From Acidimicrobiaceae bacterium (GTDB lineage Bacteria > Actinomycetota > Acidimicrobiia > Acidimicrobiales > Aldehydirespiratoraceae), in the NCBI GenBank assembly GCA_009843735.1, contig VYCW01000083.1:1-54352 (forward strand): a DNA stretch of 54,352 nucleotides. The letters are read 5' to 3'. Positions 1-54,352 of the stretch are shown here, one piece after another (position 1 is the stretch's first letter; every line of letters starts with the position of its first letter). The position numbers and the translations under genes were made by a program. The notes under the pieces are model-generated. The model was not told the DNA's origin. It did not search any database and worked only from the letters and a program-made list of their open reading frames with translations.

Positions 1-261
1 CAACGACACGTTGGCGGTCACCTCCTCAGCCGCAGCCTCCGCATCGAACTCATCGACCGGCTCAGGCTCTGGTTCCGGTGCCGGCTCGGGCTCTGGTGCT
101 GGCTCAGGCTCAGGCTCGGGCTCTGGTTCCGGTGCGGGCTCGGGCGCGGCCGGCTCCTCTACCGCCGGTGCCGGCGCCTCATCCTCGGCGTCGTCACCGC
201 AACTGGCGGCCAGCAACACAACGGCGGCCGCGGCCAATGCGAGTCTCCATGTTCTCGACAC
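1..261 (-). CDS. Lipoprotein N-terminus, probable ABC solute receptor (truncated by window edge)
   Basis: This is the first 87 codons of a secreted lipoprotein that runs off the left edge. It starts at a GTG with AGGGAGG about 8 bases upstream. The protein opens with a short basic region, a hydrophobic stretch and the lipobox LAASC (lipidated Cys21). A long Pro/Glu linker of repeated EPEP and APEP units follows, to about residue 70. The same architecture occurs in the solute-binding lipoproteins at 360-1832 and 30021-31514, so a receptor for a Liv-type ABC transporter is likely. The binding domain itself lies outside the window, so its substrate and family cannot be judged. It sits 98 bases downstream of the 360-1832 receptor gene on the same strand, with its own candidate promoter between them. 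Confidence 0.75.
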   Translation of the reverse strand, partial: MSRTWRLALAAAAVVLLAASCGDDAEDEAPAPAVEEPAAPEPAPEPEPEPEPEPAPEPEPAPEPEPEPVDEFDAEAAAEEVTANVSL

Positions 262-321
262 GAGTGCCCTCCCTCTGGGATGTCGAAGGACCGGCGGACG
301 TGCCGGCCCGAGATCGAAACT

Positions 322-329
322 CAGTATAC
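322..329 (-). promoter_or_regulatory. Candidate -10 box / GTATAC palindrome upstream of lipoprotein gene
   Basis: The minus strand reads GTATACTG here. TATACT makes a good -10 hexamer about 60 bases before the GTG start of the truncated lipoprotein gene. No convincing -35 box is visible. The same 8-mer CAGTATAC recurs in the divergent promoter at 15359-15366. Confidence 0.35.
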
Positions 330-359
330 CCAATTACCGGGATGGCTGCCGGGCCGGCC

Positions 360-1832
360 CTAGCTGTCGCGACCGGCCATGGGTATGAAGTCCGACACCG
401 CCACCCAGCACGGGCAACCGGCGTCCCACTGGATCGCCCGGTAGTGGTCCACCAGGGAGTGGTCGCCGGGACCGAAGGAGCCGGGGGCGACGCCCGCCGG
501 CGTGAAGTCGCCCGAAGTCTCGAGCGCGGCCACGAAGTTCTCCCTGGTGAGGTCGGCCGCCGCGCCGTGGAGGCCGGCCAGAACGAGAGAGAGCAGGTCG
601 CAGGTCCTCAGGATGCTGGCGAACTCGCCGGACTCGGGGGCACGCCGCTCGATGTCGGTGCCTGAGTACCGCTCGTAATTGGACAGGCACACCTCGGCCT
701 CCTCGTTGACCATGCCGGCCGCGATCTCGCCGGCACGCTTCATGGTCACGGCCATGGCCCCGTCGAACTGCTCGGCCGGCAGAGTCTTCGCCTGCACGTC
801 GGCGGTCTGCTCGCCGTAGTCGGTCGACAGGTAGACGGGGCGGTAGCCCTGGCTCTCGGAGAATCCCAGCACCCCCGCCAGGCTCGAGCCGCCCACCAGC
901 GGGAGCGCCACCTCGACACCGTCGACGATGAACCGCTGGACCGCGATCGGATCTTCGGGGCTCCCGACGCCCTCCCCCGATGTGGCCGTTTCCGAGACGA
1001 TCTCCAGGCCGGCGGCGGCTACCAGCTCGCGCATCGCCTCCACACCCTCGTCGAGGCGGGTCTCGTAGTACATCCCGACGCGGTTGTTGAACAACCCGTT
1101 GTCGATGGCCCACTGGGCGTAGCTGCGCAGGTGCTTGGCGTGGTCGGCCCGCAGCGTGAAGAACCAGGGCGCGCCCCGCTGGTACAGCGAGGGAGGAGCA
1201 CCGTCGGCGTCGATCACCGGGATCTGGAACCGGGTGGCGAGGCACTCGGCCCCGACGGTGAAGCTCACGCTGCTGACCGCGGCGAACACGTCAGAGTCCT
1301 GGGCGAAGGCCGTGCACACACCGAGCTTTGCGGAGTCGCTGATGATGTTGTACTTGCCGAAGACGAGTTCCACGCCAATGCCCGCAGGCAGGAGCCCCTC
1401 GCGTATCCACTGGTCGACCACGGCCAAGGCCTGCGCCTCGGGATCGCCGATGCCGAACTCGGGGTTGAGGACCGCGAAGGCTTCCAGGTCGGGGAAGGCG
1501 ACGCCGATGCGCACGATCCGGGAGGGAACGGTCGTGGCGGGCGGCTCGTCCGTGGCGGTGCCGGTCTCAGCCGGTGCCGCGGTGGTGGCCGGCGCTGCCT
1601 CGGAGGCCGTGTCGGCGGGCGCGTCGTCCGCGGGGGTCTCGTCCGCGGGAGTCTCGGCCTGACCGGGCTCCTCCGGGGGGCTCGTGGTCTCGGTTTCCTG
1701 CTGCTGGGCAGGCTGAGAGGCCGGTTCGGTGACGGGCTCGCTGCTGTCGGAGCCGCAGGCAGCCGCCATCATGGAGAGCACGGCAGCCAGTGGCGCAACC
1801 CGCCACAGGAGTATGCGTGCGGTCTTGCTCAT
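360..1832 (-). CDS. Branched-chain amino acid-type ABC transporter solute-binding lipoprotein
   Basis: This 490-residue lipoprotein is exported and anchored outside the membrane, where it would capture a small solute for a LivHMGF-type importer. Residues 1-26 are a signal peptide ending in the lipobox MAAAC (Cys26). Residues 27 to about 107 are a low-complexity linker rich in Glu, Pro, Thr and Ala. The rest resembles the periplasmic-binding-protein type 1 fold (LivK/Peripla_BP_6), starting near VRIGVAFPD. The ATG start has GAGGAG 7 bases upstream. The nearest permease and ATPase genes are the Liv fusions at 9786-15309, whose locus otherwise has no receptor, so it is probably their partner (inference). 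The ligand cannot be told from sequence. Confidence 0.88.
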   Translation of the reverse strand: MSKTARILLWRVAPLAAVLSMMAAACGSDSSEPVTEPASQPAQQQETETTSPPEEPGQAETPADETPADDAPADTASEAAPATTAAPAETGTATDEPPATTVPSRIVRIGVAFPDLEAFAVLNPEFGIGDPEAQALAVVDQWIREGLLPAGIGVELVFGKYNIISDSAKLGVCTAFAQDSDVFAAVSSVSFTVGAECLATRFQIPVIDADGAPPSLYQRGAPWFFTLRADHAKHLRSYAQWAIDNGLFNNRVGMYYETRLDEGVEAMRELVAAAGLEIVSETATSGEGVGSPEDPIAVQRFIVDGVEVALPLVGGSSLAGVLGFSESQGYRPVYLSTDYGEQTADVQAKTLPAEQFDGAMAVTMKRAGEIAAGMVNEEAEVCLSNYERYSGTDIERRAPESGEFASILRTCDLLSLVLAGLHGAAADLTRENFVAALETSGDFTPAGVAPGSFGPGDHSLVDHYRAIQWDAGCPCWVAVSDFIPMAGRDS

Positions 1833-1923
1833 CGGCCGCTCCTCGGGAATCTCGACGGATGTGCCCTGAGAATACGGTGTACTCTATACCCGGGGCTGTG
1901 CGGGAATCCGGGGGAGCATGCCA
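1833..1923. promoter_or_regulatory. Divergent intergenic promoter region
   Basis: This 91-base gap separates the divergent receptor and TauD-type dioxygenase genes. It contains the AT-rich stretch GTACTCTATACC at about 1879-1890, the only plausible -10 material on either strand. GGGGGAG at 1909-1915 is the Shine-Dalgarno site for the plus-strand gene. It is spaced properly for the ATG at 1924 but too close to the ATG at 1918. Confidence 0.4.
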
Positions 1924-2811
1924 ATGACCAGCACCATCGACTCAACCGGCACTCTCGCCGGACAAGGCAACAACACTGGCGGGGTGCAGGTGCGTAAGGC
2001 CACCGGCTCGGTCGGCGCGATCGTCAGCGGGGTGGACCTCAACGAGGACTTCGACGAGGCGACGGGCGCGGTCATCCGTGAGGCGCTCCATGAGAACTGC
2101 GCGCTGGTCGTGCGGGGCCAGTTCCTCACGCCCGACGCCCATATGCGGGTTGCCAGGCTCTGGGGAGAGCCGTTCCTGCCCCACTACTACCGAGCCAACT
2201 CGGTGGAGGGGTATCCACACATCGCGGTGATCCCCAACTTCGGGAAGGAGAAGACCCCGTCGGAGGGCTGGCACGTGGACGGATCGCACTTCCGGGTCCC
2301 GCCCACGGTCTCGGTCGCGGTGGGGCGGACCATTCCCGCCGTCGGCGGGGACACCATGTTCTCGAACCAGTACAACGCCTACGACCGTCTCTCCGACGGC
2401 ATGAAGCAGTTCCTCGAGGGCCGCCGTGTGAGGTTCGTCGGGACCAGACCCGTCGGACCCGTCCGGCACATGGACCGGATCTCAGACCTGTTGCCGGCCA
2501 ACGAGAAGGAGGAGGTCGCCCACTACCACCTCATCGCGCCGGAACACCCCGCCACCGGCCGCAAGGCGCTGTACATGAACCGTCCGGGGAAGGCGATGAC
2601 CCAGTTCGAGGGCATGACGGAGGCGGAGAGCCTTCCCATTCTGGAGTTCCTGCACGCGCAGTCGGTGACGCCCGACAACGTGTACCGCCACTCGTGGACC
2701 CCCGGGGATCTCGTCGCGTGGGACAACCGCTGCACCATGCACTACGGCGTCCACGACTACGGCGACGTCGAGCGCACCCTCGTCCGGATAACCGTCGGCG
2801 CAGCCCTCTGA
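1924..2811 (+). CDS. TauD/TfdA-family Fe(II)/2-oxoglutarate dioxygenase
   Basis: This 295-residue enzyme of the TauD/TfdA family would use Fe(II), O2 and 2-oxoglutarate to hydroxylate an organic substrate. Family members often release sulfite or an alcohol or phenol from sulfonates and aryloxyacids. The iron-binding triad is visible: His117 and Asp119 in WHVDGSH, and His273 in MHYGVHDYG. Arg288, 15 residues after His273, matches the 2-oxoglutarate-binding arginine of TauD. The ATG at 1924 is preferred over 1918 because GGGGGAG lies 8 bases before it. It is a close paralog of the dioxygenase at 8054-8893. It faces the tail of the catabolic operon, with 22 bases between its stop and that of the ABM gene. 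The substrate is unknown. Confidence 0.9.
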   Translation: MTSTIDSTGTLAGQGNNTGGVQVRKATGSVGAIVSGVDLNEDFDEATGAVIREALHENCALVVRGQFLTPDAHMRVARLWGEPFLPHYYRANSVEGYPHIAVIPNFGKEKTPSEGWHVDGSHFRVPPTVSVAVGRTIPAVGGDTMFSNQYNAYDRLSDGMKQFLEGRRVRFVGTRPVGPVRHMDRISDLLPANEKEEVAHYHLIAPEHPATGRKALYMNRPGKAMTQFEGMTEAESLPILEFLHAQSVTPDNVYRHSWTPGDLVAWDNRCTMHYGVHDYGDVERTLVRITVGAAL

Positions 2812-2833
2812 CAGCCCCGACCGGCGATCACCC

Positions 2834-3139
2834 TCAAGCGCCGTCTCGGTAGCTCTTGTCGCGGACGCTGTCGAACGCGATCGTCCTGATCGACGCGTAG
2901 AGGCCGCCCTCGGCCAGGTTGTGGATCCGGGCGTGGTCGGGGTGCGTCGACCAGCGCACCGCGGCCTCCTCGTTCTCGAAGATCACCACACCCCAGTAGG
3001 TGAGGCCCTCGTCGCGGTCGCGCCACTGCACGAACCCGTCGGTCTCCTCGGCCAGGACGCGCATGTCGGCCACCGCGGTGGCGTGCAGGTCGTCGTTGTC
3101 GTGGGAATCACGGACCGTCTCGAAGTAGATGAGCTGCAT
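2834..3139 (-). CDS. Antibiotic-biosynthesis-monooxygenase-like (ABM) dimeric barrel protein
   Basis: This small 101-residue protein resembles ABM/EthD-like dimeric ferredoxin-fold barrels. It shows alternating strands and helices, a central FVQWRDRDE segment and the YWGVVIFENEEAAVRWSTHPDH region typical of the family. Relatives are cofactor-free monooxygenases, heme-degrading enzymes or small isomerases. No catalytic residue can be assigned here. The ATG at 3139 is chosen because GGGAG lies 6-10 bases upstream; the frame stays open further upstream without a ribosome site. It is the last gene of the minus-strand catabolic series, 53 bases after the metallo-beta-lactamase-like gene. A role on an intermediate of the P450/dioxygenase pathway is inferred. 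Confidence 0.7.
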   Translation of the reverse strand: MQLIYFETVRDSHDNDDLHATAVADMRVLAEETDGFVQWRDRDEGLTYWGVVIFENEEAAVRWSTHPDHARIHNLAEGGLYASIRTIAFDSVRDKSYRDGA

Positions 3140-3192
3140 GTTGGGTCTCCCTTTGGTGCTGGGGGTGGTCGAATGGTCTTTGGTGGCCGGTG

Positions 3193-3936
3193 TCAGGGGG
3201 TCGCGGCGTAGCGCTCTCCCGGCTGTAGCTCCACGATCTCGATGTCGCCTTCCTGGACGGCCCGCAGGTCCCCGATTGAGCACCCCACCTTGACGAACGG
3301 CCAGATGGACCGGTGCGCGTAGTGGATCGGTACCAGCACCGGCGCCTCCAGAATCCGGGTGGCCTCCACCATCTCACCTGCGGTCACCACCAGTTGCCGG
3401 CCCAGGAGTCTCATGCCGTTGATCGGGCCGACGGCCGCGTCGAAGGCGTCTCCGGACTCGCGGTAGCGCTCCAGCGCGGCGAGTTCGAGGGTCTCGCCGC
3501 CGTAGAAGATCCGGGCGTCGGGCGAGGTGAGGGCGTAGTTGGTGGTGATCAGTCCCTTGCGCTCGTGATCCTCGACGGCCTCGATGCTCACAAGGTCGGT
3601 GAGCCGGCGCTGCTCGCCCCAGGCCAGCACTTCCACGTTGGCGAACCCGGCCTGCGTGGCCCGCTCCACCATGTTCTCGCAGGCCACGTAGACCGGGGTC
3701 TCGGCCCGGTGGGCGTAGGTCGCGAGCTCGGCCATCCCCCAGTGGTCGCGCACCCAATGGCTGCCGATGATGGCCGTCAGCCGCGGCAGATCCTCGACCG
3801 TCACGGTGGCGTGCTCGTTGAAGGCCCAGCTCTTGACGAACCAGGGGTCGGTGAGCACGACCGCGTCGGCGATCTCCAGCAGCACGCAGGCATTGGCGAT
3901 GCGGGTGACAGCCCATGGAGGCGAGCCGGAAGTCAT
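3193..3936 (-). CDS. Metallo-beta-lactamase-fold (UlaG-like) hydrolase with altered metal motif
   Basis: This 247-residue protein looks like an UlaG-type metallo-beta-lactamase-fold protein. It has an N-terminal strand ending in LTDPWFV, the motif GSHWVRDHWG at residues 58-67, an internal GGET turn, and a late His205 in PIHYAHRS. The canonical HxHxDH motif reads His60-Trp-Val-Arg-Asp64-His65, so the second histidine is valine. A normal dinuclear zinc site is therefore doubtful; it may be mononuclear, altered or non-catalytic. It starts at ATG 3936, 19 bases after the upstream amidohydrolase stop, so it is probably cotranscribed. Family members usually hydrolyse lactones, phosphoesters or thioesters; the substrate here is unknown. 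Confidence 0.7.
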   Translation of the reverse strand: MTSGSPPWAVTRIANACVLLEIADAVVLTDPWFVKSWAFNEHATVTVEDLPRLTAIIGSHWVRDHWGMAELATYAHRAETPVYVACENMVERATQAGFANVEVLAWGEQRRLTDLVSIEAVEDHERKGLITTNYALTSPDARIFYGGETLELAALERYRESGDAFDAAVGPINGMRLLGRQLVVTAGEMVEATRILEAPVLVPIHYAHRSIWPFVKVGCSIGDLRAVQEGDIEIVELQPGERYAATP

Positions 3937-3955
3937 GGCCGCTACAGGAGCACGC

Positions 3956-5116
3956 TCACATGCGAAGGAAGCGGCGGGCGTTCTCGCTGGCGATCTTGCG
4001 GAACGTCTCGTCGCCGAGTTCGTCGCGCCACTTGAGAGCGATGTCCACCGAGTTCGGGAAGCGGCAGCCGCCGTGGGGGTAGTCCGAGGAGTACATCAGG
4101 ATCCCGTCGCCTACCACCGCCGACACCGCTTTCACCGCGTCGGGACCCTCGTCGAGTTCGATGCCGCAGAAGATGTGGCCGTCCAGCGCGTACTCGATGG
4201 GCGTCTTGTCGATGCGGGGGAGCTTCGAGGCCAGGTAGTCGGCCTGGTAGGTCATGCGGTTCAGCCAGGCGCCGACCCAGCCGCCGGAGCACTCGGCGAA
4301 ACCGATCCGCAGGTTGGGGTAGCGGTCGAACATCCCGCTCAGGGTCACATAGGCCACCAGGCGCTGGGCCCCCCACGGGTGGGCGGCCATGCGGGCGATG
4401 GCCAGATTGCCCCAGATGTCGCGGTAACCGGGGAAGTAGGGCGGCTCGTAGAAGAACGAGTGGTGCACCAGCGGCAGGTCGGCGTCGTTCATCAGGGACC
4501 AGATCCCGTCGAGCGAGGGATCGTCGACGGGCAGACCCTCGGGCAGCATCACCGAGACCGCGGCCAGCCACGGCTCGCCGGCCAGCGACTCCAGTTCAGT
4601 CACCGACCACTCCGGGTCGCGGGCGTTGAGCACCAGCGCAGCCTTGAGCCGGTCGGTGTCGATGCCGCAGTAGTCGCCGAGGTAGCGGTGGTAGGCGGCG
4701 TACAGCTCGGTCTGGATGCCGGCGTCGAGCGCGGTGGACGCGGTGGAGAACGTCGACGGGAAGATCAGCGCGATGTCGACACCCTCGGTGTCCATGTCGT
4801 CGAGGCGCCCGCGGTTGTTCTCGTTGTTGACCTCGGGGACCGGCTTGACGTCGAAGTTGAGCTTGACCGCGCTGCCGAGGGGGCCCTGGGCGCCGCGCTG
4901 GCCGACTGCGGTCTGCTGCTCGTCGGTGCCGGTGTACAGATCGCGCCGGTAGGGGATGGGGGCCACGCTGAGGTGGTGCCCCTCGGTGACCTTCATGTAG
5001 TAGGGGAGCAGCTCGTCCCAGCGGTCGAGCAGAGCGGGGCTGGCGTACTTATGCAGCGTCTCCATATTCGGGCCGACGTGGTGATCGGTGTCGATGAACT
5101 CGAAGCCTTCTCTCAT
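3956..5116 (-). CDS. Amidohydrolase-2 (ACMSD-like) metal-dependent hydrolase or decarboxylase
   Basis: This 386-residue TIM-barrel protein belongs to the amidohydrolase-2 superfamily, which includes ACMSD-type decarboxylases and lactone or ring hydrolases. Visible signs are an N-terminal strand FEFIDTDHHVG (Asp9, Asp11, His12, His13), PLVHHSFF in the barrel middle, FAECSGGW near residue 290, and the late YSSDYPHGG with the conserved metal-ligand aspartate. The usual DxHxH metal pair is displaced to DxDHH, so the metal site may be atypical. The ATG at 5116 has AGGAG 10 bases upstream. It lies 38 bases after the P450 stop and 19 bases before the metallo-beta-lactamase-like gene. A role in ring cleavage or decarboxylation downstream of oxygenation is inferred from context. 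Confidence 0.82.
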   Translation of the reverse strand: MREGFEFIDTDHHVGPNMETLHKYASPALLDRWDELLPYYMKVTEGHHLSVAPIPYRRDLYTGTDEQQTAVGQRGAQGPLGSAVKLNFDVKPVPEVNNENNRGRLDDMDTEGVDIALIFPSTFSTASTALDAGIQTELYAAYHRYLGDYCGIDTDRLKAALVLNARDPEWSVTELESLAGEPWLAAVSVMLPEGLPVDDPSLDGIWSLMNDADLPLVHHSFFYEPPYFPGYRDIWGNLAIARMAAHPWGAQRLVAYVTLSGMFDRYPNLRIGFAECSGGWVGAWLNRMTYQADYLASKLPRIDKTPIEYALDGHIFCGIELDEGPDAVKAVSAVVGDGILMYSSDYPHGGCRFPNSVDIALKWRDELGDETFRKIASENARRFLRM

Positions 5117-5154
5117 GGTCTGGATGCTCCTGACGATGACTCGATGACGCGGAC

Positions 5155-6366
5155 TTATGGGAACCAGCGTTCGCCGGGCGGGAAGTGCGCCGGCAGCGAG
5201 AACATGCCGTAGACGATGCCGACTGTCTCGGCCCTCACGGCGTTGTCGTGGTCGATGGTGTAGTCGGGCAGCCGGCGCAGCACGCCGCTGAGCGCGACCT
5301 GGATCTGGCGCCGGGCCAGGTTGGATCCCAGGCACCGGTGGGCGCCGAGGCCGAAGGTCACGTGACGGTTCGGGAATCGGTCGAGAACGATGCGGTCGGG
5401 ATCCTCGAAGACGGAGTCGTCGCGGTTGGCCGAGGCCCACACCATCAGCACCAGGTCTCCCTTGGAGATGTGGCGATCACCGATGACCACGTCTTTGGTA
5501 GCGGTGCGGGCCATCGCCATCTGGGGCGCTTCGAAGCGCAGGAACTCCTCGACGGCCGAGGTCATCAGGGCGGGATCCTCGATCAGGCGGCGCCTCAGGT
5601 CGCGGTCATGGTCCATCTGAATGAGCGCGTTGGAGATGGCCGAGCCGGTGGTGTCGAAGCCCCCCTGGACGATGAGGGTGGCCATCTCCTTGACCTCGTG
5701 GTCGGTCACCGGCCGGCCGTCCACGGTGGCGTTGAGCATGTAGGAGATCATGTCGTCGCGGGGGGACTTGCGCCGGGCTGCGATCGTGTCCTTGATGGTC
5801 TGAGCCACGAACTGGAGCCCCTCGGGAACGTTCACCCGCCGGGGGCTGTCCTGACGGAGGAACACCACCTGGTGGAGCGGCACCGAGAAGTCCTTCCACA
5901 GCTCCACGGGGAGTCCCAGCTTGTAGAGCGTGGTCATAGCCGGGACGGGGTCGGCGAAGTCGTGGACGAAGTCGCACGATCCGGTTTCGATGAAGTCGTC
6001 GATGGCGGCGTGCACGAACCGCTCGATCACCGGGGTGATGCGGTCGACGGCCGCGGGCGACAGCATCGGGTGCAGGACCTTCCGGAACGCCAGGAACTCC
6101 GGCGCGTCCATCTCGGCGGGGATCGACTTCTGCCCGACGTTCTTCTTGGGCGGGATCACCAGGGTCTCCGCGGAGGAGAACGTCTCGTCGTCGGTGGCCA
6201 CCTGGCGGATCTCCTCGTAGCCGGTGAGCACCCAGAAGCCGCCGTGGCTGGCAGTTCGGGCCACCGGACACTCCGAGCGCAGCCGGGCTAGTTGCGACCA
6301 AGGATCGGCGACGAAGTCCTCCGAATGGTGATCGAAGTCGACCTCCGCGTTCACGGTGTCCAACAT
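5155..6366 (-). CDS. Cytochrome P450 monooxygenase
   Basis: This soluble 403-residue bacterial class I P450 oxidises an organic substrate with O2 and electrons from a ferredoxin; no ferredoxin or reductase gene is nearby. The heme loop FGLGAHRCLG (residues 338-347) carries the thiolate Cys345. The I-helix oxygen-activation motif is GGFDTT (235-240), a variant of AGxDT. The K-helix ExxR is Glu274-Arg277. Length is normal. The ATG at 6366 gives a conventional N-terminus but has no strong ribosome site; GTG at 6354 is possible. The frame stays open far upstream without P450 similarity, so that extension is rejected. It lies 35 bases after the Asp-box gene in the operon. Type resembles CYP107/CYP125-like soluble enzymes; the substrate is unassigned. 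Confidence 0.93.
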   Translation of the reverse strand: MLDTVNAEVDFDHHSEDFVADPWSQLARLRSECPVARTASHGGFWVLTGYEEIRQVATDDETFSSAETLVIPPKKNVGQKSIPAEMDAPEFLAFRKVLHPMLSPAAVDRITPVIERFVHAAIDDFIETGSCDFVHDFADPVPAMTTLYKLGLPVELWKDFSVPLHQVVFLRQDSPRRVNVPEGLQFVAQTIKDTIAARRKSPRDDMISYMLNATVDGRPVTDHEVKEMATLIVQGGFDTTGSAISNALIQMDHDRDLRRRLIEDPALMTSAVEEFLRFEAPQMAMARTATKDVVIGDRHISKGDLVLMVWASANRDDSVFEDPDRIVLDRFPNRHVTFGLGAHRCLGSNLARRQIQVALSGVLRRLPDYTIDHDNAVRAETVGIVYGMFSLPAHFPPGERWFP

Positions 6367-6401
6367 ATCAGGATACTCAATTTGCCGCGACGTCGAAGGA
6401 C

Positions 6402-8048
6402 TCAGCCGAGAGTGCTGGCCTGCCAGGTCTCGCCGCCGTCGGTGCTGGTGTACACCCCGCTGTTGGTCGCTCCGGCCAGGGTCGGGCCGGGACCCTCGCG
6501 GATGTCGTAGAAGCTGACACCGTCGATCCCGTCGTCGAGGACCGTCCACGTGACGGCGCCGTCGTCGCTGCGAAGCAACTGCCCCCCGGCGCCGAGGAAC
6601 AGCCGGTCCCGGCTGTCGGCGAACAGGGAGTACATCTTGGCCTCCTGGCCCAGGGGCAGGGGCCGTGGGTCCCAGGTGTCGCCGTTGTCGGTGGACGCCG
6701 AGATGTAGCAGCGGCGGCCACCGGCATAGATCGTGCCGTCTGAGGTCTGCGTGAGGCAGTAGTAGCTGCGCCCGGACAGGGTCTCGGTCCACGTTGTGCC
6801 GTCGTCGTCAGAGGTGAAGACGCCACCCACCTTCGCTACACCGATCACGTCTCCGGTGCACGCCAGCAGCCGTCCGCTGGCGGAGCGCACAATCTGGTGC
6901 ACCTGCCGGTGGGGCGGGCCACCGGCGACCGGACTCCAGACTCCGTCGCGGTACTCCACAAGGCCGTCGCCGAGCGTTCCCACCAGCAGATGGTCGGGCC
7001 CGTTCTCGAAGACAGCGAAGGCCCGGGAGTCCAACTCATCCTGCGGCGTCCATTCCGGGCTGGCGCGCACACCCCAGTCACCCCCGGCCAGGACCTCGCC
7101 CGCCGCGTTAGAGGCGAACCCGTACACCACCGACCCGGGCGCGATCTTCTGAAACGTCTTGCCTTGGTCTTCGGACCTCAGGAGGCCGGCCTTGGCCCCG
7201 GCATACACGGTGCGGCCGTGAAAGTGGACTGCCCACGTCTCGTCGGGGGTCAGGCCGGGGTCGACGAGGCGCCAAACGTCGCCCTCACCGATCCAGAGGT
7301 GGGCATAGCTTCCGGCCATGATGCGTCCGTCGTCCAGTTGATGAACCGAGAAGATGCGGTGGCTGTCGAGTTCGGCGGCGATTCGTTGCCAGGTCCGGCC
7401 GTCGTCGAGCGAGCGGGCCAGACCCTGGCCCGTTCCTGCGAGGATCGAGCCGTCGTCGAGGACGGTGAGCGCATGGACCGACGTGTCCCCGGGGCCCTCC
7501 GAGGACGGCTCCCAGGTGGTGCCACCGTCGCGGGACCGGAGGACACCATCGCCATGGGTCCCGGCCAGGATTACTCCCGATGGGGTTTCGGCGAGGCTGT
7601 TGATGGTCGCGGTGGTCGCACCCAGCTGAGTCCAGGCCTCCTGGTCGTAACGGGCCCAGAGGCCTGATCCGTCGGTTCCGGCGACGATCAGTCCGTCGCT
7701 CAGCTCAAGAAGCCGGAAGGTCCTGAGACCCTCGGGCCGGCCGGAACCCGAGCCGGTGGTCGCGTAGATCGGCTCGTCGTCGAGTTGATCCCAGCTCCGG
7801 CCCTGGTCGTCGGAGCGCCAGAGGCCTCCGGAGGTGGCCGCCAGGATGCCGCCGCCTGCGGTGGCGGCGAAGGCGTTGATGCTGATGTGGTCGAGGCCGT
7901 CTACTGGTGTCCAGGTGATGGCGTTGTCGGTGGAGCGAGCGATGCCCCGAACGCAGGTTCCTACCAGGACGATCCCAGGCTCGGGCTCGGCGATCGCGAA
8001 GTACCGGGGCGGGCCTCCCGAGAGGCCGTCGTTGTGCTGCGACGCCAC
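6402..8048 (-). CDS. Nine Asp-box (BNR) beta-propeller protein, no export signal
   Basis: This 548-residue protein is built almost entirely of sialidase-type Asp-box repeats. Nine SxDxGxTW-like motifs are visible: RSTDNAITW, RSDDQGRSW, RSRDGGTTW, RSLDDGRTW, RSEDQGKTF, TSDDDGTTW, ASTDNGDTW, RSDDGAVTW and TSTDGGETW. Such repeats form Ycf48/Vps10-like propellers. No sialidase Arg triad or Tyr/Glu pair can be assigned, so enzymatic activity should not be assumed. The GTG at 8048 is 6 bases after the preceding dioxygenase stop, with AGGG between, which suggests coupled translation. There is no signal peptide, so it appears cytoplasmic, which is unusual for this fold. It may be a scaffold or assembly factor for the operon's enzymes (inference). 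Confidence 0.8.
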   Translation of the reverse strand: MASQHNDGLSGGPPRYFAIAEPEPGIVLVGTCVRGIARSTDNAITWTPVDGLDHISINAFAATAGGGILAATSGGLWRSDDQGRSWDQLDDEPIYATTGSGSGRPEGLRTFRLLELSDGLIVAGTDGSGLWARYDQEAWTQLGATTATINSLAETPSGVILAGTHGDGVLRSRDGGTTWEPSSEGPGDTSVHALTVLDDGSILAGTGQGLARSLDDGRTWQRIAAELDSHRIFSVHQLDDGRIMAGSYAHLWIGEGDVWRLVDPGLTPDETWAVHFHGRTVYAGAKAGLLRSEDQGKTFQKIAPGSVVYGFASNAAGEVLAGGDWGVRASPEWTPQDELDSRAFAVFENGPDHLLVGTLGDGLVEYRDGVWSPVAGGPPHRQVHQIVRSASGRLLACTGDVIGVAKVGGVFTSDDDGTTWTETLSGRSYYCLTQTSDGTIYAGGRRCYISASTDNGDTWDPRPLPLGQEAKMYSLFADSRDRLFLGAGGQLLRSDDGAVTWTVLDDGIDGVSFYDIREGPGPTLAGATNSGVYTSTDGGETWQASTLG

Positions 8049-8053
8049 CGTCC

Positions 8054-8893
8054 CTATTCGACCCCGCCCACGGTTATTCGGTGGAGGGTGCGCTCGGCGT
8101 CGCCGTAGTCGTGGACCCCGTAGTGCATGGCGCACTGGTTGTCCCAGCAGACGACGTCGCCGGGTTGCCACTGGTGGCGGTAGACGTTGTCGGGGGTCGA
8201 GGACTGGTCGTACAGGAACTGGAGGATGGGGAGGCTCTCGGCCTCGGTGAGGCCCTCGATGGCGACCATCGACTTGCCGGGCCGGTTGAGGTAGAGGGCG
8301 GTCCGGCCCGTTTCTGGATGGACCCGCGCGATCGGGTGGTAGTTGTCCACCGGTTCGCGTTCGGTGGAGGGAAGCGTGTCCGGCCTGCCGTGCATCTTCT
8401 GGACTCGCTTGGGCCGCGAACCCACGAACTTGCCCCGCCGGCCGGCGATGAGCTGCTTCATGCCCTCCGACAGGCGGTCGTAGGCGATGTACTGGTTGGA
8501 GAACATCGTGTCGCCACCGGTCTCGGGAAGGACGTGGGCCAGGGCGACCGACACCGTGGGCGGGGTGGGCATGTGCGACCAGTCGGTGTGCCACGACTCG
8601 GCCGGGGCCTTGGCCTTGCCGAAGTTGGGCACGATGGCGATCTTCGGGTAGCCGTCGAGCGAGTTCTTGGCGTAGTACCAGGGCAGGAAGGGCTCGCCGA
8701 ACACCGCGGCCAGCCGCATGTGGTCGTCCGGGGACAGGAACTGGTCCCGCAGTATGAGCACGCAGTTGTTGAAGAGGGCCGATCGGAGGGCGTCCGCCTC
8801 GGCTTCGGTGATGTCCGTGGTCAGGTCGATGCCGGTGAGGCTCACGCCAACGGAACCCGTGAGCGGCTGCAGGCGGATCGTCTTGTTCGTCAT
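8054..8893 (-). CDS. TauD/TfdA-family Fe(II)/2-oxoglutarate dioxygenase (second copy)
   Basis: This 279-residue paralog of the 1924-2811 dioxygenase shares long stretches such as TEAESLPIL and MHYGVHDYGD. The Fe triad is His102, Asp104 (WHTDWSH) and His257, with the 2-oxoglutarate arginine at Arg272. It would hydroxylate an organic substrate, with succinate and CO2 as co-products. The start ATG overlaps the upstream amidohydrolase stop as ATGA (8890-8893), which implies cotranscription and coupled translation. Two related dioxygenases at both ends of one transport and catabolic locus suggest related substrates or successive steps. The sequence does not reveal whether the substrate is a sulfonate, an aryloxyacid or something else. 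Confidence 0.92.
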   Translation of the reverse strand: MTNKTIRLQPLTGSVGVSLTGIDLTTDITEAEADALRSALFNNCVLILRDQFLSPDDHMRLAAVFGEPFLPWYYAKNSLDGYPKIAIVPNFGKAKAPAESWHTDWSHMPTPPTVSVALAHVLPETGGDTMFSNQYIAYDRLSEGMKQLIAGRRGKFVGSRPKRVQKMHGRPDTLPSTEREPVDNYHPIARVHPETGRTALYLNRPGKSMVAIEGLTEAESLPILQFLYDQSSTPDNVYRHQWQPGDVVCWDNQCAMHYGVHDYGDAERTLHRITVGGVE

Positions 8894-9789
8894 CGGCGGG
8901 AATCGAGGGTATCAAGCACCGGATCATCGAGGCGGTAGACGCGGGCGGCGGTGGCCGAGAACAGGGCCCGGCGCTCGGTGGCGGTCAGCGGCGAAGCGAT
9001 CTCCAGGTAGGCCTCGACGAGCGCGGTGTAGCTGCCGAAGAGGCGGTCGATGGGCCAGTTGGTGCCGAACATGGCCCGATCGGCCCCGAAGCACTCGATG
9101 CAGTGCTCGGCCCATCCTCTGATGCTGTCGACGCTCCAGTCCGGGTCGGCGCCGCTGGCCAGGGCCGAGATCTTCACCACGACATTGGGACGGGACGCCA
9201 CCAGGTGGATGCCGCGCGACCACTCCTTGAAGTAGTCGCGGTCGCGCCGAACGGGCTGGCCGGCGTGACCGAGGATCAACGTTGCGTCGGGGCGGCGGTC
9301 GGCCAGAGCGCAGACGGCGTCGAACTTCGGGTAGGGGACCAGCACCTCCAGGCTCAGCCCGGCGTCGGCTAGGAGGTCGAAGCCCCCGGCGAAGGCGTCG
9401 GTGTCGATGGTCGCAGGTGACAGCATGTCCCGGACGCCGCGCAGCAGCCGGTGGCCGGCGTTGGCCTCGATCACCGACGCGATGTCGGCGTCGGCGGGAT
9501 GGGCCTGCGCGATGATGGCATCGGGAGCCCCCTGCTCGTCGGCCATCGACTGCAGCCAGGCCGTCTCCAGCCCGGGGACCCTCTCCACGCAGGACTGAAT
9601 GTGCACGATCCGGTCCGGAGCGTGGACGCCGGCCTGGACCCGCAGTTCGGCCGCGGTGAACTGCGGGGCGTCCAGGCGGTGCATTCCCTTGAGGCGGGGA
9701 TGCTCGAACTCCGGGTCGAGATAGCGCCAGTGGAGGCCCTCGACCCGGTGGTCCCAGAAATGCACGTGGGTGTCTACGAACTCGGTCAC
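8890..9789 (-). CDS. Amidohydrolase-2 family hydrolase (lactonase/TIM-barrel type)
   Basis: This 299-residue amidohydrolase-2 protein resembles the group that includes fuconolactonase and 2-pyrone-4,6-dicarboxylate lactonase. The N-terminal DTHVHFWD gives the HxH metal motif. LILGHAGQP supplies a barrel histidine, and FGTNWPIDRLFGSY near residue 245 is the typical C-terminal signature. The GTG start overlaps the stop of the transporter fusion upstream (GTGA, 9786-9789), and its own stop overlaps the dioxygenase start, so it is translationally linked on both sides. The amidohydrolase at 19490-20371 is a paralog with the same layout, also directly following a transporter gene. Hydrolysis of an imported lactone or amide is inferred. 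Confidence 0.88.
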   Translation of the reverse strand: MTEFVDTHVHFWDHRVEGLHWRYLDPEFEHPRLKGMHRLDAPQFTAAELRVQAGVHAPDRIVHIQSCVERVPGLETAWLQSMADEQGAPDAIIAQAHPADADIASVIEANAGHRLLRGVRDMLSPATIDTDAFAGGFDLLADAGLSLEVLVPYPKFDAVCALADRRPDATLILGHAGQPVRRDRDYFKEWSRGIHLVASRPNVVVKISALASGADPDWSVDSIRGWAEHCIECFGADRAMFGTNWPIDRLFGSYTALVEAYLEIASPLTATERRALFSATAARVYRLDDPVLDTLDSRR

Positions 9790-12623
9790 GTCGTGCCCCC
9801 TCGCGTCGGTGGGCCGGCGTCGGTCTGGGTGCCCATGTAGGCCTCGATCACCCTGGGATCGGTATCGAGAATCTCGGGCGGGCCCGCTGCGATCTCCTCG
9901 CCGGCCTCGAGCACGTACAGGCGGTCCACCAGCGACCGCATCATGGCCACGTCGTGGTCGATCACCACAAAGGTCATGCCGGCCCGGGACCGCAACTCCG
10001 AGATGACCCGCACGAAGTCGCTGACCTCACGGTGGCTCAGCCCTGCGGTGGGCTCGTCGAGCAGCACGACGTGGGCCCCGAGCGCGGAGGCGCAGGCCAG
10101 CTCGGCCAGGCGCCGGGCGCCGGTCGAGAGGTTGGCGATCTGGGTGTGGGCATGCTCCCGGAGACCGAGGTCGGTGAGCACCCCGAGCGCGATCCGCTTG
10201 CGCTCCCGCTCCTGGCTGCGGGCCCGGGGCGTCCCCAGCAGCGCCGGGCCCAGCCGGGTCGGGTGCTGGCGCTCGAGCGCGAGGCTCACCGCATCCACCA
10301 GCATCATGTCCTCGAACAGCCGGGCCTGCTGGAACGACCGGCCCAGCCCCAGTCGTGCCCGGCGGTGCGCGGGAAGCGAGCTGATGTCACGCCCGTCCAG
10401 CAGCACCTTCCCCGAGTCGGGACGCCGATGGCCGGAGAGAGCGTCGAACAGCGTGGTCTTGCCGGCACCGTTGGGCCCCATCACCCCGACGATCTCATGG
10501 CGCTTCACGCCCATGGACACATCGCGCACCGCATGGACGCCCCCGTAGGACACCGAGATCCCGGAGGCCACCAGTACCTCGATCCGGTCGCCGAGCGGCG
10601 CGTCCGGCCCGCCGGCATGGGCAGCGGCCGCGGCGGGCACTGCTCCGGCCGGTTCCCGGTCGGGCGGGCCGGCTATGTCGCCCGCCGGCAGCAGCCCCCG
10701 GTCGATGGCAGCCTCCACCAGCTTGTCGCGGGTGGCGAACACCAGCGACGCCAGCCCGCCCGGCAGCAGCAGCAGCACCGCCAGCACCCCCATGCCCGAC
10801 GACAGCAGGCCCCAGTCCTCGCCCAGGATCCGGGGGATGCCCTGAACCCAGAAGGCCCCCAGCACCGCCCCGGTGATCGTGGTCACCCCGCCGAAGATCG
10901 TCATCACCACCAGCGACAGCGACTCGCCGGGGCCGAAGGTCCCGCCGATGTCTCCGGAGAACGTCACCAGCAGCCCGCCGTAGAGGAAGCCGCCGAACGA
11001 GGCGATCATCCCCGAGATCACGAAGGCCGACAGCTTCGTTGTTCGCGGCGACACGGCCACGCTCGACGCCGACGGCTCGTTGTCCCTCACCGCCACCATC
11101 CTGCGGCCGAGGCCGCTGAGCCTCAGGCGGTGGACCACGAACATGGTGATCAGCAGAGCGCCCAGGCAGACCCAGTAGTAGCGGATCTCGTGGTTGAAGC
11201 CGACGCCGAAGAAGGTGGGGCGCGGGATCGACATCGACGTGCCCCCGTCGCTGCCTCGATGGTTGAGCCAGTCCTGTTCCAGCAGCCAGCCGCTGGCCGC
11301 CACCGAGAAGGCGAGGGTTATGACGGCCAGGAACAGGCCCCGGATACGCAGCGCGGGCAGCCCGATCAGCAGCGCCACGATCCCGCCGGCGACGGTGGTG
11401 GCCACGATTGCCGGCCCGTGGGGAACGCCCATCTGGTACAGGCGCCCTCCGAGGGCCGCGCCGACGGCCACGAACGCGAACTGCCCCATCGATACCTGGC
11501 CCGCGAAACCGGTCAGCACCACCAGCGACAGGCCCAATACCGCGAACAGCGCGACCGCGCCCATGAAGAACTGCTCCGACGACGTCATGCGGGCCGGCAG
11601 GTAGGCGGCCACGGCCAGCGCGGCCGACAGCAGGGCGATCTTGGTGAATCGAACCCTGAAGTTGGCGGCCAGGGCGGGCTTGAGGGGCACGATGGCGGCG
11701 GCCAGCGTCCAGGAGCTTTGCTCGGAGCCCCGGAGCACCGAGCCCAGCCGCTTCTGCATCAGGAAGCTCCCCGCGATCGCGACCAGCAGCACCAGATCCA
11801 GCGCGCCGCCGATCGGGTAGTTCCACAGCACGAGCGCCTCGAGCACACCGATGGCGATGCCGGCGACGAACACCGACGACAGGCGGGTGAGCCCGCCCAG
11901 CATCGCCGCGGCCAGCGCCTTCAGCATCAGCTGGGGTCCGAGAGCCTGGGACAGAGCCAGGGGCCGGGTCGGTCCTATGAGGATGGCCGACACGCCGGCC
12001 AGCAGCCCTGCTGCGGTCCACACCGCGAACGACACTCTGTCGATCGGGACCCCGGCCAGCCGGGCGGCGTCGGTGTTCTCGGCCGCGGCCCGGCTGGCCT
12101 TGCCCAGCCGACTGCGCCCGAGGAACAGCGCCAGCGCGACGGTCAGGACGGGGACGGCCACCAGTATGGTCAACTGACCGGGGCCGAGGAGGAGCGTGCC
12201 GACGGTGATGCGCCAGTCGAAGGGCGTCGGGTAGATCTTGCCCACGATGTCGCCGCCCTTGGGCAGCAGCGCGCCGCCGAAGAACAGCAGCTGCGAGGCG
12301 CCGATGGTGGCCACCAGCACGGTGAGGCGCGACGCCGAGCGCAGGGGCCGGATCACCAGGAACTCGAACAGCCCGCCGGTGGCCGCGGCCACCAGCAGGG
12401 CGATGACCAGCGCGAGGGCGTAGGGCCACCCGAGATTCAGGGCGAATATCGGGATCATCAGCGCAGCCAGTGCGCCCATCTCGCCGTGGGCGAAGTTGAT
12501 GACCCGCGACGACCGGTAGACGAGGGTGATGCCCAGCCCCAGCAGCGAGTAGGTGAGGCCGGTGATCACACCGAGGATGACGACGTTCTGGGGGACCTCC
12601 CAACCGACGAGGGGCAGAGTCAC
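9786..12623 (-). CDS. LivH-LivM-LivG fusion: ABC importer permeases plus ATPase in one chain
   Basis: This 945-residue protein joins three subunits that are normally separate. Residues 1 to about 292 match LivH (TM segments, VINFAHGEMG). About 325-635 match LivM (LTGFAGQVSMGQ, ALRIRGLFLAV). About 680-930 are a LivG-type ATPase: Walker A GPNGAGKTT with Lys722, signature LSTGARR (832-838), Walker B LLDE with Asp856/Glu857, and switch His890. An Ala/Pro/Gly linker (about 645-680) joins LivM to LivG. It would import a small acid or amino-acid-like solute using a separate LivF and a lipoprotein receptor. The LivF is fused to an MFS protein two genes upstream. It overlaps both neighbours by 4 bases. 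A homologous fusion occupies 24930-27779. Confidence 0.93.
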   Translation of the reverse strand: MTLPLVGWEVPQNVVILGVITGLTYSLLGLGITLVYRSSRVINFAHGEMGALAALMIPIFALNLGWPYALALVIALLVAAATGGLFEFLVIRPLRSASRLTVLVATIGASQLLFFGGALLPKGGDIVGKIYPTPFDWRITVGTLLLGPGQLTILVAVPVLTVALALFLGRSRLGKASRAAAENTDAARLAGVPIDRVSFAVWTAAGLLAGVSAILIGPTRPLALSQALGPQLMLKALAAAMLGGLTRLSSVFVAGIAIGVLEALVLWNYPIGGALDLVLLVAIAGSFLMQKRLGSVLRGSEQSSWTLAAAIVPLKPALAANFRVRFTKIALLSAALAVAAYLPARMTSSEQFFMGAVALFAVLGLSLVVLTGFAGQVSMGQFAFVAVGAALGGRLYQMGVPHGPAIVATTVAGGIVALLIGLPALRIRGLFLAVITLAFSVAASGWLLEQDWLNHRGSDGGTSMSIPRPTFFGVGFNHEIRYYWVCLGALLITMFVVHRLRLSGLGRRMVAVRDNEPSASSVAVSPRTTKLSAFVISGMIASFGGFLYGGLLVTFSGDIGGTFGPGESLSLVVMTIFGGVTTITGAVLGAFWVQGIPRILGEDWGLLSSGMGVLAVLLLLPGGLASLVFATRDKLVEAAIDRGLLPAGDIAGPPDREPAGAVPAAAAAHAGGPDAPLGDRIEVLVASGISVSYGGVHAVRDVSMGVKRHEIVGVMGPNGAGKTTLFDALSGHRRPDSGKVLLDGRDISSLPAHRRARLGLGRSFQQARLFEDMMLVDAVSLALERQHPTRLGPALLGTPRARSQERERKRIALGVLTDLGLREHAHTQIANLSTGARRLAELACASALGAHVVLLDEPTAGLSHREVSDFVRVISELRSRAGMTFVVIDHDVAMMRSLVDRLYVLEAGEEIAAGPPEILDTDPRVIEAYMGTQTDAGPPTRGGTT

Positions 12624-13084
12624 GGGCAGGGGTTCTCCTGCTCGACGAACGCCGCGTACTCGCTGAGCTGCTCATCGAAGTCCTGCCGGCTGATCCCGGT
12701 CAGCACCCCCACGAAGTTGGTGCTGGCCTTGGGGGCCAGCCGGGCGTCGCCCAGGTCGGGCAAGGCAATGGCCTTGGCCAGGTCGAGGCCGTCCCGGTCG
12801 AGGGCGGCCACCCCCACGACCGGGCAGTAGGCGACGTCCTCGGACGTGTTGCGCACCGTCACCTGCACCGTCGCGGTCAGCCCCTCCACCCGGACCCGCG
12901 GCTCGCCCACGTCGAGGACCTCCCGGTCATACACCTGGAGCAGGCCGAGCACCAGTCCCACCACGAATCCGGCCGTGATCACCACGGCGAACAGCACTCG
13001 CCGGGTCCGCTCGTTCCACCATGGTCCCAGCAGCCGCGCCGCCGTCCGGGCGCTCCGTTCCAGCAGGTCCGGCGACGAGGTCAT
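12620..13084 (-). CDS. Small single-pass membrane protein of unknown function in transporter operon
   Basis: I do not recognise this 154-residue protein. It has a basic N-terminus, one hydrophobic helix (about residues 29-50, VLFAVVITAGFVVGLVLGLL), and a C-terminal domain that would face outside, with several beta-strand-like segments (RVRVEGLTATVQVTVRNTSEDVAYCPVVGVAAL). That part resembles immunoglobulin-like FxLYD/DUF-type folds in style only. There are two cysteines, one near the end (NPCP). Its start overlaps the stop of the MFS-LivF gene and its stop overlaps the LivHMG start, each by 4 bases, so it sits inside the transporter. The second transporter locus has no counterpart. It might stabilise the complex or the receptor docking (inference). 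Confidence 0.7.
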   Translation of the reverse strand: MTSSPDLLERSARTAARLLGPWWNERTRRVLFAVVITAGFVVGLVLGLLQVYDREVLDVGEPRVRVEGLTATVQVTVRNTSEDVAYCPVVGVAALDRDGLDLAKAIALPDLGDARLAPKASTNFVGVLTGISRQDFDEQLSEYAAFVEQENPCP

Positions 13085-15309
13085 TGCTGGCCCTCCAGGA
13101 GCCGGCGGGTCAGCTCGTCGGCATCGAGGGCCGCCGCCGGACCCAGTTCGCTCACCCGGCCCCGGTCCATGAAGAACACGGAGTCGGCCACCGACAGCGC
13201 TACCCCGATGGACTGCTCGACCAGCAGGATCGTGGTTCCTAGGGCGGCGATGCGCTCCACCACCTTGAGCAGCTCCGCGGTGACGGTCGGGGCCAGGCCC
13301 AGGCTCAACTCGTCGATCAGCAGCAGTTCCGGCCCGGCCACCAGCGCCCGGCCGAGGGCGACCATCTGCTGCTCACCGCCCGAGAGGGTGCCGGCCCGCT
13401 GATCGAGCCGGCTGCCGAGCGCGGGGAACACGTCGAGCACCTCCTCGAGGCGGCTTCCCACCAGGCTGCTGCTCCCGGCGAACGGGTATGCGCCGAACCA
13501 CAGGTTGTCGCGCACGCTCAGCGATCCGAACATCGACTGCCCCGCGGCCATCAAGGTGATGCCCAGCTTGGCTCGCTGCTCGGGAGGTATGCCGACCAGA
13601 TCCTGGTCCCGGAAGAACATCCGGCCCGACTGGGCGTGCAGCAGCCCGCCGATGTTGGCCAGCAGGGTGGTCTTGCCCACCCCGTTGCGGCCCACCAACG
13701 CATGGCAGCCGCCCTCCGGCAGCGTCATGTCGATGCCGAATAGCACCTGGATCGGCCCGTAGGAGAAGTCCAGGCCCTCGATGTGAAGCAGGGGGTCGCC
13801 TCGGGCGGCGTCCTGGACCTCGCTCCCGGACTCGTCCGCACCGGCCGGATCAGCCTCCGGTCGCGGCCTTGCGGGCGGTGGCGCCTGGACGGCCTTGGCG
13901 GACGCGGCAGGCGGTGCGGCCCCGGTCAGCCCGGCCATGTGCTCGGCGTGCTCCCGGCGCACCATCGCCTGGACGGCCTGCTCGTCGCGCCGGTAGCTGG
14001 CCAGCGCGAAGGTCATCAGGATCAGTCCGGCCAGCGCGGCCAGCGGGATCAGCACCATGTAGGCCGTCCGCAGGTCGCTGGCATCGGCGATTGCGCCGTA
14101 GATCACCGGCGAGGCGGCCGAGGCCAGACTCTGGGTCACCGCGTCCAGCGACGTGCCGCGGCCTCGCAAGTCCGGGTGCAGCACGTCGACCCGGGCCGCG
14201 TTGAGCGGGGGGATCGCAGCCACCAGGAACAGGGCGCCGAATGAGAGCAGGACCAGCATCAGCGGCGTGTAGCCCACCAGGAAGGCGGCGATGAACAGGG
14301 GCGCCGAGATCAGGCGGGCGATGCCGGCCACGCCGATACGGGCCGACGTGTAGCCCGAGTGGGTCAGGAAGTCGGCGAGGTTTCCCGCGGTGAGCACACC
14401 CACGAGGCCGCCCACCGCCACCACGCTCAACGCGGTGGTGGCCTCGGCGATGTCGAGGTCGTGGTAGCGGATCAGGAACGTGGGCGTCCACACGCCGATC
14501 CCGCCGAAGAACAGGCTCCCCACCGCGGACGACACCAGGCTGGCGGTGTAGGAGCGGCACCGCAGTATGTGCCGGTAGGCCTCCACCACCGGGATGCTCT
14601 GGAACCTGGACGGGATGGTCGCCCTCTCGTCGGATTCGAGGCGCTGATGGCGGCGCTCCTGGACGCCGCGCACCGGCTCGGGCAGGCGCCAGCTCAGCAG
14701 GGCCACCACGAAGGCGGGCAGCGCGAAGAAGAAGAAGGTGGCTCGCCAGCCCCAGGCCTGGCCCATTAGCCCCCCGATCGGCAACAGGAAGAAGCCCGTG
14801 AGCTGCCCCATCTGGTAGATGCCCATCACCTTGGAGCGCTGGTTCACCGGGTAGTAGTCGGCCAGCAGCGACTGCGAGGTCGGGTTGTCGCACGGATCCC
14901 AGAGACCGAGCACCATCCGTCCCAGCAGCAGCATGACGAAGCCGCTGGCCATCCCGGTGAAGATCATGGTGACGCCCCAGGCGGCCGTCCCCCAGGCGAT
15001 GATCCTGGTGCGGCTGTAGCGGTCGGCCAGCGCACCGAAGGGCACCGTGCCGAGGGTGACACTGATCAGGTAGGAGCCGCTGAGGATCCCCAGAGCGGTG
15101 TCGGACAGCCCGAACTCACGCTTGAGCAGCGGGAACATGGACGACAGCAGGAACTGGTCGCTCACGTTGATGGTGTAGACGGCCGTCAGCAGCACGAGCG
15201 GCCACTTCCAGACGCCCACCAGCTTGCGGGTGACGTGGAACTTTGGACGCGGGGTGAGCGTCGGCGTCAGGGACGAGATGCGCTCAGTCGCGGCCGGTGT
15301 CAGCACCAT
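13081..15309 (-). CDS. MFS permease fused to LivF-type ABC ATPase
   Basis: This 742-residue chimera has an N-terminal major facilitator domain (about residues 30-440, twelve hydrophobic helices, motif A at 92-100 GALADRYSR). An Ala/Pro-rich linker (about 455-505) follows, then a complete LivF-type ATPase (about 507-742). The ATPase shows Walker A GRNGVGKTT (Lys546), signature LSGGEQQ (642-648), Walker B LLLIDE (Asp666/Glu667) and the LivF-style VEQS in place of a switch histidine. It presumably supplies the LivF half of the importer whose LivHMG half is at 9786-12623. What the MFS half does, import, export or docking, is not known. The ATG at 15309 has GGGAG 8 bases upstream. It heads the long minus-strand operon. 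A homologous fusion is at 27809-30028. Confidence 0.92.
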   Translation of the reverse strand: MVLTPAATERISSLTPTLTPRPKFHVTRKLVGVWKWPLVLLTAVYTINVSDQFLLSSMFPLLKREFGLSDTALGILSGSYLISVTLGTVPFGALADRYSRTRIIAWGTAAWGVTMIFTGMASGFVMLLLGRMVLGLWDPCDNPTSQSLLADYYPVNQRSKVMGIYQMGQLTGFFLLPIGGLMGQAWGWRATFFFFALPAFVVALLSWRLPEPVRGVQERRHQRLESDERATIPSRFQSIPVVEAYRHILRCRSYTASLVSSAVGSLFFGGIGVWTPTFLIRYHDLDIAEATTALSVVAVGGLVGVLTAGNLADFLTHSGYTSARIGVAGIARLISAPLFIAAFLVGYTPLMLVLLSFGALFLVAAIPPLNAARVDVLHPDLRGRGTSLDAVTQSLASAASPVIYGAIADASDLRTAYMVLIPLAALAGLILMTFALASYRRDEQAVQAMVRREHAEHMAGLTGAAPPAASAKAVQAPPPARPRPEADPAGADESGSEVQDAARGDPLLHIEGLDFSYGPIQVLFGIDMTLPEGGCHALVGRNGVGKTTLLANIGGLLHAQSGRMFFRDQDLVGIPPEQRAKLGITLMAAGQSMFGSLSVRDNLWFGAYPFAGSSSLVGSRLEEVLDVFPALGSRLDQRAGTLSGGEQQMVALGRALVAGPELLLIDELSLGLAPTVTAELLKVVERIAALGTTILLVEQSIGVALSVADSVFFMDRGRVSELGPAAALDADELTRRLLEGQQ

Positions 15310-15385
15310 CGTCCGCTCCCGTCCAGGCCCGTTTGCCAGCGCATCCCAAAGCCACAAACAGTATACTAAACTCGCTGTGGGTGAC
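15310..15385. promoter_or_regulatory. Divergent promoter with palindromic AGTATACT
   Basis: This 76-base gap separates the divergent MFS-LivF and ThDP-enzyme genes. A perfect palindrome AGTATACT occupies 15360-15367 and reads as a TATACT -10 hexamer on both strands. On the plus strand it would start transcription near 15374, almost at the ThDP start codon, giving a leaderless or very short leader. On the minus strand it leaves a leader of about 45 bases with GGGAG before the ATG. The palindrome could also be a GntR-type operator, many of which contain GTATAC (family knowledge; no regulator gene is adjacent). Confidence 0.5.
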
Positions 15386-17041
15386 ATGACCGTCGGGGAG
15401 CGCCTACTGGGCCTGGTAGCCGACGTCGACGGTGCGCTCTTCGGTGTTCCCGGCGGGCAGACCCTCCCTCTGTACGCCGCCTCGAGGGGCGCGGACGTCC
15501 GGCACCTGATGGTGCGGGACGAACGCAACGCGGTGACCGCGGCCGACGCCCACGCCCGCCTTACCGGCATCGTGGGCGTCTGCGACGCCACCGTCGGACC
15601 GGGGGCCACCAACCTCGTCTCGGGTCTGGCCGAGGCCCAGGCATCCTCGATCCCGGTGGTGGCGGTGGTGGCCGACACCAGGCGCGACGCCGAGCACCTG
15701 AGGCGCTACTCGGTGGCCTCGCAGTCCTTCGAGCAGTCCGAGACCCTGGCGCCGGTCACCAAGTGGGTCGGGAGGGTCCACGAGCCGGCCGCGCTCGACG
15801 AGGTCGTCGACCAGGCGCTGCGGGTGGCCACGGCCGGCCGCCCCGGGCCGGTGGTGGTGTCGATCCCCGAGGACATCTTCCTGGGTGCGGCCGACGGGTC
15901 CCGGCCCCGGCCCGTCACCGACGCCGACCGCCGGTTTCCCCGGCACCGGCCGCACCCGGAGCCGGAGCTCGTCGAGACCGTCGCCGGGATGATCCGGGAG
16001 GCCGAGCGACCGGTGGTCCTCGCCGGGGGCGGGGTGGTGTTCAGCGGCGCCGCGCCCGCCCTGTCCGATCTGGCTGAGGGATGCTCGCTCCCCGTGGCGA
16101 CCTCGCTCAACGGCAAGGGCGCCATCGACGAGCGCCACCGGCTGTCGGCCGGCGTCGTCGGGGGTTTCGGCTCTCAGCGAGGGAACCTGGTCGTGCAGGC
16201 CGCCGATCTGATCGTCGCGGTCGGCACCAAGCACTCCCAGCTCGGCACCCACGGATGGCGCCTCCCGGCGGCCGGCCAGACCGTCGTGCACGTGGACATC
16301 GACGCCACCGAGATCGGGCGGGCCATTCCCGCCCACATCGGAGTGGTCGCCGACGCACGGTCGTTCCTCATGGCGCTGGCAGAGGTGCTTGAGGCATGGT
16401 CCGGTTCGTCCACCCCATGGATCGACGGCATCCGGCCTGACGAGGATCCTGTCGGCGGTGATGAGGCCGTGCGCCCGGAGGCGGTCGTGGCTGCTCTCGA
16501 CGACCTGCTCGGCCCCGACGACGTGCTGGTGTGCGAGGCGTCGCTGTCGTCGGGATGGGGAGCCCGTTACTTCCGGGTCAAGCGGGCCGGTCCGGGAATG
16601 CTTGCGCCCCGGGGTCTGGCCGGGCTCGGCTGGGCCCCTGGAGCCACGCTGGGGGCACGCGTGGCCCGTCCCGAGGGCAGGGTGGTCGCCCTCACCGGCG
16701 ACGGCGGGTGGGGCTACGGACTCAGCGAGACCGAGACCGCGGTCCGGTACGGGCTCGACCTCACCACGGTGGTGCTCAACAACTCCTCCCTGGCATGGAT
16801 CCGCCATGTGGAGTCCCGCATGAGAATGCCGTACAACACAGACTTCAGCCCCGTCGACTTCGCTGCCACGGCCCGGGCCATGGGGGCTGACGGCCGCCGG
16901 ATCGACCGAGGCCAGTCCATCGCCTCGACCATCTCCGAAGCGCTCGAGACTCCGGGACCCTCGGTGGTCGAAGTCCCGGTCTCACCGGATGCCACCCCGA
17001 TCATCCGTTACGGAACGGTCCGGAGAGCCGCCTATGGCTGA
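15386..17041 (+). CDS. Thiamine-diphosphate-dependent enzyme, acetolactate synthase/oxalyl-CoA decarboxylase-like
   Basis: This 551-residue protein has the three-domain architecture of the acetolactate synthase / benzoylformate decarboxylase superfamily. It would carry out decarboxylation or carboligation of a 2-oxoacid. The ThDP-activating glutamate is Glu46 in RDERNAVTAADAHARLTG. The Mg-ThDP motif runs from GDG (438-440) to NN (465-466). The central segment resembles the FAD/DHS-like domain without a clear FAD motif. The start is ATG 15386 or GTG 15377; neither has a Shine-Dalgarno site, and the promoter suggests a leaderless message. It is the first gene of a plus-strand set followed by SMP-30, MFS and amidohydrolase genes. 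The exact substrate is not resolved by sequence. Confidence 0.85.
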   Translation: MTVGERLLGLVADVDGALFGVPGGQTLPLYAASRGADVRHLMVRDERNAVTAADAHARLTGIVGVCDATVGPGATNLVSGLAEAQASSIPVVAVVADTRRDAEHLRRYSVASQSFEQSETLAPVTKWVGRVHEPAALDEVVDQALRVATAGRPGPVVVSIPEDIFLGAADGSRPRPVTDADRRFPRHRPHPEPELVETVAGMIREAERPVVLAGGGVVFSGAAPALSDLAEGCSLPVATSLNGKGAIDERHRLSAGVVGGFGSQRGNLVVQAADLIVAVGTKHSQLGTHGWRLPAAGQTVVHVDIDATEIGRAIPAHIGVVADARSFLMALAEVLEAWSGSSTPWIDGIRPDEDPVGGDEAVRPEAVVAALDDLLGPDDVLVCEASLSSGWGARYFRVKRAGPGMLAPRGLAGLGWAPGATLGARVARPEGRVVALTGDGGWGYGLSETETAVRYGLDLTTVVLNNSSLAWIRHVESRMRMPYNTDFSPVDFAATARAMGADGRRIDRGQSIASTISEALETPGPSVVEVPVSPDATPIIRYGTVRRAAYG

Positions 17042-17103
17042 TCGCCGTGCAGGAACATGCCCGTGAGCCGCGACCGTCTCGAGGGGTTGGCGGGAGAACG
17101 CCG

Positions 17104-17943
17104 GTGATCCTTGAGGAGGTGTTGGGCGGACTCCGGTTCCCGGAGAGCCCCCGGTGGCGCGAGGGTCGCCTCTGGTTCTCCGAGAAGCGGGCCGGCCGGG
17201 TCGTCCGCCTCGACCCCGACGGCCCGGCTCCCGTAGTGGAGGTCGAGGCCGATCCGGGAGGCCTGGGCTGGTCGCCGGAGGGTGACCTTCTCGTGGTCTC
17301 GATGGGAGACCGACGCCTCCTGCGGGCCGGCGGCGGCCAGTTGGCCGAGGTCGCCGATCTGGCCCCTCTCACCAGAGGCAAGTGCAACGACATGGTCGTT
17401 GACACTCTGGGACGGGCCTATGTGGGCGACTTCGGTTACGACCTCGCCAGTGGTGAGCAGCCCGCCGGAGGTCACATCGTGCTGGTGGAACCCTCCGGAG
17501 CGGCCCGGGTCGTGGCCGACGACCTCGGCTTCCCCAACGGGTCGGTGGTCACCGCCGGCGCCCGGGAGTTGATCGTGGCCGAGTCGTCGGCCGGACGGCT
17601 GACCGCGTTCGGCATCGCCGACGACGGGAGCCTTCACAGCCGGCGGGTGTTCGCCGATCTCGGTGGTGGGGTGGCCGACGGCATCTGCCTTGACGCCGAG
17701 GGAGCGGTTTGGTATGCCGACCCGCTCGGCTGCGAGGTGGTCCGGGTGGCCGACGGGGGACGGGTGCTCCACAGAATCTCGACCGGCACCGAGGGAGCGT
17801 TCGCCTGCACCCTGGGCGGTGACGACGGCCGGACCCTGTTCGTGTGCACCTACTCGGAGGCGGCCTCCATGGATCCTGGCGGCCCGCCGGTCGGCCGGAT
17901 CGTCGCCACCCAGGTTGACGTGCCCTCCGGTGGCTCGCCTTGA
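17104..17943 (+). CDS. SMP-30/gluconolactonase-family lactonase
   Basis: This 279-residue six-bladed propeller protein of the SMP-30/gluconolaconase/LRE family hydrolyses sugar or other lactones with one divalent metal. Likely ligands are Glu14 in FPESPRW, Asn145 in GFPNGSV and Asp192 in VADGICLD, which match the family's E/N/D set; Asn95 (KCND) is substrate-proximal. GTG 17104 is chosen because GGGAGA lies 8-13 bases upstream. An in-frame GTG at 17047 would add 19 non-conserved residues and lacks a ribosome site. It begins 62 bases after the ThDP gene and its stop overlaps the candidate TTG start of the MFS gene. Together with the amidohydrolase it suggests lactone intermediates. Confidence 0.86.
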   Translation: MILEEVLGGLRFPESPRWREGRLWFSEKRAGRVVRLDPDGPAPVVEVEADPGGLGWSPEGDLLVVSMGDRRLLRAGGGQLAEVADLAPLTRGKCNDMVVDTLGRAYVGDFGYDLASGEQPAGGHIVLVEPSGAARVVADDLGFPNGSVVTAGARELIVAESSAGRLTAFGIADDGSLHSRRVFADLGGGVADGICLDAEGAVWYADPLGCEVVRVADGGRVLHRISTGTEGAFACTLGGDDGRTLFVCTYSEAASMDPGGPPVGRIVATQVDVPSGGSP

Positions 17944-19493
17944 GGAACCGACCAAGAGGCCGAGCGGGCAGGAGAGCGAACCCGGCCCATACGGACGAGG
18001 CCGTGGCCCGAGCGGCCCGTGAGCGAAGCGAACAAGAGCGGGAGACACTCGCTCGGCAACTGCGGGCCGGTCCCGCGCCCGAGCACCGCAAGCGCCTGAG
18101 TCTGGCCGTGGTCCTAGCCGGGACGCTGGTCGGATTCCTCGACTCCAACGTGGTGAATGTCGCCCTCCCTTCGATCGCCGCTGGCCTCGATGCCGACACC
18201 GGGATCGAGTGGGTCGTCACCGCTCACCTGCTGGCGCTCGGTGTGACCCAAGCACCGGCCGGGTGGCTGGCCGACCGGTGGGGGCTCCGCCCGGTCTTCC
18301 TGCTGGCGCTGGGCGGGTTCGCGGCCTTCGCGGTTCTGGCGGCGGGTTCTCCCAACCTGGTGACGCTGGTGGTGGCCCGTATCGGGCAGGGTCTCTGCAG
18401 CGGCGCCACGCTCGTCGTCGGGACTCTGCTCATCTACGAGATGACCCCGCCGGAGACCCGGGGCCGGGTAATCGGCTACAGCGGCGGACTCTTCATGATC
18501 GCCCCGGCCCTGGGGCCCCTGCTGGGCGGCTGGGTGGTCACCGTCACCAGCTGGCGGTGGCTGTTCCTCGGCTTCACTCCGGTCTGCGGGCTGCTGCTCC
18601 TGGCTGCCCTGCGTTTCGTTCCGGCCGAGTCGCCGGGCGAGCGACGTCCGATGGACCTGCTCGGCACGGGGTTGTTCACGGTGTCGTTGGTGGGGTTCCT
18701 GACGGCCTCCTCCTACGCCTCCGACTGGGGTCTGTCGTCGCCCGTCTTCATCGTCACCATGGTGACGTCGCTGCTGATCGCCACCGCCTTCTGGCTGCGG
18801 GCGTCCCGCACGCCCCACCCACTCATCGATCCCAAGCTCTACAGCTCCCGGGACTTCACGCTGTGCATGGTCGTCGTGGGGACTCTGGCCATGGCTCAGT
18901 TCTCCCGCCAGGTCTTCATACCGCTGGAAATGCAGGCGGTACGGGGCCTGAGCCCAGTCGGCGCCGGCGCGGTGCTCACCCCGAGCGCCCTCCTGGCCGC
19001 AGCCACCATGCCCCTGGCCGGCCGGGTCACCGACCGCTTCGGACCGAAGCCGGCCATCGTCACCGGGATGGCCCTGGCCGCGGTGGCCACCGGCCTGCTG
19101 GCGACCACCGACCCAACGACTCCGCTCTGGCTCGTCGTGGTCTACATCGCCGGGTCGGGCGTCGGGGTAGCCATGGTGGCCATGCCGACCACACTGCTCA
19201 GCCTGAGCTCGGTGGTCCGCCGGCTGCGGACCCAGGCCTCGGCGGTGAGGAACCTCACAGGCCGGGTGGCCGGCGCGCTGGGAACGGCGGTGATCGCCAC
19301 CGTCATCGTGAGCGACGTGGGGAGCCTCACCGAGATGGGCCGCGAGCCGGAGGTGCTGGCGAGGGCTCAGGATGCCTACAACAACGGGTTCCTGGTGGCC
19401 ACCGCGCTCATGGTGGCCGGAGTGGTGATGTCGCTGGGCCTGACCAACCGCCGCCCGAGCGAAGACGAGGATGAGCAGGTGGAGTTGCCGTGA
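17940..19493 (+). CDS. MFS multidrug/solute exporter, DHA2 (EmrB/QacA) type, 14 TM
   Basis: This is a drug:H+ antiporter-2 type major facilitator with about 14 hydrophobic helices. It shows DSNVVNVALPSIAAGL in TM1, WLADRWGLRP (motif A), ALGPLLGGWVV (motif C) and an acidic C-terminal tail. It would export a small molecule or pathway by-product. The start is uncertain. TTG 17940 overlaps the SMP-30 stop as TTGA, but the first 40 or so residues are encoded by a dispersed DNA repeat (17952-18044) and are not membrane-protein-like. GTG 18003 inside the repeat, or a later codon, may be the real start. The conserved part begins near HRKRLSLAVVLAGTL. The stop overlaps the next gene by 4 bases. Confidence 0.87.
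   Translation: MRNRPRGRAGRRANPAHTDEAVARAARERSEQERETLARQLRAGPAPEHRKRLSLAVVLAGTLVGFLDSNVVNVALPSIAAGLDADTGIEWVVTAHLLALGVTQAPAGWLADRWGLRPVFLLALGGFAAFAVLAAGSPNLVTLVVARIGQGLCSGATLVVGTLLIYEMTPPETRGRVIGYSGGLFMIAPALGPLLGGWVVTVTSWRWLFLGFTPVCGLLLLAALRFVPAESPGERRPMDLLGTGLFTVSLVGFLTASSYASDWGLSSPVFIVTMVTSLLIATAFWLRASRTPHPLIDPKLYSSRDFTLCMVVVGTLAMAQFSRQVFIPLEMQAVRGLSPVGAGAVLTPSALLAAATMPLAGRVTDRFGPKPAIVTGMALAAVATGLLATTDPTTPLWLVVVYIAGSGVGVAMVAMPTTLLSLSSVVRRLRTQASAVRNLTGRVAGALGTAVIATVIVSDVGSLTEMGREPEVLARAQDAYNNGFLVATALMVAGVVMSLGLTNRRPSEDEDEQVELP
17952..18044 (+). repeat. Dispersed repeat, copy 1, inside MFS 5' coding region
   Basis: This stretch of about 93 bases matches, in the opposite orientation, 38406-38494. 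Shared blocks include AAGAGGCCGAGCG, CATACGG.CGAGGCC and GCCCGAGCGGCCCGTGAGCG followed by AAGCGAACAAGAGCGG. Copy 1 has one base fewer than copy 2 in the GAGCG(C)AAGCG segment. It is read through as the basic N-terminal extension of the MFS gene if that gene starts at 17940. Confidence 0.8.
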
Positions 19494-20371
19494 CGGACGA
19501 GCCGTTCGTCGATGCGCATGTGCACTTCTGGGATCGCTCGGTGTCCGAGCTTCAATGGGTGTGGCTCGACGCCGGGTTCTCGGGATACCGGTTCGACAGC
19601 GCCGACGGCTACCGCGGATCGAGTTACCTGCCCCCGGACCTGATGGCCGAGGCTGACGGCACCGGCCTGGCCGGCGTGGTCGGCGTGCACTGCGCCGAGC
19701 CGATCCCCGACCCGGAGGTGGAGACCGCCTGGCTCGAGCGCGTCGCCGACCGCTACGGCCTGCCCGACGTCACCGTGGGCCGCTGCGAACTGGACCGATC
19801 CGGCACGGCCGGCTTGCTGGAACGCCACCGCCACCACCGGCGATTCCGGGGCGTGAGGGACCTGACCGCCTACGAGAGCCTCGCCGTAGACCGTGCGTTC
19901 GGGGCGCTGGACGCCGCAGGCAGGTTGGGCATCTCCGTCGAGGTGAGGCGCCCCCACGACCAGCTCGACGTGGTGGTCGAGATCGCCCGCCGCTGGCCCG
20001 ACATCGTTGTCGTGTTGAGCCACGCCTGCTTGCCGTCGTCGCGGGACGCCGCCAGCCTGGCCGAGTGGTCGGCTGCATTGCACGATCTGGCCGACCGGAC
20101 CCAGTCAGTGGTGTGCAAGATCTCGGCGGTGGCGGGCCGGGGCGATCCCGACTGGACTACCGCCAGCATCCGGCCCTGGATCCTGGCCGCGGTGGAGGCC
20201 TTCGGTCCCGATCGCTGCATGCTCGGCTCGAACTGGCCCGTCGACCGGCGCTACGGCTCCTACCGCAGGCTCATCGACGGCTACCGCGATGTGCTGTCGG
20301 TGCTGGACCCCGCCGAACGGCAGGCGATCCTGGCCGGCACCGCCCGCCGGGTGTACCGGATCCCCGATTAA
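19490..20371 (+). CDS. Amidohydrolase-2 family hydrolase (paralog of the 8890-9789 gene)
   Basis: This 293-residue TIM-barrel amidohydrolase has DAHVHFWD at residues 8-15 (HxH metal ligands), VVLSHACLP in the barrel, and LGSNWPVDRRYGSY near residue 245. The same signature blocks occur at the same spacing in the 8890-9789 protein, so the two are paralogs. The GTG start overlaps the MFS stop as GTGA (19490-19493). Its stop TAA overlaps the stop of the convergent gene at 20368. Lactone or amide hydrolysis is expected of the family; the partner SMP-30 and ThDP enzymes suggest a carbohydrate-acid-like or aromatic-derived substrate, which is inference. Confidence 0.88.
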   Translation: MTDEPFVDAHVHFWDRSVSELQWVWLDAGFSGYRFDSADGYRGSSYLPPDLMAEADGTGLAGVVGVHCAEPIPDPEVETAWLERVADRYGLPDVTVGRCELDRSGTAGLLERHRHHRRFRGVRDLTAYESLAVDRAFGALDAAGRLGISVEVRRPHDQLDVVVEIARRWPDIVVVLSHACLPSSRDAASLAEWSAALHDLADRTQSVVCKISAVAGRGDPDWTTASIRPWILAAVEAFGPDRCMLGSNWPVDRRYGSYRRLIDGYRDVLSVLDPAERQAILAGTARRVYRIPD

Positions 20372-21051
20372 CTCAGGCGGTCGGCGAGCCAGCGGGCGAT
20401 GCGGTCCTCCAGCGGCTCGGCCTCGGGCTGTTCGAACTGAAGCACCGAGGCCATCGTGATGCCGATGCCGAGCCCGCTGAACACGGCCAGGTCGCTGCCC
20501 TCGGGAGCCGACGCCAGGTAGGCGTCGACCGCGGCCCGCACCCCCTCGCGATCCTCGGTGGACGCCAGGGCGAGGACGCTCACCGGCCGGATATCCAGCG
20601 CCGCCGCGACGCGGCCGGCGTGCCGGGGCGACACCAGGCACACGGCGAGCACCCCGTCGCATCCGGCGGCTGCCTCGACCGCTTCGGCTGCGGTGTCCTG
20701 CTCGGCCAGCACGCCCAAGCGGTCCGGGTCCACTCCGGGCTGCTCGGCGACCACCTCCAACGCCCTGGCCACGTCGAAACGCACCCGGCGACGCTGGCCC
20801 GGGCCCATGCGGGCGTAGGTGCAGCCGCCCCGGCTGGCGCCCCGGCCCCTGATGTCCAGCATCAGGGTGGCCACACCGTGCTGAGCCAGGAAGTCACAGG
20901 TTCGCTTCCAGGCATCACGCTCATGGCGGGAGCCGGCCACGGTCACCACCGCGGGCACGTCCGCATCCGAGGTGGGACGGTGCCACACGGCCCCCAACGG
21001 CCAACCGTCGGCGGCGCTGAACGCGAGCTCATGAGTTGACGGCGAGTTCAT
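20368..21051 (-). CDS. Alpha/beta-hydrolase-like protein lacking the nucleophile serine
   Basis: This 227-residue protein aligns in layout with dienelactone-hydrolase or peptidase-S15-like alpha/beta hydrolases. It has AADGWPLGAVWHRP at the start, a strand PAVVTVAGS with a possible oxyanion turn, and LMLDIRGRGAS. Where a nucleophile elbow G-x-S-x-G is expected after DPDRLGVL it reads Ala-Glu-Gln-Asp-Thr (116-120), so Gln118 stands in the serine position. No catalytic triad is evident. It overlaps the preceding related gene as ATGA (21048-21051), so the pair is coupled. It may be a non-catalytic partner, a regulator, or a degraded hydrolase; I cannot tell which. Its stop overlaps the convergent amidohydrolase stop. 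Confidence 0.65.
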   Translation of the reverse strand: MNSPSTHELAFSAADGWPLGAVWHRPTSDADVPAVVTVAGSRHERDAWKRTCDFLAQHGVATLMLDIRGRGASRGGCTYARMGPGQRRRVRFDVARALEVVAEQPGVDPDRLGVLAEQDTAAEAVEAAAGCDGVLAVCLVSPRHAGRVAAALDIRPVSVLALASTEDREGVRAAVDAYLASAPEGSDLAVFSGLGIGITMASVLQFEQPEAEPLEDRIARWLADRLS

Positions 21052-22181
21052 CGGTCCAGCACCTCGGCCAGCCAGCCGACCACCCGGGGCTCGAGGTCAT
21101 GATCGAGTTCGAACAGCTGGTAGCCCAGCGCCGACCCCGGGTACTCGAGGTACTGGGATCGGCCCGGCGGAGCGGCCGAATGCAACTCCCGCATGGCCCG
21201 CGTGGTGACCTGATGGCCGGTGCAGGTGATGTAGAGGGTGTCGACCGCGCCGCTGGTCAGATGGGTCGCCTCGCTCAGGTCCTGGGGCCGGTAGCCGGTG
21301 AGCAGCACCACGGCCACCACCCGGGGATCCCGGCAGGCTGCACGTACCGCGTACTCGGCGCCGTGCACCGTGCCCACTGTGGCCAGCCGGGTCTCGTCCA
21401 CCGCCTCCAGGCCGGCCAGATGATCGAGCGCCGCCAGCGCGTCCTGCCACGCCAGGTCCCGGGTCTCGGGAGCCAGATCGAAGTAGGACCCCTGATTGAT
21501 GCTCTCGCCGCGGCCCCGCCAGTCGAGGTTCAGCACGGCTAGACCGGCTTCGGCCAGCAGGCGCTGCAGGCGGCTGTAGGCGGCCCGGTCGCTGCGGCCG
21601 GTGTGGAGCAGCACCACCCCCGGGACCGGGTCGGCGCGCTGGGGAAGCCATCGGGTGCCGTGCAACTCCCAGCCGTCGGCACCCGCGAACGCCACCTCCT
21701 CGGCCAGGGCCGACACATTCGAGCGGCTCGCGATCCATGAACGCACGCGAGCGGTGGCGGCATCATCGGCGGTGGGATCGGCGACGCCGGCTACCACCAG
21801 GTCCGAGTCCGGATGGGTCGAGTTCAGGAAGGCGTCGGCCACTGACCGCAGCGAGTGCCGGTCTGAGGCGTGGGCCACGCCCAGCACGGCCACCTCGGGC
21901 CATTCACCCAGCAGTTCCAGATCGCCACCGACGAGTGGTGTGTCCCACAGCACGATGCCGCACACCGAGCCGTCATCGGCGGCCGCCTGCAGCGCGGCCG
22001 ACCCGGCACTGCCGACGCCGACCACCACTGTTGGCGAGGCCGATGAGACCAAGCGGGCGGCCACGTCCTGCGGGCGGCACAGTGACCACGAGGTGTCGGA
22101 GCCGCCCGCGGCAAGGCGCTCCGCCACACGGGACTCGGGCTCGCCGGTGACCACGACGCAATGCACCACTACTCGCTCCAT
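21048..22181 (-). CDS. Two-part alpha/beta-hydrolase-like protein lacking the nucleophile serine
   Basis: This 377-residue protein has an N-terminal half (about 1-155) resembling the C-terminal half of a hydrolase (TVVVGVGSAGSAAL, then GIVLWDTP). An apparently complete hydrolase-like domain follows (about 160-377, with GADGWELHGTRWLP, VVLLHTGRSD and NLDWRGRGES). Its nucleophile elbow reads Gly-Thr-Val-His-Gly (270-274), so Val272 replaces serine. The segment order and sequence match the next gene (20368-21051), which implies duplication. It begins at ATG 22181 and is divergent from the LLM oxidoreductase, 52 bases away. A possible Ser58 in the N-terminal part may be a remnant. The function is unknown; lipid- or ester-binding roles are guesses. 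Confidence 0.65.
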   Translation of the reverse strand: MERVVVHCVVVTGEPESRVAERLAAGGSDTSWSLCRPQDVAARLVSSASPTVVVGVGSAGSAALQAAADDGSVCGIVLWDTPLVGGDLELLGEWPEVAVLGVAHASDRHSLRSVADAFLNSTHPDSDLVVAGVADPTADDAATARVRSWIASRSNVSALAEEVAFAGADGWELHGTRWLPQRADPVPGVVLLHTGRSDRAAYSRLQRLLAEAGLAVLNLDWRGRGESINQGSYFDLAPETRDLAWQDALAALDHLAGLEAVDETRLATVGTVHGAEYAVRAACRDPRVVAVVLLTGYRPQDLSEATHLTSGAVDTLYITCTGHQVTTRAMRELHSAAPPGRSQYLEYPGSALGYQLFELDHDLEPRVVGWLAEVLDR

Positions 22182-22233
22182 CGACTCGCCCGGTTGAGTA
22201 CGGCACCGGAGGGCCGGTACCGTCCGCGACTAT

Positions 22234-23190
22234 ATGACCGGCGATAGCGCGCAGCCCTCAGCGGTACGGATCGGCGTCCACACCGGGCTCGAGCACACCA
22301 CCGCTCGCGAGCTGATGGACCTTTGGCGCTGGGCCGACGACGCCGGCTTCGACTGGATCTCGGTCTGGGACCATCTGACGTCCTCAGAGACGACCTCACC
22401 CGACCCGACACGGATGACCCCGCCCGTGGCCGGCTGCCTGGAGGCTGTCGCGGCCCACGCCGCCCTGGCGCTGGTCACCTCGCGGGTGCGCTGCGGGAAC
22501 CTCGTCTACTGCGCCGGGTACCGCAACGTGGCCGTGCTGGCCCAGGCGATGACCACCATCGACCACCTCTCGGACGGGCGTTGCGAGGCCGGGCTGGGCG
22601 CAGGCTGGGCCAAGGCCGAGTACGACGCCTTCGGGATTCCATTTCCCGCCGCCGGCGAGAGGCTCGACCTGCTGGAGGAGACCGCCCAGGCTCTGCGGGC
22701 GCTGCTGTCACCAGCCGGGCCGGTGTCCTTTGAGGGGCAGCACCTGACGCTGCGGGAGGCGCGGATCGAGCCGGCCCCGCTGCAGGACCGGCTGCCGCTC
22801 TGGATCGGCGGCGCCGGGGAGCGTCGTACGCTGCGGATCGCGGCGGCCTGGGCCGACGGATGGAACGTTGCCTTCGTGGCACCCGAAGTGTTGAGAGCGA
22901 AGCTTGGAGTGCTTCACAGCCACTGCGAGGACCTGGGCCGCGATCCGGCCGAGATCATGGTCTCCGTCAATGTCGGCGCGGCGTCCGGTGAGGCTGACCT
23001 GATCCGGCGGTTCGGCGCAGCCGCCGACTGGGTCCGCCCCGCGGTCCTCTCCGGCTCGGTCGCCCAGATGGCCGAGACCCTGGGTCGCTACCAGGACTGC
23101 GGCGCCGATCAGGTCAACGTGGCCGTGCGGGCCCCTTGGGACCGCGACGTGCTCCAGCAGATCCTCGAAGCAGACCGCACGCTGGACTGA
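22234..23190 (+). CDS. LLM-class (luciferase-like) F420-dependent oxidoreductase
   Basis: This 318-residue bacterial-luciferase-fold protein belongs to the actinobacterial F420-dependent class (TIGR03560-like). Signs are VRIGVHTGLEHT at the N-terminus, FDWISVWDH (the flavin-site Asp/His loop), LTSRVRCGNLVYCAGYRN, and TTIDHLSDGRCEAGLGAGW (residues about 106-124). It would transfer hydride between F420H2 and an unknown organic substrate. It starts at ATG 22234 with no Shine-Dalgarno site, so translation is probably leaderless. It lies between divergent hydrolase-like genes and the convergent D-aminoacylase gene, as a single-gene unit. A second LLM protein lies at 32765-33784. Confidence 0.9.
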   Translation: MTGDSAQPSAVRIGVHTGLEHTTARELMDLWRWADDAGFDWISVWDHLTSSETTSPDPTRMTPPVAGCLEAVAAHAALALVTSRVRCGNLVYCAGYRNVAVLAQAMTTIDHLSDGRCEAGLGAGWAKAEYDAFGIPFPAAGERLDLLEETAQALRALLSPAGPVSFEGQHLTLREARIEPAPLQDRLPLWIGGAGERRTLRIAAAWADGWNVAFVAPEVLRAKLGVLHSHCEDLGRDPAEIMVSVNVGAASGEADLIRRFGAAADWVRPAVLSGSVAQMAETLGRYQDCGADQVNVAVRAPWDRDVLQQILEADRTLD

Positions 23191-23235
23191 TCGCTTCGTA
23201 GGCTGCTGGTCCGGGATCTACCCCGCTAGCGCAGG

Positions 23236-24930
23236 TCAGCCGCGGCGGATTAGGCGGCCGGGTAGCGCGCCGGTGTGCTCCCCGTCCTCTAGGAGCACCT
23301 CGCCTCCCACGATGGTGGCCGTGATGCCCTCGGCCCGCTGGGTCAGCCTGGTGGCGCCGGCCGGCAGGTCGTGGACGACCTCGGGCACGCACGGCGCCAG
23401 GCGCTCCAAGTCGATGATGTTCAGGTCGGCCTCGAAGCCCTCACGCACCAGACCCCGGTCGGCCATGCCCCAGATGCTCGAAGGCACCAGGGTGATCATG
23501 CGCACCGCCTCCTCGATGGAGAACTCGCCGGCCTCCCGCACCCAGTGGCTGAGCAGGTAGGTCTGAAGCGACGCGCTGATGATCTGGCTCACGTGGGCTC
23601 CCGCGTCTGAGAAGGTCATGATCGTGCGGGGGTGGCGCAGCATCGTCAGCACATCGTCAGGCTCGTCGTTGCTGGTGATCTGCAGGAAGAAGGTGTCGAA
23701 GTCGGATTCCAGGCCCAGATCGATCATGGCTTCTGCCGGGTGTATGCCGCGTTCTGCGGCCACGCTGGCCAACGTGGGGGAGGTGGCCCAGTCGCGCTGC
23801 ATCACCACGATCCGCTCGAACAGCGGCTTGCGGGCCACCTCCTTGCCCAGCGAGAAGTCCATGCCGCTGAGCGACTCGATCAGACCGGCCCGCACGTCCG
23901 GGTCGCGCAGCTTGACGGCCTGCTCGTCGAGGGGCCGGGCCCGCAGCTCGGCCCAGGCCGGCACCTTGTCGAAGGGCAGCCAGGTCTTGAAGTTGAACAG
24001 CGCGCCAGACGGCATGCAGCTGCTCTGGCCCCACATCTGGGCACCGTCGCGGGCCGCGTCGTCGAGGAGCCGCAACAGCTCCAGCCAGCGGTTGGGATCG
24101 CCGAAGGTGGAGATCCCGAAGCTGACCGGCACCCGGTTGCCGACCGCCAGACGGCGCAGCCGGGCCATGGCCTCGGCTCGGCCCTCGGGGTCGGTCGATG
24201 CCATCACCGACTCGTTGGCCAGCTCGAACATTCCGCCTCCGGCCCCCGCCATGGCCGCCACCAGCCGCTCGACCTCGCCCCAGGGCGCCACCCGCGACGC
24301 CACCGGGCGGCCCGAGGGCGTCATGTGGTGGTGGCTCCTGGAGGTGGTGAAGCCGAGGGCGCCGGCGGCCAGCCCGGCCCGCAGTTCTCGCTCCATGGCC
24401 TCCAGGTCCTCTTCGGTCGCCTCCGACTCGAAGGCCCGCTCGCCCATGGCGTACGTCCTCAGAGCCGAATGACCCAGGTAGGAGCCGAAGTTGATCCCCT
24501 TGGGCAGCCGGTCGAGGGCGTCGAGGTACTGGGCGAAGGTCTCCCACTCGAAGTGCACCCCGGCGGCCAGCGCCGCGGCCGGGATGTCCTCGGCCTTCTC
24601 GAGGTTGTCGATCACCAGCTGCTCTTGGCCCGACCGGCACGGGGCCAGGGTGAACCCGCAGTTGCCCACCACCACGGTGGTCACCCCGTGCCAGCACGAG
24701 GACGTGCCGAGCGGATCCCAGAAGAACTGGGCGTCCATGTGGGTGTGGCCGTCGATGAAGCCCGGCGTGACGATGTGGTCGGAGGCGTCGATCTCGCGGC
24801 TGCCGCGGCCCTCCACCGCGCCGACTGCCACGATCTTGCGGCCCGACACCGCCACATCGGCGGGACGGACCGGCATGCCGCTGCCGTCCACAATCGAACC
24901 GTTGCGGACGACCAGGTCGTAGACAGCCAT
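23236..24930 (-). CDS. D-aminoacylase/N-acyl-D-amino-acid deacylase-type amidohydrolase
   Basis: This 564-residue amidohydrolase-3 protein removes an acyl or amide group from N-acylated amino-acid-like compounds, or hydrolyses a cyclic amide. It has the N-terminal beta-sandwich start MAVYDLVVRNGSIVDGSG. His62, His64 and Asp66 lie in PGFIDGHTHMD, Cys92 in GNCGFTLAP is the D-aminoacylase metal cysteine, and LGHSALR (His155) and SDAGAH (Asp443, His447) follow. A C-terminal Rossmann-like tail with NIIDLERL completes the composite domain. Its ATG overlaps the stop of the LivHMG fusion as TGATG (24928-24932), so the imported solute is probably its substrate. An N-acyl amino acid or dihydropyrimidine-like compound fits that context. 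Confidence 0.88.
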   Translation of the reverse strand: MAVYDLVVRNGSIVDGSGMPVRPADVAVSGRKIVAVGAVEGRGSREIDASDHIVTPGFIDGHTHMDAQFFWDPLGTSSCWHGVTTVVVGNCGFTLAPCRSGQEQLVIDNLEKAEDIPAAALAAGVHFEWETFAQYLDALDRLPKGINFGSYLGHSALRTYAMGERAFESEATEEDLEAMERELRAGLAAGALGFTTSRSHHHMTPSGRPVASRVAPWGEVERLVAAMAGAGGGMFELANESVMASTDPEGRAEAMARLRRLAVGNRVPVSFGISTFGDPNRWLELLRLLDDAARDGAQMWGQSSCMPSGALFNFKTWLPFDKVPAWAELRARPLDEQAVKLRDPDVRAGLIESLSGMDFSLGKEVARKPLFERIVVMQRDWATSPTLASVAAERGIHPAEAMIDLGLESDFDTFFLQITSNDEPDDVLTMLRHPRTIMTFSDAGAHVSQIISASLQTYLLSHWVREAGEFSIEEAVRMITLVPSSIWGMADRGLVREGFEADLNIIDLERLAPCVPEVVHDLPAGATRLTQRAEGITATIVGGEVLLEDGEHTGALPGRLIRRG

Positions 24931-27779
24931 CAGGGTCTCCTTTCGGGTTGCGCCGAAGCGTCGCTGCGCAGGATGGCCCGCTCGTCGGTGCCGAGGTAGC
25001 TGTCGATCACCTTAGGGTCGGATCTGACTTCGGCCGGAGCGCCCTCGGAGATGACCTCGCCGGCCTCAAGGCAGTACACGCGGTCGCTTATGGACATGAT
25101 GAGCGGCATGTCGTGCTCGATCACCAGCATCGACACCTCCAACTCGCGCCGCACCTCCACCAGCAGCACCCCGAAGGCCTCGCTCTCGCGCTGGGCTAGG
25201 CCCGCGGTCGGCTCGTCGAGGCAGAGGACCCTGGCGTCGAGGGCCATGAGGTTGGTCAGCTCGACGACGCGGCGGGTGCCGGTCGACAGGTCGACGATGA
25301 ACTCCTCCGCATAGCCGCCGAGTCCGAAGAAGCCGATCAACTCGTCCGCCTCGGCCCGTCGCCGCCGAGCCAGCCGCCGGGCCGCAGGCAGGCCCAGCGC
25401 GGTGCTCACGAAGGGGGTGCGGCCCCGGGCCTCGAGCGCCACCTGAACCGTCTCCCGCACCGTCAGCTCGCCGAACAGCCGGGCGGTCTGGAAGGTGCGG
25501 CCCAGCCCGTGCCGGGCCCGAGCCTCCACGCTCAACCTCGACACGTCGTGGCCGAGCAGCTCGACGGAGCCCCGCGAGCCGACGTGGCCCCCGACCGCGT
25601 TCACGAACGTCGTCTTGCCGGCGCCGTTGGTGCCGATGAGTCCAACGATCTCGCCACTGGTGACGTCGAGGTCGACGCCCGACACCGCTTGGAGCCCGCC
25701 GAAGTTCACCGAGACCTCCCGGGCCCGGAGAACGGCGTCGCCCTCGCTCACTCCCTCCAACGCGGGGTGAGCCCGGTCCCCGCCGGTGACCGGCACGGCC
25801 GCCGGCTTGGCCGCCGGTTCCGGCTCCTCGGGCGGCAGCCGCCGCAGGGCCCAGTCGTACAGCAACTTGCGGGTGGCGTACCCGATCTGCGCGAACCCGC
25901 CCGGGAAGTACATCAGGATGATGAGCAGCCCGACGCTGGAGGTGAACAGGGGCACCAGCTCGTTGTCTCCGAAGAACGCAGGCAGACCGATCACCCACAG
26001 GGCGCCGACGAGCGGTCCGGTCAACGCTCCGAGCCCGCCGATCACGACCATGGCCACCAACTGCAGCGAGTCGTCGATCAGGTAGTAGCGCTCCCCGAAG
26101 GGAATGTTCTGGAACAGGCCGCCCAGCATCGCCCCGCCGAGAGCGGCGATGCCTCCGGCCATCGCGAACGCGGCCAGCTTCGAGCGGCTCGGACTGATGG
26201 TGTAGGCCGAGGCCGCTTCGGGGTTGTCGCGCACCGCGATGGTGGAGCGGCCGATCCCGCTGTTGCGCAGCCGGGCCACCAGCACGAACACCACCACCAG
26301 CACGGCCACACAGAAGTAGTAGTAGGCCCGCTGGCTGCTGACATCCAGGCCGAAGACCGTGCCCCGGCGGAACGACACCGAATTGGCGTTGCCGTCGCTG
26401 AGCACCGGCCAGCGATAGATGTACTGCTCGGCTGCGACCGCGAGCATGAAGGTGATCACGGCTAGCTGCAGTCCCCGCACCCGGAGCGCGCCTAGGCCGA
26501 CCAGCGCGGCCACGCCCGCCATTACCACTGCGGCAACCGCGATGGCAGCCAGGTAGGGGATCGGTGGAGCCTGGAAGTCGAGCAGCCAGACATCCATCTC
26601 GAAGCCCCGGTTGAGCGCGGCGGCCAGCAGGGCCCCCAGGCCGGCGAAGGCCATCTGGGCCAGCGACAGCTGTCCGGCCCAGCCGGTGATGACGGTGAGC
26701 GACAGGGCGCAGATCGCGTAGCAGGCGATGGAGGCGTAGAGCAGGTGGCGGCTGGGCCGGGTCACCACGATGGGCAGCAGCACTGCAGCCACCATGATCA
26801 GCGTCGCGGTCAGATGCGGCATCCTGCGGATCCACCAGATCTCCTGAGCCCGCTCGGGTGGGCGGCGTGCCTTCGGCGCGAAGGCGAACGTGGTGTCGTC
26901 CGGGCTCGAGCGGCTCTGCTGGTAGACGATGGCCACCACCAGCACCAGCGCGGCGAAGTCGAACAGTCCGGGCTCGGTCAGGAGGTTGAACCTGAGCACC
27001 GCTTCGCCCACCCCGATAAGCGCACCGAATGCCACCGCCCGGGCGAACGACCGCTGGCCGGCCAGCACGAACGCGAGCATCGCTCGGGCCATGGTCAGCA
27101 TCCCGAGGTTGTCCAGGCCGGCCGGGTTCCCGATCTGGGCCGACAGGAGCATGATCGAGACGGTGGACAGGAGTCCGGCGATGGTCCACACGAAGGTCGA
27201 GACCATCTTGGGGTTGACGGTGGACAGCCGGGACAGCGGCGGATTATCGGCCGAGGCCTCCACGGCGCGGCCGAACGTGGTGCGCCGCAGCAGCCACGCC
27301 AGGCCGACCGCGGCTGCGGGCACGATGATCAGGATGCTGAGCTGCGGTCCGGTGATCCGTAACCCGAGGACATCGTCGAACACCCCGGACAGCGCGGTGG
27401 GGTACTTGTTGCCCCTCATGTTGAGGTCGGGGTAGGAGCCGCTGATCCCGGAAGCGAGCTGGGCCACGCCCACCGTGGCCATCAGCACTATCACCCTCGG
27501 CGAGCTGAACAGCCGGCGCACCACCAACAGGTCGACGACGGCGCCGAACAGGGTGCCGGTGGCCAGGCTCAGCGCCAGCGCCAGCCAGAACGGGAAGTGG
27601 TAGTTGAGCACCAGGAGCGCCAGCAGCGAGGCGCCTACCAGGCCCATGTTGCCGACGGCCAGGTTCACCACCCGGGTGGACCGGTACACCAGGACCAGGC
27701 CCATGGCCAGCAGCCCGGTGACCAGCCCGTTGACCAGCCCGTTGAACACCAACTGCGATGTGAGCCAGGCGGCAAGCAT
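24930..27779 (-). CDS. LivH-LivM-LivG fusion: ABC importer permeases plus ATPase (second copy)
   Basis: This 949-residue homolog of the 9786-12623 fusion has LivH at about 1-290 (AVGNMGLVGA, SYPDLN), LivM at about 320-640 (ITGWAGQLSLAQ, ALRVRGLQLAVITF) and a LivG ATPase at about 680-935. The ATPase shows Walker A GTNGAGKTT (Lys722), signature LSTGTRR (831-837), Walker B LCLDE (Asp855/Glu856) and His889. The linker at about 648-680 is rich in Pro/Ala/Glu. The ATG at 27779 has GGAG 8 bases upstream. It lies 29 bases after the MFS-LivF gene and overlaps the D-aminoacylase start. The lipoprotein receptor at 30021-31514 completes the importer. The two fusions differ most in LivH and in the periplasm-facing loops, which suggests different solutes. 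Confidence 0.93.
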   Translation of the reverse strand: MLAAWLTSQLVFNGLVNGLVTGLLAMGLVLVYRSTRVVNLAVGNMGLVGASLLALLVLNYHFPFWLALALSLATGTLFGAVVDLLVVRRLFSSPRVIVLMATVGVAQLASGISGSYPDLNMRGNKYPTALSGVFDDVLGLRITGPQLSILIIVPAAAVGLAWLLRRTTFGRAVEASADNPPLSRLSTVNPKMVSTFVWTIAGLLSTVSIMLLSAQIGNPAGLDNLGMLTMARAMLAFVLAGQRSFARAVAFGALIGVGEAVLRFNLLTEPGLFDFAALVLVVAIVYQQSRSSPDDTTFAFAPKARRPPERAQEIWWIRRMPHLTATLIMVAAVLLPIVVTRPSRHLLYASIACYAICALSLTVITGWAGQLSLAQMAFAGLGALLAAALNRGFEMDVWLLDFQAPPIPYLAAIAVAAVVMAGVAALVGLGALRVRGLQLAVITFMLAVAAEQYIYRWPVLSDGNANSVSFRRGTVFGLDVSSQRAYYYFCVAVLVVVFVLVARLRNSGIGRSTIAVRDNPEAASAYTISPSRSKLAAFAMAGGIAALGGAMLGGLFQNIPFGERYYLIDDSLQLVAMVVIGGLGALTGPLVGALWVIGLPAFFGDNELVPLFTSSVGLLIILMYFPGGFAQIGYATRKLLYDWALRRLPPEEPEPAAKPAAVPVTGGDRAHPALEGVSEGDAVLRAREVSVNFGGLQAVSGVDLDVTSGEIVGLIGTNGAGKTTFVNAVGGHVGSRGSVELLGHDVSRLSVEARARHGLGRTFQTARLFGELTVRETVQVALEARGRTPFVSTALGLPAARRLARRRRAEADELIGFFGLGGYAEEFIVDLSTGTRRVVELTNLMALDARVLCLDEPTAGLAQRESEAFGVLLVEVRRELEVSMLVIEHDMPLIMSISDRVYCLEAGEVISEGAPAEVRSDPKVIDSYLGTDERAILRSDASAQPERRP

Positions 27780-27808
27780 CCCTGCGTCTCCGCTCGGTCC
27801 TGCTCGGT

Positions 27809-30028
27809 CTAAGCCTCGTCGGAACCCAAGAACACGGCCCGGGCGAGGTCGGGCCGGTCGGCAAGCTCTGAGGCCGGGCCGTCGAAGCGCACCCGGCCCT
27901 TCTCGAGGAACACGGCCCGGTCGGCCACTGCCAGCGCGACGTTGAGCGACTGCTCGACGATGATCATGGTCTGCCCTGCGGCCCGCAGAGTGTCGATGGT
28001 CTCCAGCAGGGATTGCACCGCGGCCGGGGCCAGGCCCAGCGACAGCTCGTCGATGGCCAGGATCTTGGGCTCGTGCAGCATCACCCGGGCCAGGGCCAGC
28101 ATCTGCTGCTGGCCGCCCGAGAGGCTGCTGGCCCGGTCGCCGGCCCGGTCGGCCAACGGCGGGAAGAGCTCCATCACCCGCTCGATGCGCCTGTCCACGT
28201 CGGCCGGGTCCTTGCGGTACCGGTAGGCGCCCACCACGAGGTTGTCGCGGACCGTCAGCGATCCGAACACTCCCGCGCCTCCCGGCAGCATCTCGATGCC
28301 GAGCCGGGCCCGGTGCTCGGGTGTCGCGAACGTGATGGTCCGTCCCCCGAGGCGGATGACGCCGCGCTCGGGGGTCACCAGCCCGGTGATCACCTTGAGG
28401 ATGGTGGACTTCCCCGCGCCGTTGGTGCCGAGCAGGGCCAGCGTCTCGCCCTGGCGCACCTCGAAGGAGGTGTCGAAGAGGATCTGCACGTTCCCGTAGC
28501 TGAAGTCCACCCCCCGTACCTGAAGGGCTGGCACCGAGGCCGGGTCGGAGCTGAGTCGGCGGTGCTCGGCCATCTCCTCCCGCAGGTCGGCGGCGGCCAG
28601 GGCCAGGTCGCCCCGGATGAAGCGGCTGCCCCGGTACAGGGCCGTCCCGCCGATGATGTTGGCCGGGATGGCCAGCACGAACACGGCGGTGCGGTTGCTG
28701 AAGTCGTTGGTGAGCCAGGCCGACAGCAGCGAGCCTCCTATGGCTCCGATAAGGAAGATGTACAGGGTGATCAGGGCCAGCCCCATGCCTCGCAGCCGGT
28801 ACGGCACGATGCCCTGGATCAGGGGGATGACCATGCTGAACGCGCCCACGGCCAGCAGGCTGTGGACCACGCCCACCGCCGCGAAGCTGGCCATGCCGGG
28901 CATGAGGAACTGGACCGGGGTCACCACCGCCATCGGCACGATGCACCTGCCGATCATGCGCAGCGAGCTCGACGGGTCGGCCCGGTAGGCGCGGTCGTAG
29001 TAGCGCCCCAGGAAGGGCAGCACGGCGATACCGGCGAAGCCGCCGATGGAGACGACCACTCCCCGCTGGAAGGCGTTGGCCCCGTACTGCTCCTCCATGA
29101 ACAGGCTGGCCAGGGCCGGGACCGTGAACAGGCTGAACCCGAGCGCGGCGAACCCCACCACCATCATCTTCAGGGTGCGGATCTTCATCAGCCGCGCGAA
29201 GGCGGCCTCCAGCGACACCGGGGCCGCTTCGGGGTCGACGAACACCTCGTCGAGCACGTCTTTTTTCTCCCACTGGCCACGGGCCGGCTCGGGGATCCTG
29301 AACGCCAGCAGCGCTATAATCGCCACCGGCACCCCCAGGATGAAGAACGGCGTCCTCCATCCGTAGGTGTGGCCGATCCAGCCCGCCGCGATGGGGCTGA
29401 TGGCGGCCAGCGTCTTGCCCACCATCGAGTTGGTGGCCGCGATTCGCCCCCGCACCGAGATCGGGTAGGCGTCGGCGATGATCGAGCCGTGCACCGGCAG
29501 GGTGTTGGCCTTGGAGATGCCGGCGACGAAGCGTGTCCAGAACAGCATGAACGCGCTGACTGCCAGCCCCGAGAGGAACACCATGGCACTGAAGGCCAGC
29601 GACGCGAAGCCCACCAGGCGCGACCGGTTGAAGCGGTCGGCGAGGTAGCCCATCGGGACCGCGCCCAGCACGAAGAAGGCCGCGGAGGCCGATGTGATGA
29701 ACACGATCGTCCCGTCGCTGACTCCGAACGTGTCCCGGATGTCGGGGGCCAGCACGGTGATGATCTCGCTCTCGAGCTCGTCGAGGCTGTTGAGCAGCAA
29801 CAGCACGACGAACGTGAACGGCCCGGCTGTCTTGAGCCCTTCCCGCAGGCTCGTCTGATCGGCCCCTCCCACCCCGGGGAGGAGTTCGTCTGCTACCGGC
29901 TCGGCTGGCGCAGGCTGCTTGCGGCTGCGGTCACTTTCGAGGACCGCAGCCGCAAGCGATGCCGGCGAATCAGAGCGCTCGCGAGTAGGTGAAGGCCTGT
30001 CGCGTGACCCGCTTGGCCTCTCAGCCAA
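27809..30028 (-). CDS. MFS permease fused to LivF-type ABC ATPase (second copy)
   Basis: This 739-residue chimera is homologous in layout to the 13081-15309 protein. It has an MFS domain at about 65-475 (motif A GYLADRFNRSR at 127-137) and a linker at about 475-500. The LivF ATPase, about 502-739, shows Walker A GTNGAGKST (Lys540), signature LSGGQQQ (636-642), Walker B LAIDE (Asp660/Glu661), then LSLGLAP and VEQS. Both copies carry the same IDELSLGLAP, in place of the usual DEP of LivF, which supports common descent. Start choice is weak. TTG 30028 overlaps the receptor stop by 8 bases but has no ribosome site. GTG 29872 is an alternative that would place a perfect inverted repeat (29917-29957) outside the coding region. 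Confidence 0.88.
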   Translation of the reverse strand: MAERPSGSRDRPSPTRERSDSPASLAAAVLESDRSRKQPAPAEPVADELLPGVGGADQTSLREGLKTAGPFTFVVLLLLNSLDELESEIITVLAPDIRDTFGVSDGTIVFITSASAAFFVLGAVPMGYLADRFNRSRLVGFASLAFSAMVFLSGLAVSAFMLFWTRFVAGISKANTLPVHGSIIADAYPISVRGRIAATNSMVGKTLAAISPIAAGWIGHTYGWRTPFFILGVPVAIIALLAFRIPEPARGQWEKKDVLDEVFVDPEAAPVSLEAAFARLMKIRTLKMMVVGFAALGFSLFTVPALASLFMEEQYGANAFQRGVVVSIGGFAGIAVLPFLGRYYDRAYRADPSSSLRMIGRCIVPMAVVTPVQFLMPGMASFAAVGVVHSLLAVGAFSMVIPLIQGIVPYRLRGMGLALITLYIFLIGAIGGSLLSAWLTNDFSNRTAVFVLAIPANIIGGTALYRGSRFIRGDLALAAADLREEMAEHRRLSSDPASVPALQVRGVDFSYGNVQILFDTSFEVRQGETLALLGTNGAGKSTILKVITGLVTPERGVIRLGGRTITFATPEHRARLGIEMLPGGAGVFGSLTVRDNLVVGAYRYRKDPADVDRRIERVMELFPPLADRAGDRASSLSGGQQQMLALARVMLHEPKILAIDELSLGLAPAAVQSLLETIDTLRAAGQTMIIVEQSLNVALAVADRAVFLEKGRVRFDGPASELADRPDLARAVFLGSDEA
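29917..29957. repeat. Perfect 16-bp inverted repeat (hairpin) at the MFS-LivF 5' end
   Basis: The arms GCTTGCGGCTGCGGTC (29917-29932) and GACCGCAGCCGCAAGC (29942-29957) are exact reverse complements around a 9-base loop. The hairpin lies 64 bases after the receptor stop on the minus strand. That is where a processing or attenuation hairpin between a highly expressed receptor and its membrane partners is often found. Under the TTG start it encodes residues 24-37. Confidence 0.8.
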
Positions 30029-31514
30029 TGTCGACGAAGTCGCCCGCTACGAAGTCTCCCAGCTCGGAGTCCCAGTGGAAGAGGGTTACGACGTCGTTGG
30101 CGTCCCACTTGTCGGCGCCCAGCGACGCGAACGGCAGCTCGGCGATCTCGTAGGAGCCCACCTGGGCCAGTGCAGCCGCGAAGCTCTCCGTAGTCAGGTC
30201 GGGCCCGGCCAGCTCGGCGATCCTGGCGAAGGTGCCGACCTGCTGGCACGAGCGGACGATGCGCTGGAGATTGTCCAGATCGTCCTCTCCCGGGTAGAAG
30301 ACGGCCTGCTCGTCGGGATGGTTCTGGTTCCAGCGGTCGACGCAGGCCACTGTGGGTCCGTGGCCCTGTTCGTAGATCAGCTCCACGGACGGCACCGCCA
30401 CCACCATGGTCCTCGCGATCTCGGCCTCGGTGGCGCCCGAGTCGAACCTCGACGCCGAGAGGACGGTCGTCCGGTTGGTGGCCCAGTCGGCCTCGAATCC
30501 GGCCCGGTTGGCGGCGGCCAGCGGGCGGTCGAGTCCGGCGGTGTCGAACACGAAGTCGATCCCGTCGGCGATCCAGCGCTGGATGATGATGTCCAGCTCG
30601 GCGGCGTCGGCGGCCTCGTCCTCGGTCGGCACGGCTGTGACCGTGGTCGAGGCCACGTCGTAGCCGAGGCCGGCCAGAGCCGAGACGATCAGCTCGTTGC
30701 GGGCGTCGGAGTTGCCCAGCACCGCGATGGTCTTGCCGTCCAGCGCCCCGGTGGCCGCGACGGTGGTCGCCAGCGCGCCGTCCATGCGCTCGGGTAGGGC
30801 GTTGCTGGTGATGATGGGCAGCACGGAGCGATCGGTCACCTGGCTGGTGATGTCGGACAGGTAGCCGACGAACGGGGTGTCGTTGATCTCCGCGTAGCAC
30901 AGCGCCGAGTCGGAGGGCCGAACGAAGCCGATGGCGGCGAAGATCTGCTCGTCCTGGGTGAGCTTCACGCACGACTCGTCGTAGGCGGTCGGGCTCAGCG
31001 GGTTGACGAGCTCGAAGACCGGCTCGATGAGGCGGCCGTTGACGCCGCCGGCCTCGTTGATGGCGTCGATGGCCTCCTGGTACTGGGCCACGTTGTCGCC
31101 CCAGTTGAGCAGGACGTTGGCCACCTCGAACAGCAGGTCCTTGTCGATCAACAGCACGCCGACCTTGATCGAGTCCTCGGTCACGCCCCGGTAGCTGGCC
31201 GTCAACGCAGGTGGTTCGGGTTCGGGCTCAGGTTCCTCGGCGGCCTCTTCGGGTTCGGGCTCGGCTTCCTCGGCGGGCGCTTCGGGCTCTTCAGCCGGTG
31301 CCTCGGGTTCGGGTTCGGGCTCCTCGGCGGGCGCCTCGGGCTCTTCAGCCGGTGCCTCGGGCTCAGGATCGGGATCGACTGCGGGCGCGGCCGCCTCAGG
31401 TTGGCTTGCCGGCTCCTCATCATCGTCGCCGCAGGCGGCCGCGACGATGGCGAAGGCCAACATGATGGCCACCCACCTCCAGATCCGTCTGCGATGCGCT
31501 CTCGACTCCCCCAT
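30021..31514 (-). CDS. Branched-chain amino acid-type ABC transporter solute-binding lipoprotein (second locus)
   Basis: This 497-residue receptor has a signal peptide with lipobox VAAAC (Cys28), then a strongly acidic low-complexity linker of EPEAPAEEP repeats to about residue 105. A type 1 periplasmic binding domain follows (SIKVGVLLIDKDLLFEVANVLLN onward, ending SELGDFVAGDF). ATG 31514 is chosen because GGGAGGAG lies just upstream; ATG 31526 lacks a site. It is the first gene of a four-gene minus-strand transport operon (receptor, MFS-LivF, LivHMG, D-aminoacylase). The linker resembles those of the two lipoproteins at the left of the window and may span the cell wall. Ligand unknown. Confidence 0.9.
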   Translation of the reverse strand: MGESRAHRRRIWRWVAIMLAFAIVAAACGDDDEEPASQPEAAAPAVDPDPEPEAPAEEPEAPAEEPEPEPEAPAEEPEAPAEEAEPEPEEAAEEPEPEPEPPALTASYRGVTEDSIKVGVLLIDKDLLFEVANVLLNWGDNVAQYQEAIDAINEAGGVNGRLIEPVFELVNPLSPTAYDESCVKLTQDEQIFAAIGFVRPSDSALCYAEINDTPFVGYLSDITSQVTDRSVLPIITSNALPERMDGALATTVAATGALDGKTIAVLGNSDARNELIVSALAGLGYDVASTTVTAVPTEDEAADAAELDIIIQRWIADGIDFVFDTAGLDRPLAAANRAGFEADWATNRTTVLSASRFDSGATEAEIARTMVVAVPSVELIYEQGHGPTVACVDRWNQNHPDEQAVFYPGEDDLDNLQRIVRSCQQVGTFARIAELAGPDLTTESFAAALAQVGSYEIAELPFASLGADKWDANDVVTLFHWDSELGDFVAGDFVDIG

Positions 31515-31610
31515 GTCTCCTCCCATCCATGTGAGTCGGTGGGCGGGATTCGCCCACAGATTCCGTGGATCGGAGAATTTAGCACACTGTTTTCTGGCCC
31601 ACCGATTCGC

Positions 31611-32693
31611 TCATGGCCGGATCACCGCCTTGGTGGGGTACGTGCCGTCGATCTCGTTGCCGATGGCCCGGATGCACAACTCGGTCTCGTCGAGGCCGAA
31701 GGTGTGGCTGATCATCTCCTCGGGCTTGAACCCGGTCGACTCGATTAGCTCCATGGTGGCCGTCAGCGCCGGGCTGCCGGCGGTGAACGCTCCCTGCACC
31801 TTGATCTCCTTCCAGACGAGGGCGTCGATTCCCACCGGAACCTGCTGGCCCCCGCTGAGCCCGGCGAGAACCAGCGTGCCCCGCTTGCGCAGCGCGGCGA
31901 TGGACGGCTCCAGAGCGGCCGGGCTGCCGCTCACGTCCACCACCACATCGGCCATGGCCCCGCCCGTCTCGGCGGCCACAACCTCCACGACGTCGGTGAT
32001 GTCGGCCTCGACGGTGCGGTCGGCCCCCCATCGCTCGGCCAGGGCCAGCCGGTCGGTGTCGGCCGCGGTGCCGGCCACGATGATGCGGGCCGCGCCCGCG
32101 GCCCGGGCCGCCCAGGTGCAGGCCAGGCCCTGCTGGCCCGGCCCCTGGATGAGCACGGTGTCGCCGAAGGTCACCCCGCCGTGCAGGATGGCCCACTGGT
32201 AGCCGTTGGCCATCACCGACCCGCACAGCACGGCAGCCTCGTCGCTCATGCCGTCGCCCACCTTGAACAGCTCGGCGTCGGGATTGACGTAGAGGTAGTC
32301 GGCCAGACCGCCGAACAGGTGCGGCGGGTCGGCGGCAGTGGTGGCGCTGCCGTAGAGGGTGCGCTGCGGGCAGAAGCGGGGAGCGCCGTCGCGGCAGTCC
32401 CGGCAGTGGCCGCAGCCCCGCGAGCCCTTGAGGATCACCCGGTCGCCCTCGGCCACCCCGTGGATGGCGGCCGCCGCCCGTCCCAGCCGCTCGACCCGGC
32501 CGAAGATCTCGTGGCCCAGGATCACCGGGTAGGGCATGTCAATGCGGCCGTGGAAGTACTTCACGTCGGTGCCGCACACGCCGCCCAGCCCGATTCGGAG
32601 CAGCGCCCCGTCGTCGGCCACCTCCGGCACCGGGTACTCCCGGAGCTCCAGGCGCTCAGGCCCCAGCAGCGTCGCCGCTCTCGCAGTGCTCAC
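31611..32693 (-). CDS. Zinc-dependent medium-chain alcohol/polyol dehydrogenase
   Basis: This 360-residue MDR-family dehydrogenase oxidises an alcohol or polyol with NAD(P)+. It has the catalytic-zinc ligands Cys40 (GVCGTDVK) and His61/Glu62 (GHEIFGR). A structural-zinc lobe follows with Cys94, Cys97, Cys100 and Cys108 (CGHCRDC then FC). The Rossmann motif GPGQQG is near residue 185. It starts at GTG 32693 with GGGGGAG close upstream. Overall it resembles threonine- or sorbitol-dehydrogenase-like enzymes. It is 97 bases upstream of the receptor gene on the same strand. Participation in the second locus's pathway is plausible but not shown. Confidence 0.9.
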   Translation of the reverse strand: MSTARAATLLGPERLELREYPVPEVADDGALLRIGLGGVCGTDVKYFHGRIDMPYPVILGHEIFGRVERLGRAAAAIHGVAEGDRVILKGSRGCGHCRDCRDGAPRFCPQRTLYGSATTAADPPHLFGGLADYLYVNPDAELFKVGDGMSDEAAVLCGSVMANGYQWAILHGGVTFGDTVLIQGPGQQGLACTWAARAAGAARIIVAGTAADTDRLALAERWGADRTVEADITDVVEVVAAETGGAMADVVVDVSGSPAALEPSIAALRKRGTLVLAGLSGGQQVPVGIDALVWKEIKVQGAFTAGSPALTATMELIESTGFKPEEMISHTFGLDETELCIRAIGNEIDGTYPTKAVIRP

Positions 32694-32764
32694 AGCTCCC
32701 CCTAATCCACGCGCAACCTACCGACCTCGGCCAACGGACACGAAGTCCGGTCCTCGAGCGCGGC

Positions 32765-33784
32765 TCAGCTCAGCAGAGGCAGCAATTCGGCCGCGACTCG
32801 TTCCATCTGGGGTTGCTGGTCGACGGAGGCCAGCACGCACTGGAACGAGGTAGCGCCCGCCTCGACGTAGGCGGCCAGGCGCTCGGCGCAGGCCTCAGCC
32901 GGCCCGCACACCAGCCAGCGGTCGATGCTGGCGTCGTCCATGGGGCGGCGGTGGTAGTCCTCCATGAAGGCCGCGCCCTCAGCCCTGGCCCGGGCCGGGT
33001 CGTCGCCCACCAGCAGGAACAGGTTGACCCGCACATCGAACGGCTCGGGCAGCGCCCGGCAGGCAGCCTCGGCCGCGGCCGCGATCGCCTCCCGACCGGC
33101 TGCCAACTCGTCAGGAGTGGCCATGCCGGTGATCCAGCCGTCGCCCAGCCGGGCGACGCGGTCCCAGCGGCCCACGAACGTGGACGCCCGGGCCTCGTCG
33201 AACACGTCGTTGGGGCCGAACCCTCGCTGCGACGCCACGAACACGCCGGCCGCGATCAGTACCGGCGGTGCGGGTTGCTGGACAGGCCGGAGGCCGATCG
33301 AGGCGTCATGGAGTTGGTAGACGCGGCCGTCGTAGTCCACCCCGTCGCCGGCCCACAGGGCCTTGATCACCTCGATGGACTCGGTGAAGGCCCGGGCCCG
33401 GCGGCGGCGGTTCAAGCCGACCAACCCCAACTCGGCCTCCACCAACTCGGGCGGGCCGGTTCCAAGGCCCACGCCCAGCGCGGTGCGCCCGCCGCTGACG
33501 GCGTCGAGGGTGGCCCATTCCTGGGCCACCGTCACCGGATGGCGCAGATGGGGCTGCAGGATGCCGGTGGCCAGCCCGATGGTGCTGGTGGACTCGGCCA
33601 CCGCGGCCAGGGTGACGATGGGCGACCAGCGGGGCTTGGCCAGCACGCTGTCGCCCACCGACACGAACGAGAAGCCGCACTCTTCGGCCCGGCGGGCCAG
33701 CGCTAACAGGTCGTCGAGCCCGAAACGGTCGCCGCCGAACACCGCGGCCCGGTTGTTGACATAGATCCCGACCGCCGGAATCAC
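32765..33784 (-). CDS. LLM-class (luciferase-like) oxidoreductase
   Basis: This 339-residue luciferase-fold flavin or F420 oxidoreductase has VGIYVNNRAAVFGGDRFGL, FSFVSVGDSVLAKPRWSP, and the LATGILQPHLRHPVTVAQEWATLD and GRTALGVGLGTG blocks typical of the family. C-terminal FLLVGDDPARA and an EAGATSFQC segment close the barrel. A GTG starts it at 33784. It oxidises or reduces an unassigned substrate. The catabolic genes upstream (36894-38306, 35678-36469, 33876-35681) are separated from it by a stem-loop at 33807-33864, so it may have its own transcript. It lies 71 bases upstream of the alcohol dehydrogenase. Confidence 0.87.
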   Translation of the reverse strand: MIPAVGIYVNNRAAVFGGDRFGLDDLLALARRAEECGFSFVSVGDSVLAKPRWSPIVTLAAVAESTSTIGLATGILQPHLRHPVTVAQEWATLDAVSGGRTALGVGLGTGPPELVEAELGLVGLNRRRRARAFTESIEVIKALWAGDGVDYDGRVYQLHDASIGLRPVQQPAPPVLIAAGVFVASQRGFGPNDVFDEARASTFVGRWDRVARLGDGWITGMATPDELAAGREAIAAAAEAACRALPEPFDVRVNLFLLVGDDPARARAEGAAFMEDYHRRPMDDASIDRWLVCGPAEACAERLAAYVEAGATSFQCVLASVDQQPQMERVAAELLPLLS

Positions 33785-33806
33785 GGCCTCACCACGGGCC
33801 CCGTCA

Positions 33807-33864
33807 CCAGAATCTCGGTAGAGAAACGTGTCGTGTGCCTATAGGAACCAACCCGAGATTCTGG
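33807..33864. repeat. Stem-loop repeat A (perfect 12-bp arms)
   Basis: Arms CCAGAATCTCGG (33807-33818) and CCGAGATTCTGG (33853-33864) are exact reverse complements around a 34-base loop, for a 58-base element. On the minus strand the element contains TCTCGGGTTGGTT and ends CCGAGATTCTG, both shared with the stem-loop at 45451-45508. It lies between two minus-strand genes and could be a terminator or a mobile-type small repeat. There is no U-tract. Confidence 0.75.
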
Positions 33865-33875
33865 GCGCACGGCCG

Positions 33876-35681
33876 CTAGTCCAGTCCGAACGACGCGGCG
33901 TCGACCCGGTCGAGCAGGTCCAGCTCCCACTCGATGTAGTCGCGCATGGCCTGTAGAGCGTCGACCGTGCGCTCGTAGGGCTTGGCCGGCCGAGCCGGCT
34001 CGGTGGTCGCGTCGGAGCCGGCTTCGAGCCAGCGGCCCCGGTTGGCGTCGGGCAGGGCATAGGCCTCCCGGCCCATGAGCCTCAGCCAGTAGGCCGTTAG
34101 CAGTGACTGCACACCGTCGGAGTCGGCTACCACGATGCGAGCCGAAGGCACCGCGGTGCGGGCGGTGAGTTCCTGTATGAGCTGGCCGCCGGGGGCGGAG
34201 GCGAAGCCGGGGCGGTGACCGGCTGCGTATTCGGCGGGGGTGCTCACATCGAACACGTAGGTGGTGCGGGAGTGGTCGGAGCGCCAGCCGGCCAGATCGG
34301 CCTCGCCGATGACAGGAACGCCGTGGGTGTCGGCCAAGCGCCGGGTCCGGGCGGCAGCATCCCGCAGAGCGCTGGGGGAAGGGGGCGCGGCCGCGTCGTC
34401 GGCTCCCTCGTCGAGTTCTTCGCCGGCCAGCTTCCATCCCATGGTGCCGTTCTCGAGGGCCAGCACCGGGGCGTCGACGCCTGCGTCGATCAGGGTCTGG
34501 GCGCCGATGATCGAGCGGGTCCGTCCGGCGCAGCTGACCGCGATCGGAGTGCCCGGCTCGAGGTCCATGCCCAGCACCCGGGCCAGTAGCTCCGTTCCGG
34601 GGGCGTTGACCGCGCCCGGAACGTGCAGGGCTTCGAATTCGGGCTCGGGCCGGCAGTCCACCAGGGCCACCGCCTGCCCCTGCTCGCGCCGGCTTCGCAA
34701 CTCGTCGGCGGAGATCAGCGGCGTGTCCCGCAGGTGGGCGACATGCTCCCCGAAGGCCTTGGACATGGTGTGGATGCCGTCGTGGACGTCGTAGCCGGCC
34801 TCGGCCCATGCCTCGACACCGCCGGTCAGCACGGCCGCGTTGGTGAACCCCTGGCGGCGGACCACATGAGCAGCCCGATGCGCGGCCGAGTCGTCCTCGC
34901 CGATCACCACGATCCGCACGGCCCGCCGCGGCAGCAGACCGGCCAGCCGCCATTCCAGTTCGGAGGCCGGCACCGGGCACGACTCGGGCACATGTCCGAT
35001 CGAGTGGATGGCGACGTCTCGGGTGTCGAGGACGGCCAACTCCTCACCGTCATCCCGCATCGCGGCCAGCTCCCGAGCAGTCACCTCGGCGGTGCGCAGA
35101 TCGGGCCGGCCCATGAAGGGACGCTCGACCCCGCCCTCGACGCCGTCGAAGTAGACGCGTCCGGCCAGGCGGTCGAGCGGGTAGCCGTAGAGGTGCAGAT
35201 GCATGGCCGGACCCTCATCCAGGACCCGGATCGTGTGGAAGCCGTCGCCCATCATGCCGTTGGCGTCGCCCCGCCTCAGCGTGCGCTCGCCCCTGGGCTC
35301 CAGCCGTCCCTGCTCCGGATCGCGGCCGTCGTCAGTGCGCTCGAAGTACTGGTTGTGCTCCGCGCCGCGCACCCCCGCGATCACCGACCAGGTGCGGTGG
35401 TCGTGCGGTGGCTGCTGCTTGCCGGGCATCCCGGCCGAGGCGTAGAGCCCGAGCCTCCCGTCGATGTCGACGCTGAGCTCGTAGATGGTCATCAGCGCCC
35501 CGGCATCCACCGCGAACGCGTCGGCGTCGAACAGTTCCTCCTGAACGGCCAAGCCGGTCAGCACCGGGCCGACCGCCTCCAGGAGCTCCTCCGAAGGACC
35601 CAGCGTTTCCCGTAGCCGCCGGATTTCGTCCAGCGCGGACTGCACGGCCTCATGCCGGCGGGTCATCAGCGACCTGCTCAC
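33876..35681 (-). CDS. Cupin (cysteine-dioxygenase-like) plus three-rhodanese-domain protein
   Basis: This 601-residue protein has an N-terminal cupin of the cysteine-dioxygenase type (about 60-175). It shows His93/His95 in PPHDHRTW, His149 in GDGFHTIRV and HLHLYGYP, which resemble an iron site. Three rhodanese-like domains follow (about 195-305, 325-425 and 455-555). Only the middle one keeps a catalytic cysteine, Cys384 in SCAGRTRS. The first (VIGEDDSAAH) and third (VADSDGVQS) lack it. It could oxidise a thiol and move sulfur between carriers, as in thiol catabolism. It starts at GTG 35681, overlapping the SDR stop as GTGA. The neighbouring SDR, VOC and FAD oxidase genes are probably in the same operon. 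Confidence 0.87.
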   Translation of the reverse strand: MSRSLMTRRHEAVQSALDEIRRLRETLGPSEELLEAVGPVLTGLAVQEELFDADAFAVDAGALMTIYELSVDIDGRLGLYASAGMPGKQQPPHDHRTWSVIAGVRGAEHNQYFERTDDGRDPEQGRLEPRGERTLRRGDANGMMGDGFHTIRVLDEGPAMHLHLYGYPLDRLAGRVYFDGVEGGVERPFMGRPDLRTAEVTARELAAMRDDGEELAVLDTRDVAIHSIGHVPESCPVPASELEWRLAGLLPRRAVRIVVIGEDDSAAHRAAHVVRRQGFTNAAVLTGGVEAWAEAGYDVHDGIHTMSKAFGEHVAHLRDTPLISADELRSRREQGQAVALVDCRPEPEFEALHVPGAVNAPGTELLARVLGMDLEPGTPIAVSCAGRTRSIIGAQTLIDAGVDAPVLALENGTMGWKLAGEELDEGADDAAAPPSPSALRDAAARTRRLADTHGVPVIGEADLAGWRSDHSRTTYVFDVSTPAEYAAGHRPGFASAPGGQLIQELTARTAVPSARIVVADSDGVQSLLTAYWLRLMGREAYALPDANRGRWLEAGSDATTEPARPAKPYERTVDALQAMRDYIEWELDLLDRVDAASFGLD

Positions 35682-36469
35682 AGCAGACCCCGGCCGATGC
35701 CGCCGTCCACCGAGATGGATTGACCCGTGATGTAGCTGGCCCGTGCGGAGGCCACGAACACCACCGCCTGCGCGATCTCATCGGGCTCGGCGAAGCGCCC
35801 CAACGGGATCTCGGCTGCGAACTCATCAATCACTCCGCCGGGCGTAGTGCCCTGCTCGGCCGCCAGCTTCTCGGCCCGGTCCAGCCACAGCCGGGTGAGG
35901 GTGCGGCCGGGGCTGATGGCGTTGACCCGGATGCCCTTGGGGGCCAACTCGTGCGACAGCGTCTTCACCAGGGCCAGAAGGCCCGCCTTGTGTACGTTCG
36001 ACACCACCTGGTTCACGTACGGCATCTTCGCTCCGGCCGCGCCGAGCAGAACGATCGACGGCGATCGGCCCTGCCCCAGGCTCGGCAGGAGAGCCCGCAC
36101 CGTCCGGACCGGCCCGATGACGTTCATGTTGTAGTTGTCGTGCCAAGCGTCGTCGCCGAACGTGTCGAACCGGCCCCGGATGCTGCCGCCGACAGTGACG
36201 ATCAGGATGTCGAGACTCCTGCCGTCGCCGTAATGCGCGGTTAGACGGGCTTCGGCGTCGTCGGCGGTGACATCCACCGGGAACCATGCCACCTCGGCCG
36301 GCTGAGCCGTCTGACCGATACTGGCCGCGGCCTCCTGGAGTCGGGCCGCGTCCCGGGACGCGATCGTGACCGAGGCACCCTCAGCCGCCAGCAGCCGGGC
36401 GGTGGCCAGGCCGATGCCGGCCGAGCCCCCCACTACCAGGGCCTCCCGGCCCGCCAAGCCCAGATCCAC
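35678..36469 (-). CDS. Short-chain dehydrogenase/reductase lacking the catalytic tyrosine
   Basis: This 263-residue Rossmann protein has a clear NAD(P) motif GGSAGIG (14-20), NNAG-like VTVGGS at 91-96, NMNVIG near 114-119, and C-terminal PGRTLTRLW and GQSISVDGG. At the catalytic YxxxK it reads Ser157-Asn-Val-His-Lys161, so lysine is kept but tyrosine is serine. The upstream serine position is also not conserved (LLGAAGAKMP). It may be non-catalytic, or may use another proton donor. A GTG at 36469 starts it, 11 bases after the VOC stop. Typical family length is 250-280, so truncation does not explain the loss. It may act as a binding partner of the FAD oxidase. Confidence 0.82.
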   Translation of the reverse strand: MDLGLAGREALVVGGSAGIGLATARLLAAEGASVTIASRDAARLQEAAASIGQTAQPAEVAWFPVDVTADDAEARLTAHYGDGRSLDILIVTVGGSIRGRFDTFGDDAWHDNYNMNVIGPVRTVRALLPSLGQGRSPSIVLLGAAGAKMPYVNQVVSNVHKAGLLALVKTLSHELAPKGIRVNAISPGRTLTRLWLDRAEKLAAEQGTTPGGVIDEFAAEIPLGRFAEPDEIAQAVVFVASARASYITGQSISVDGGIGRGLL

Positions 36470-36480
36470 GACTGCTACTC

Positions 36481-36897
36481 CTACTCGACCGGGTCCCAGG
36501 TGACCGCGTCCGGGCTGTCGTCGGCGTAGGAGATGACCTGCACCCGGAAACCGCCGCCGCTGTCGAGCAGCGCGGAGCGGGCCCGGGCCGCGGTCAGGTC
36601 GTGAGGCTCGGATCGGCTCTCGTAGCCGGCGTCCTGCAGGCGGCGGTGCGCGCCGTCGGCGTCGCTGGTGCGCAGGGCCAGGTGGGCGAACGCAGGAGCG
36701 CCATCGCCCCCGCCGCCGGCATCCGCCTCGGCCTCGATCAGCTCCAGCTTGTTGCCGGTGCCGTCGCCCATCATCACGATCCGCTGCCCGGTGCTGTAGC
36801 GGGTTCCGTGGCGCAGCACCCTCAGCCCCGCGGCCTCCAGCAGCCGGACGCGCTCGTCGATGCCGTCCACTTCCAGGGCCACGTGATCGATGATCAT
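36481..36897 (-). CDS. VOC-superfamily (glyoxalase/dioxygenase-like) small protein
   Basis: This 138-residue vicinal-oxygen-chelate-fold protein has MIIDHVALEVDGIDER at the start, the first beta-alpha-beta-beta-beta repeat, a Gly/Asp loop and the second repeat starting FAHLALRTSDADGAHRRL. Metal-ligand candidates are His5, Glu54 or so (KLELIE), His in FAHLAL, and a late acidic residue. Family members catalyse isomerisation, ring cleavage or drug binding. The start overlaps the FAD-oxidase stop as ATGA (36894-36897), and the SDR follows 11 bases later. Function in the same pathway is inferred. Confidence 0.82.
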   Translation of the reverse strand: MIIDHVALEVDGIDERVRLLEAAGLRVLRHGTRYSTGQRIVMMGDGTGNKLELIEAEADAGGGGDGAPAFAHLALRTSDADGAHRRLQDAGYESRSEPHDLTAARARSALLDSGGGFRVQVISYADDSPDAVTWDPVE

Positions 36898-38306
36898 CGG
36901 ACTCCCTCTGCCATCCTTGCTGCCGGGTCGCCGCTCAGCTTGCCCGGGTTTAGCAGCCCTTTGGGGTCCACCTCTCGCTTGAACCGGTGCAGCAGGCCCG
37001 GATCGGCGAACAGGCCCTGCTCGTCGAGGAAGAAGGTGTGTGGATTCTGGTAGGCCACGCCGATGTCGTCGCAGAAGGCGAGCAGTTCGTCGAGGTCGTC
37101 GCGGCCGTTCACCATCCCCACCAGCGGCGCGAAGATCACACCGTCGCCCGACTGCCCCCAGCGCTCGCGCAGCCAGCGGGACCGGATGTACTTCAGCTCC
37201 ACCAGGCACAGGTCGCCGAACCGGGCCTTGATGGCGAGGAGCTGGTCGACGGGCCGGGCCTCCGGCAGGTAGCAGTGCAGGAAGGCGGCCGAGGCGAACA
37301 GCTTCTTCACCCACAGCATGCGGTGGCCGTAGACCATGTAGGCGAGCGTGGGCCGGCGGGACGCGCCCAGACCGTTCCACGGGATTACTCGACCCCCGCG
37401 GGCCGCGGCCAGGGCGCTGACCGCGTCGACCTCCTCCGCCGCGACGATGGTCATCGCCAGCGCCTCGCTGGCGGCTGCGTCGCCCGCCAGGGCGGTGAAG
37501 GCCGGGGTGAGCAACGGCTCCTGGGCGGCGGCCACCCGGATGCCCTCGGTCTGCTCGGAGAGGTCGACCACGAAGCGGGCCGCGCCGTCGAAACGGGGGA
37601 AGGCAACCACCATTTCCACCCAGGATCGGGCCGGCACCAGCCGGAACGTCACGTCGGTGATGATCCCGGTCGTCCCGGAGGCGTGAAGCACCGGCTCGAC
37701 GGAGTCCTCGTCCAGGGTCAGCAGCCGGGGATGGGCCTCGCACGTCATGACGGTGGCCCCGACGATGTTGCCGTCCCAGATCGTTCCCCACGACGAGCTG
37801 CCCAGCCCGACATGGCCGCCGGCCACCCACCCGGCCGCATGGGAGGCGGCGTAGGTGGTGGTCGCCACCGGCAGCTCGGCGCCGTGGGCCCGTACCTCCT
37901 GGTCGACCCGGCCGAGCAGGGCGCCGGCGCCCACGGTGATGCGGCCGTCGGCCGCGGCCGCGGCCGGGTCGCCCATCCCGCACAGGCGGCTCAACTCGAT
38001 CACGATCCCACCCCGCATGGGGATGGACTGGCCGAAGTTGGACGTGCCCGCGCCCAGCATGGTGATCGGCGTGTCGTGGCGGTAGGCGGCGGCCACGCAG
38101 GCCGTGAGCTGGTCGAGGTCGGCCGGCCCGATGACGGCCTCAACCCCGAGCGAGCCGCCCGCGGACGCCCCGGCCATGGCGTCGATGTGGCCCGACAGCA
38201 CCGGCGACAGCCACGAGTTGTCCCGCAGCCGGGCCCCGATCGCAGCCGGGTCGGTCTCCACCCCACCGTCCCCGACGATTCCGGCAAGCTCCACTGACAG
38301 CGTCAT
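36894..38306 (-). CDS. FAD-linked oxidase/dehydrogenase (GlcD/lactate-dehydrogenase type)
   Basis: This 470-residue protein is of the FAD-binding PCMH plus FAD_linked_oxidase_C type, as in glycolate oxidase GlcD, D-lactate dehydrogenase and vanillyl-alcohol oxidase. It oxidises a hydroxy acid or alcohol with flavin. Signs are EAVIGPADLDQLTACVAAAYRHD at the N-terminus, ITMLGAGTSNFGQS (pyrophosphate loop), GHVGLGSSSWGTIWDGNIV, and the end QEGLFADPGLLHRFKREVDPKGLLNPGKL, which is close to the GlcD family signature. It is the first gene of the minus-strand FAD oxidase, VOC, SDR and cupin-rhodanese set. It starts at ATG 38306, next to the repeat-rich gap 38307-38537. Confidence 0.88.
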   Translation of the reverse strand: MTLSVELAGIVGDGGVETDPAAIGARLRDNSWLSPVLSGHIDAMAGASAGGSLGVEAVIGPADLDQLTACVAAAYRHDTPITMLGAGTSNFGQSIPMRGGIVIELSRLCGMGDPAAAAADGRITVGAGALLGRVDQEVRAHGAELPVATTTYAASHAAGWVAGGHVGLGSSSWGTIWDGNIVGATVMTCEAHPRLLTLDEDSVEPVLHASGTTGIITDVTFRLVPARSWVEMVVAFPRFDGAARFVVDLSEQTEGIRVAAAQEPLLTPAFTALAGDAAASEALAMTIVAAEEVDAVSALAAARGGRVIPWNGLGASRRPTLAYMVYGHRMLWVKKLFASAAFLHCYLPEARPVDQLLAIKARFGDLCLVELKYIRSRWLRERWGQSGDGVIFAPLVGMVNGRDDLDELLAFCDDIGVAYQNPHTFFLDEQGLFADPGLLHRFKREVDPKGLLNPGKLSGDPAARMAEGVR

Positions 38307-38360
38307 CGCCTGGAGCGTCCGTGAATCGGTGCCAGCGCCTCGCGCCGCGGCGTGGTCATT

Positions 38361-38494
38361 CCCGCTCTTGTTCGCTTGCGCTCACGGGCCGCTCGGGCCG
38401 TGCCTTCCGCTCTTGTTCGCTTGCGCTCACGGGCCGCTCGGGCCCGGGGCCTCGCCCGTATGCACCGGAATCGCTCACCTCGCTCGGCCTCTTG
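38361..38494 (-). repeat. Dispersed repeat, copy 2, with an extra tandem core
   Basis: The gap between the FAD oxidase and polyprenyl synthase genes is filled by this repeat. A 37-base core (38362-38398 and 38407-38443, period 45) is exactly duplicated in tandem. Read on the minus strand it is GCCCGAGCGGCCCGTGAGCG followed by CAAGCGAACAAGAGCGG. The full element (38406-38494) matches copy 1 at 17952-18044 in opposite orientation. No coding potential is apparent. Confidence 0.85.
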
Positions 38495-38537
38495 CCCCCG
38501 GATGGGTTCTACCCCACCGCCGGCTGCGAGAGAGAAT

Positions 38538-39605
38538 TCAAGCCTGGCGGAGGGCTATGAAGCGGGCGGTGGCGGCCAGAGCGTCCTGGGCGGCGGGCAC
38601 ATCCGGCAACGCGTCCAGTGCCGCCAGGGCCTCGTCCAGCAGGGCGGCGATCTCTGATTCCAGGCCGGCCAGCGCGCCGGTGTCGACAATCACCTGCTGG
38701 ACCTCCGCCACGGTCTGGTCGTCCAGCTCCGCGCCGACCGCGTCCAGCACCTTGAGCTGCACCGGCGTGGCCGCGTCTCGGGCTAGAGCCATCAGCACCG
38801 TGGGCTTGCCCTCCCGCAGGTCGTCGCCGACCGGCTTGCCGGTGGCGGCCGGATCCCCGAACGCGCCGAGCACGTCGTCGCGAAGCTGGAAGGCCAAGCC
38901 GACGGGACGTCCGTGGCCGGCCAGCGGCTCGGCCAGGTCGGCCCGCCCGGCCAGTGCGGCGCCCAACTGCAGCGGCCGCACCACCGTGTAGCGGGCCGTC
39001 TTGTGCTCGATGATCCTGCGGGCCTCGTCCGCGGTGGCTCTCCCCCGGGCACCTCCGACCACGTCCAGGTACTGGCCCATGTTGAGCTCGGTGCGCAGCC
39101 CGTCCCACACGTCGCGAGCCTCCTGTGACACCCGGCCCAGGGTGCGGTCGGCCAGGACCATGGCCATGTCTCCCACCAGCACCGCGGCCGCCTCGCCGAA
39201 GCGTCTATCCTCGCCGCGCCAGGCGCGGTCACGGTGGCGCTGCACGAACTTGCTCCACACCGTCGGCGCGCCCCGCCGGGTGACGGAGCCGTCCATCACG
39301 TCGTCGTGGGCCAGCGCGAAGGCGTGGAGGATCTCTAAGGCGCAGCCGCCGTCGAGGGCGCCGTCGCCGCTCGGATCCCCTCCGGCTGCCAGCCAGCCCC
39401 AGTGGCAGTAGGCGGGCCGGATGCGCTTCCCCCCGCCCAGGACCATGTCGGCGAGGTCGCCGAGCGGCTCATCGAGGCTCGGGTCCAGTGCGGCCCACTC
39501 CTGGCGCTCAGCGGCCAGGATCTCGCCGAGGCGGATCTGGACCCTGGCCGCGATGGCTGCCAGCTCGGCGGGAGGCTCGACGCGCTGGTCGTCGTGGGCA
39601 GTCAT
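38538..39605 (-). CDS. Polyprenyl diphosphate synthase
   Basis: This 355-residue all-alpha prenyltransferase extends isoprenoid diphosphates with isopentenyl diphosphate. The first aspartate-rich motif is HDDVMD (Asp101, Asp102, Asp105), preceded by GGGKRIRP. The second is DDVLGAFGD (Asp243 to Asp251). KTARYTVV precedes the latter, as in the family. Chain length cannot be predicted reliably; the bulky residues before the first motif (HAFALAH) do not decide it. The ATG at 39605 overlaps the xseB stop as ATGA (39602-39605). This cotranscription with exonuclease VII subunits is common in bacteria (xseB-ispA). The frame stays open upstream without similarity, so that extension is dropped. Confidence 0.92.
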   Translation of the reverse strand: MTAHDDQRVEPPAELAAIAARVQIRLGEILAAERQEWAALDPSLDEPLGDLADMVLGGGKRIRPAYCHWGWLAAGGDPSGDGALDGGCALEILHAFALAHDDVMDGSVTRRGAPTVWSKFVQRHRDRAWRGEDRRFGEAAAVLVGDMAMVLADRTLGRVSQEARDVWDGLRTELNMGQYLDVVGGARGRATADEARRIIEHKTARYTVVRPLQLGAALAGRADLAEPLAGHGRPVGLAFQLRDDVLGAFGDPAATGKPVGDDLREGKPTVLMALARDAATPVQLKVLDAVGAELDDQTVAEVQQVIVDTGALAGLESEIAALLDEALAALDALPDVPAAQDALAATARFIALRQA

Positions 39606-39865
39606 TTGGACTCGTGCGACTCGAGCGCGGCCACGACCCGCTCCACCTGGACGCTGGCGTTGGCGATTCGGCACCGGCAGACCTCGATGAGCGTCGCCGC
39701 CCGCTCGACCCGGTCGGCCAGCACGTCGACGTCAGGGTCCTCGCCCTCCAGCTCCTCCAGGATCTGCTCGAGTTCGGCCATGGCCGCGGCGTAGCCGGGC
39801 TCCCCGTCGCCGCTGCCGCTGCTGTCGGACTGTTCGGTGCTCATCGAGCTAGTTTCGCCCTTCAT
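39602..39865 (-). CDS. xseB: Exodeoxyribonuclease VII small subunit
   Basis: This 87-residue small subunit of exonuclease VII binds the large subunit in several copies and helps degrade single-stranded DNA. The core GYAAAMAELEQILEELEGEDPDVDVLADRVERAATLIEVCR is the characteristic two-helix coiled pair (residues about 24-75). The N-terminus before it is acidic and Ser/Gly-rich. Start is ATG 39865 or ATG 39844; the latter would remove seven residues. It lies downstream of xseA (82 bases apart, with a stem-loop between) and overlaps the polyprenyl synthase start. Confidence 0.9.
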   Translation of the reverse strand: MKGETSSMSTEQSDSSGSGDGEPGYAAAMAELEQILEELEGEDPDVDVLADRVERAATLIEVCRCRIANASVQVERVVAALESHESK

Positions 39866-39889
39866 GAGTTCGTTTACGAGGCGCTCGGC

Positions 39890-39940
39890 CGAACTTCTGC
39901 CAAAGGACCACCGTGTAGGTGGGAAACTGACAGGAGTTCG
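39890..39940. repeat. Double stem-loop C between xseA and xseB
   Basis: The outer arms CGAACTTCTGCCA (39890-39902) and TGACAGGAGTTCG (39928-39940) pair at 11 of 13 positions. Inside lies a second hairpin, CCACC (39908-39912) with GGTGG (39918-39922) around a 5-base loop. On the minus strand, GAACTCCTGTCA, then CCACC and GGTGG, recurs in related form at 46742-46776. It could attenuate or process the transcript. Confidence 0.7.
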
Positions 39941-39947
39941 TCGATCC

Positions 39948-41369
39948 TCATGGACTCGGGTCCTCGCTCGGCCTCTGTCGGGCGCGAATCGTACTGCCCA
40001 GCGTGCCGTCGCTCAGGTGGGTGACGATGCCGTCGCCGGGCGACACGTCCTGAACTGAGCGCACCAGCGCTCCGTCATCGCGCCGGGTCATCGACCACCC
40101 CCGGCCCAGAATCAGGGCCGGGTCGAGGGCCCGGACCCTGGTGGCGATGGCGTCCAGCTGACGTTGGGCGTGGCGGATCTCGTGGCGGCCGGCCACCGAC
40201 AGCCGGGCCGAGGCCCGATCGAGACGGCTGCCGGCCCTGCGCTCGGCCGCGGGTCCGGCGGCCGACAGCCGGTGGGTGACCGCAGCCACCCGGCGCCCGG
40301 CGAGGGCTGAGGCCGCCCGTCCCGTGCGGGCGAGTCGCCGAGCGGCGGAATCGAGGCTGCGGCCGGCCCGCCGCGCCGCGGCCCGCGCCTGCTGGGCCAC
40401 ATCGTCGGCGGTGCTGCCGGACCGGCTCTCGGCCGCGGTCAGGGCACGTCGGCCGCACACCTCGATCCTGCGACCGGTGGCGTCGAGTTGCTCCAGCCAG
40501 CACTCCACCCGCTGAACCACGGCCCGGGCCGCGGCTGTCGGGGTCGAGCAGGCGGTGTGAGCGGTCTCGTCGGCCACGCTGCGGTCGATCTCGTGGCCGA
40601 TGCCGGTGAACACGGGGCGCTCGCACATCGCGATGGCCCTGGCCACCAGCTCGTGGTCGAACGCGACCAGGTCGGTGCGGCTGCCGCCCCCTCGCGCCAG
40701 CACCACCACATCCACATCGGCGTCGGCCACGGTGCCGATGGCGGCCGCGATTTCCGCAGGCGCGTCGGCGCCCTGCACCCGCGTGTCGATCTCGAACACC
40801 TGGAAGGCGAAGCCGCTGGTAGCGAACACCTTCAACATGTCGGCATGGGCGGCGCTCCCAGCCGAGGTGACCAGGCCGACCCGCAGTGGCACCGGCGCCA
40901 GGGCAACGCCGGCGTTGCGGCTCAGGATTCCCTCGGCGGCCAGAGCCTTCAGCAGCGCCTCGCGTTCCGCTGCGAGCGCCCCCAGGGTGTGGGCTGGGTC
41001 GATGGAGATCATGCGCAACTGGAGCTGTCCCCGCGGCGCGTAGAAGTCGGGCATCCCCTGGATACGCACGCTTACCCGGTCGACCATGCGTATGGCGTCG
41101 CCATGCTGCTTGATGACGGTGTTGACCCGCTCCTTGTCGTCGCGGAATAGCACGACGCTCACCGAGGCCACCGGCGGTGCGCCGGGCTTGGCGTGCTCGG
41201 AGCGCTCGACTAGGTCGAAGTAGACGTGCCCGCTGCGGGCCCGTGTGATGCTGTCGATCTCCCCGGACACCCAGACGCCGCTCGGGAAGGTCTCGTCCAG
41301 GGTCCAGCTAAGAACTTGGGCGAGCTCGCCCACCGTCAGGGTCTGGTCCGCGCTGATCGGCGGGTTCAC
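39948..41369 (-). CDS. xseA: Exodeoxyribonuclease VII large subunit
   Basis: This 473-residue large subunit of the ATP-independent single-strand exonuclease VII has an N-terminal OB-fold (TLTVGELAQVLSWTL, VWVSGEI, GHVYFDL). The catalytic domain shows LRVGLVTSAGSAAHADMLKV, VVLARGGGSRTDL and FTGIGHEIDRSVADETAHTACSTPTAAA. A long Arg/Ala-rich coiled helical arm follows, then a C-terminal LILGRGWSMTRRDDG barrel piece. The GTG start 41369 overlaps the ABC exporter stop as GTGA. The frame's longer upstream extension has no similarity and is dropped. Together with xseB it forms the complete enzyme. Confidence 0.96.
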   Translation of the reverse strand: MNPPISADQTLTVGELAQVLSWTLDETFPSGVWVSGEIDSITRARSGHVYFDLVERSEHAKPGAPPVASVSVVLFRDDKERVNTVIKQHGDAIRMVDRVSVRIQGMPDFYAPRGQLQLRMISIDPAHTLGALAAEREALLKALAAEGILSRNAGVALAPVPLRVGLVTSAGSAAHADMLKVFATSGFAFQVFEIDTRVQGADAPAEIAAAIGTVADADVDVVVLARGGGSRTDLVAFDHELVARAIAMCERPVFTGIGHEIDRSVADETAHTACSTPTAAARAVVQRVECWLEQLDATGRRIEVCGRRALTAAESRSGSTADDVAQQARAAARRAGRSLDSAARRLARTGRAASALAGRRVAAVTHRLSAAGPAAERRAGSRLDRASARLSVAGRHEIRHAQRQLDAIATRVRALDPALILGRGWSMTRRDDGALVRSVQDVSPGDGIVTHLSDGTLGSTIRARQRPSEDPSP

Positions 41370-43351
41370 GGCACGGCCTGTCCGGCGACCTCGGCTGTCT
41401 CGGCCGGGCCGGACGTCTCGGCGATTTCGGCTCGCAGCAGGCCCTCGTAGAGCTCGGCGTACAGGCCGCCGGCGAGGCGGAGCTCCTCGTGGGTGCCCGA
41501 CTCGGTGATCACGCCCTCGTCGAGCACCACGATCAGATCCGCGTCGACGATGGTGGACAGGCGGTGGGCCACCACCAGCGAGGTGCGGCCCCGCAGAGCC
41601 TCGGTCAGAGCCTCCTGCACCAGGGCCTCGTTCTCGGTGTCGAGATGCGACGTGGCCTCGTCGAGGATGACGATGGCCGGGTCCTTGAGCAGCATCCTGG
41701 CGATGGCCAGACGCTGCTTCTCGCCGCCCGACAGCCGGTAGCCCCGCTCTCCGACCACCGTGTTGTAGCCGTCGGGCAGGGCCGCGATCACGTCGTGGAT
41801 GCGGGCCGCCCGGCATGCCTCCACCAGCAGAGTGTCGGCGGCGTCGGGCCGGGCGTAGCGAAGGTTGGAGGCCACCGTGTCGTGGAAAAGGTGCGGGTCC
41901 TGGGTGACGGTTCCGATGGCGGCCCGCAGCGACGATTGCGTGAGGTCGCGCACGTCGGCGCCGTCGACCAGCACCGCGCCCTCCGTCACGTCGTACAGGC
42001 GGGGCACGAGCGACACCAGCGTGGTCTTGCCCGAACCCGACGGACCCACCACCGCCACCATCCGTCCCGGGTCGATGTCGAGATCGATGTCGACCAGCAC
42101 CTCAACCGCCCCCGCAGAGTCGTCCTGGGAGTCGACCGCGGCCGCGTCGGGCGATTCGGGAGTCCTGCCGGCCGTCGCTGAGCCGTCCTTGACGCCGGCT
42201 ACGGCCACGCCCAGCGACTCGGGGGTGTCGTCAGCCGACGGGTAGGCGAAGCTCACGCCCCGGAACTCGACCCGCCCCTCCGGTTGCGTCAGATCGCGGG
42301 CGTCACCGGAGTCGGTGATCGGGTTGGGCGTGTCGATCACCTCGAACACCCGCTCGAAGCTCACGAACGCCGACATCACGTCCACCCGGGCGTTGGACAG
42401 GCTCGTCAGGGGCACATAGATCCGCACCGTGTACAGGCCCAGCGCCACCAGCGTGCCCGCGCTGATCGCGCCGTCGATGGCGAGGTGGCCGCCCAGCCAG
42501 TAGACGATGGCCGTGCCGATCGCCCCGACCAGGGTCAGCGCGATCAGGAACACCTGCGAGTACAGGGCGCTGCGGACCCCGATGTCGCGCACCCGCCCGG
42601 CCCGGTCGGAGAAGTCGGCGGCCTCGTCGTCGTGGCGGCCGAACAGCTTCACCAGCAGCGCACCGGCCACGTTGAACCGCTCGGTCATGGTGTTGTTCAT
42701 CGAGGCGTTTAGGTTCATGCCCTCGCGGGTGATGGCCTGCAGGCCCCGGCCCACCCGCCGGGCGGGCAGCACGAACACCGGCAGGATCACCACCGCCAGC
42801 AGCGTGAGCCGCCACTCCAGCAGGAACATGGTGACGAGGGTGGCGACCAGGGTGATGATGTTGGCCACCACCGTGCCGAGCGTCCCGGTGAAGGCCCGCT
42901 GCGCTCCGATGACGTCGTTGTTCAGCCGGCTCACAAGGGTGCCGGTCTGGGTGCGGGTGAAGAACGCCAGCGGCATGCGCTGCACTTGGTCGAACAGCCG
43001 CAGCCGCAGATCGAAGATCAGCCCCTCGCCGATGCCGGAGCTGAGCCGGCGCCCGGCCATCGACAGCAGCGCCTCGCCCGCCGCCGCGGCGATCAGCACG
43101 GCGAACAGCACGTTCAGGTAGCCGCCGTCGCCGGTAGCGATAGCCGAGTCGAAGATCTCCCGGATCACCAGCGGCGGCAGTAGCCCCAGGAACGTGGCGG
43201 CGACGGTGGTGACGATGAAGGCAGCGATCGAGGCCCGGTACGGGCGGGCGAAGCCCCACACCCGGCGGCGGGTGCCGGCCGTGATCGTCTTGCCCGCCAG
43301 GCCGGAGCGGTCGGCCGCCATGGAGTGCATGACTCCCCACGCGGTCATCAT
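41366..43351 (-). CDS. ABC exporter, permease-ATPase half-transporter, with NBD insertion
   Basis: This 661-residue type IV ABC exporter has six TM helices (about 30-330, FARPYRASIAAFIVTTV, MPLAFFTRTQTGTLVSRLNNDV) and an ATPase domain (about 375-630). The ATPase has Walker A VGPSGSGKTT, signature LSGGEKQRLAIARMLL, Walker B IVILDEATS and switch H in VVAHRLS. An insertion of about 45 residues, acidic and Ala/Ser-rich, separates SFAYPS from VLVDIDLDID, where relatives have almost nothing. Start: ATG 43351 is the first of two adjacent ATGs; ATG 43321 is an alternative. Substrates of relatives include lipids, drugs and peptides. Its stop overlaps xseA, so it may be cotranscribed, and it is divergent from the NAD-salvage fusion. 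Confidence 0.9.
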   Translation of the reverse strand: MMTAWGVMHSMAADRSGLAGKTITAGTRRRVWGFARPYRASIAAFIVTTVAATFLGLLPPLVIREIFDSAIATGDGGYLNVLFAVLIAAAAGEALLSMAGRRLSSGIGEGLIFDLRLRLFDQVQRMPLAFFTRTQTGTLVSRLNNDVIGAQRAFTGTLGTVVANIITLVATLVTMFLLEWRLTLLAVVILPVFVLPARRVGRGLQAITREGMNLNASMNNTMTERFNVAGALLVKLFGRHDDEAADFSDRAGRVRDIGVRSALYSQVFLIALTLVGAIGTAIVYWLGGHLAIDGAISAGTLVALGLYTVRIYVPLTSLSNARVDVMSAFVSFERVFEVIDTPNPITDSGDARDLTQPEGRVEFRGVSFAYPSADDTPESLGVAVAGVKDGSATAGRTPESPDAAAVDSQDDSAGAVEVLVDIDLDIDPGRMVAVVGPSGSGKTTLVSLVPRLYDVTEGAVLVDGADVRDLTQSSLRAAIGTVTQDPHLFHDTVASNLRYARPDAADTLLVEACRAARIHDVIAALPDGYNTVVGERGYRLSGGEKQRLAIARMLLKDPAIVILDEATSHLDTENEALVQEALTEALRGRTSLVVAHRLSTIVDADLIVVLDEGVITESGTHEELRLAGGLYAELYEGLLRAEIAETSGPAETAEVAGQAVP

Positions 43352-43429
43352 CACCGCCGAGCCTACGGACGGTGCCAGCGCTAGCGCCCGCAGGCGGCTA
43401 CGGACCGTGCCAGCGGTAGCGTTTGTGTC

Positions 43430-45418
43430 GTGGATCGCGGTGCCTCCGTGGCCCTGAAGACCGACCACTACGAGATCACCATGGTGGCCTCGGCCCTCCA
43501 GTCCGGGATTGCCGAGCGCCGTGCGGTGTTCGAGGCGTTCGCCCGGCGGCTACCGGCGGGCCGGGCCTACGGCGTCGTTGCGGGCGTGGACCGGGTGATC
43601 GACGCGGTCGAGCGCTTCCGCTTCGATGACGAGACGGTCGAGCACCTCGTAGATGCGGGCGTGGTGGCGGACCCCGACGTGGCCGCCTGGCTGCGCTCGT
43701 ACCGCTTCGGTGGCGACGTGACCGGCTACCCCGACGGGGAGCTCTTCTTCCCCTACTCGCCGATCCTGACGGTGGAGGGCGGCTTCGCCGAGTGCGTCGT
43801 GCTCGAGACGGTCGTACTGTCGATCCTCAACTACGACTGCGCGGTGGCATCGGCCGCAGCCCGGGTGCGCGACGTGGCCAACGACCGCCTGCTCATCGAG
43901 GGCGGCAGCCGTCGCGCCGACCCCGACGCCGCGGTGGCGGCCGCCCGGGCCGCCCATATCGGCGGGTTCGACACCACATCCAACCTGGAGGCGGGCCGGC
44001 GCTACGGAATCCCCACCGGCGGCACAACCGCGCACGCCTTCGTGCTGGCCCACCCCGACGAGAGGAGTGCCTTCGCGGCTCAACGCGACGCCCTGGGCAC
44101 GGCCTCCACCTACCTGGTCGACACCTTCGACGTGCTCGAGGGAATCCGCCGGGCGGTGGAGGTGGTGGGTCCGGACATAGGTGCGGTGCGCATCGACAGC
44201 GGCAACCTGCTCGCAGCCAGCATCCGGGCCCGGGCCCTGCTCGACACCCTCGGCGCGGAGGGCTGCCGCATCGTGGCCTCCGGGGACCTCGACGAGTTCA
44301 AGATCGCCGAACTGGAGGAGGCCGCCGCGCCCATCGATGCCTACCTGGTGGGCACCAGCATGGTCACCGGCTCGGGCCATCCCACCGCGTCGGTGGTCTA
44401 CAAGCTGGTCGCCATCGGCGACTCCGCTGGTGCCGGCGCGCCCCTGCGGGCCGTTGGGAAGCTCTCGCCGGGCAAGATCACCGTGGGCGGGCGCAAGGTG
44501 GTGCATCGCACCGTGGACCGGTCGGGCTTCTGGACCGCGGAGGTGCTGTCGCCGGTGGGCGCGGCTGCGGCCGGGACGGGCGCTCATGATCCCCAGGTGG
44601 TGCTGGTATCGGGCGGCGAACGGGCCTGGCGGGACGACCCGGTGGCGGCTCGCAGCCGCTGCGCGGCGCGCCGGCGCGGCCTGCGACCCGAGGACCGGGT
44701 TCCCCATCCCCGCCGGTCGCCAGCCATCCCCACCGAATGGGTAGGAATGGAGTCGCCCGCTGCGACAGAATCTGCGAACGGAGAGAAAGGGCAGCCCGCG
44801 CCGTCGGAGTTGGCGCGGCTAGCCCAGGGAGGAGCTGACATGTCCAGAGCTCTGATCATCGTCGACGTGCAGAACGACTTCTGCGAGGGCGGTTCGCTGG
44901 CCGTGGAGGGAGGGCACGCAGTGGCCGCCTCCATCACTGGCCTGGTTGGTTTGGACCGGGCCGAGGGCGGCTACAGCTACGTCGTCGCGTCCAAGGACTG
45001 GCACATCGATCCCGGCCAGCACTTCGCCGCGCCCGGCGCTAACCCCGACTTCGTGACCTCGTGGCCGGTCCACTGCGCGGCCGGCACCCAGGGCGCCGCG
45101 TTCTCGCCCAACCTGCAGGTGGCTCTGGACGAGGTGTTCCTCAAGGGCCAGTACAGCAACGGCTACAGCAGCTTCGAGGGAGTCGCCGGGTCCAGCGAGG
45201 GCGTGGGCCTGCAGGACTGGCTGGCCGAGCGGGGCGTGGAGGCCGTGGATGTGGTGGGCATCGCCACCGACTACTGCGTGCGGGCCACTGCGCTCGACGC
45301 GGCTGCGGCCGGGTTCGACACGTCGGTGCTGGTGGCGCACTGCGCCGGGGTCGCCCCCGACTCCTCGGCGGCCGCTCTGGACGAGATGGCCGCCGCCGGG
45401 GTGGCAATCGTCGACTGA
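43430..45418 (+). CDS. Nicotinate phosphoribosyltransferase-nicotinamidase fusion (NAD salvage)
   Basis: The 662-residue open frame joins two enzymes of NAD salvage. Residues 1 to about 430 match nicotinate phosphoribosyltransferase: GGFDTTSNLEAGRRYGIPTGGTTAH (His202, phosphohistidine position), RIDSGNL, GTSMVTGSGHPTAS. Residues 471-662 match actinobacterial nicotinamidase PncA: IIVDVQNDFCEGGSL (Asp479), KDWHIDPGQHF (Asp523, His525, His531), FLKGQY (Lys572), IATDYCVRAT (Cys616). The joined protein would deamidate nicotinamide and feed nicotinate to NAMN synthesis. A linker of about 40 residues (about 430-470) reads through without stop. A perfect ribosome site and ATG (44827-44842) precede PncA, so PncA may also be made alone. 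GTG start 43430 has no ribosome site. Confidence 0.88.
   Translation: MDRGASVALKTDHYEITMVASALQSGIAERRAVFEAFARRLPAGRAYGVVAGVDRVIDAVERFRFDDETVEHLVDAGVVADPDVAAWLRSYRFGGDVTGYPDGELFFPYSPILTVEGGFAECVVLETVVLSILNYDCAVASAAARVRDVANDRLLIEGGSRRADPDAAVAAARAAHIGGFDTTSNLEAGRRYGIPTGGTTAHAFVLAHPDERSAFAAQRDALGTASTYLVDTFDVLEGIRRAVEVVGPDIGAVRIDSGNLLAASIRARALLDTLGAEGCRIVASGDLDEFKIAELEEAAAPIDAYLVGTSMVTGSGHPTASVVYKLVAIGDSAGAGAPLRAVGKLSPGKITVGGRKVVHRTVDRSGFWTAEVLSPVGAAAAGTGAHDPQVVLVSGGERAWRDDPVAARSRCAARRRGLRPEDRVPHPRRSPAIPTEWVGMESPAATESANGEKGQPAPSELARLAQGGADMSRALIIVDVQNDFCEGGSLAVEGGHAVAASITGLVGLDRAEGGYSYVVASKDWHIDPGQHFAAPGANPDFVTSWPVHCAAGTQGAAFSPNLQVALDEVFLKGQYSNGYSSFEGVAGSSEGVGLQDWLAERGVEAVDVVGIATDYCVRATALDAAAAGFDTSVLVAHCAGVAPDSSAAALDEMAAAGVAIVD
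44827..44842 (+). promoter_or_regulatory. Internal Shine-Dalgarno and ATG for the nicotinamidase half
   Basis: GGGAGGAG (44827-44834), 5 bases before ATG 44840, makes an excellent ribosome-binding site inside the fusion frame. It would start at the exact N-terminus expected for PncA (MSRALIIVDVQNDF). This is the best-looking translation start in the region. Confidence 0.7.
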
Positions 45419-45450
45419 CCTCGCCCGGCCCTCCGGCTGTGGCTGGAGTC

Positions 45451-45508
45451 GAGGATTCTCGGGTTGGTTGTGGTGGTTGGGAGATACAGAACTCTCCCGA
45501 GATTCTGC
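45451..45508. repeat. Stem-loop repeat B
   Basis: This element lies between the convergent fusion and enolase genes. TCTCGGG (45457-45463) pairs with CCCGAGA (45496-45502). It shares TCTCGGGTTGGTT and CCGAGATTCTG with stem-loop A (33807-33864), at a similar spacing of about 56 bases. Position between convergent genes fits a bidirectional terminator or a small dispersed repeat. Confidence 0.65.
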
Positions 45509-45510
45509 GT

Positions 45511-46683
45511 TCAGGCGACGGCGGCTTCTAGCTGGTCGCGGGTCAGGTCTATGCCGAAGCCCGGCGTGTCGTTGGGCACCAGCCAGCCGTCGGTGGGCAG
45601 GGCCATGCCTGGTGTGGAGCGCCAGGCGCCCATCAGCGACTCGCCGGGCCCGCAGCCCAGGAACATCTCCGCCCAGCGGTTGCCGGGCAGTCCGTGGCAG
45701 AGGTGCTGGCCGTAGGAGTCGTTGCAGCCGCCGTGTACGGCTAGCTCGATGCCGGCCGCGGCCGCGATGGTTGCGATCTTGAGCACCGCCGTGGCGCCGC
45801 CCACCCATTGCACGTCGGGCTGCATGACGTCGACGAGGCGCTGTTCAGCGGCGTGGGCGAAGACGCGGTCGGTGTACCAGCGCTCGCCGGTGGCCAGCAT
45901 CTGGTGAGGAAGGCGGCGGCGGACCTCGGCGTAGCCGGGCCAGTCGTCGGGCTGGGCGTAGTCCTCGATCCAAGTGAGGCGGTAGGGGGCCAGCGCCTCG
46001 CCGAGCCGCACCGTGTAGGACGCGTCGTGCACTGCCCAGCAGTCGAGCATGATGTCTGCGTCGGGCCCCAACTCCGAGCGGGCATCGGCCACCTGCCGCT
46101 CGACCTGCTCGATCCCGGCGGTGGCCGCGGCCGGGCCGACGGTGCAGGCCAGCTTGAAGGCCTCGAAGCCCCGGTCGCGCGGGTCGTCGAGGTCGTTGCT
46201 GGTGGCGTAGCAGCGGGTGCGGTCCCTCGCGGGGCCGCCGATGAGTTCGTACACGGGTGCGCCCAGGATCTTGCCCCGCAGGTCCCACAGGGCCAGGTCC
46301 ACCGCGCTCACCGCGAACGAGGCAATCCCGGACGCGCCGAAGGCGCTGTTGGCCGAGCGCATCATCATGTTCCAGAGCTTCTCGGTGGCCAGGGCTGGCT
46401 CGCCGGTGACCATGGGGCCGAAGAAGTCGTTGATGATGGGCACCACCGGGCCCGCCTGGCTGGTCATGCCCACGCCGAAGGTGCCGTCCGACGCGGTGGC
46501 CACGCACACGACCTCGCCCCAGGGCGGCGAGAAGCGCTCGGCCTGGCCGGCGAAGGCCTGATCGTACGACAGCGGGTGCATGAGGCCCCACGGGTCCCAG
46601 GAGGCCGGGCTGGCCTGCGGCCGGCCGAGCACCTCGGGATGGCGCAGGGGCGCGGCCGCGACCTCAGCGATGGTAGGCATCAT
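45511..46683 (-). CDS. Enolase-superfamily acid-sugar dehydratase, L-rhamnonate dehydratase-like
   Basis: This 390-residue enolase-superfamily protein abstracts the alpha proton of a carboxylate, typically an acid sugar, and eliminates water. Metal ligands are Asp214 (MLDCWAVHD), Glu240 (WIEDY) and Glu267 (ATGERW), with His317 (AVHGGCND) as candidate acid/base and Lys177 (FKLAC) in the second strand. The order and wording closely follow L-rhamnonate dehydratase. The N-terminal capping domain is complete. Start ATG 46683 has a second ATG next to it. No sugar-acid transporter or aldolase gene is adjacent, so the physiological substrate is uncertain. Confidence 0.86.
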   Translation of the reverse strand: MMPTIAEVAAAPLRHPEVLGRPQASPASWDPWGLMHPLSYDQAFAGQAERFSPPWGEVVCVATASDGTFGVGMTSQAGPVVPIINDFFGPMVTGEPALATEKLWNMMMRSANSAFGASGIASFAVSAVDLALWDLRGKILGAPVYELIGGPARDRTRCYATSNDLDDPRDRGFEAFKLACTVGPAAATAGIEQVERQVADARSELGPDADIMLDCWAVHDASYTVRLGEALAPYRLTWIEDYAQPDDWPGYAEVRRRLPHQMLATGERWYTDRVFAHAAEQRLVDVMQPDVQWVGGATAVLKIATIAAAAGIELAVHGGCNDSYGQHLCHGLPGNRWAEMFLGCGPGESLMGAWRSTPGMALPTDGWLVPNDTPGFGIDLTRDQLEAAVA

Positions 46684-46741
46684 CGCCGAAGCGTAGGAGA
46701 GTGCGGAGGCCGGCGCCCCGCCTACGGATCTACCTGCGATT

Positions 46742-46776
46742 ATCCACCGGTGCGGTGGATTCTTGACAGAAGTTCG
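46742..46776. repeat. Stem-loop D after the peroxiredoxin gene
   Basis: ATCCACCG (46742-46749) and CGGTGGAT (46753-46760) form a perfect 8-bp hairpin with a 3-base loop. It is flanked by TGACAGAAGTTCG (46764-46776), which matches the right arm of stem-loop C (TGACAGGAGTTCG) with one difference. No complementary left arm is seen. It lies downstream of the peroxiredoxin gene and may help end its transcript. Confidence 0.6.
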
Positions 46777-46789
46777 TTCCGGGTGCCGG

Positions 46790-47452
46790 TCAGGTGCCGG
46801 GCTGCGGGACGATCCGCAGGTAAGGAAGCGGTGCCTCCCAGCCGTCCGGGTACTTCTCGGCCGCGGCCTCGTTGGAGACGGCCGGGACGATGATCACGTC
46901 CTCGCCCTGGTTCCAGTTGGCCGGGGTGGCTACCTGCTCGTGGGCGGTGAGCTGGACCGAGTCGAGCAGGCGCAGGATCTCGGCGAAGTTGCGGCCGGTG
47001 GTCATCGGGTAGGTGAGGGAGGCCTTGATCTTCTTGTCGGGGCCGATGATGAACACCGAGCGGGCGGTGGCATTGTCGGCCGCGGTGCGTCCCTCGGACG
47101 TGTCGCCGGCGTCGGCCGGGAGCATGTCGTAGAGCTTCACCACGTTGAGCCCGGGGTCGCCGATCAGCGGGTAGTTGAGGGCGTTGCCGGTGGCGGTCTC
47201 GATGTCGGCGGACCAGCCGTGGTGGTCGCTCACGCCGTCGACGCTGATGCCGATGATCTTGCAGTTGCGTGCGGCGAACTCCGACTTGAGGCCGGCTACC
47301 GCGCCCAGCTCGGTGGTGCAGACCGGGGTGAAGTCCTTCGGGTGCGAGAACAGCAGCGCCCATCCGTCGCCGATCCACTCATGGAAGTTGATCGCTCCCT
47401 CGGTGGTGTCGGCATTGAAGTCCGGAGCGGTGTCGTTGATGCGTAGACCCAT
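46790..47452 (-). CDS. 1-Cys peroxiredoxin (Prx6/AhpC-TSA type)
   Basis: This 220-residue thiol peroxidase reduces hydrogen peroxide and organic hydroperoxides. The active-site loop HPKDFTPVCTTE contains the peroxidatic Cys45 (with Thr42 nearby). The C-terminal extension NWNQGEDVIIVPAVSNEAAAEKYPDGW is typical of the Prx6 subgroup. No resolving cysteine is apparent, which fits the 1-Cys class. ATG 47452 has AGGTAA 5-10 bases upstream. It is a single-gene unit with an upstream palindrome at 47501-47526 that may control it. Length matches the family (about 215-225). Confidence 0.95.
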   Translation of the reverse strand: MGLRINDTAPDFNADTTEGAINFHEWIGDGWALLFSHPKDFTPVCTTELGAVAGLKSEFAARNCKIIGISVDGVSDHHGWSADIETATGNALNYPLIGDPGLNVVKLYDMLPADAGDTSEGRTAADNATARSVFIIGPDKKIKASLTYPMTTGRNFAEILRLLDSVQLTAHEQVATPANWNQGEDVIIVPAVSNEAAAEKYPDGWEAPLPYLRIVPQPGT

Positions 47453-47500
47453 GTGGTTACCTCCGATGTTGGCGGACTGTCCACAGGCTAGCCACGCATG

Positions 47501-47526
47501 CTGACTATTCCGACCGGATTAGTCAG
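47501..47526. promoter_or_regulatory. 26-bp palindrome upstream of peroxiredoxin (candidate redox operator)
   Basis: CTGACTA (47501-47507) pairs perfectly with TAGTCAG (47520-47526). The inner TCCG and CGGA pair also, giving 11 of 13 complementary positions. It lies 49 bases upstream of the start codon, where a promoter would overlap it. Dyads of this form are known for Rrf2, Fur and PerR-type regulators; none is encoded nearby. Confidence 0.55.
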
Positions 47527-47603
47527 GAATCATCCGCACCGTGTCGGCTCTCTCGCCGGGCGCGCCGTTTCTGCTCGACGCCAGGGTCACCCCGACGTGA
47601 GCC

Positions 47604-48395
47604 TCAGCCGGTAATGAGCTCGGCTGCCCCGAACACGACGCCGAAGCGCACGCACCAGATTGCCACCGTGGAGTAGTGGTCCAGGTCGAGCCCGACGGGG
47701 ATCTCGTAGTTCTGCGAGCCGACGTTGCCCTTGAGGTCGCCGAGATCGACGAAGTCGTCGTCGAAGTCGCGGGCGGCCGCGTCGGGGGGAGCGGCGGACA
47801 GGTAAACGTTCAGGTCGGGGCCGTTGTCGGTGCGGAAGTCCTCGAGGCGCAGGAACCGCTGGCCGCTGCCGTCGCCTAGGACCTGCGCACTGCCCTCGGT
47901 GGGGTGCGAGCGGTCGATGAACGATCCGGCCGCCTCCACGATGATCTGGGGCTGCGTGGTCGCCGGCGCGGTCTCGGTGGGCTGGGTCTCCTCGGTCGGC
48001 TGGGTCTCCTCGGTCGGCTGGGTCTCCTCGGCGGGCTGGGTCTCCTCGACCGGCTCAGCCGGATCAGGCGCCTCGACACCAGGCTTGGGGACCTGGGACG
48101 TGGCCGGTCCAGGCATGTCGGGCATGGGCTCGTCGACCTCGTCGGTCATCGGCATGTCGAGTTCGGCCATGGCCTTGTTCATGGCGTCGGCCATCTCCGC
48201 CGTGGTCTCGTCACCGGCCATGCCCGAGGGGGCCGGTCCCGCGGTGAAGAACGGGAGGGCCTCGTCCACCTCGTCGTCTTGGAAGTACGTCTGGAAGGCG
48301 AAGAAGCCGAACACCAGCCAGGCTCCCACCCCCGCCAGTACGACCCCTGCCGGTAGCGCCCAGCGCCAGTGCTGTCGGATCCAGGATCTCATCAC
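47604..48395 (-). CDS. Membrane-anchored DM13-domain protein
   Basis: This 263-residue protein has a basic N-terminus and one TM helix (about 13-35), then a Glu/Pro/Thr-rich spacer with the hexapeptide EETQPT repeated, then a C-terminal DM13 domain (about 155-262). The DM13 signs are GSFIDRSHPTEGSAQVL, FLRLEDFRTDNGPDLNVYL, VDLGDLKGNVGSQNYEIP and AIWCVRFGVVFG with Cys248. DM13 domains occur in extracytoplasmic redox and matrix proteins, and the cysteine may bind a cofactor. It is not an operon partner of its neighbours in any evident way. Function beyond an exposed, possibly redox-linked role is unknown. Confidence 0.85.
   Translation of the reverse strand: MMRSWIRQHWRWALPAGVVLAGVGAWLVFGFFAFQTYFQDDEVDEALPFFTAGPAPSGMAGDETTAEMADAMNKAMAELDMPMTDEVDEPMPDMPGPATSQVPKPGVEAPDPAEPVEETQPAEETQPTEETQPTEETQPTETAPATTQPQIIVEAAGSFIDRSHPTEGSAQVLGDGSGQRFLRLEDFRTDNGPDLNVYLSAAPPDAAARDFDDDFVDLGDLKGNVGSQNYEIPVGLDLDHYSTVAIWCVRFGVVFGAAELITG
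47980..48051 (-). repeat. Four tandem 18-bp units encoding EETQPT
   Basis: Four units, 47980-47997, 47998-48015, 48016-48033 and 48034-48051, of GGCTGGGTCTCCTCGGTC (plus-strand reading) are present. The first two are identical and the later two diverge slightly at the last bases. On the coding strand they give the repeated spacer EETQPT of the DM13 protein. Unit number could vary between strains through slippage. Confidence 0.9.
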
Positions 48396-48492
48396 TCCCA
48401 GTATCGCCGCCCGGCGCGGCAGATTTCAGAGATTCTTGCCGAGCGGCGGAGGCGGGGGCCCCGATCTCGCTCCCGCCGGTAGGTTCGGGGCC

Positions 48493-49338
48493 GTGAGCGC
48501 GCGGGCCGTGTGGGTGAACGGACGGATGGTCGAGCCCGACCACCCGCACCTGAGGGCCGACGACCACGGAGTGATCGTGGGCGACGGCGTCTTCGAGACA
48601 CTGCTGGTGGTGCCCGACGGCGCCGGGGTGGCCGCCTTCGCAGTGCGCCGGCATCTTGAGCGATTGCGCCGCTCGGCCCGAGCGCTGCGCTTCGAGTGCC
48701 CCTACGGCGACGACGAGTTGCGGGCCGCGATCACCCTGTGCCTCGACGCCGCGCCCGAGGCCGGGATCGTGCGGGTCACGGCCACCAGCGGCGGCGGCCC
48801 GCTGGGATCCGGGCGCAGCGGGGCGCGGGGCTCGGCCATCGTGATCGCCGGCAACCGGCCGCCCGACTACCCGCCCGGCACCGCGGTCTCGACCGTTCCG
48901 TTCCCCCGCAACGAGCGGGGCGCCATGGCCGGCGTCAAGACGACCTCCTACGCCGAGAATGTGCTGGCGCTCGACGTGGTCCGGGAGCGGGGCGCATCCG
49001 AGGCGATCTTCGCCGACACCCGGGGCCGTGTCAGCGAGGGCACCGGGTCGAACATCTTCTGGTGCGACGGGGCGCGGCTGCACACACCGCCGCTGGACAC
49101 CGGCTGCCTGGCCGGGGTCACCCGGGCGCTGCTGCTGGAACGGCTCGACGTGGCCGAGACCCATCTGCCCGTCGAGGAGCTTCGAGGCGTTCCCGAGGCC
49201 TTCCTGGCCTCCTCCACCCGGGCGGTCCAGTCCATCGCCCGCATCGACGACACCGAGCTGCCGGTGGTGGACGGCCCGCTGACGGCGGCCGCGGCCGCGC
49301 TGATGGCCGGCCTGATGGCCAACGACATCGACCCGTGA
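48493..49338 (+). CDS. PLP-dependent class IV aminotransferase (branched-chain or aminodeoxychorismate lyase type)
   Basis: This 281-residue fold-type IV PLP enzyme has the N-terminal VWVNGRMVEPDHPHLRADDHGVIVGDGVFET, with DGVFET near residues 31-36. PLP Lys149 lies in GVKTTSYAENVLA. RVSEGTGSNIFW and PPLDTGCLAGVTRALLLE follow, and the late SSTRAVQSIA is typical. It transfers amino groups (BCAT/D-amino-acid type) or, as PabC, releases 4-aminobenzoate. Sequence alone does not separate these, since the key residues are shared. The start GTG 48493 has only a weak site upstream. It is upstream of tadA, separated by 64 bases with a short repeat. Confidence 0.87.
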   Translation: MSARAVWVNGRMVEPDHPHLRADDHGVIVGDGVFETLLVVPDGAGVAAFAVRRHLERLRRSARALRFECPYGDDELRAAITLCLDAAPEAGIVRVTATSGGGPLGSGRSGARGSAIVIAGNRPPDYPPGTAVSTVPFPRNERGAMAGVKTTSYAENVLALDVVRERGASEAIFADTRGRVSEGTGSNIFWCDGARLHTPPLDTGCLAGVTRALLLERLDVAETHLPVEELRGVPEAFLASSTRAVQSIARIDDTELPVVDGPLTAAAAALMAGLMANDIDP

Positions 49339-49349
49339 CCCGGACCTCG

Positions 49350-49403
49350 CACGTCTTGGGAGCATCACATGTCGCGGGAGCCCCGCACGTCTCGGGAGCG
49401 TCG
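49350..49403 (+). repeat. Three diverged 18-bp tandem units before tadA
   Basis: CACGTCTTGGGAGCATCA (49350-49367), CATGTCGCGGGAGCCCCG (49368-49385) and CACGTCTCGGGAGCGTCG (49386-49403) align as imperfect tandem copies. The last base of the third is the first base of the tadA GTG. Each unit contains GGGAG, so the repeat may have grown from a ribosome-binding site. Confidence 0.7.
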
Positions 49404-49867
49404 TGACGGACGAGCAGCTCATGGAAATAGCCCTGGCCGAGGCCCGATTGGCCCCTGCGCACGGCGACGTGCCCGTGGGCGCGGTGGTGTGGCGCGACGG
49501 CGAGGTGGTCGCCCGCGGCCACAACCAGCGGGAGCGCGCCGGCGATCCCACCGCCCACGCTGAGATGCTGGCCCTGCGGGAGGCCGCTACCCGCCTCGGC
49601 GGCTGGCGCCTGGACGGAGCCACGGTGGCCGTGACCCTGGAGCCGTGCCCCATGTGCGCCGGAGCGCTGCAGCAGGCCCGGGTGGGCCGGGTCGTCTACG
49701 GCGCCGACGACCCCAAGGCCGGTGCCCTCGGCTCGCTCTACAACCTGGGCGCCGACCCCCGGCTCAACCACGAGTTCGAGGTGGTGCCGGGCGTGCGGGC
49801 CGGCGAGTGCGCCGCCCTGCTGCAGGACTTCTTCTCGGACCTGAGGGGCTCTGAAGTCGACCCGTAG
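49403..49867 (+). CDS. tadA: tRNA-specific adenosine deaminase
   Basis: This 154-residue cytidine-deaminase-fold enzyme converts adenosine 34 of tRNA-Arg(ACG) to inosine. The zinc motif HAE (His52, Glu54) and PCPMCAG (Cys82, Cys85) are present, with the N-terminal DVPVGAVVWRDGEVVARGHN. The late segment ADDPKAGALGSLYNLGADPRLNHEFEV is characteristic of TadA. GTG start 49403 has GGGAG about 5 bases upstream. tRNA-Ser lies 22 bases after its stop. Confidence 0.95.
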   Translation: MTDEQLMEIALAEARLAPAHGDVPVGAVVWRDGEVVARGHNQRERAGDPTAHAEMLALREAATRLGGWRLDGATVAVTLEPCPMCAGALQQARVGRVVYGADDPKAGALGSLYNLGADPRLNHEFEVVPGVRAGECAALLQDFFSDLRGSEVDP

Positions 49868-49889
49868 GCCCGCCGGTAGCCTCTGCGGC

Positions 49890-49976
49890 GGAGAGTTGCC
49901 AGAGCGGACGAATGGGGCGGCCTCGAAAGCCGTTGTGGCCTCCGGGTCACCATGGGTTCGAATCCCATACTCTCCG
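49890..49976 (+). tRNA. tRNA-Ser(CGA)
   Basis: The 7-bp acceptor stem pairs GGAGAGT (49890-49896) with ACTCTCC (49969-49975). The discriminator is G at 49976. The anticodon stem GCGGC/GCCGT encloses the loop CTCGAAA, with anticodon CGA at 49924-49926. A long variable arm and the T-loop GGTTCGAATCC confirm a class II serine tRNA. CCA is not encoded; the bases that follow are CCGC. Confidence 0.97.
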
Positions 49977-50029
49977 CCGCTGAACAAAGCACCCTGATCG
50001 GGCCATTGGGGTTTCAGTCCCGCGTGGAG

Positions 50030-51445
50030 TTAGGCCGCGGCCAGCGCGGCGGCGATCCACTCGTCGACCGTGGCCCGATTCTCGGCGATCCATCTGGCGG
50101 CCAGCAGGGCGATCTCGGCGTCGCTGTTCTTGCCCCCCTGGATCTCCACGTTCATCACCGACACGTCTACCACCGACAGCTTGACCTGGCGAAAAAGCTC
50201 GGCCGCGGCCGGATTCGCCGCCAACCAATCCTTGTTAGCGGTCACCTGGACGTCGGCCGGCACCCAGCCGAGCTGGCAGAAGTCCGCGTTGGCGCGGGCC
50301 GGGCACTGCTCGGCCGGGATGTCGAGCTCGACGGGATCGGTCGTTCCGGCCCAGTGCCTCTGGTCGAACGCCTCGCCGCCCTCAAGGCCGAGTGGGTTGG
50401 AGTCGTCGAGCACGTTCTCCATCGCCAGCCAGTACACGTTGTCACCAGGCCGGAGCTGGGTGATGTAGGCCGATGGCGTCCAGGTGTAGATCACAGCCGG
50501 TTCGCCGGCCTCCACCTTGGCCACCACCTCCGCGAACATCGCGTCATAGCCGGCGATGATCTGCTCAAGATGCCACCATTCGTTAAAGGCGATCATGCTC
50601 TCCATCATGTCGTCGCACGTCCATGTCTCCTGGCAGCCGAAGAACTCGGCGAGACCGTCGCCGTCGCCGTCGAACAGGGCCCGGATCTCGGGATCGTCGT
50701 GGAGTTGATCTAGGTGGGTAATGCCGTACTCGTCGGCCACCGACTTGGTGATCAGCAGACCCTGGACGGCACCGCCGTCGCGGAACACCGCGCCCGCCTT
50801 CATGAGGTGGTCGCCCACAATTGAGCCGTCGGGCAGCTCTTGCGCCTGCCACGAGTGGTGGCCCGGGTACCAACTGTTGGCCCAGAAGTCGACTTCGCCC
50901 TGAGCCATGGCCAGGTACGCCAGCGACGGGCCGAGCTGCCTCTCGGCCGGCTCGGACACGTCGTAGCCGAGCCTCTCGAGCAGTAACTGGTAGACCGCAG
51001 CCTGGAAGTAGCCGCTTTGCCAGTCGGCCCGAGCCATGGTGACCGAGATGCCCTCACCGGGCAGCGTCGTCGTGCCCGTACTGGGGCCGGTGCTGTCTCT
51101 GGCCGTTCCGTCGTTGATGGCCTTGAGCAGCACCATCATGTCGCCGCGGGTGAAGTTGTCCGACTCTTCGGCTTGGAGGATCTGGTCGTAGTAGCGCTCC
51201 ATGAACACCACCGCGTGACGCTTGCTCAAAGGCTGCTCAGGTCTGAACGTGCCGTCGGTGTAGCCGGCCGTCACCCCGACCTCCGCTGCCCATTCGACAG
51301 CCTCGAAGGCGTAGTGGTCGGGCGGCACATCAGGAAACCGCTGACTCTGGGCGACCGCAGTAGCTGTGAGCGCTCCGACAACCCCCACAACGAGCACGGT
51401 GACAGCGCCACGCCTCCTATGAAGGAACCACTTCTTCATTCTCAT
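50030..51445 (-). CDS. S-layer-homology domain fused to OpuAC/ProX-type solute-binding protein
   Basis: This 471-residue exported protein has a signal peptide (about 1-33). One SLH domain (about 36-90) shows FPDVPPDHYAFEAVEWAAEVGVTAGYTDGTFRPEQPLSKRHAVVFME. A spacer leads to a glycine-betaine/choline-type binding domain (about 130-471, DFWANSWYPGHHSWQAQ, IYTWTPSAYI, FCQLGWVPADVQV). SLH domains anchor proteins to the cell-wall glycan, so this binding protein would be wall-attached rather than lipid-anchored. No OpuA permease or ATPase gene is nearby, so it could be a receptor for a distant transporter. ATG 51445 has AGGGAG close by. It is a single-gene unit after tRNA-Ser. Confidence 0.87.
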   Translation of the reverse strand: MRMKKWFLHRRRGAVTVLVVGVVGALTATAVAQSQRFPDVPPDHYAFEAVEWAAEVGVTAGYTDGTFRPEQPLSKRHAVVFMERYYDQILQAEESDNFTRGDMMVLLKAINDGTARDSTGPSTGTTTLPGEGISVTMARADWQSGYFQAAVYQLLLERLGYDVSEPAERQLGPSLAYLAMAQGEVDFWANSWYPGHHSWQAQELPDGSIVGDHLMKAGAVFRDGGAVQGLLITKSVADEYGITHLDQLHDDPEIRALFDGDGDGLAEFFGCQETWTCDDMMESMIAFNEWWHLEQIIAGYDAMFAEVVAKVEAGEPAVIYTWTPSAYITQLRPGDNVYWLAMENVLDDSNPLGLEGGEAFDQRHWAGTTDPVELDIPAEQCPARANADFCQLGWVPADVQVTANKDWLAANPAAAELFRQVKLSVVDVSVMNVEIQGGKNSDAEIALLAARWIAENRATVDEWIAAALAAA

Positions 51446-51642
51446 AGTCTCCCTAATGGCCGGACCTCGGCAACGGTCACCGTGTCGAGGGCAACCTGAA
51501 TGCGGATGCCTGTCGCACGCGGGCGGTGATTCGTCGCTTGGCCGTGATCAAGAGTGCGCGCTCTCACTACCTCCTATGACGCGCCAGGCTGGCTATTTGT
51601 TGCAGTGAACAGACATCCCAGACGCGGCTACGCACGCCGAGC

Positions 51643-52884
51643 TCATCGCCTCCTGAGGATCGAGTCGAGCAGGAACGACGTTCCGGGCGAGGGATCCGCA
51701 CCCAGACCGGCCAACTCGACGAGGTGCGATCCGTCCTCGCTCTCGGGCGGCTCCGTCTCCATGACGACCAGCGTGGGTGTCCGGTCGGTGGTCAGCCACG
51801 CCACCGAGGCCGAGTCCTCGGACCAATGCGGGCGGCCGTAGCCGCCCACGTCCAGGAGGCGCAGCTCTTCAGTGTCGAGATCGAAGAGCCACGCCGGGCT
51901 GGTGTCGTTGAGCAGCCACCGGCCGTCGGGCGAGATCGAGATCTCGTGTAGTTCGTCGACGAAGTCGCGGGGCAGGTCCCGCGCCTCACCGGTGTCGCCG
52001 TCGAGAACCACGACGTCGCAGGCGAGCTTCTCGTCGCAACGGTGTTCCACCAGCAGCTCGCCCCGGGTGGCCAGCGCTCGGTGGTCGCTCGTGATCTCGA
52101 AACCGGAGACCGTCGGCCGGAAGGTGCTTCCGACGGGCGGGACCACCAGCACGCCGGACTCGCCGCCGGTCACCAGTTCCGTTCCGGGCGGGGCCTCCGC
52201 TACCCACATCAGGTGGCCGGCGAGGGAGCTGTAGGTCTGCCAGCCGGCCATGTACATGAGGCCGCGGGGGCCATTGGGCCGGGTCACCACCCAGTAGTCC
52301 ACCATGGGGTGCGCGGCTGGGACCACCACGGCCCGTGACGCCACCAGCACCACGGTCGGGGGATCGTCCGCGAGCCTGATGCCGACCGTGCGCCTGCCGT
52401 CGCTGAGGAACTCAAGATCGGCGATCTGCAGCGGGGACTCCGTGGCGTTGATGGGCAGGAGTTCCAACGCCCCGGTGGACAGGTCCACGCGGGCTACCTT
52501 GCTGCCGCTGAGATAGACGAGCCGGCCCTCCAAGCCGCTGAACGGCTCGGCCGGTGGCGCGCTTGCAGGCTCCTCGACCTCAGGGGCAACCTCCACCAAG
52601 TCATCGGGCTCTCGAAGAGGGCTGCTGGTCGTGGGAACCTCGAAGGGCTCCTCGTCCAGCGAGTCTGAGCCCTGGCTGCCGTTATCACCGGTGAGGCTCA
52701 GCAGCCACAGCCCGGTGACGAGAGCGACGAGCACAGCGACCAGCCCGGCTGCGGCCGGCAACCGGCGCGACTGTTCGCTGACCCCACCGTCCATGTGGCC
52801 GTCCGACCCGCCGTCGCCGCCGTCGCCGCTGTCGTCGCGGCCGTCCAGCGGCGCCGCGTGCATGGGGGCACCGTAGTTGCGCAT
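51643..52884 (-). CDS. Membrane-anchored beta-propeller-like protein (TolB/WD40-like), unknown function
   Basis: This protein of about 413 residues has a Gly/Asp-rich N-terminus, one TM helix (about residues 43-64 after ATG 52884, AAAGLVAVLVALVTGLWLLSL), an acidic Pro/Glu/Ser stalk, and an external domain. That domain has repeated short strands and Asp/Gly turns: GRLVYLSGSKVARVDLSTGALELL, ITSDHRALATRGELLVEH, ISISPDGRWLLNDTSPAWLFDLDTEELRLLD. The pattern fits a TolB/WD40 or PQQ-like propeller, though no catalytic residues can be assigned. The start is uncertain: ATG 52884, 52863 and 52795 are possible and none has a strong ribosome site. It is divergent from the LacI gene, and regulation by it is possible. 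Confidence 0.6.
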   Translation of the reverse strand: MRNYGAPMHAAPLDGRDDSGDGGDGGSDGHMDGGVSEQSRRLPAAAGLVAVLVALVTGLWLLSLTGDNGSQGSDSLDEEPFEVPTTSSPLREPDDLVEVAPEVEEPASAPPAEPFSGLEGRLVYLSGSKVARVDLSTGALELLPINATESPLQIADLEFLSDGRRTVGIRLADDPPTVVLVASRAVVVPAAHPMVDYWVVTRPNGPRGLMYMAGWQTYSSLAGHLMWVAEAPPGTELVTGGESGVLVVPPVGSTFRPTVSGFEITSDHRALATRGELLVEHRCDEKLACDVVVLDGDTGEARDLPRDFVDELHEISISPDGRWLLNDTSPAWLFDLDTEELRLLDVGGYGRPHWSEDSASVAWLTTDRTPTLVVMETEPPESEDGSHLVELAGLGADPSPGTSFLLDSILRRR

Positions 52885-53087
52885 GGCGAGATGAGCAGCC
52901 CGAGAGCCTGTGTGCTCCGGGTGAGGCCGAGCGCGGGGTGAACGAGCGTCTGGTGAACTGCGGTCCTGCCGCAATGTCTGCGAATGTCTGCGTACCGTCC
53001 TGGCCGAGCCACTGGAGGGTGCGTCGAGTTGCCGTGACCAGCCCAGCCGGTGGAGCCGATATGGCCGAAGAGCATGGTTTACTCCGT

Positions 53088-53120
53088 TCTTATGCCATAT
53101 AAGGACTTAAACGAGTAAGT
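53088..53120. promoter_or_regulatory. Two operator-like palindromes upstream of LacI-family gene
   Basis: GTTCTTAT-GCC-ATAAGGAC (53088-53106) pairs at all but one position. ACTTA..TAAGT (53105-53120) is a 16-bp dyad with a central CG, the usual hallmark of LacI-family operators. A TTATAG -10 (about 53125-53130) follows. Their place just ahead of the -10 box suggests autorepression. Confidence 0.6.
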
Positions 53121-53138
53121 ATTGTTATAGTCCGCCGG

Positions 53139-54158
53139 ATGCCCGGAGGGTCGAAGGGCCGCAAGCCCGTCACCAGCGCTGATGTGGCCCGTGAGGTCGG
53201 GGTCTCGCGTGCCACCGTCAGCTATCTGCTGAACAACACTCCCGGGCAGACGATCTCCGACGAGACGCGCCGCCGGGTGATGGAAGCGGCCGAGCGGCTC
53301 GGGTACACGCCGAACCAGAGCGCGCGAGCTCTCCGGCTCGGGCGCAGCGACATCGTGCTGTTCCCGCTCGGCGATGTGGCCCTGTCGCATGCATTCGCCG
53401 GCGCGATCAACGTCTGCTCGGCGGCTCTGAACCTTCAGGGCTTCACCCTGGTGCCGGACGCGGCGATGTACCCCAGCCCGGAGCACGCCGCCGATGCCTG
53501 GCTGAGGCTCGGTCCGGCCGCCCTCATCGATCTCATCCTGCCCGCCGACCACACGGGCGTCCTGCGGATGTCCCGGGCCGGCGTGGCCAGAGTGACGGCC
53601 GACATCGAGGTGCCCGGACACCTCAGCGCGATGGACATCATCGGCGTGGACGCCCGCAAGTGTCAGCTGTCGCACGTGATCGAGCGGGGCGCGACCAACA
53701 TCGTCTACGCCGCGCCGCCGTCCTACGACGAGAGCTCGATGAGCCCGCTCCTTCGTCCTGTCCTGGAGGCTGTCGCGAGTGACGCGAGCGTCCGGCTCGC
53801 CTTCGACACCGTGGAAGCCACACCGGAGTCGGCGCGGGCCGCCGCTCGCCGGTGGGCGGACGCCGGCGTCGACGCTGTCTGCGGCCACAGCGACGACTAT
53901 GCGCTGCCGATCCTCACCGCGCTGATCGACCTGGGCGTCGAGGTGCCGGGCGCGATGCTGGTGATCGGCGTCGGCGACATTCCGGCCTCGAGGGCCACCA
54001 CACCGTCGTTGTCGTCGGTGACCGCGGAGATGGAACAGCTCGGCGAATCACTGGCGGCCAGCGTTCAGACCGCGGTGCTCGACCCGACCACGCCGGTCCG
54101 GTATCCCGCACCGGAGCCGGTCGTTATGGAGCGCGACTCGTCGAATCGCCCCTGCTGA
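53139..54158 (+). CDS. LacI-family transcriptional regulator
   Basis: This 339-residue repressor has a LacI helix-turn-helix at residues 11-33 (VTSADVAREVGVSRATVSYLLNN), then the hinge RRRVMEAAERLGYTPNQSARALRLGRSDIVLF. A type 1 periplasmic-binding-like effector domain follows (about 65-335), with CGHSDDYALPILTALIDLGVEVPGAML and an end FPTL-like PSLSSVTAEMEQLG. It binds DNA as a dimer and releases on binding a small effector, commonly a sugar. The ATG at 53139 lies 9 bases after the -10 box, which suggests leaderless or very short-leader mRNA. Probably autoregulated; the target may include the divergent propeller gene. Confidence 0.93.
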   Translation: MPGGSKGRKPVTSADVAREVGVSRATVSYLLNNTPGQTISDETRRRVMEAAERLGYTPNQSARALRLGRSDIVLFPLGDVALSHAFAGAINVCSAALNLQGFTLVPDAAMYPSPEHAADAWLRLGPAALIDLILPADHTGVLRMSRAGVARVTADIEVPGHLSAMDIIGVDARKCQLSHVIERGATNIVYAAPPSYDESSMSPLLRPVLEAVASDASVRLAFDTVEATPESARAAARRWADAGVDAVCGHSDDYALPILTALIDLGVEVPGAMLVIGVGDIPASRATTPSLSSVTAEMEQLGESLAASVQTAVLDPTTPVRYPAPEPVVMERDSSNRPC

Positions 54159-54302
54159 CCCTGACCGCGCCTTTACGGCCGAGCGACGGCCCCAGGGTTA
54201 CTTACACGATTCAGTGCGCCGTTGTGCGAAGGGGACAAGTACCGAGACCCCGGAGCAGACCAGCCCAAGCAACAGGCCCTGGGGGAATCAGACGGCAATG
54301 CG

Positions 54303-54352
54303 CGGAGGGTATGGGATTTGAACCCATGGAGGCTCTCGCCTCACACGCTTTC
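54303..54352 (-). tRNA. tRNA-Ser(NGA), partial
   Basis: Only the 3' half lies in the window. On the minus strand it reads the end of an anticodon loop (GAAA, so bases 35-36 of the anticodon are GA) and stem GCGTG. A long variable arm, T-loop GGTTCAAATCC, 3' acceptor ACCCTCC and discriminator G at 54303 follow. NGA with a long variable arm means serine. It is UGA or GGA, since CGA is already used at 49890. No CCA is encoded. Confidence 0.85.

Follow-up and report, generated by a model that had tools for sequence, protein, structure and literature searches.

The window analysed here is the whole of a 54,352-nucleotide stretch from an Acidimicrobiaceae bacterium (assembly GCA_009843735.1, contig VYCW01000083.1). 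On its minus strand, an open frame runs from an ATG at 15309 to a TGA ending at 13081, giving 742 codons without a stop. The initial annotation had placed the gene at 13081..15309, which is correct, and had read it as an MFS permease and a LivF-type ATPase in one uninterrupted frame, a reading confirmed by the single 742-aa open reading frame, by matches to both Pfam domains and by homologues from the same genus. A Shine-Dalgarno-like GGGAG lies 6 bases 5' of the ATG. The same frame can be extended upstream as far as a GTG at 15678; GC content by codon position is 0.53/0.76/0.82 in this extension versus 0.63/0.49/0.95 in the MFS part. The features of this locus and of the rest of the window are as follows.

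13081..15309, minus strand: MFS-LivF fusion protein, 742 aa (open reading frame, Pfam and NCBIfam domains, homologues)
13984..15219, minus strand: MFS part, residues 31-442, spinster/ACS-like (MFS_1; motif A D96/R97/R100)
13795..13983, minus strand: linker, residues 443-505 (63 aa), Pro/Ala-rich and fast evolving (dN/dS 0.36-0.76)
13084..13794, minus strand: LivF/UrtE-type ATPase part, residues 506-742 (Walker A with K546, LSGGE signature, Walker B IDE, H-loop Gln in VEQS)
15360..15387, minus strand: promoter-like site, 50 bases 5' of the start codon of the fusion, called by consensus match (1 found versus 0.3 expected)
12620..13084, minus strand: D154, 154 aa, with a single hydrophobic stretch at the N-terminal end (similarity to DUF4307 under the cut-off, E 0.0036)
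9786..12623, minus strand: LivH-LivM-LivG fusion (LivHMG), 945 aa (Pfam, NCBIfam, comparison of neighbours)
11739..12623, minus strand: LivH-type permease part of LivHMG (BPD_transp_2; bounds set by us)
10659..11633, minus strand: LivM-type permease part of LivHMG (BPD_transp_2; bounds set by us)
9789..10583, minus strand: LivG-type ATPase part of LivHMG (LSTG signature, H-loop His in IDHD)
8890..9789, minus strand: Amidohydro_2 hydrolase (Pfam; 4-base overlap with the LivHMG gene)
8054..8893, minus strand: TauD/TfdA-type dioxygenase (Pfam; 4-base overlap with the hydrolase gene)
360..1832, minus strand: candidate solute-binding protein (58 bits with a single-sequence model, and 350 with an iterated one in which this protein may be included)
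27809..30028, minus strand: second MFS-LivF fusion, 739 aa, with a short linker (homology)
24930..27812, minus strand: LivH-LivM-LivG partner of the second fusion (start approximate)
30021..31526, minus strand: solute-binding protein of the second operon (Peripla_BP_6, 33.3 bits, cut-off 31.7)
23236..24930, minus strand: Amidohydro_3 hydrolase at the end of the second operon

Both Pfam domains of the fusion score above their curated cut-offs (MFS_1, E 4.9e-49; ABC_tran, E 1e-22 at residues 525-667). Over residues 507-736, the NCBIfam models UrtE (5.3e-54) and LivF (3.2e-45) both match below their curated equivalog cut-offs, and we therefore name the C-terminal ATPase "LivF/UrtE-type"; the "complete LivF ATPase" of the initial annotation stands as a complete ATPase domain, but not as a certified LivF. 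Its description of the MFS half as twelve-helix is compatible with the alignment-averaged hydropathy, which displays 10 blocks, two of which (29 and 48 residues) could each fit two helices; this falls short of proof.

The fusion, D154, LivHMG, the hydrolase and the dioxygenase look like one tightly packed operon. The start of D154 overlaps the stop of the fusion (ATGA), the start of LivHMG overlaps the stop of D154 (GTGA), and homologues of D154 adjoin target-type fusions. In LivHMG, BPD_transp_2 matches two stretches, corresponding to the LivH and LivM permease parts, and the LivG part scores below the NCBIfam equivalog cut-off. The Amidohydro_2 hydrolase and the TauD-type dioxygenase are kept after LivHMG in the loci L023-L026. 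No solute-binding protein adjoins the target operon; the nearest same-strand candidate (360..1832), about 8 kb downstream of LivHMG, gave no match in a Pfam search. The genome of the window contains two further, diverged MFS-LivF genes, one within the window (30028-27809) and one on contig C43, each with its own LivHMG beside it.

The same open frame, at 85-96% identity and with the same downstream genes, is present in 4 of 15 other genomes of the genus. In four same-genus pairs, dN/dS was 0.06-0.13 (MFS part), 0.11-0.18 (LivF part) and 0.36-0.76 (linker); the corresponding values for L066, a distant fifth pair with dS over 1, were 0.19, 0.16 and 0.36. By these ratios, both halves are under purifying selection and the linker is much looser, a pattern of two selected domains on a loose tether. 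A LivF fused to a decayed MFS is ruled out by the low dN/dS of the MFS part. Because the linker drifts fast, rigid coupling through it is not expected in the target subtype.

The initial annotation treated the fusion as a single case, whereas it belongs to a widespread family with three gene layouts, and a one-off event is ruled out by the many further fusions in the order and phylum of the window. A profile of eight fusions matched 123 of 298 genomes of the order at 1e-120 or better (own genome included), and 96 of 226 among the better assemblies; at most three candidates were scored per genome, so that copy numbers are lower bounds. At the laxer level of 1e-90, 154 of the 298 genomes matched, part of which may be LivF alone; LivF-only matches had reached 1.6e-107 with another model, which is why the count was repeated at 1e-120, where the matches span both halves among those listed (down to 6e-163). 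Across the whole phylum, 19 of 396 genomes matched at 1e-110: 12 in the order of the window (own genome included), one in the same class outside the order and six in other classes. One of 251 genomes in the phylum of a Chloroflexi locus matched, with three copies, and none of 299 in the phylum of a Bradyrhizobium locus, a search that had no positive control in that phylum. A scan of named genomes gave at least nine loci matching both halves among the 80 matches listed (six Acidimicrobiia, one Actinomycetota, one Frankiaceae and one Actinomycetes MAG), while a single record out of 1256 matching ones in a plasmid collection covered 80% or more of the query. The complete replicon of Embleya sp. 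NBC_00888 carries an MFS-LivF fusion, 54% identical over 98% to the second fusion of the window, together with LivHMG and a solute-binding protein. The Embleya fusion lies at 4149190-4151385 of NZ_CP108785.1, a record that has no annotation across this stretch. Neither a stop or frameshift in the linker nor homologues always kept as separate genes, the two outcomes that the initial annotation had set against its own proposal, were found: the frame is open in relatives, and fused homologues are many.

We collected 114 distinct fusions by searches with fusion profiles, and the models used to annotate their surroundings were built from the same fusions. Sixty-four of them, whose flanks each exceed 3.5 kb, were testable (56 after removal of near-copies); a cluster was defined as genes on the same strand with steps of up to 1.5 kb. 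LivH, LivM and LivG all lie in the cluster of 62 of the 64, and the remaining two have LivH and LivM. Every cluster (64/64) has exactly one LivF, the fused one; a second, free LivF is ruled out (0/64). The tie to an ATP-driven importer that the initial annotation had suspected is borne out genetically in these systems. LivG is in the same chain as MFS-LivF in 23 of the 64, and a solute-binding protein match occurs in 34. Three layouts are seen, namely MFS-LivF with LivHMG, MFS-LivF with LivHM and LivG, and LivHM with MFS-LivF-LivG, and the MFS-LivF link is common to all. The gap between the domain matches (copies included) has a median of 6 residues in 112 type-F rows and 18 in 60 type-FG rows. 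One further fusion, L076, has D154 and no LivH, LivM or LivG in the 3.2 kb downstream to the contig end; its short flank places it outside the 64. Among 70 control loci with an unfused LivF, mostly from other phyla and not matched for phylum, 66 hold LivH or LivM, one has a match to the MFS model (34 bits) and none is fused. Finally, MFS distances track those of LivH/LivM in 46 type-F systems, the type whose values were used (Spearman 0.71; 0 of 500 permutations as high). Co-inheritance of the operon would by itself yield part of this correlation.

The ATPase motifs of the two proteins are complementary. Alignment columns from 78 systems show the SGG signature in 78/78 of the fused LivF domains, Gln in the H-loop in 77/78 and the Walker A Lys in 77/78; signature and Walker B are intact. 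In LivG, Thr replaces the first Gly of the signature in 78/78, and the H-loop His is present in 77/77 (one gap). Walker A and B are intact in both the LivF-type and the LivG-type ATPase of the target system, and the sole all-canonical site is the one that combines Walker A, Walker B and His of LivG with the signature of LivF. A pair of LivF domains would have no canonical site, whereas a LivG-LivF pair contains one. The fused LivF therefore very probably functions together with the neighbouring gene's LivG, and the MFS would then sit beside the importer. Such motif asymmetry is usual in Liv systems.

The best solved relatives of the MFS half by sequence are 6e8j (E 1.3e-48), SPNS1, the D-galactonate transporter and SPNS2, and its best NCBIfam models, all under the cut-off, are organic-anion carriers. 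Structure chain 6e8j is presumably the Hyphomonas spinster HnSpns. Its residue numbering fits that in PMC9440201, which describes Asp41, Arg122, Glu129 and Asp142 of HnSpns as proton switches, their salt-bridge partner and a motif-A relay. These four residues align with D51, R131, D138 and D151 of the target, acid for acid at the Glu129 place, while the Arg42 place is Gln52. Across the wider fusion family, the TM1 acid is kept in 44/46 type-F and 43/43 type-FG proteins and the TM4 Arg in 31/46 and 41/43; at the Glu129 place, Lys, Arg or Gln predominates. Many of the best-conserved residues of the MFS fall in motif A and other loops (D96, R97, R100, D151, R158, P212, R382 and D442), and these loop residues should face the cytoplasm if the predicted sidedness is right. 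Standalone MFS relatives retain them too (7 to 9 of 9), which means that they are not specific to the fusion. Overall, the MFS half looks like a working carrier.

Relatives without the fusion also exist. A quick tree of 181 LivF domains places the 95 fused ones, without exception, in a single clade (SH-aLRT 94) that includes three MFS-free ones as well, and the MFS-LivF-LivG type forms one group (support 80). In the MFS tree, this type requires 5 changes and the nine standalone relatives are scattered (6 changes), so that no single origin of the MFS partner was recovered there. The MFS-free relatives consist of LivF alone with LivHMG and a solute-binding protein (L028), LivHM with LivF-LivG (L027, L107 and L221) or all four ABC parts in one LivH-M-F-G chain (L222), and hence the ABC machine does not need the MFS. 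Six standalone MFS relatives (L258, L259, L264, L267, L268 and L275) have no Liv genes in the fetched stretch. In L261, a standalone MFS and a single-chain LivH-M-F-G are separated by 3.1 kb and lie on opposite strands, which we count in favour of a docked carrier. MFS-free importers and standalone MFS relatives occur in the same genomes, for example G027 and G037. The MFS is thus a module that can be absent or detached.

We consider it probable that these proteins form a two-carrier complex, in which a Liv-type ABC importer has an H+-coupled MFS docked to it through LivF. What the sequences themselves supply is the fusion, its constant partners, the single LivF per cluster, the complementary motifs and the selection on both halves, from which we infer a physical complex, transport by the MFS half, the substrate and direction of that transport, and any coupling. 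In such a complex, pairing of the LivF part with LivG in the adjacent LivH-LivM-LivG chain would complete, from two polypeptides and a solute-binding protein, a Liv/HAAT-type ABC importer, with the LivF/LivG pair spending ATP for the ABC route. With LivF as its C-terminal domain, the MFS carrier would be kept permanently alongside the importer. It would most likely still act as an H+-coupled carrier, for the same organic acid or amide as the importer or a chemically related one, and may provide a low-affinity route next to the high-affinity ABC route or an outlet for a product of the neighbouring hydrolase and dioxygenase. The exchange of a product for an incoming solute, given as an example in the initial annotation, is likewise a hypothesis. 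Against the docked carrier we count the MFS-free relatives, the standalone MFS relatives and L076; the fast linker, the L066 pair in which dN/dS of MFS exceeds that of LivF, and the variable TM4 Arg and Glu129 place; and the target operon without an adjoining solute-binding protein.

A stronger form of this arrangement, possible but unlikely, is a dual-energised transporter in which MFS and ABC importer are mechanically coupled via the shared LivF, such that ATP hydrolysis at the LivG/LivF site gates the proton-driven carrier or the state of the carrier gates the ABC cycle. If true, it would allow obligatory exchange or co-transport beyond what either family does alone.

It is rather unlikely that the MFS half transports nothing and serves only to anchor or assemble LivF at the membrane near LivHMG. 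Such a scaffold would agree with the MFS-LivF link being what every layout shares, with the many top-conserved MFS residues in motif A and loops on the presumed cytoplasmic side, and with a TM4 residue other than Arg in 15 of 46 type-F proteins. However, standalone relatives conserve those same residues, the MFS half changes more slowly than LivF in four of five pairs, the target keeps the proton-switch residues of the studied carrier, ordinary Liv systems need no anchor for LivF and LivG, and MFS-free members of the importer family occur.

The fusion might instead secure equal amounts and common targeting, with an independent MFS tied to the importer through shared substrates only. The short domain gap in most fusions makes this rather unlikely, as does the place under LivH/LivM that the fused ATPase has to take, which brings the MFS close, although the fast, variable, Pro/Ala-rich linker of the target subtype and the co-occurrence of MFS-free importers with standalone MFS relatives (G027 and G037) speak for it.

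An MFS that is itself powered or gated by its LivF domain is highly unlikely: Walker A, signature and Walker B of LivF are intact and L076 has no LivHMG close by, but the Gln in place of the H-loop His (77/78) deprives a LivF pair of a canonical site, and LivH and LivM are adjacent in 64/64. An assembly or annotation artefact that joined two genes, conceivable in a draft assembly of 140 contigs, can be dismissed given the same frame in four other genomes of the genus and the 114 distinct fusions, and one in the complete Embleya replicon.

The fusion and its partner genes can be compared with several known systems. As in Liv/HAAT importers (LivFGHMK; UrtABCDE), there are LivH and LivM permease parts, LivG and LivF ATPases with asymmetric motifs and, in 34/64 loci, a binding-protein match; unlike in those importers, LivF forms the C-terminal part of an MFS carrier instead of a free soluble subunit, LivH, LivM and LivG share one chain or LivG is joined to MFS-LivF, and the target scores for LivF, UrtE and LivG lie below the NCBIfam equivalog cut-offs. 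With spinster (Spns) and anion:cation (ACS) carriers (e.g., DgoT), the target shares an MFS_1 match above the gathering score, motif A, the TM1 acid and the TM4 Arg, whereas the fusion differs in its C-terminal ATPase domain and, for most of the wider family, in a basic residue or Gln at the Glu129 place. Liv subunits are likewise joined in one chain in some Liv systems, such as the single-chain L222 and the LivM-LivG-LivF chain of 3 of 75 unfused LivF matches, but these have no MFS. LplT-type MFS carriers occur joined to acyltransferase/AMP-ligase domains, and resemble the present fusion in linking an MFS to a soluble domain; here, however, the soluble domain comes from a different transporter, of which it is a subunit. 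Each half comes from a known family, and a full-text search of open-licence papers found no account of an MFS fused with an ATPase of the Liv kind, of the breadth of this architecture or of its fixed partner.

Such fusions may bear the name of one half only in annotation, hiding the importer or the carrier. MFS carriers are normally run by ion gradients and ABC importers by ATP, and primary and secondary transport are usually treated as separate machines; here, one is built into the other. The family would thus be a direct system for testing the coupling of primary and secondary transport in one complex.

Besides the target operon, the window holds another complete one of this type, and the target fusion of a major facilitator (MFS) carrier with a LivF-type ATPase is directly followed by the gene for a small protein, D154.

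31526-23236, minus strand: second operon, with solute-binding protein (SBP), MFS-LivF, single-chain LivH-LivM-LivG (LivHMG) and Amidohydro_3
12620-13084, minus strand: D154, with one hydrophobic stretch and sub-threshold similarity to DUF4307

Among the loci compared, D154 was seen only adjoining target-type fusions (L023-L026, L066, L076 and copies). Matches to an SBP were found 0.5 kb past D154 in L076 and 2.7 kb past LivHMG in L066. In the window, a 490-aa frame at 360-1832 (minus strand) resembles the window's SBP at 58 bits in a single-sequence model and has no match in Pfam; it may be the protein that binds solute for the target importer. A BNR/sortilin-like beta-propeller frame (6402-8030, minus strand) lies downstream of the TauD dioxygenase gene, on the same strand. 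The LivH-LivM-LivG chain of another locus, L068, is made up of two frames (9650-12511) with the break falling within LivM, which may reflect a frameshift, a sequencing error or a true split.

The ABC parts also occur with no MFS domain attached. In L222 (5709-9479, 1256 aa) and L261, all four, in the order LivH-LivM-LivF-LivG, share a single open frame that lacks an MFS domain. In L028 (7132-12663), a standalone LivF adjoins a LivHMG chain and an SBP, and the LivF tree puts it in one group (support 80) with LivF of the target's subtype. L028 holds a relative of the target system that has no MFS.
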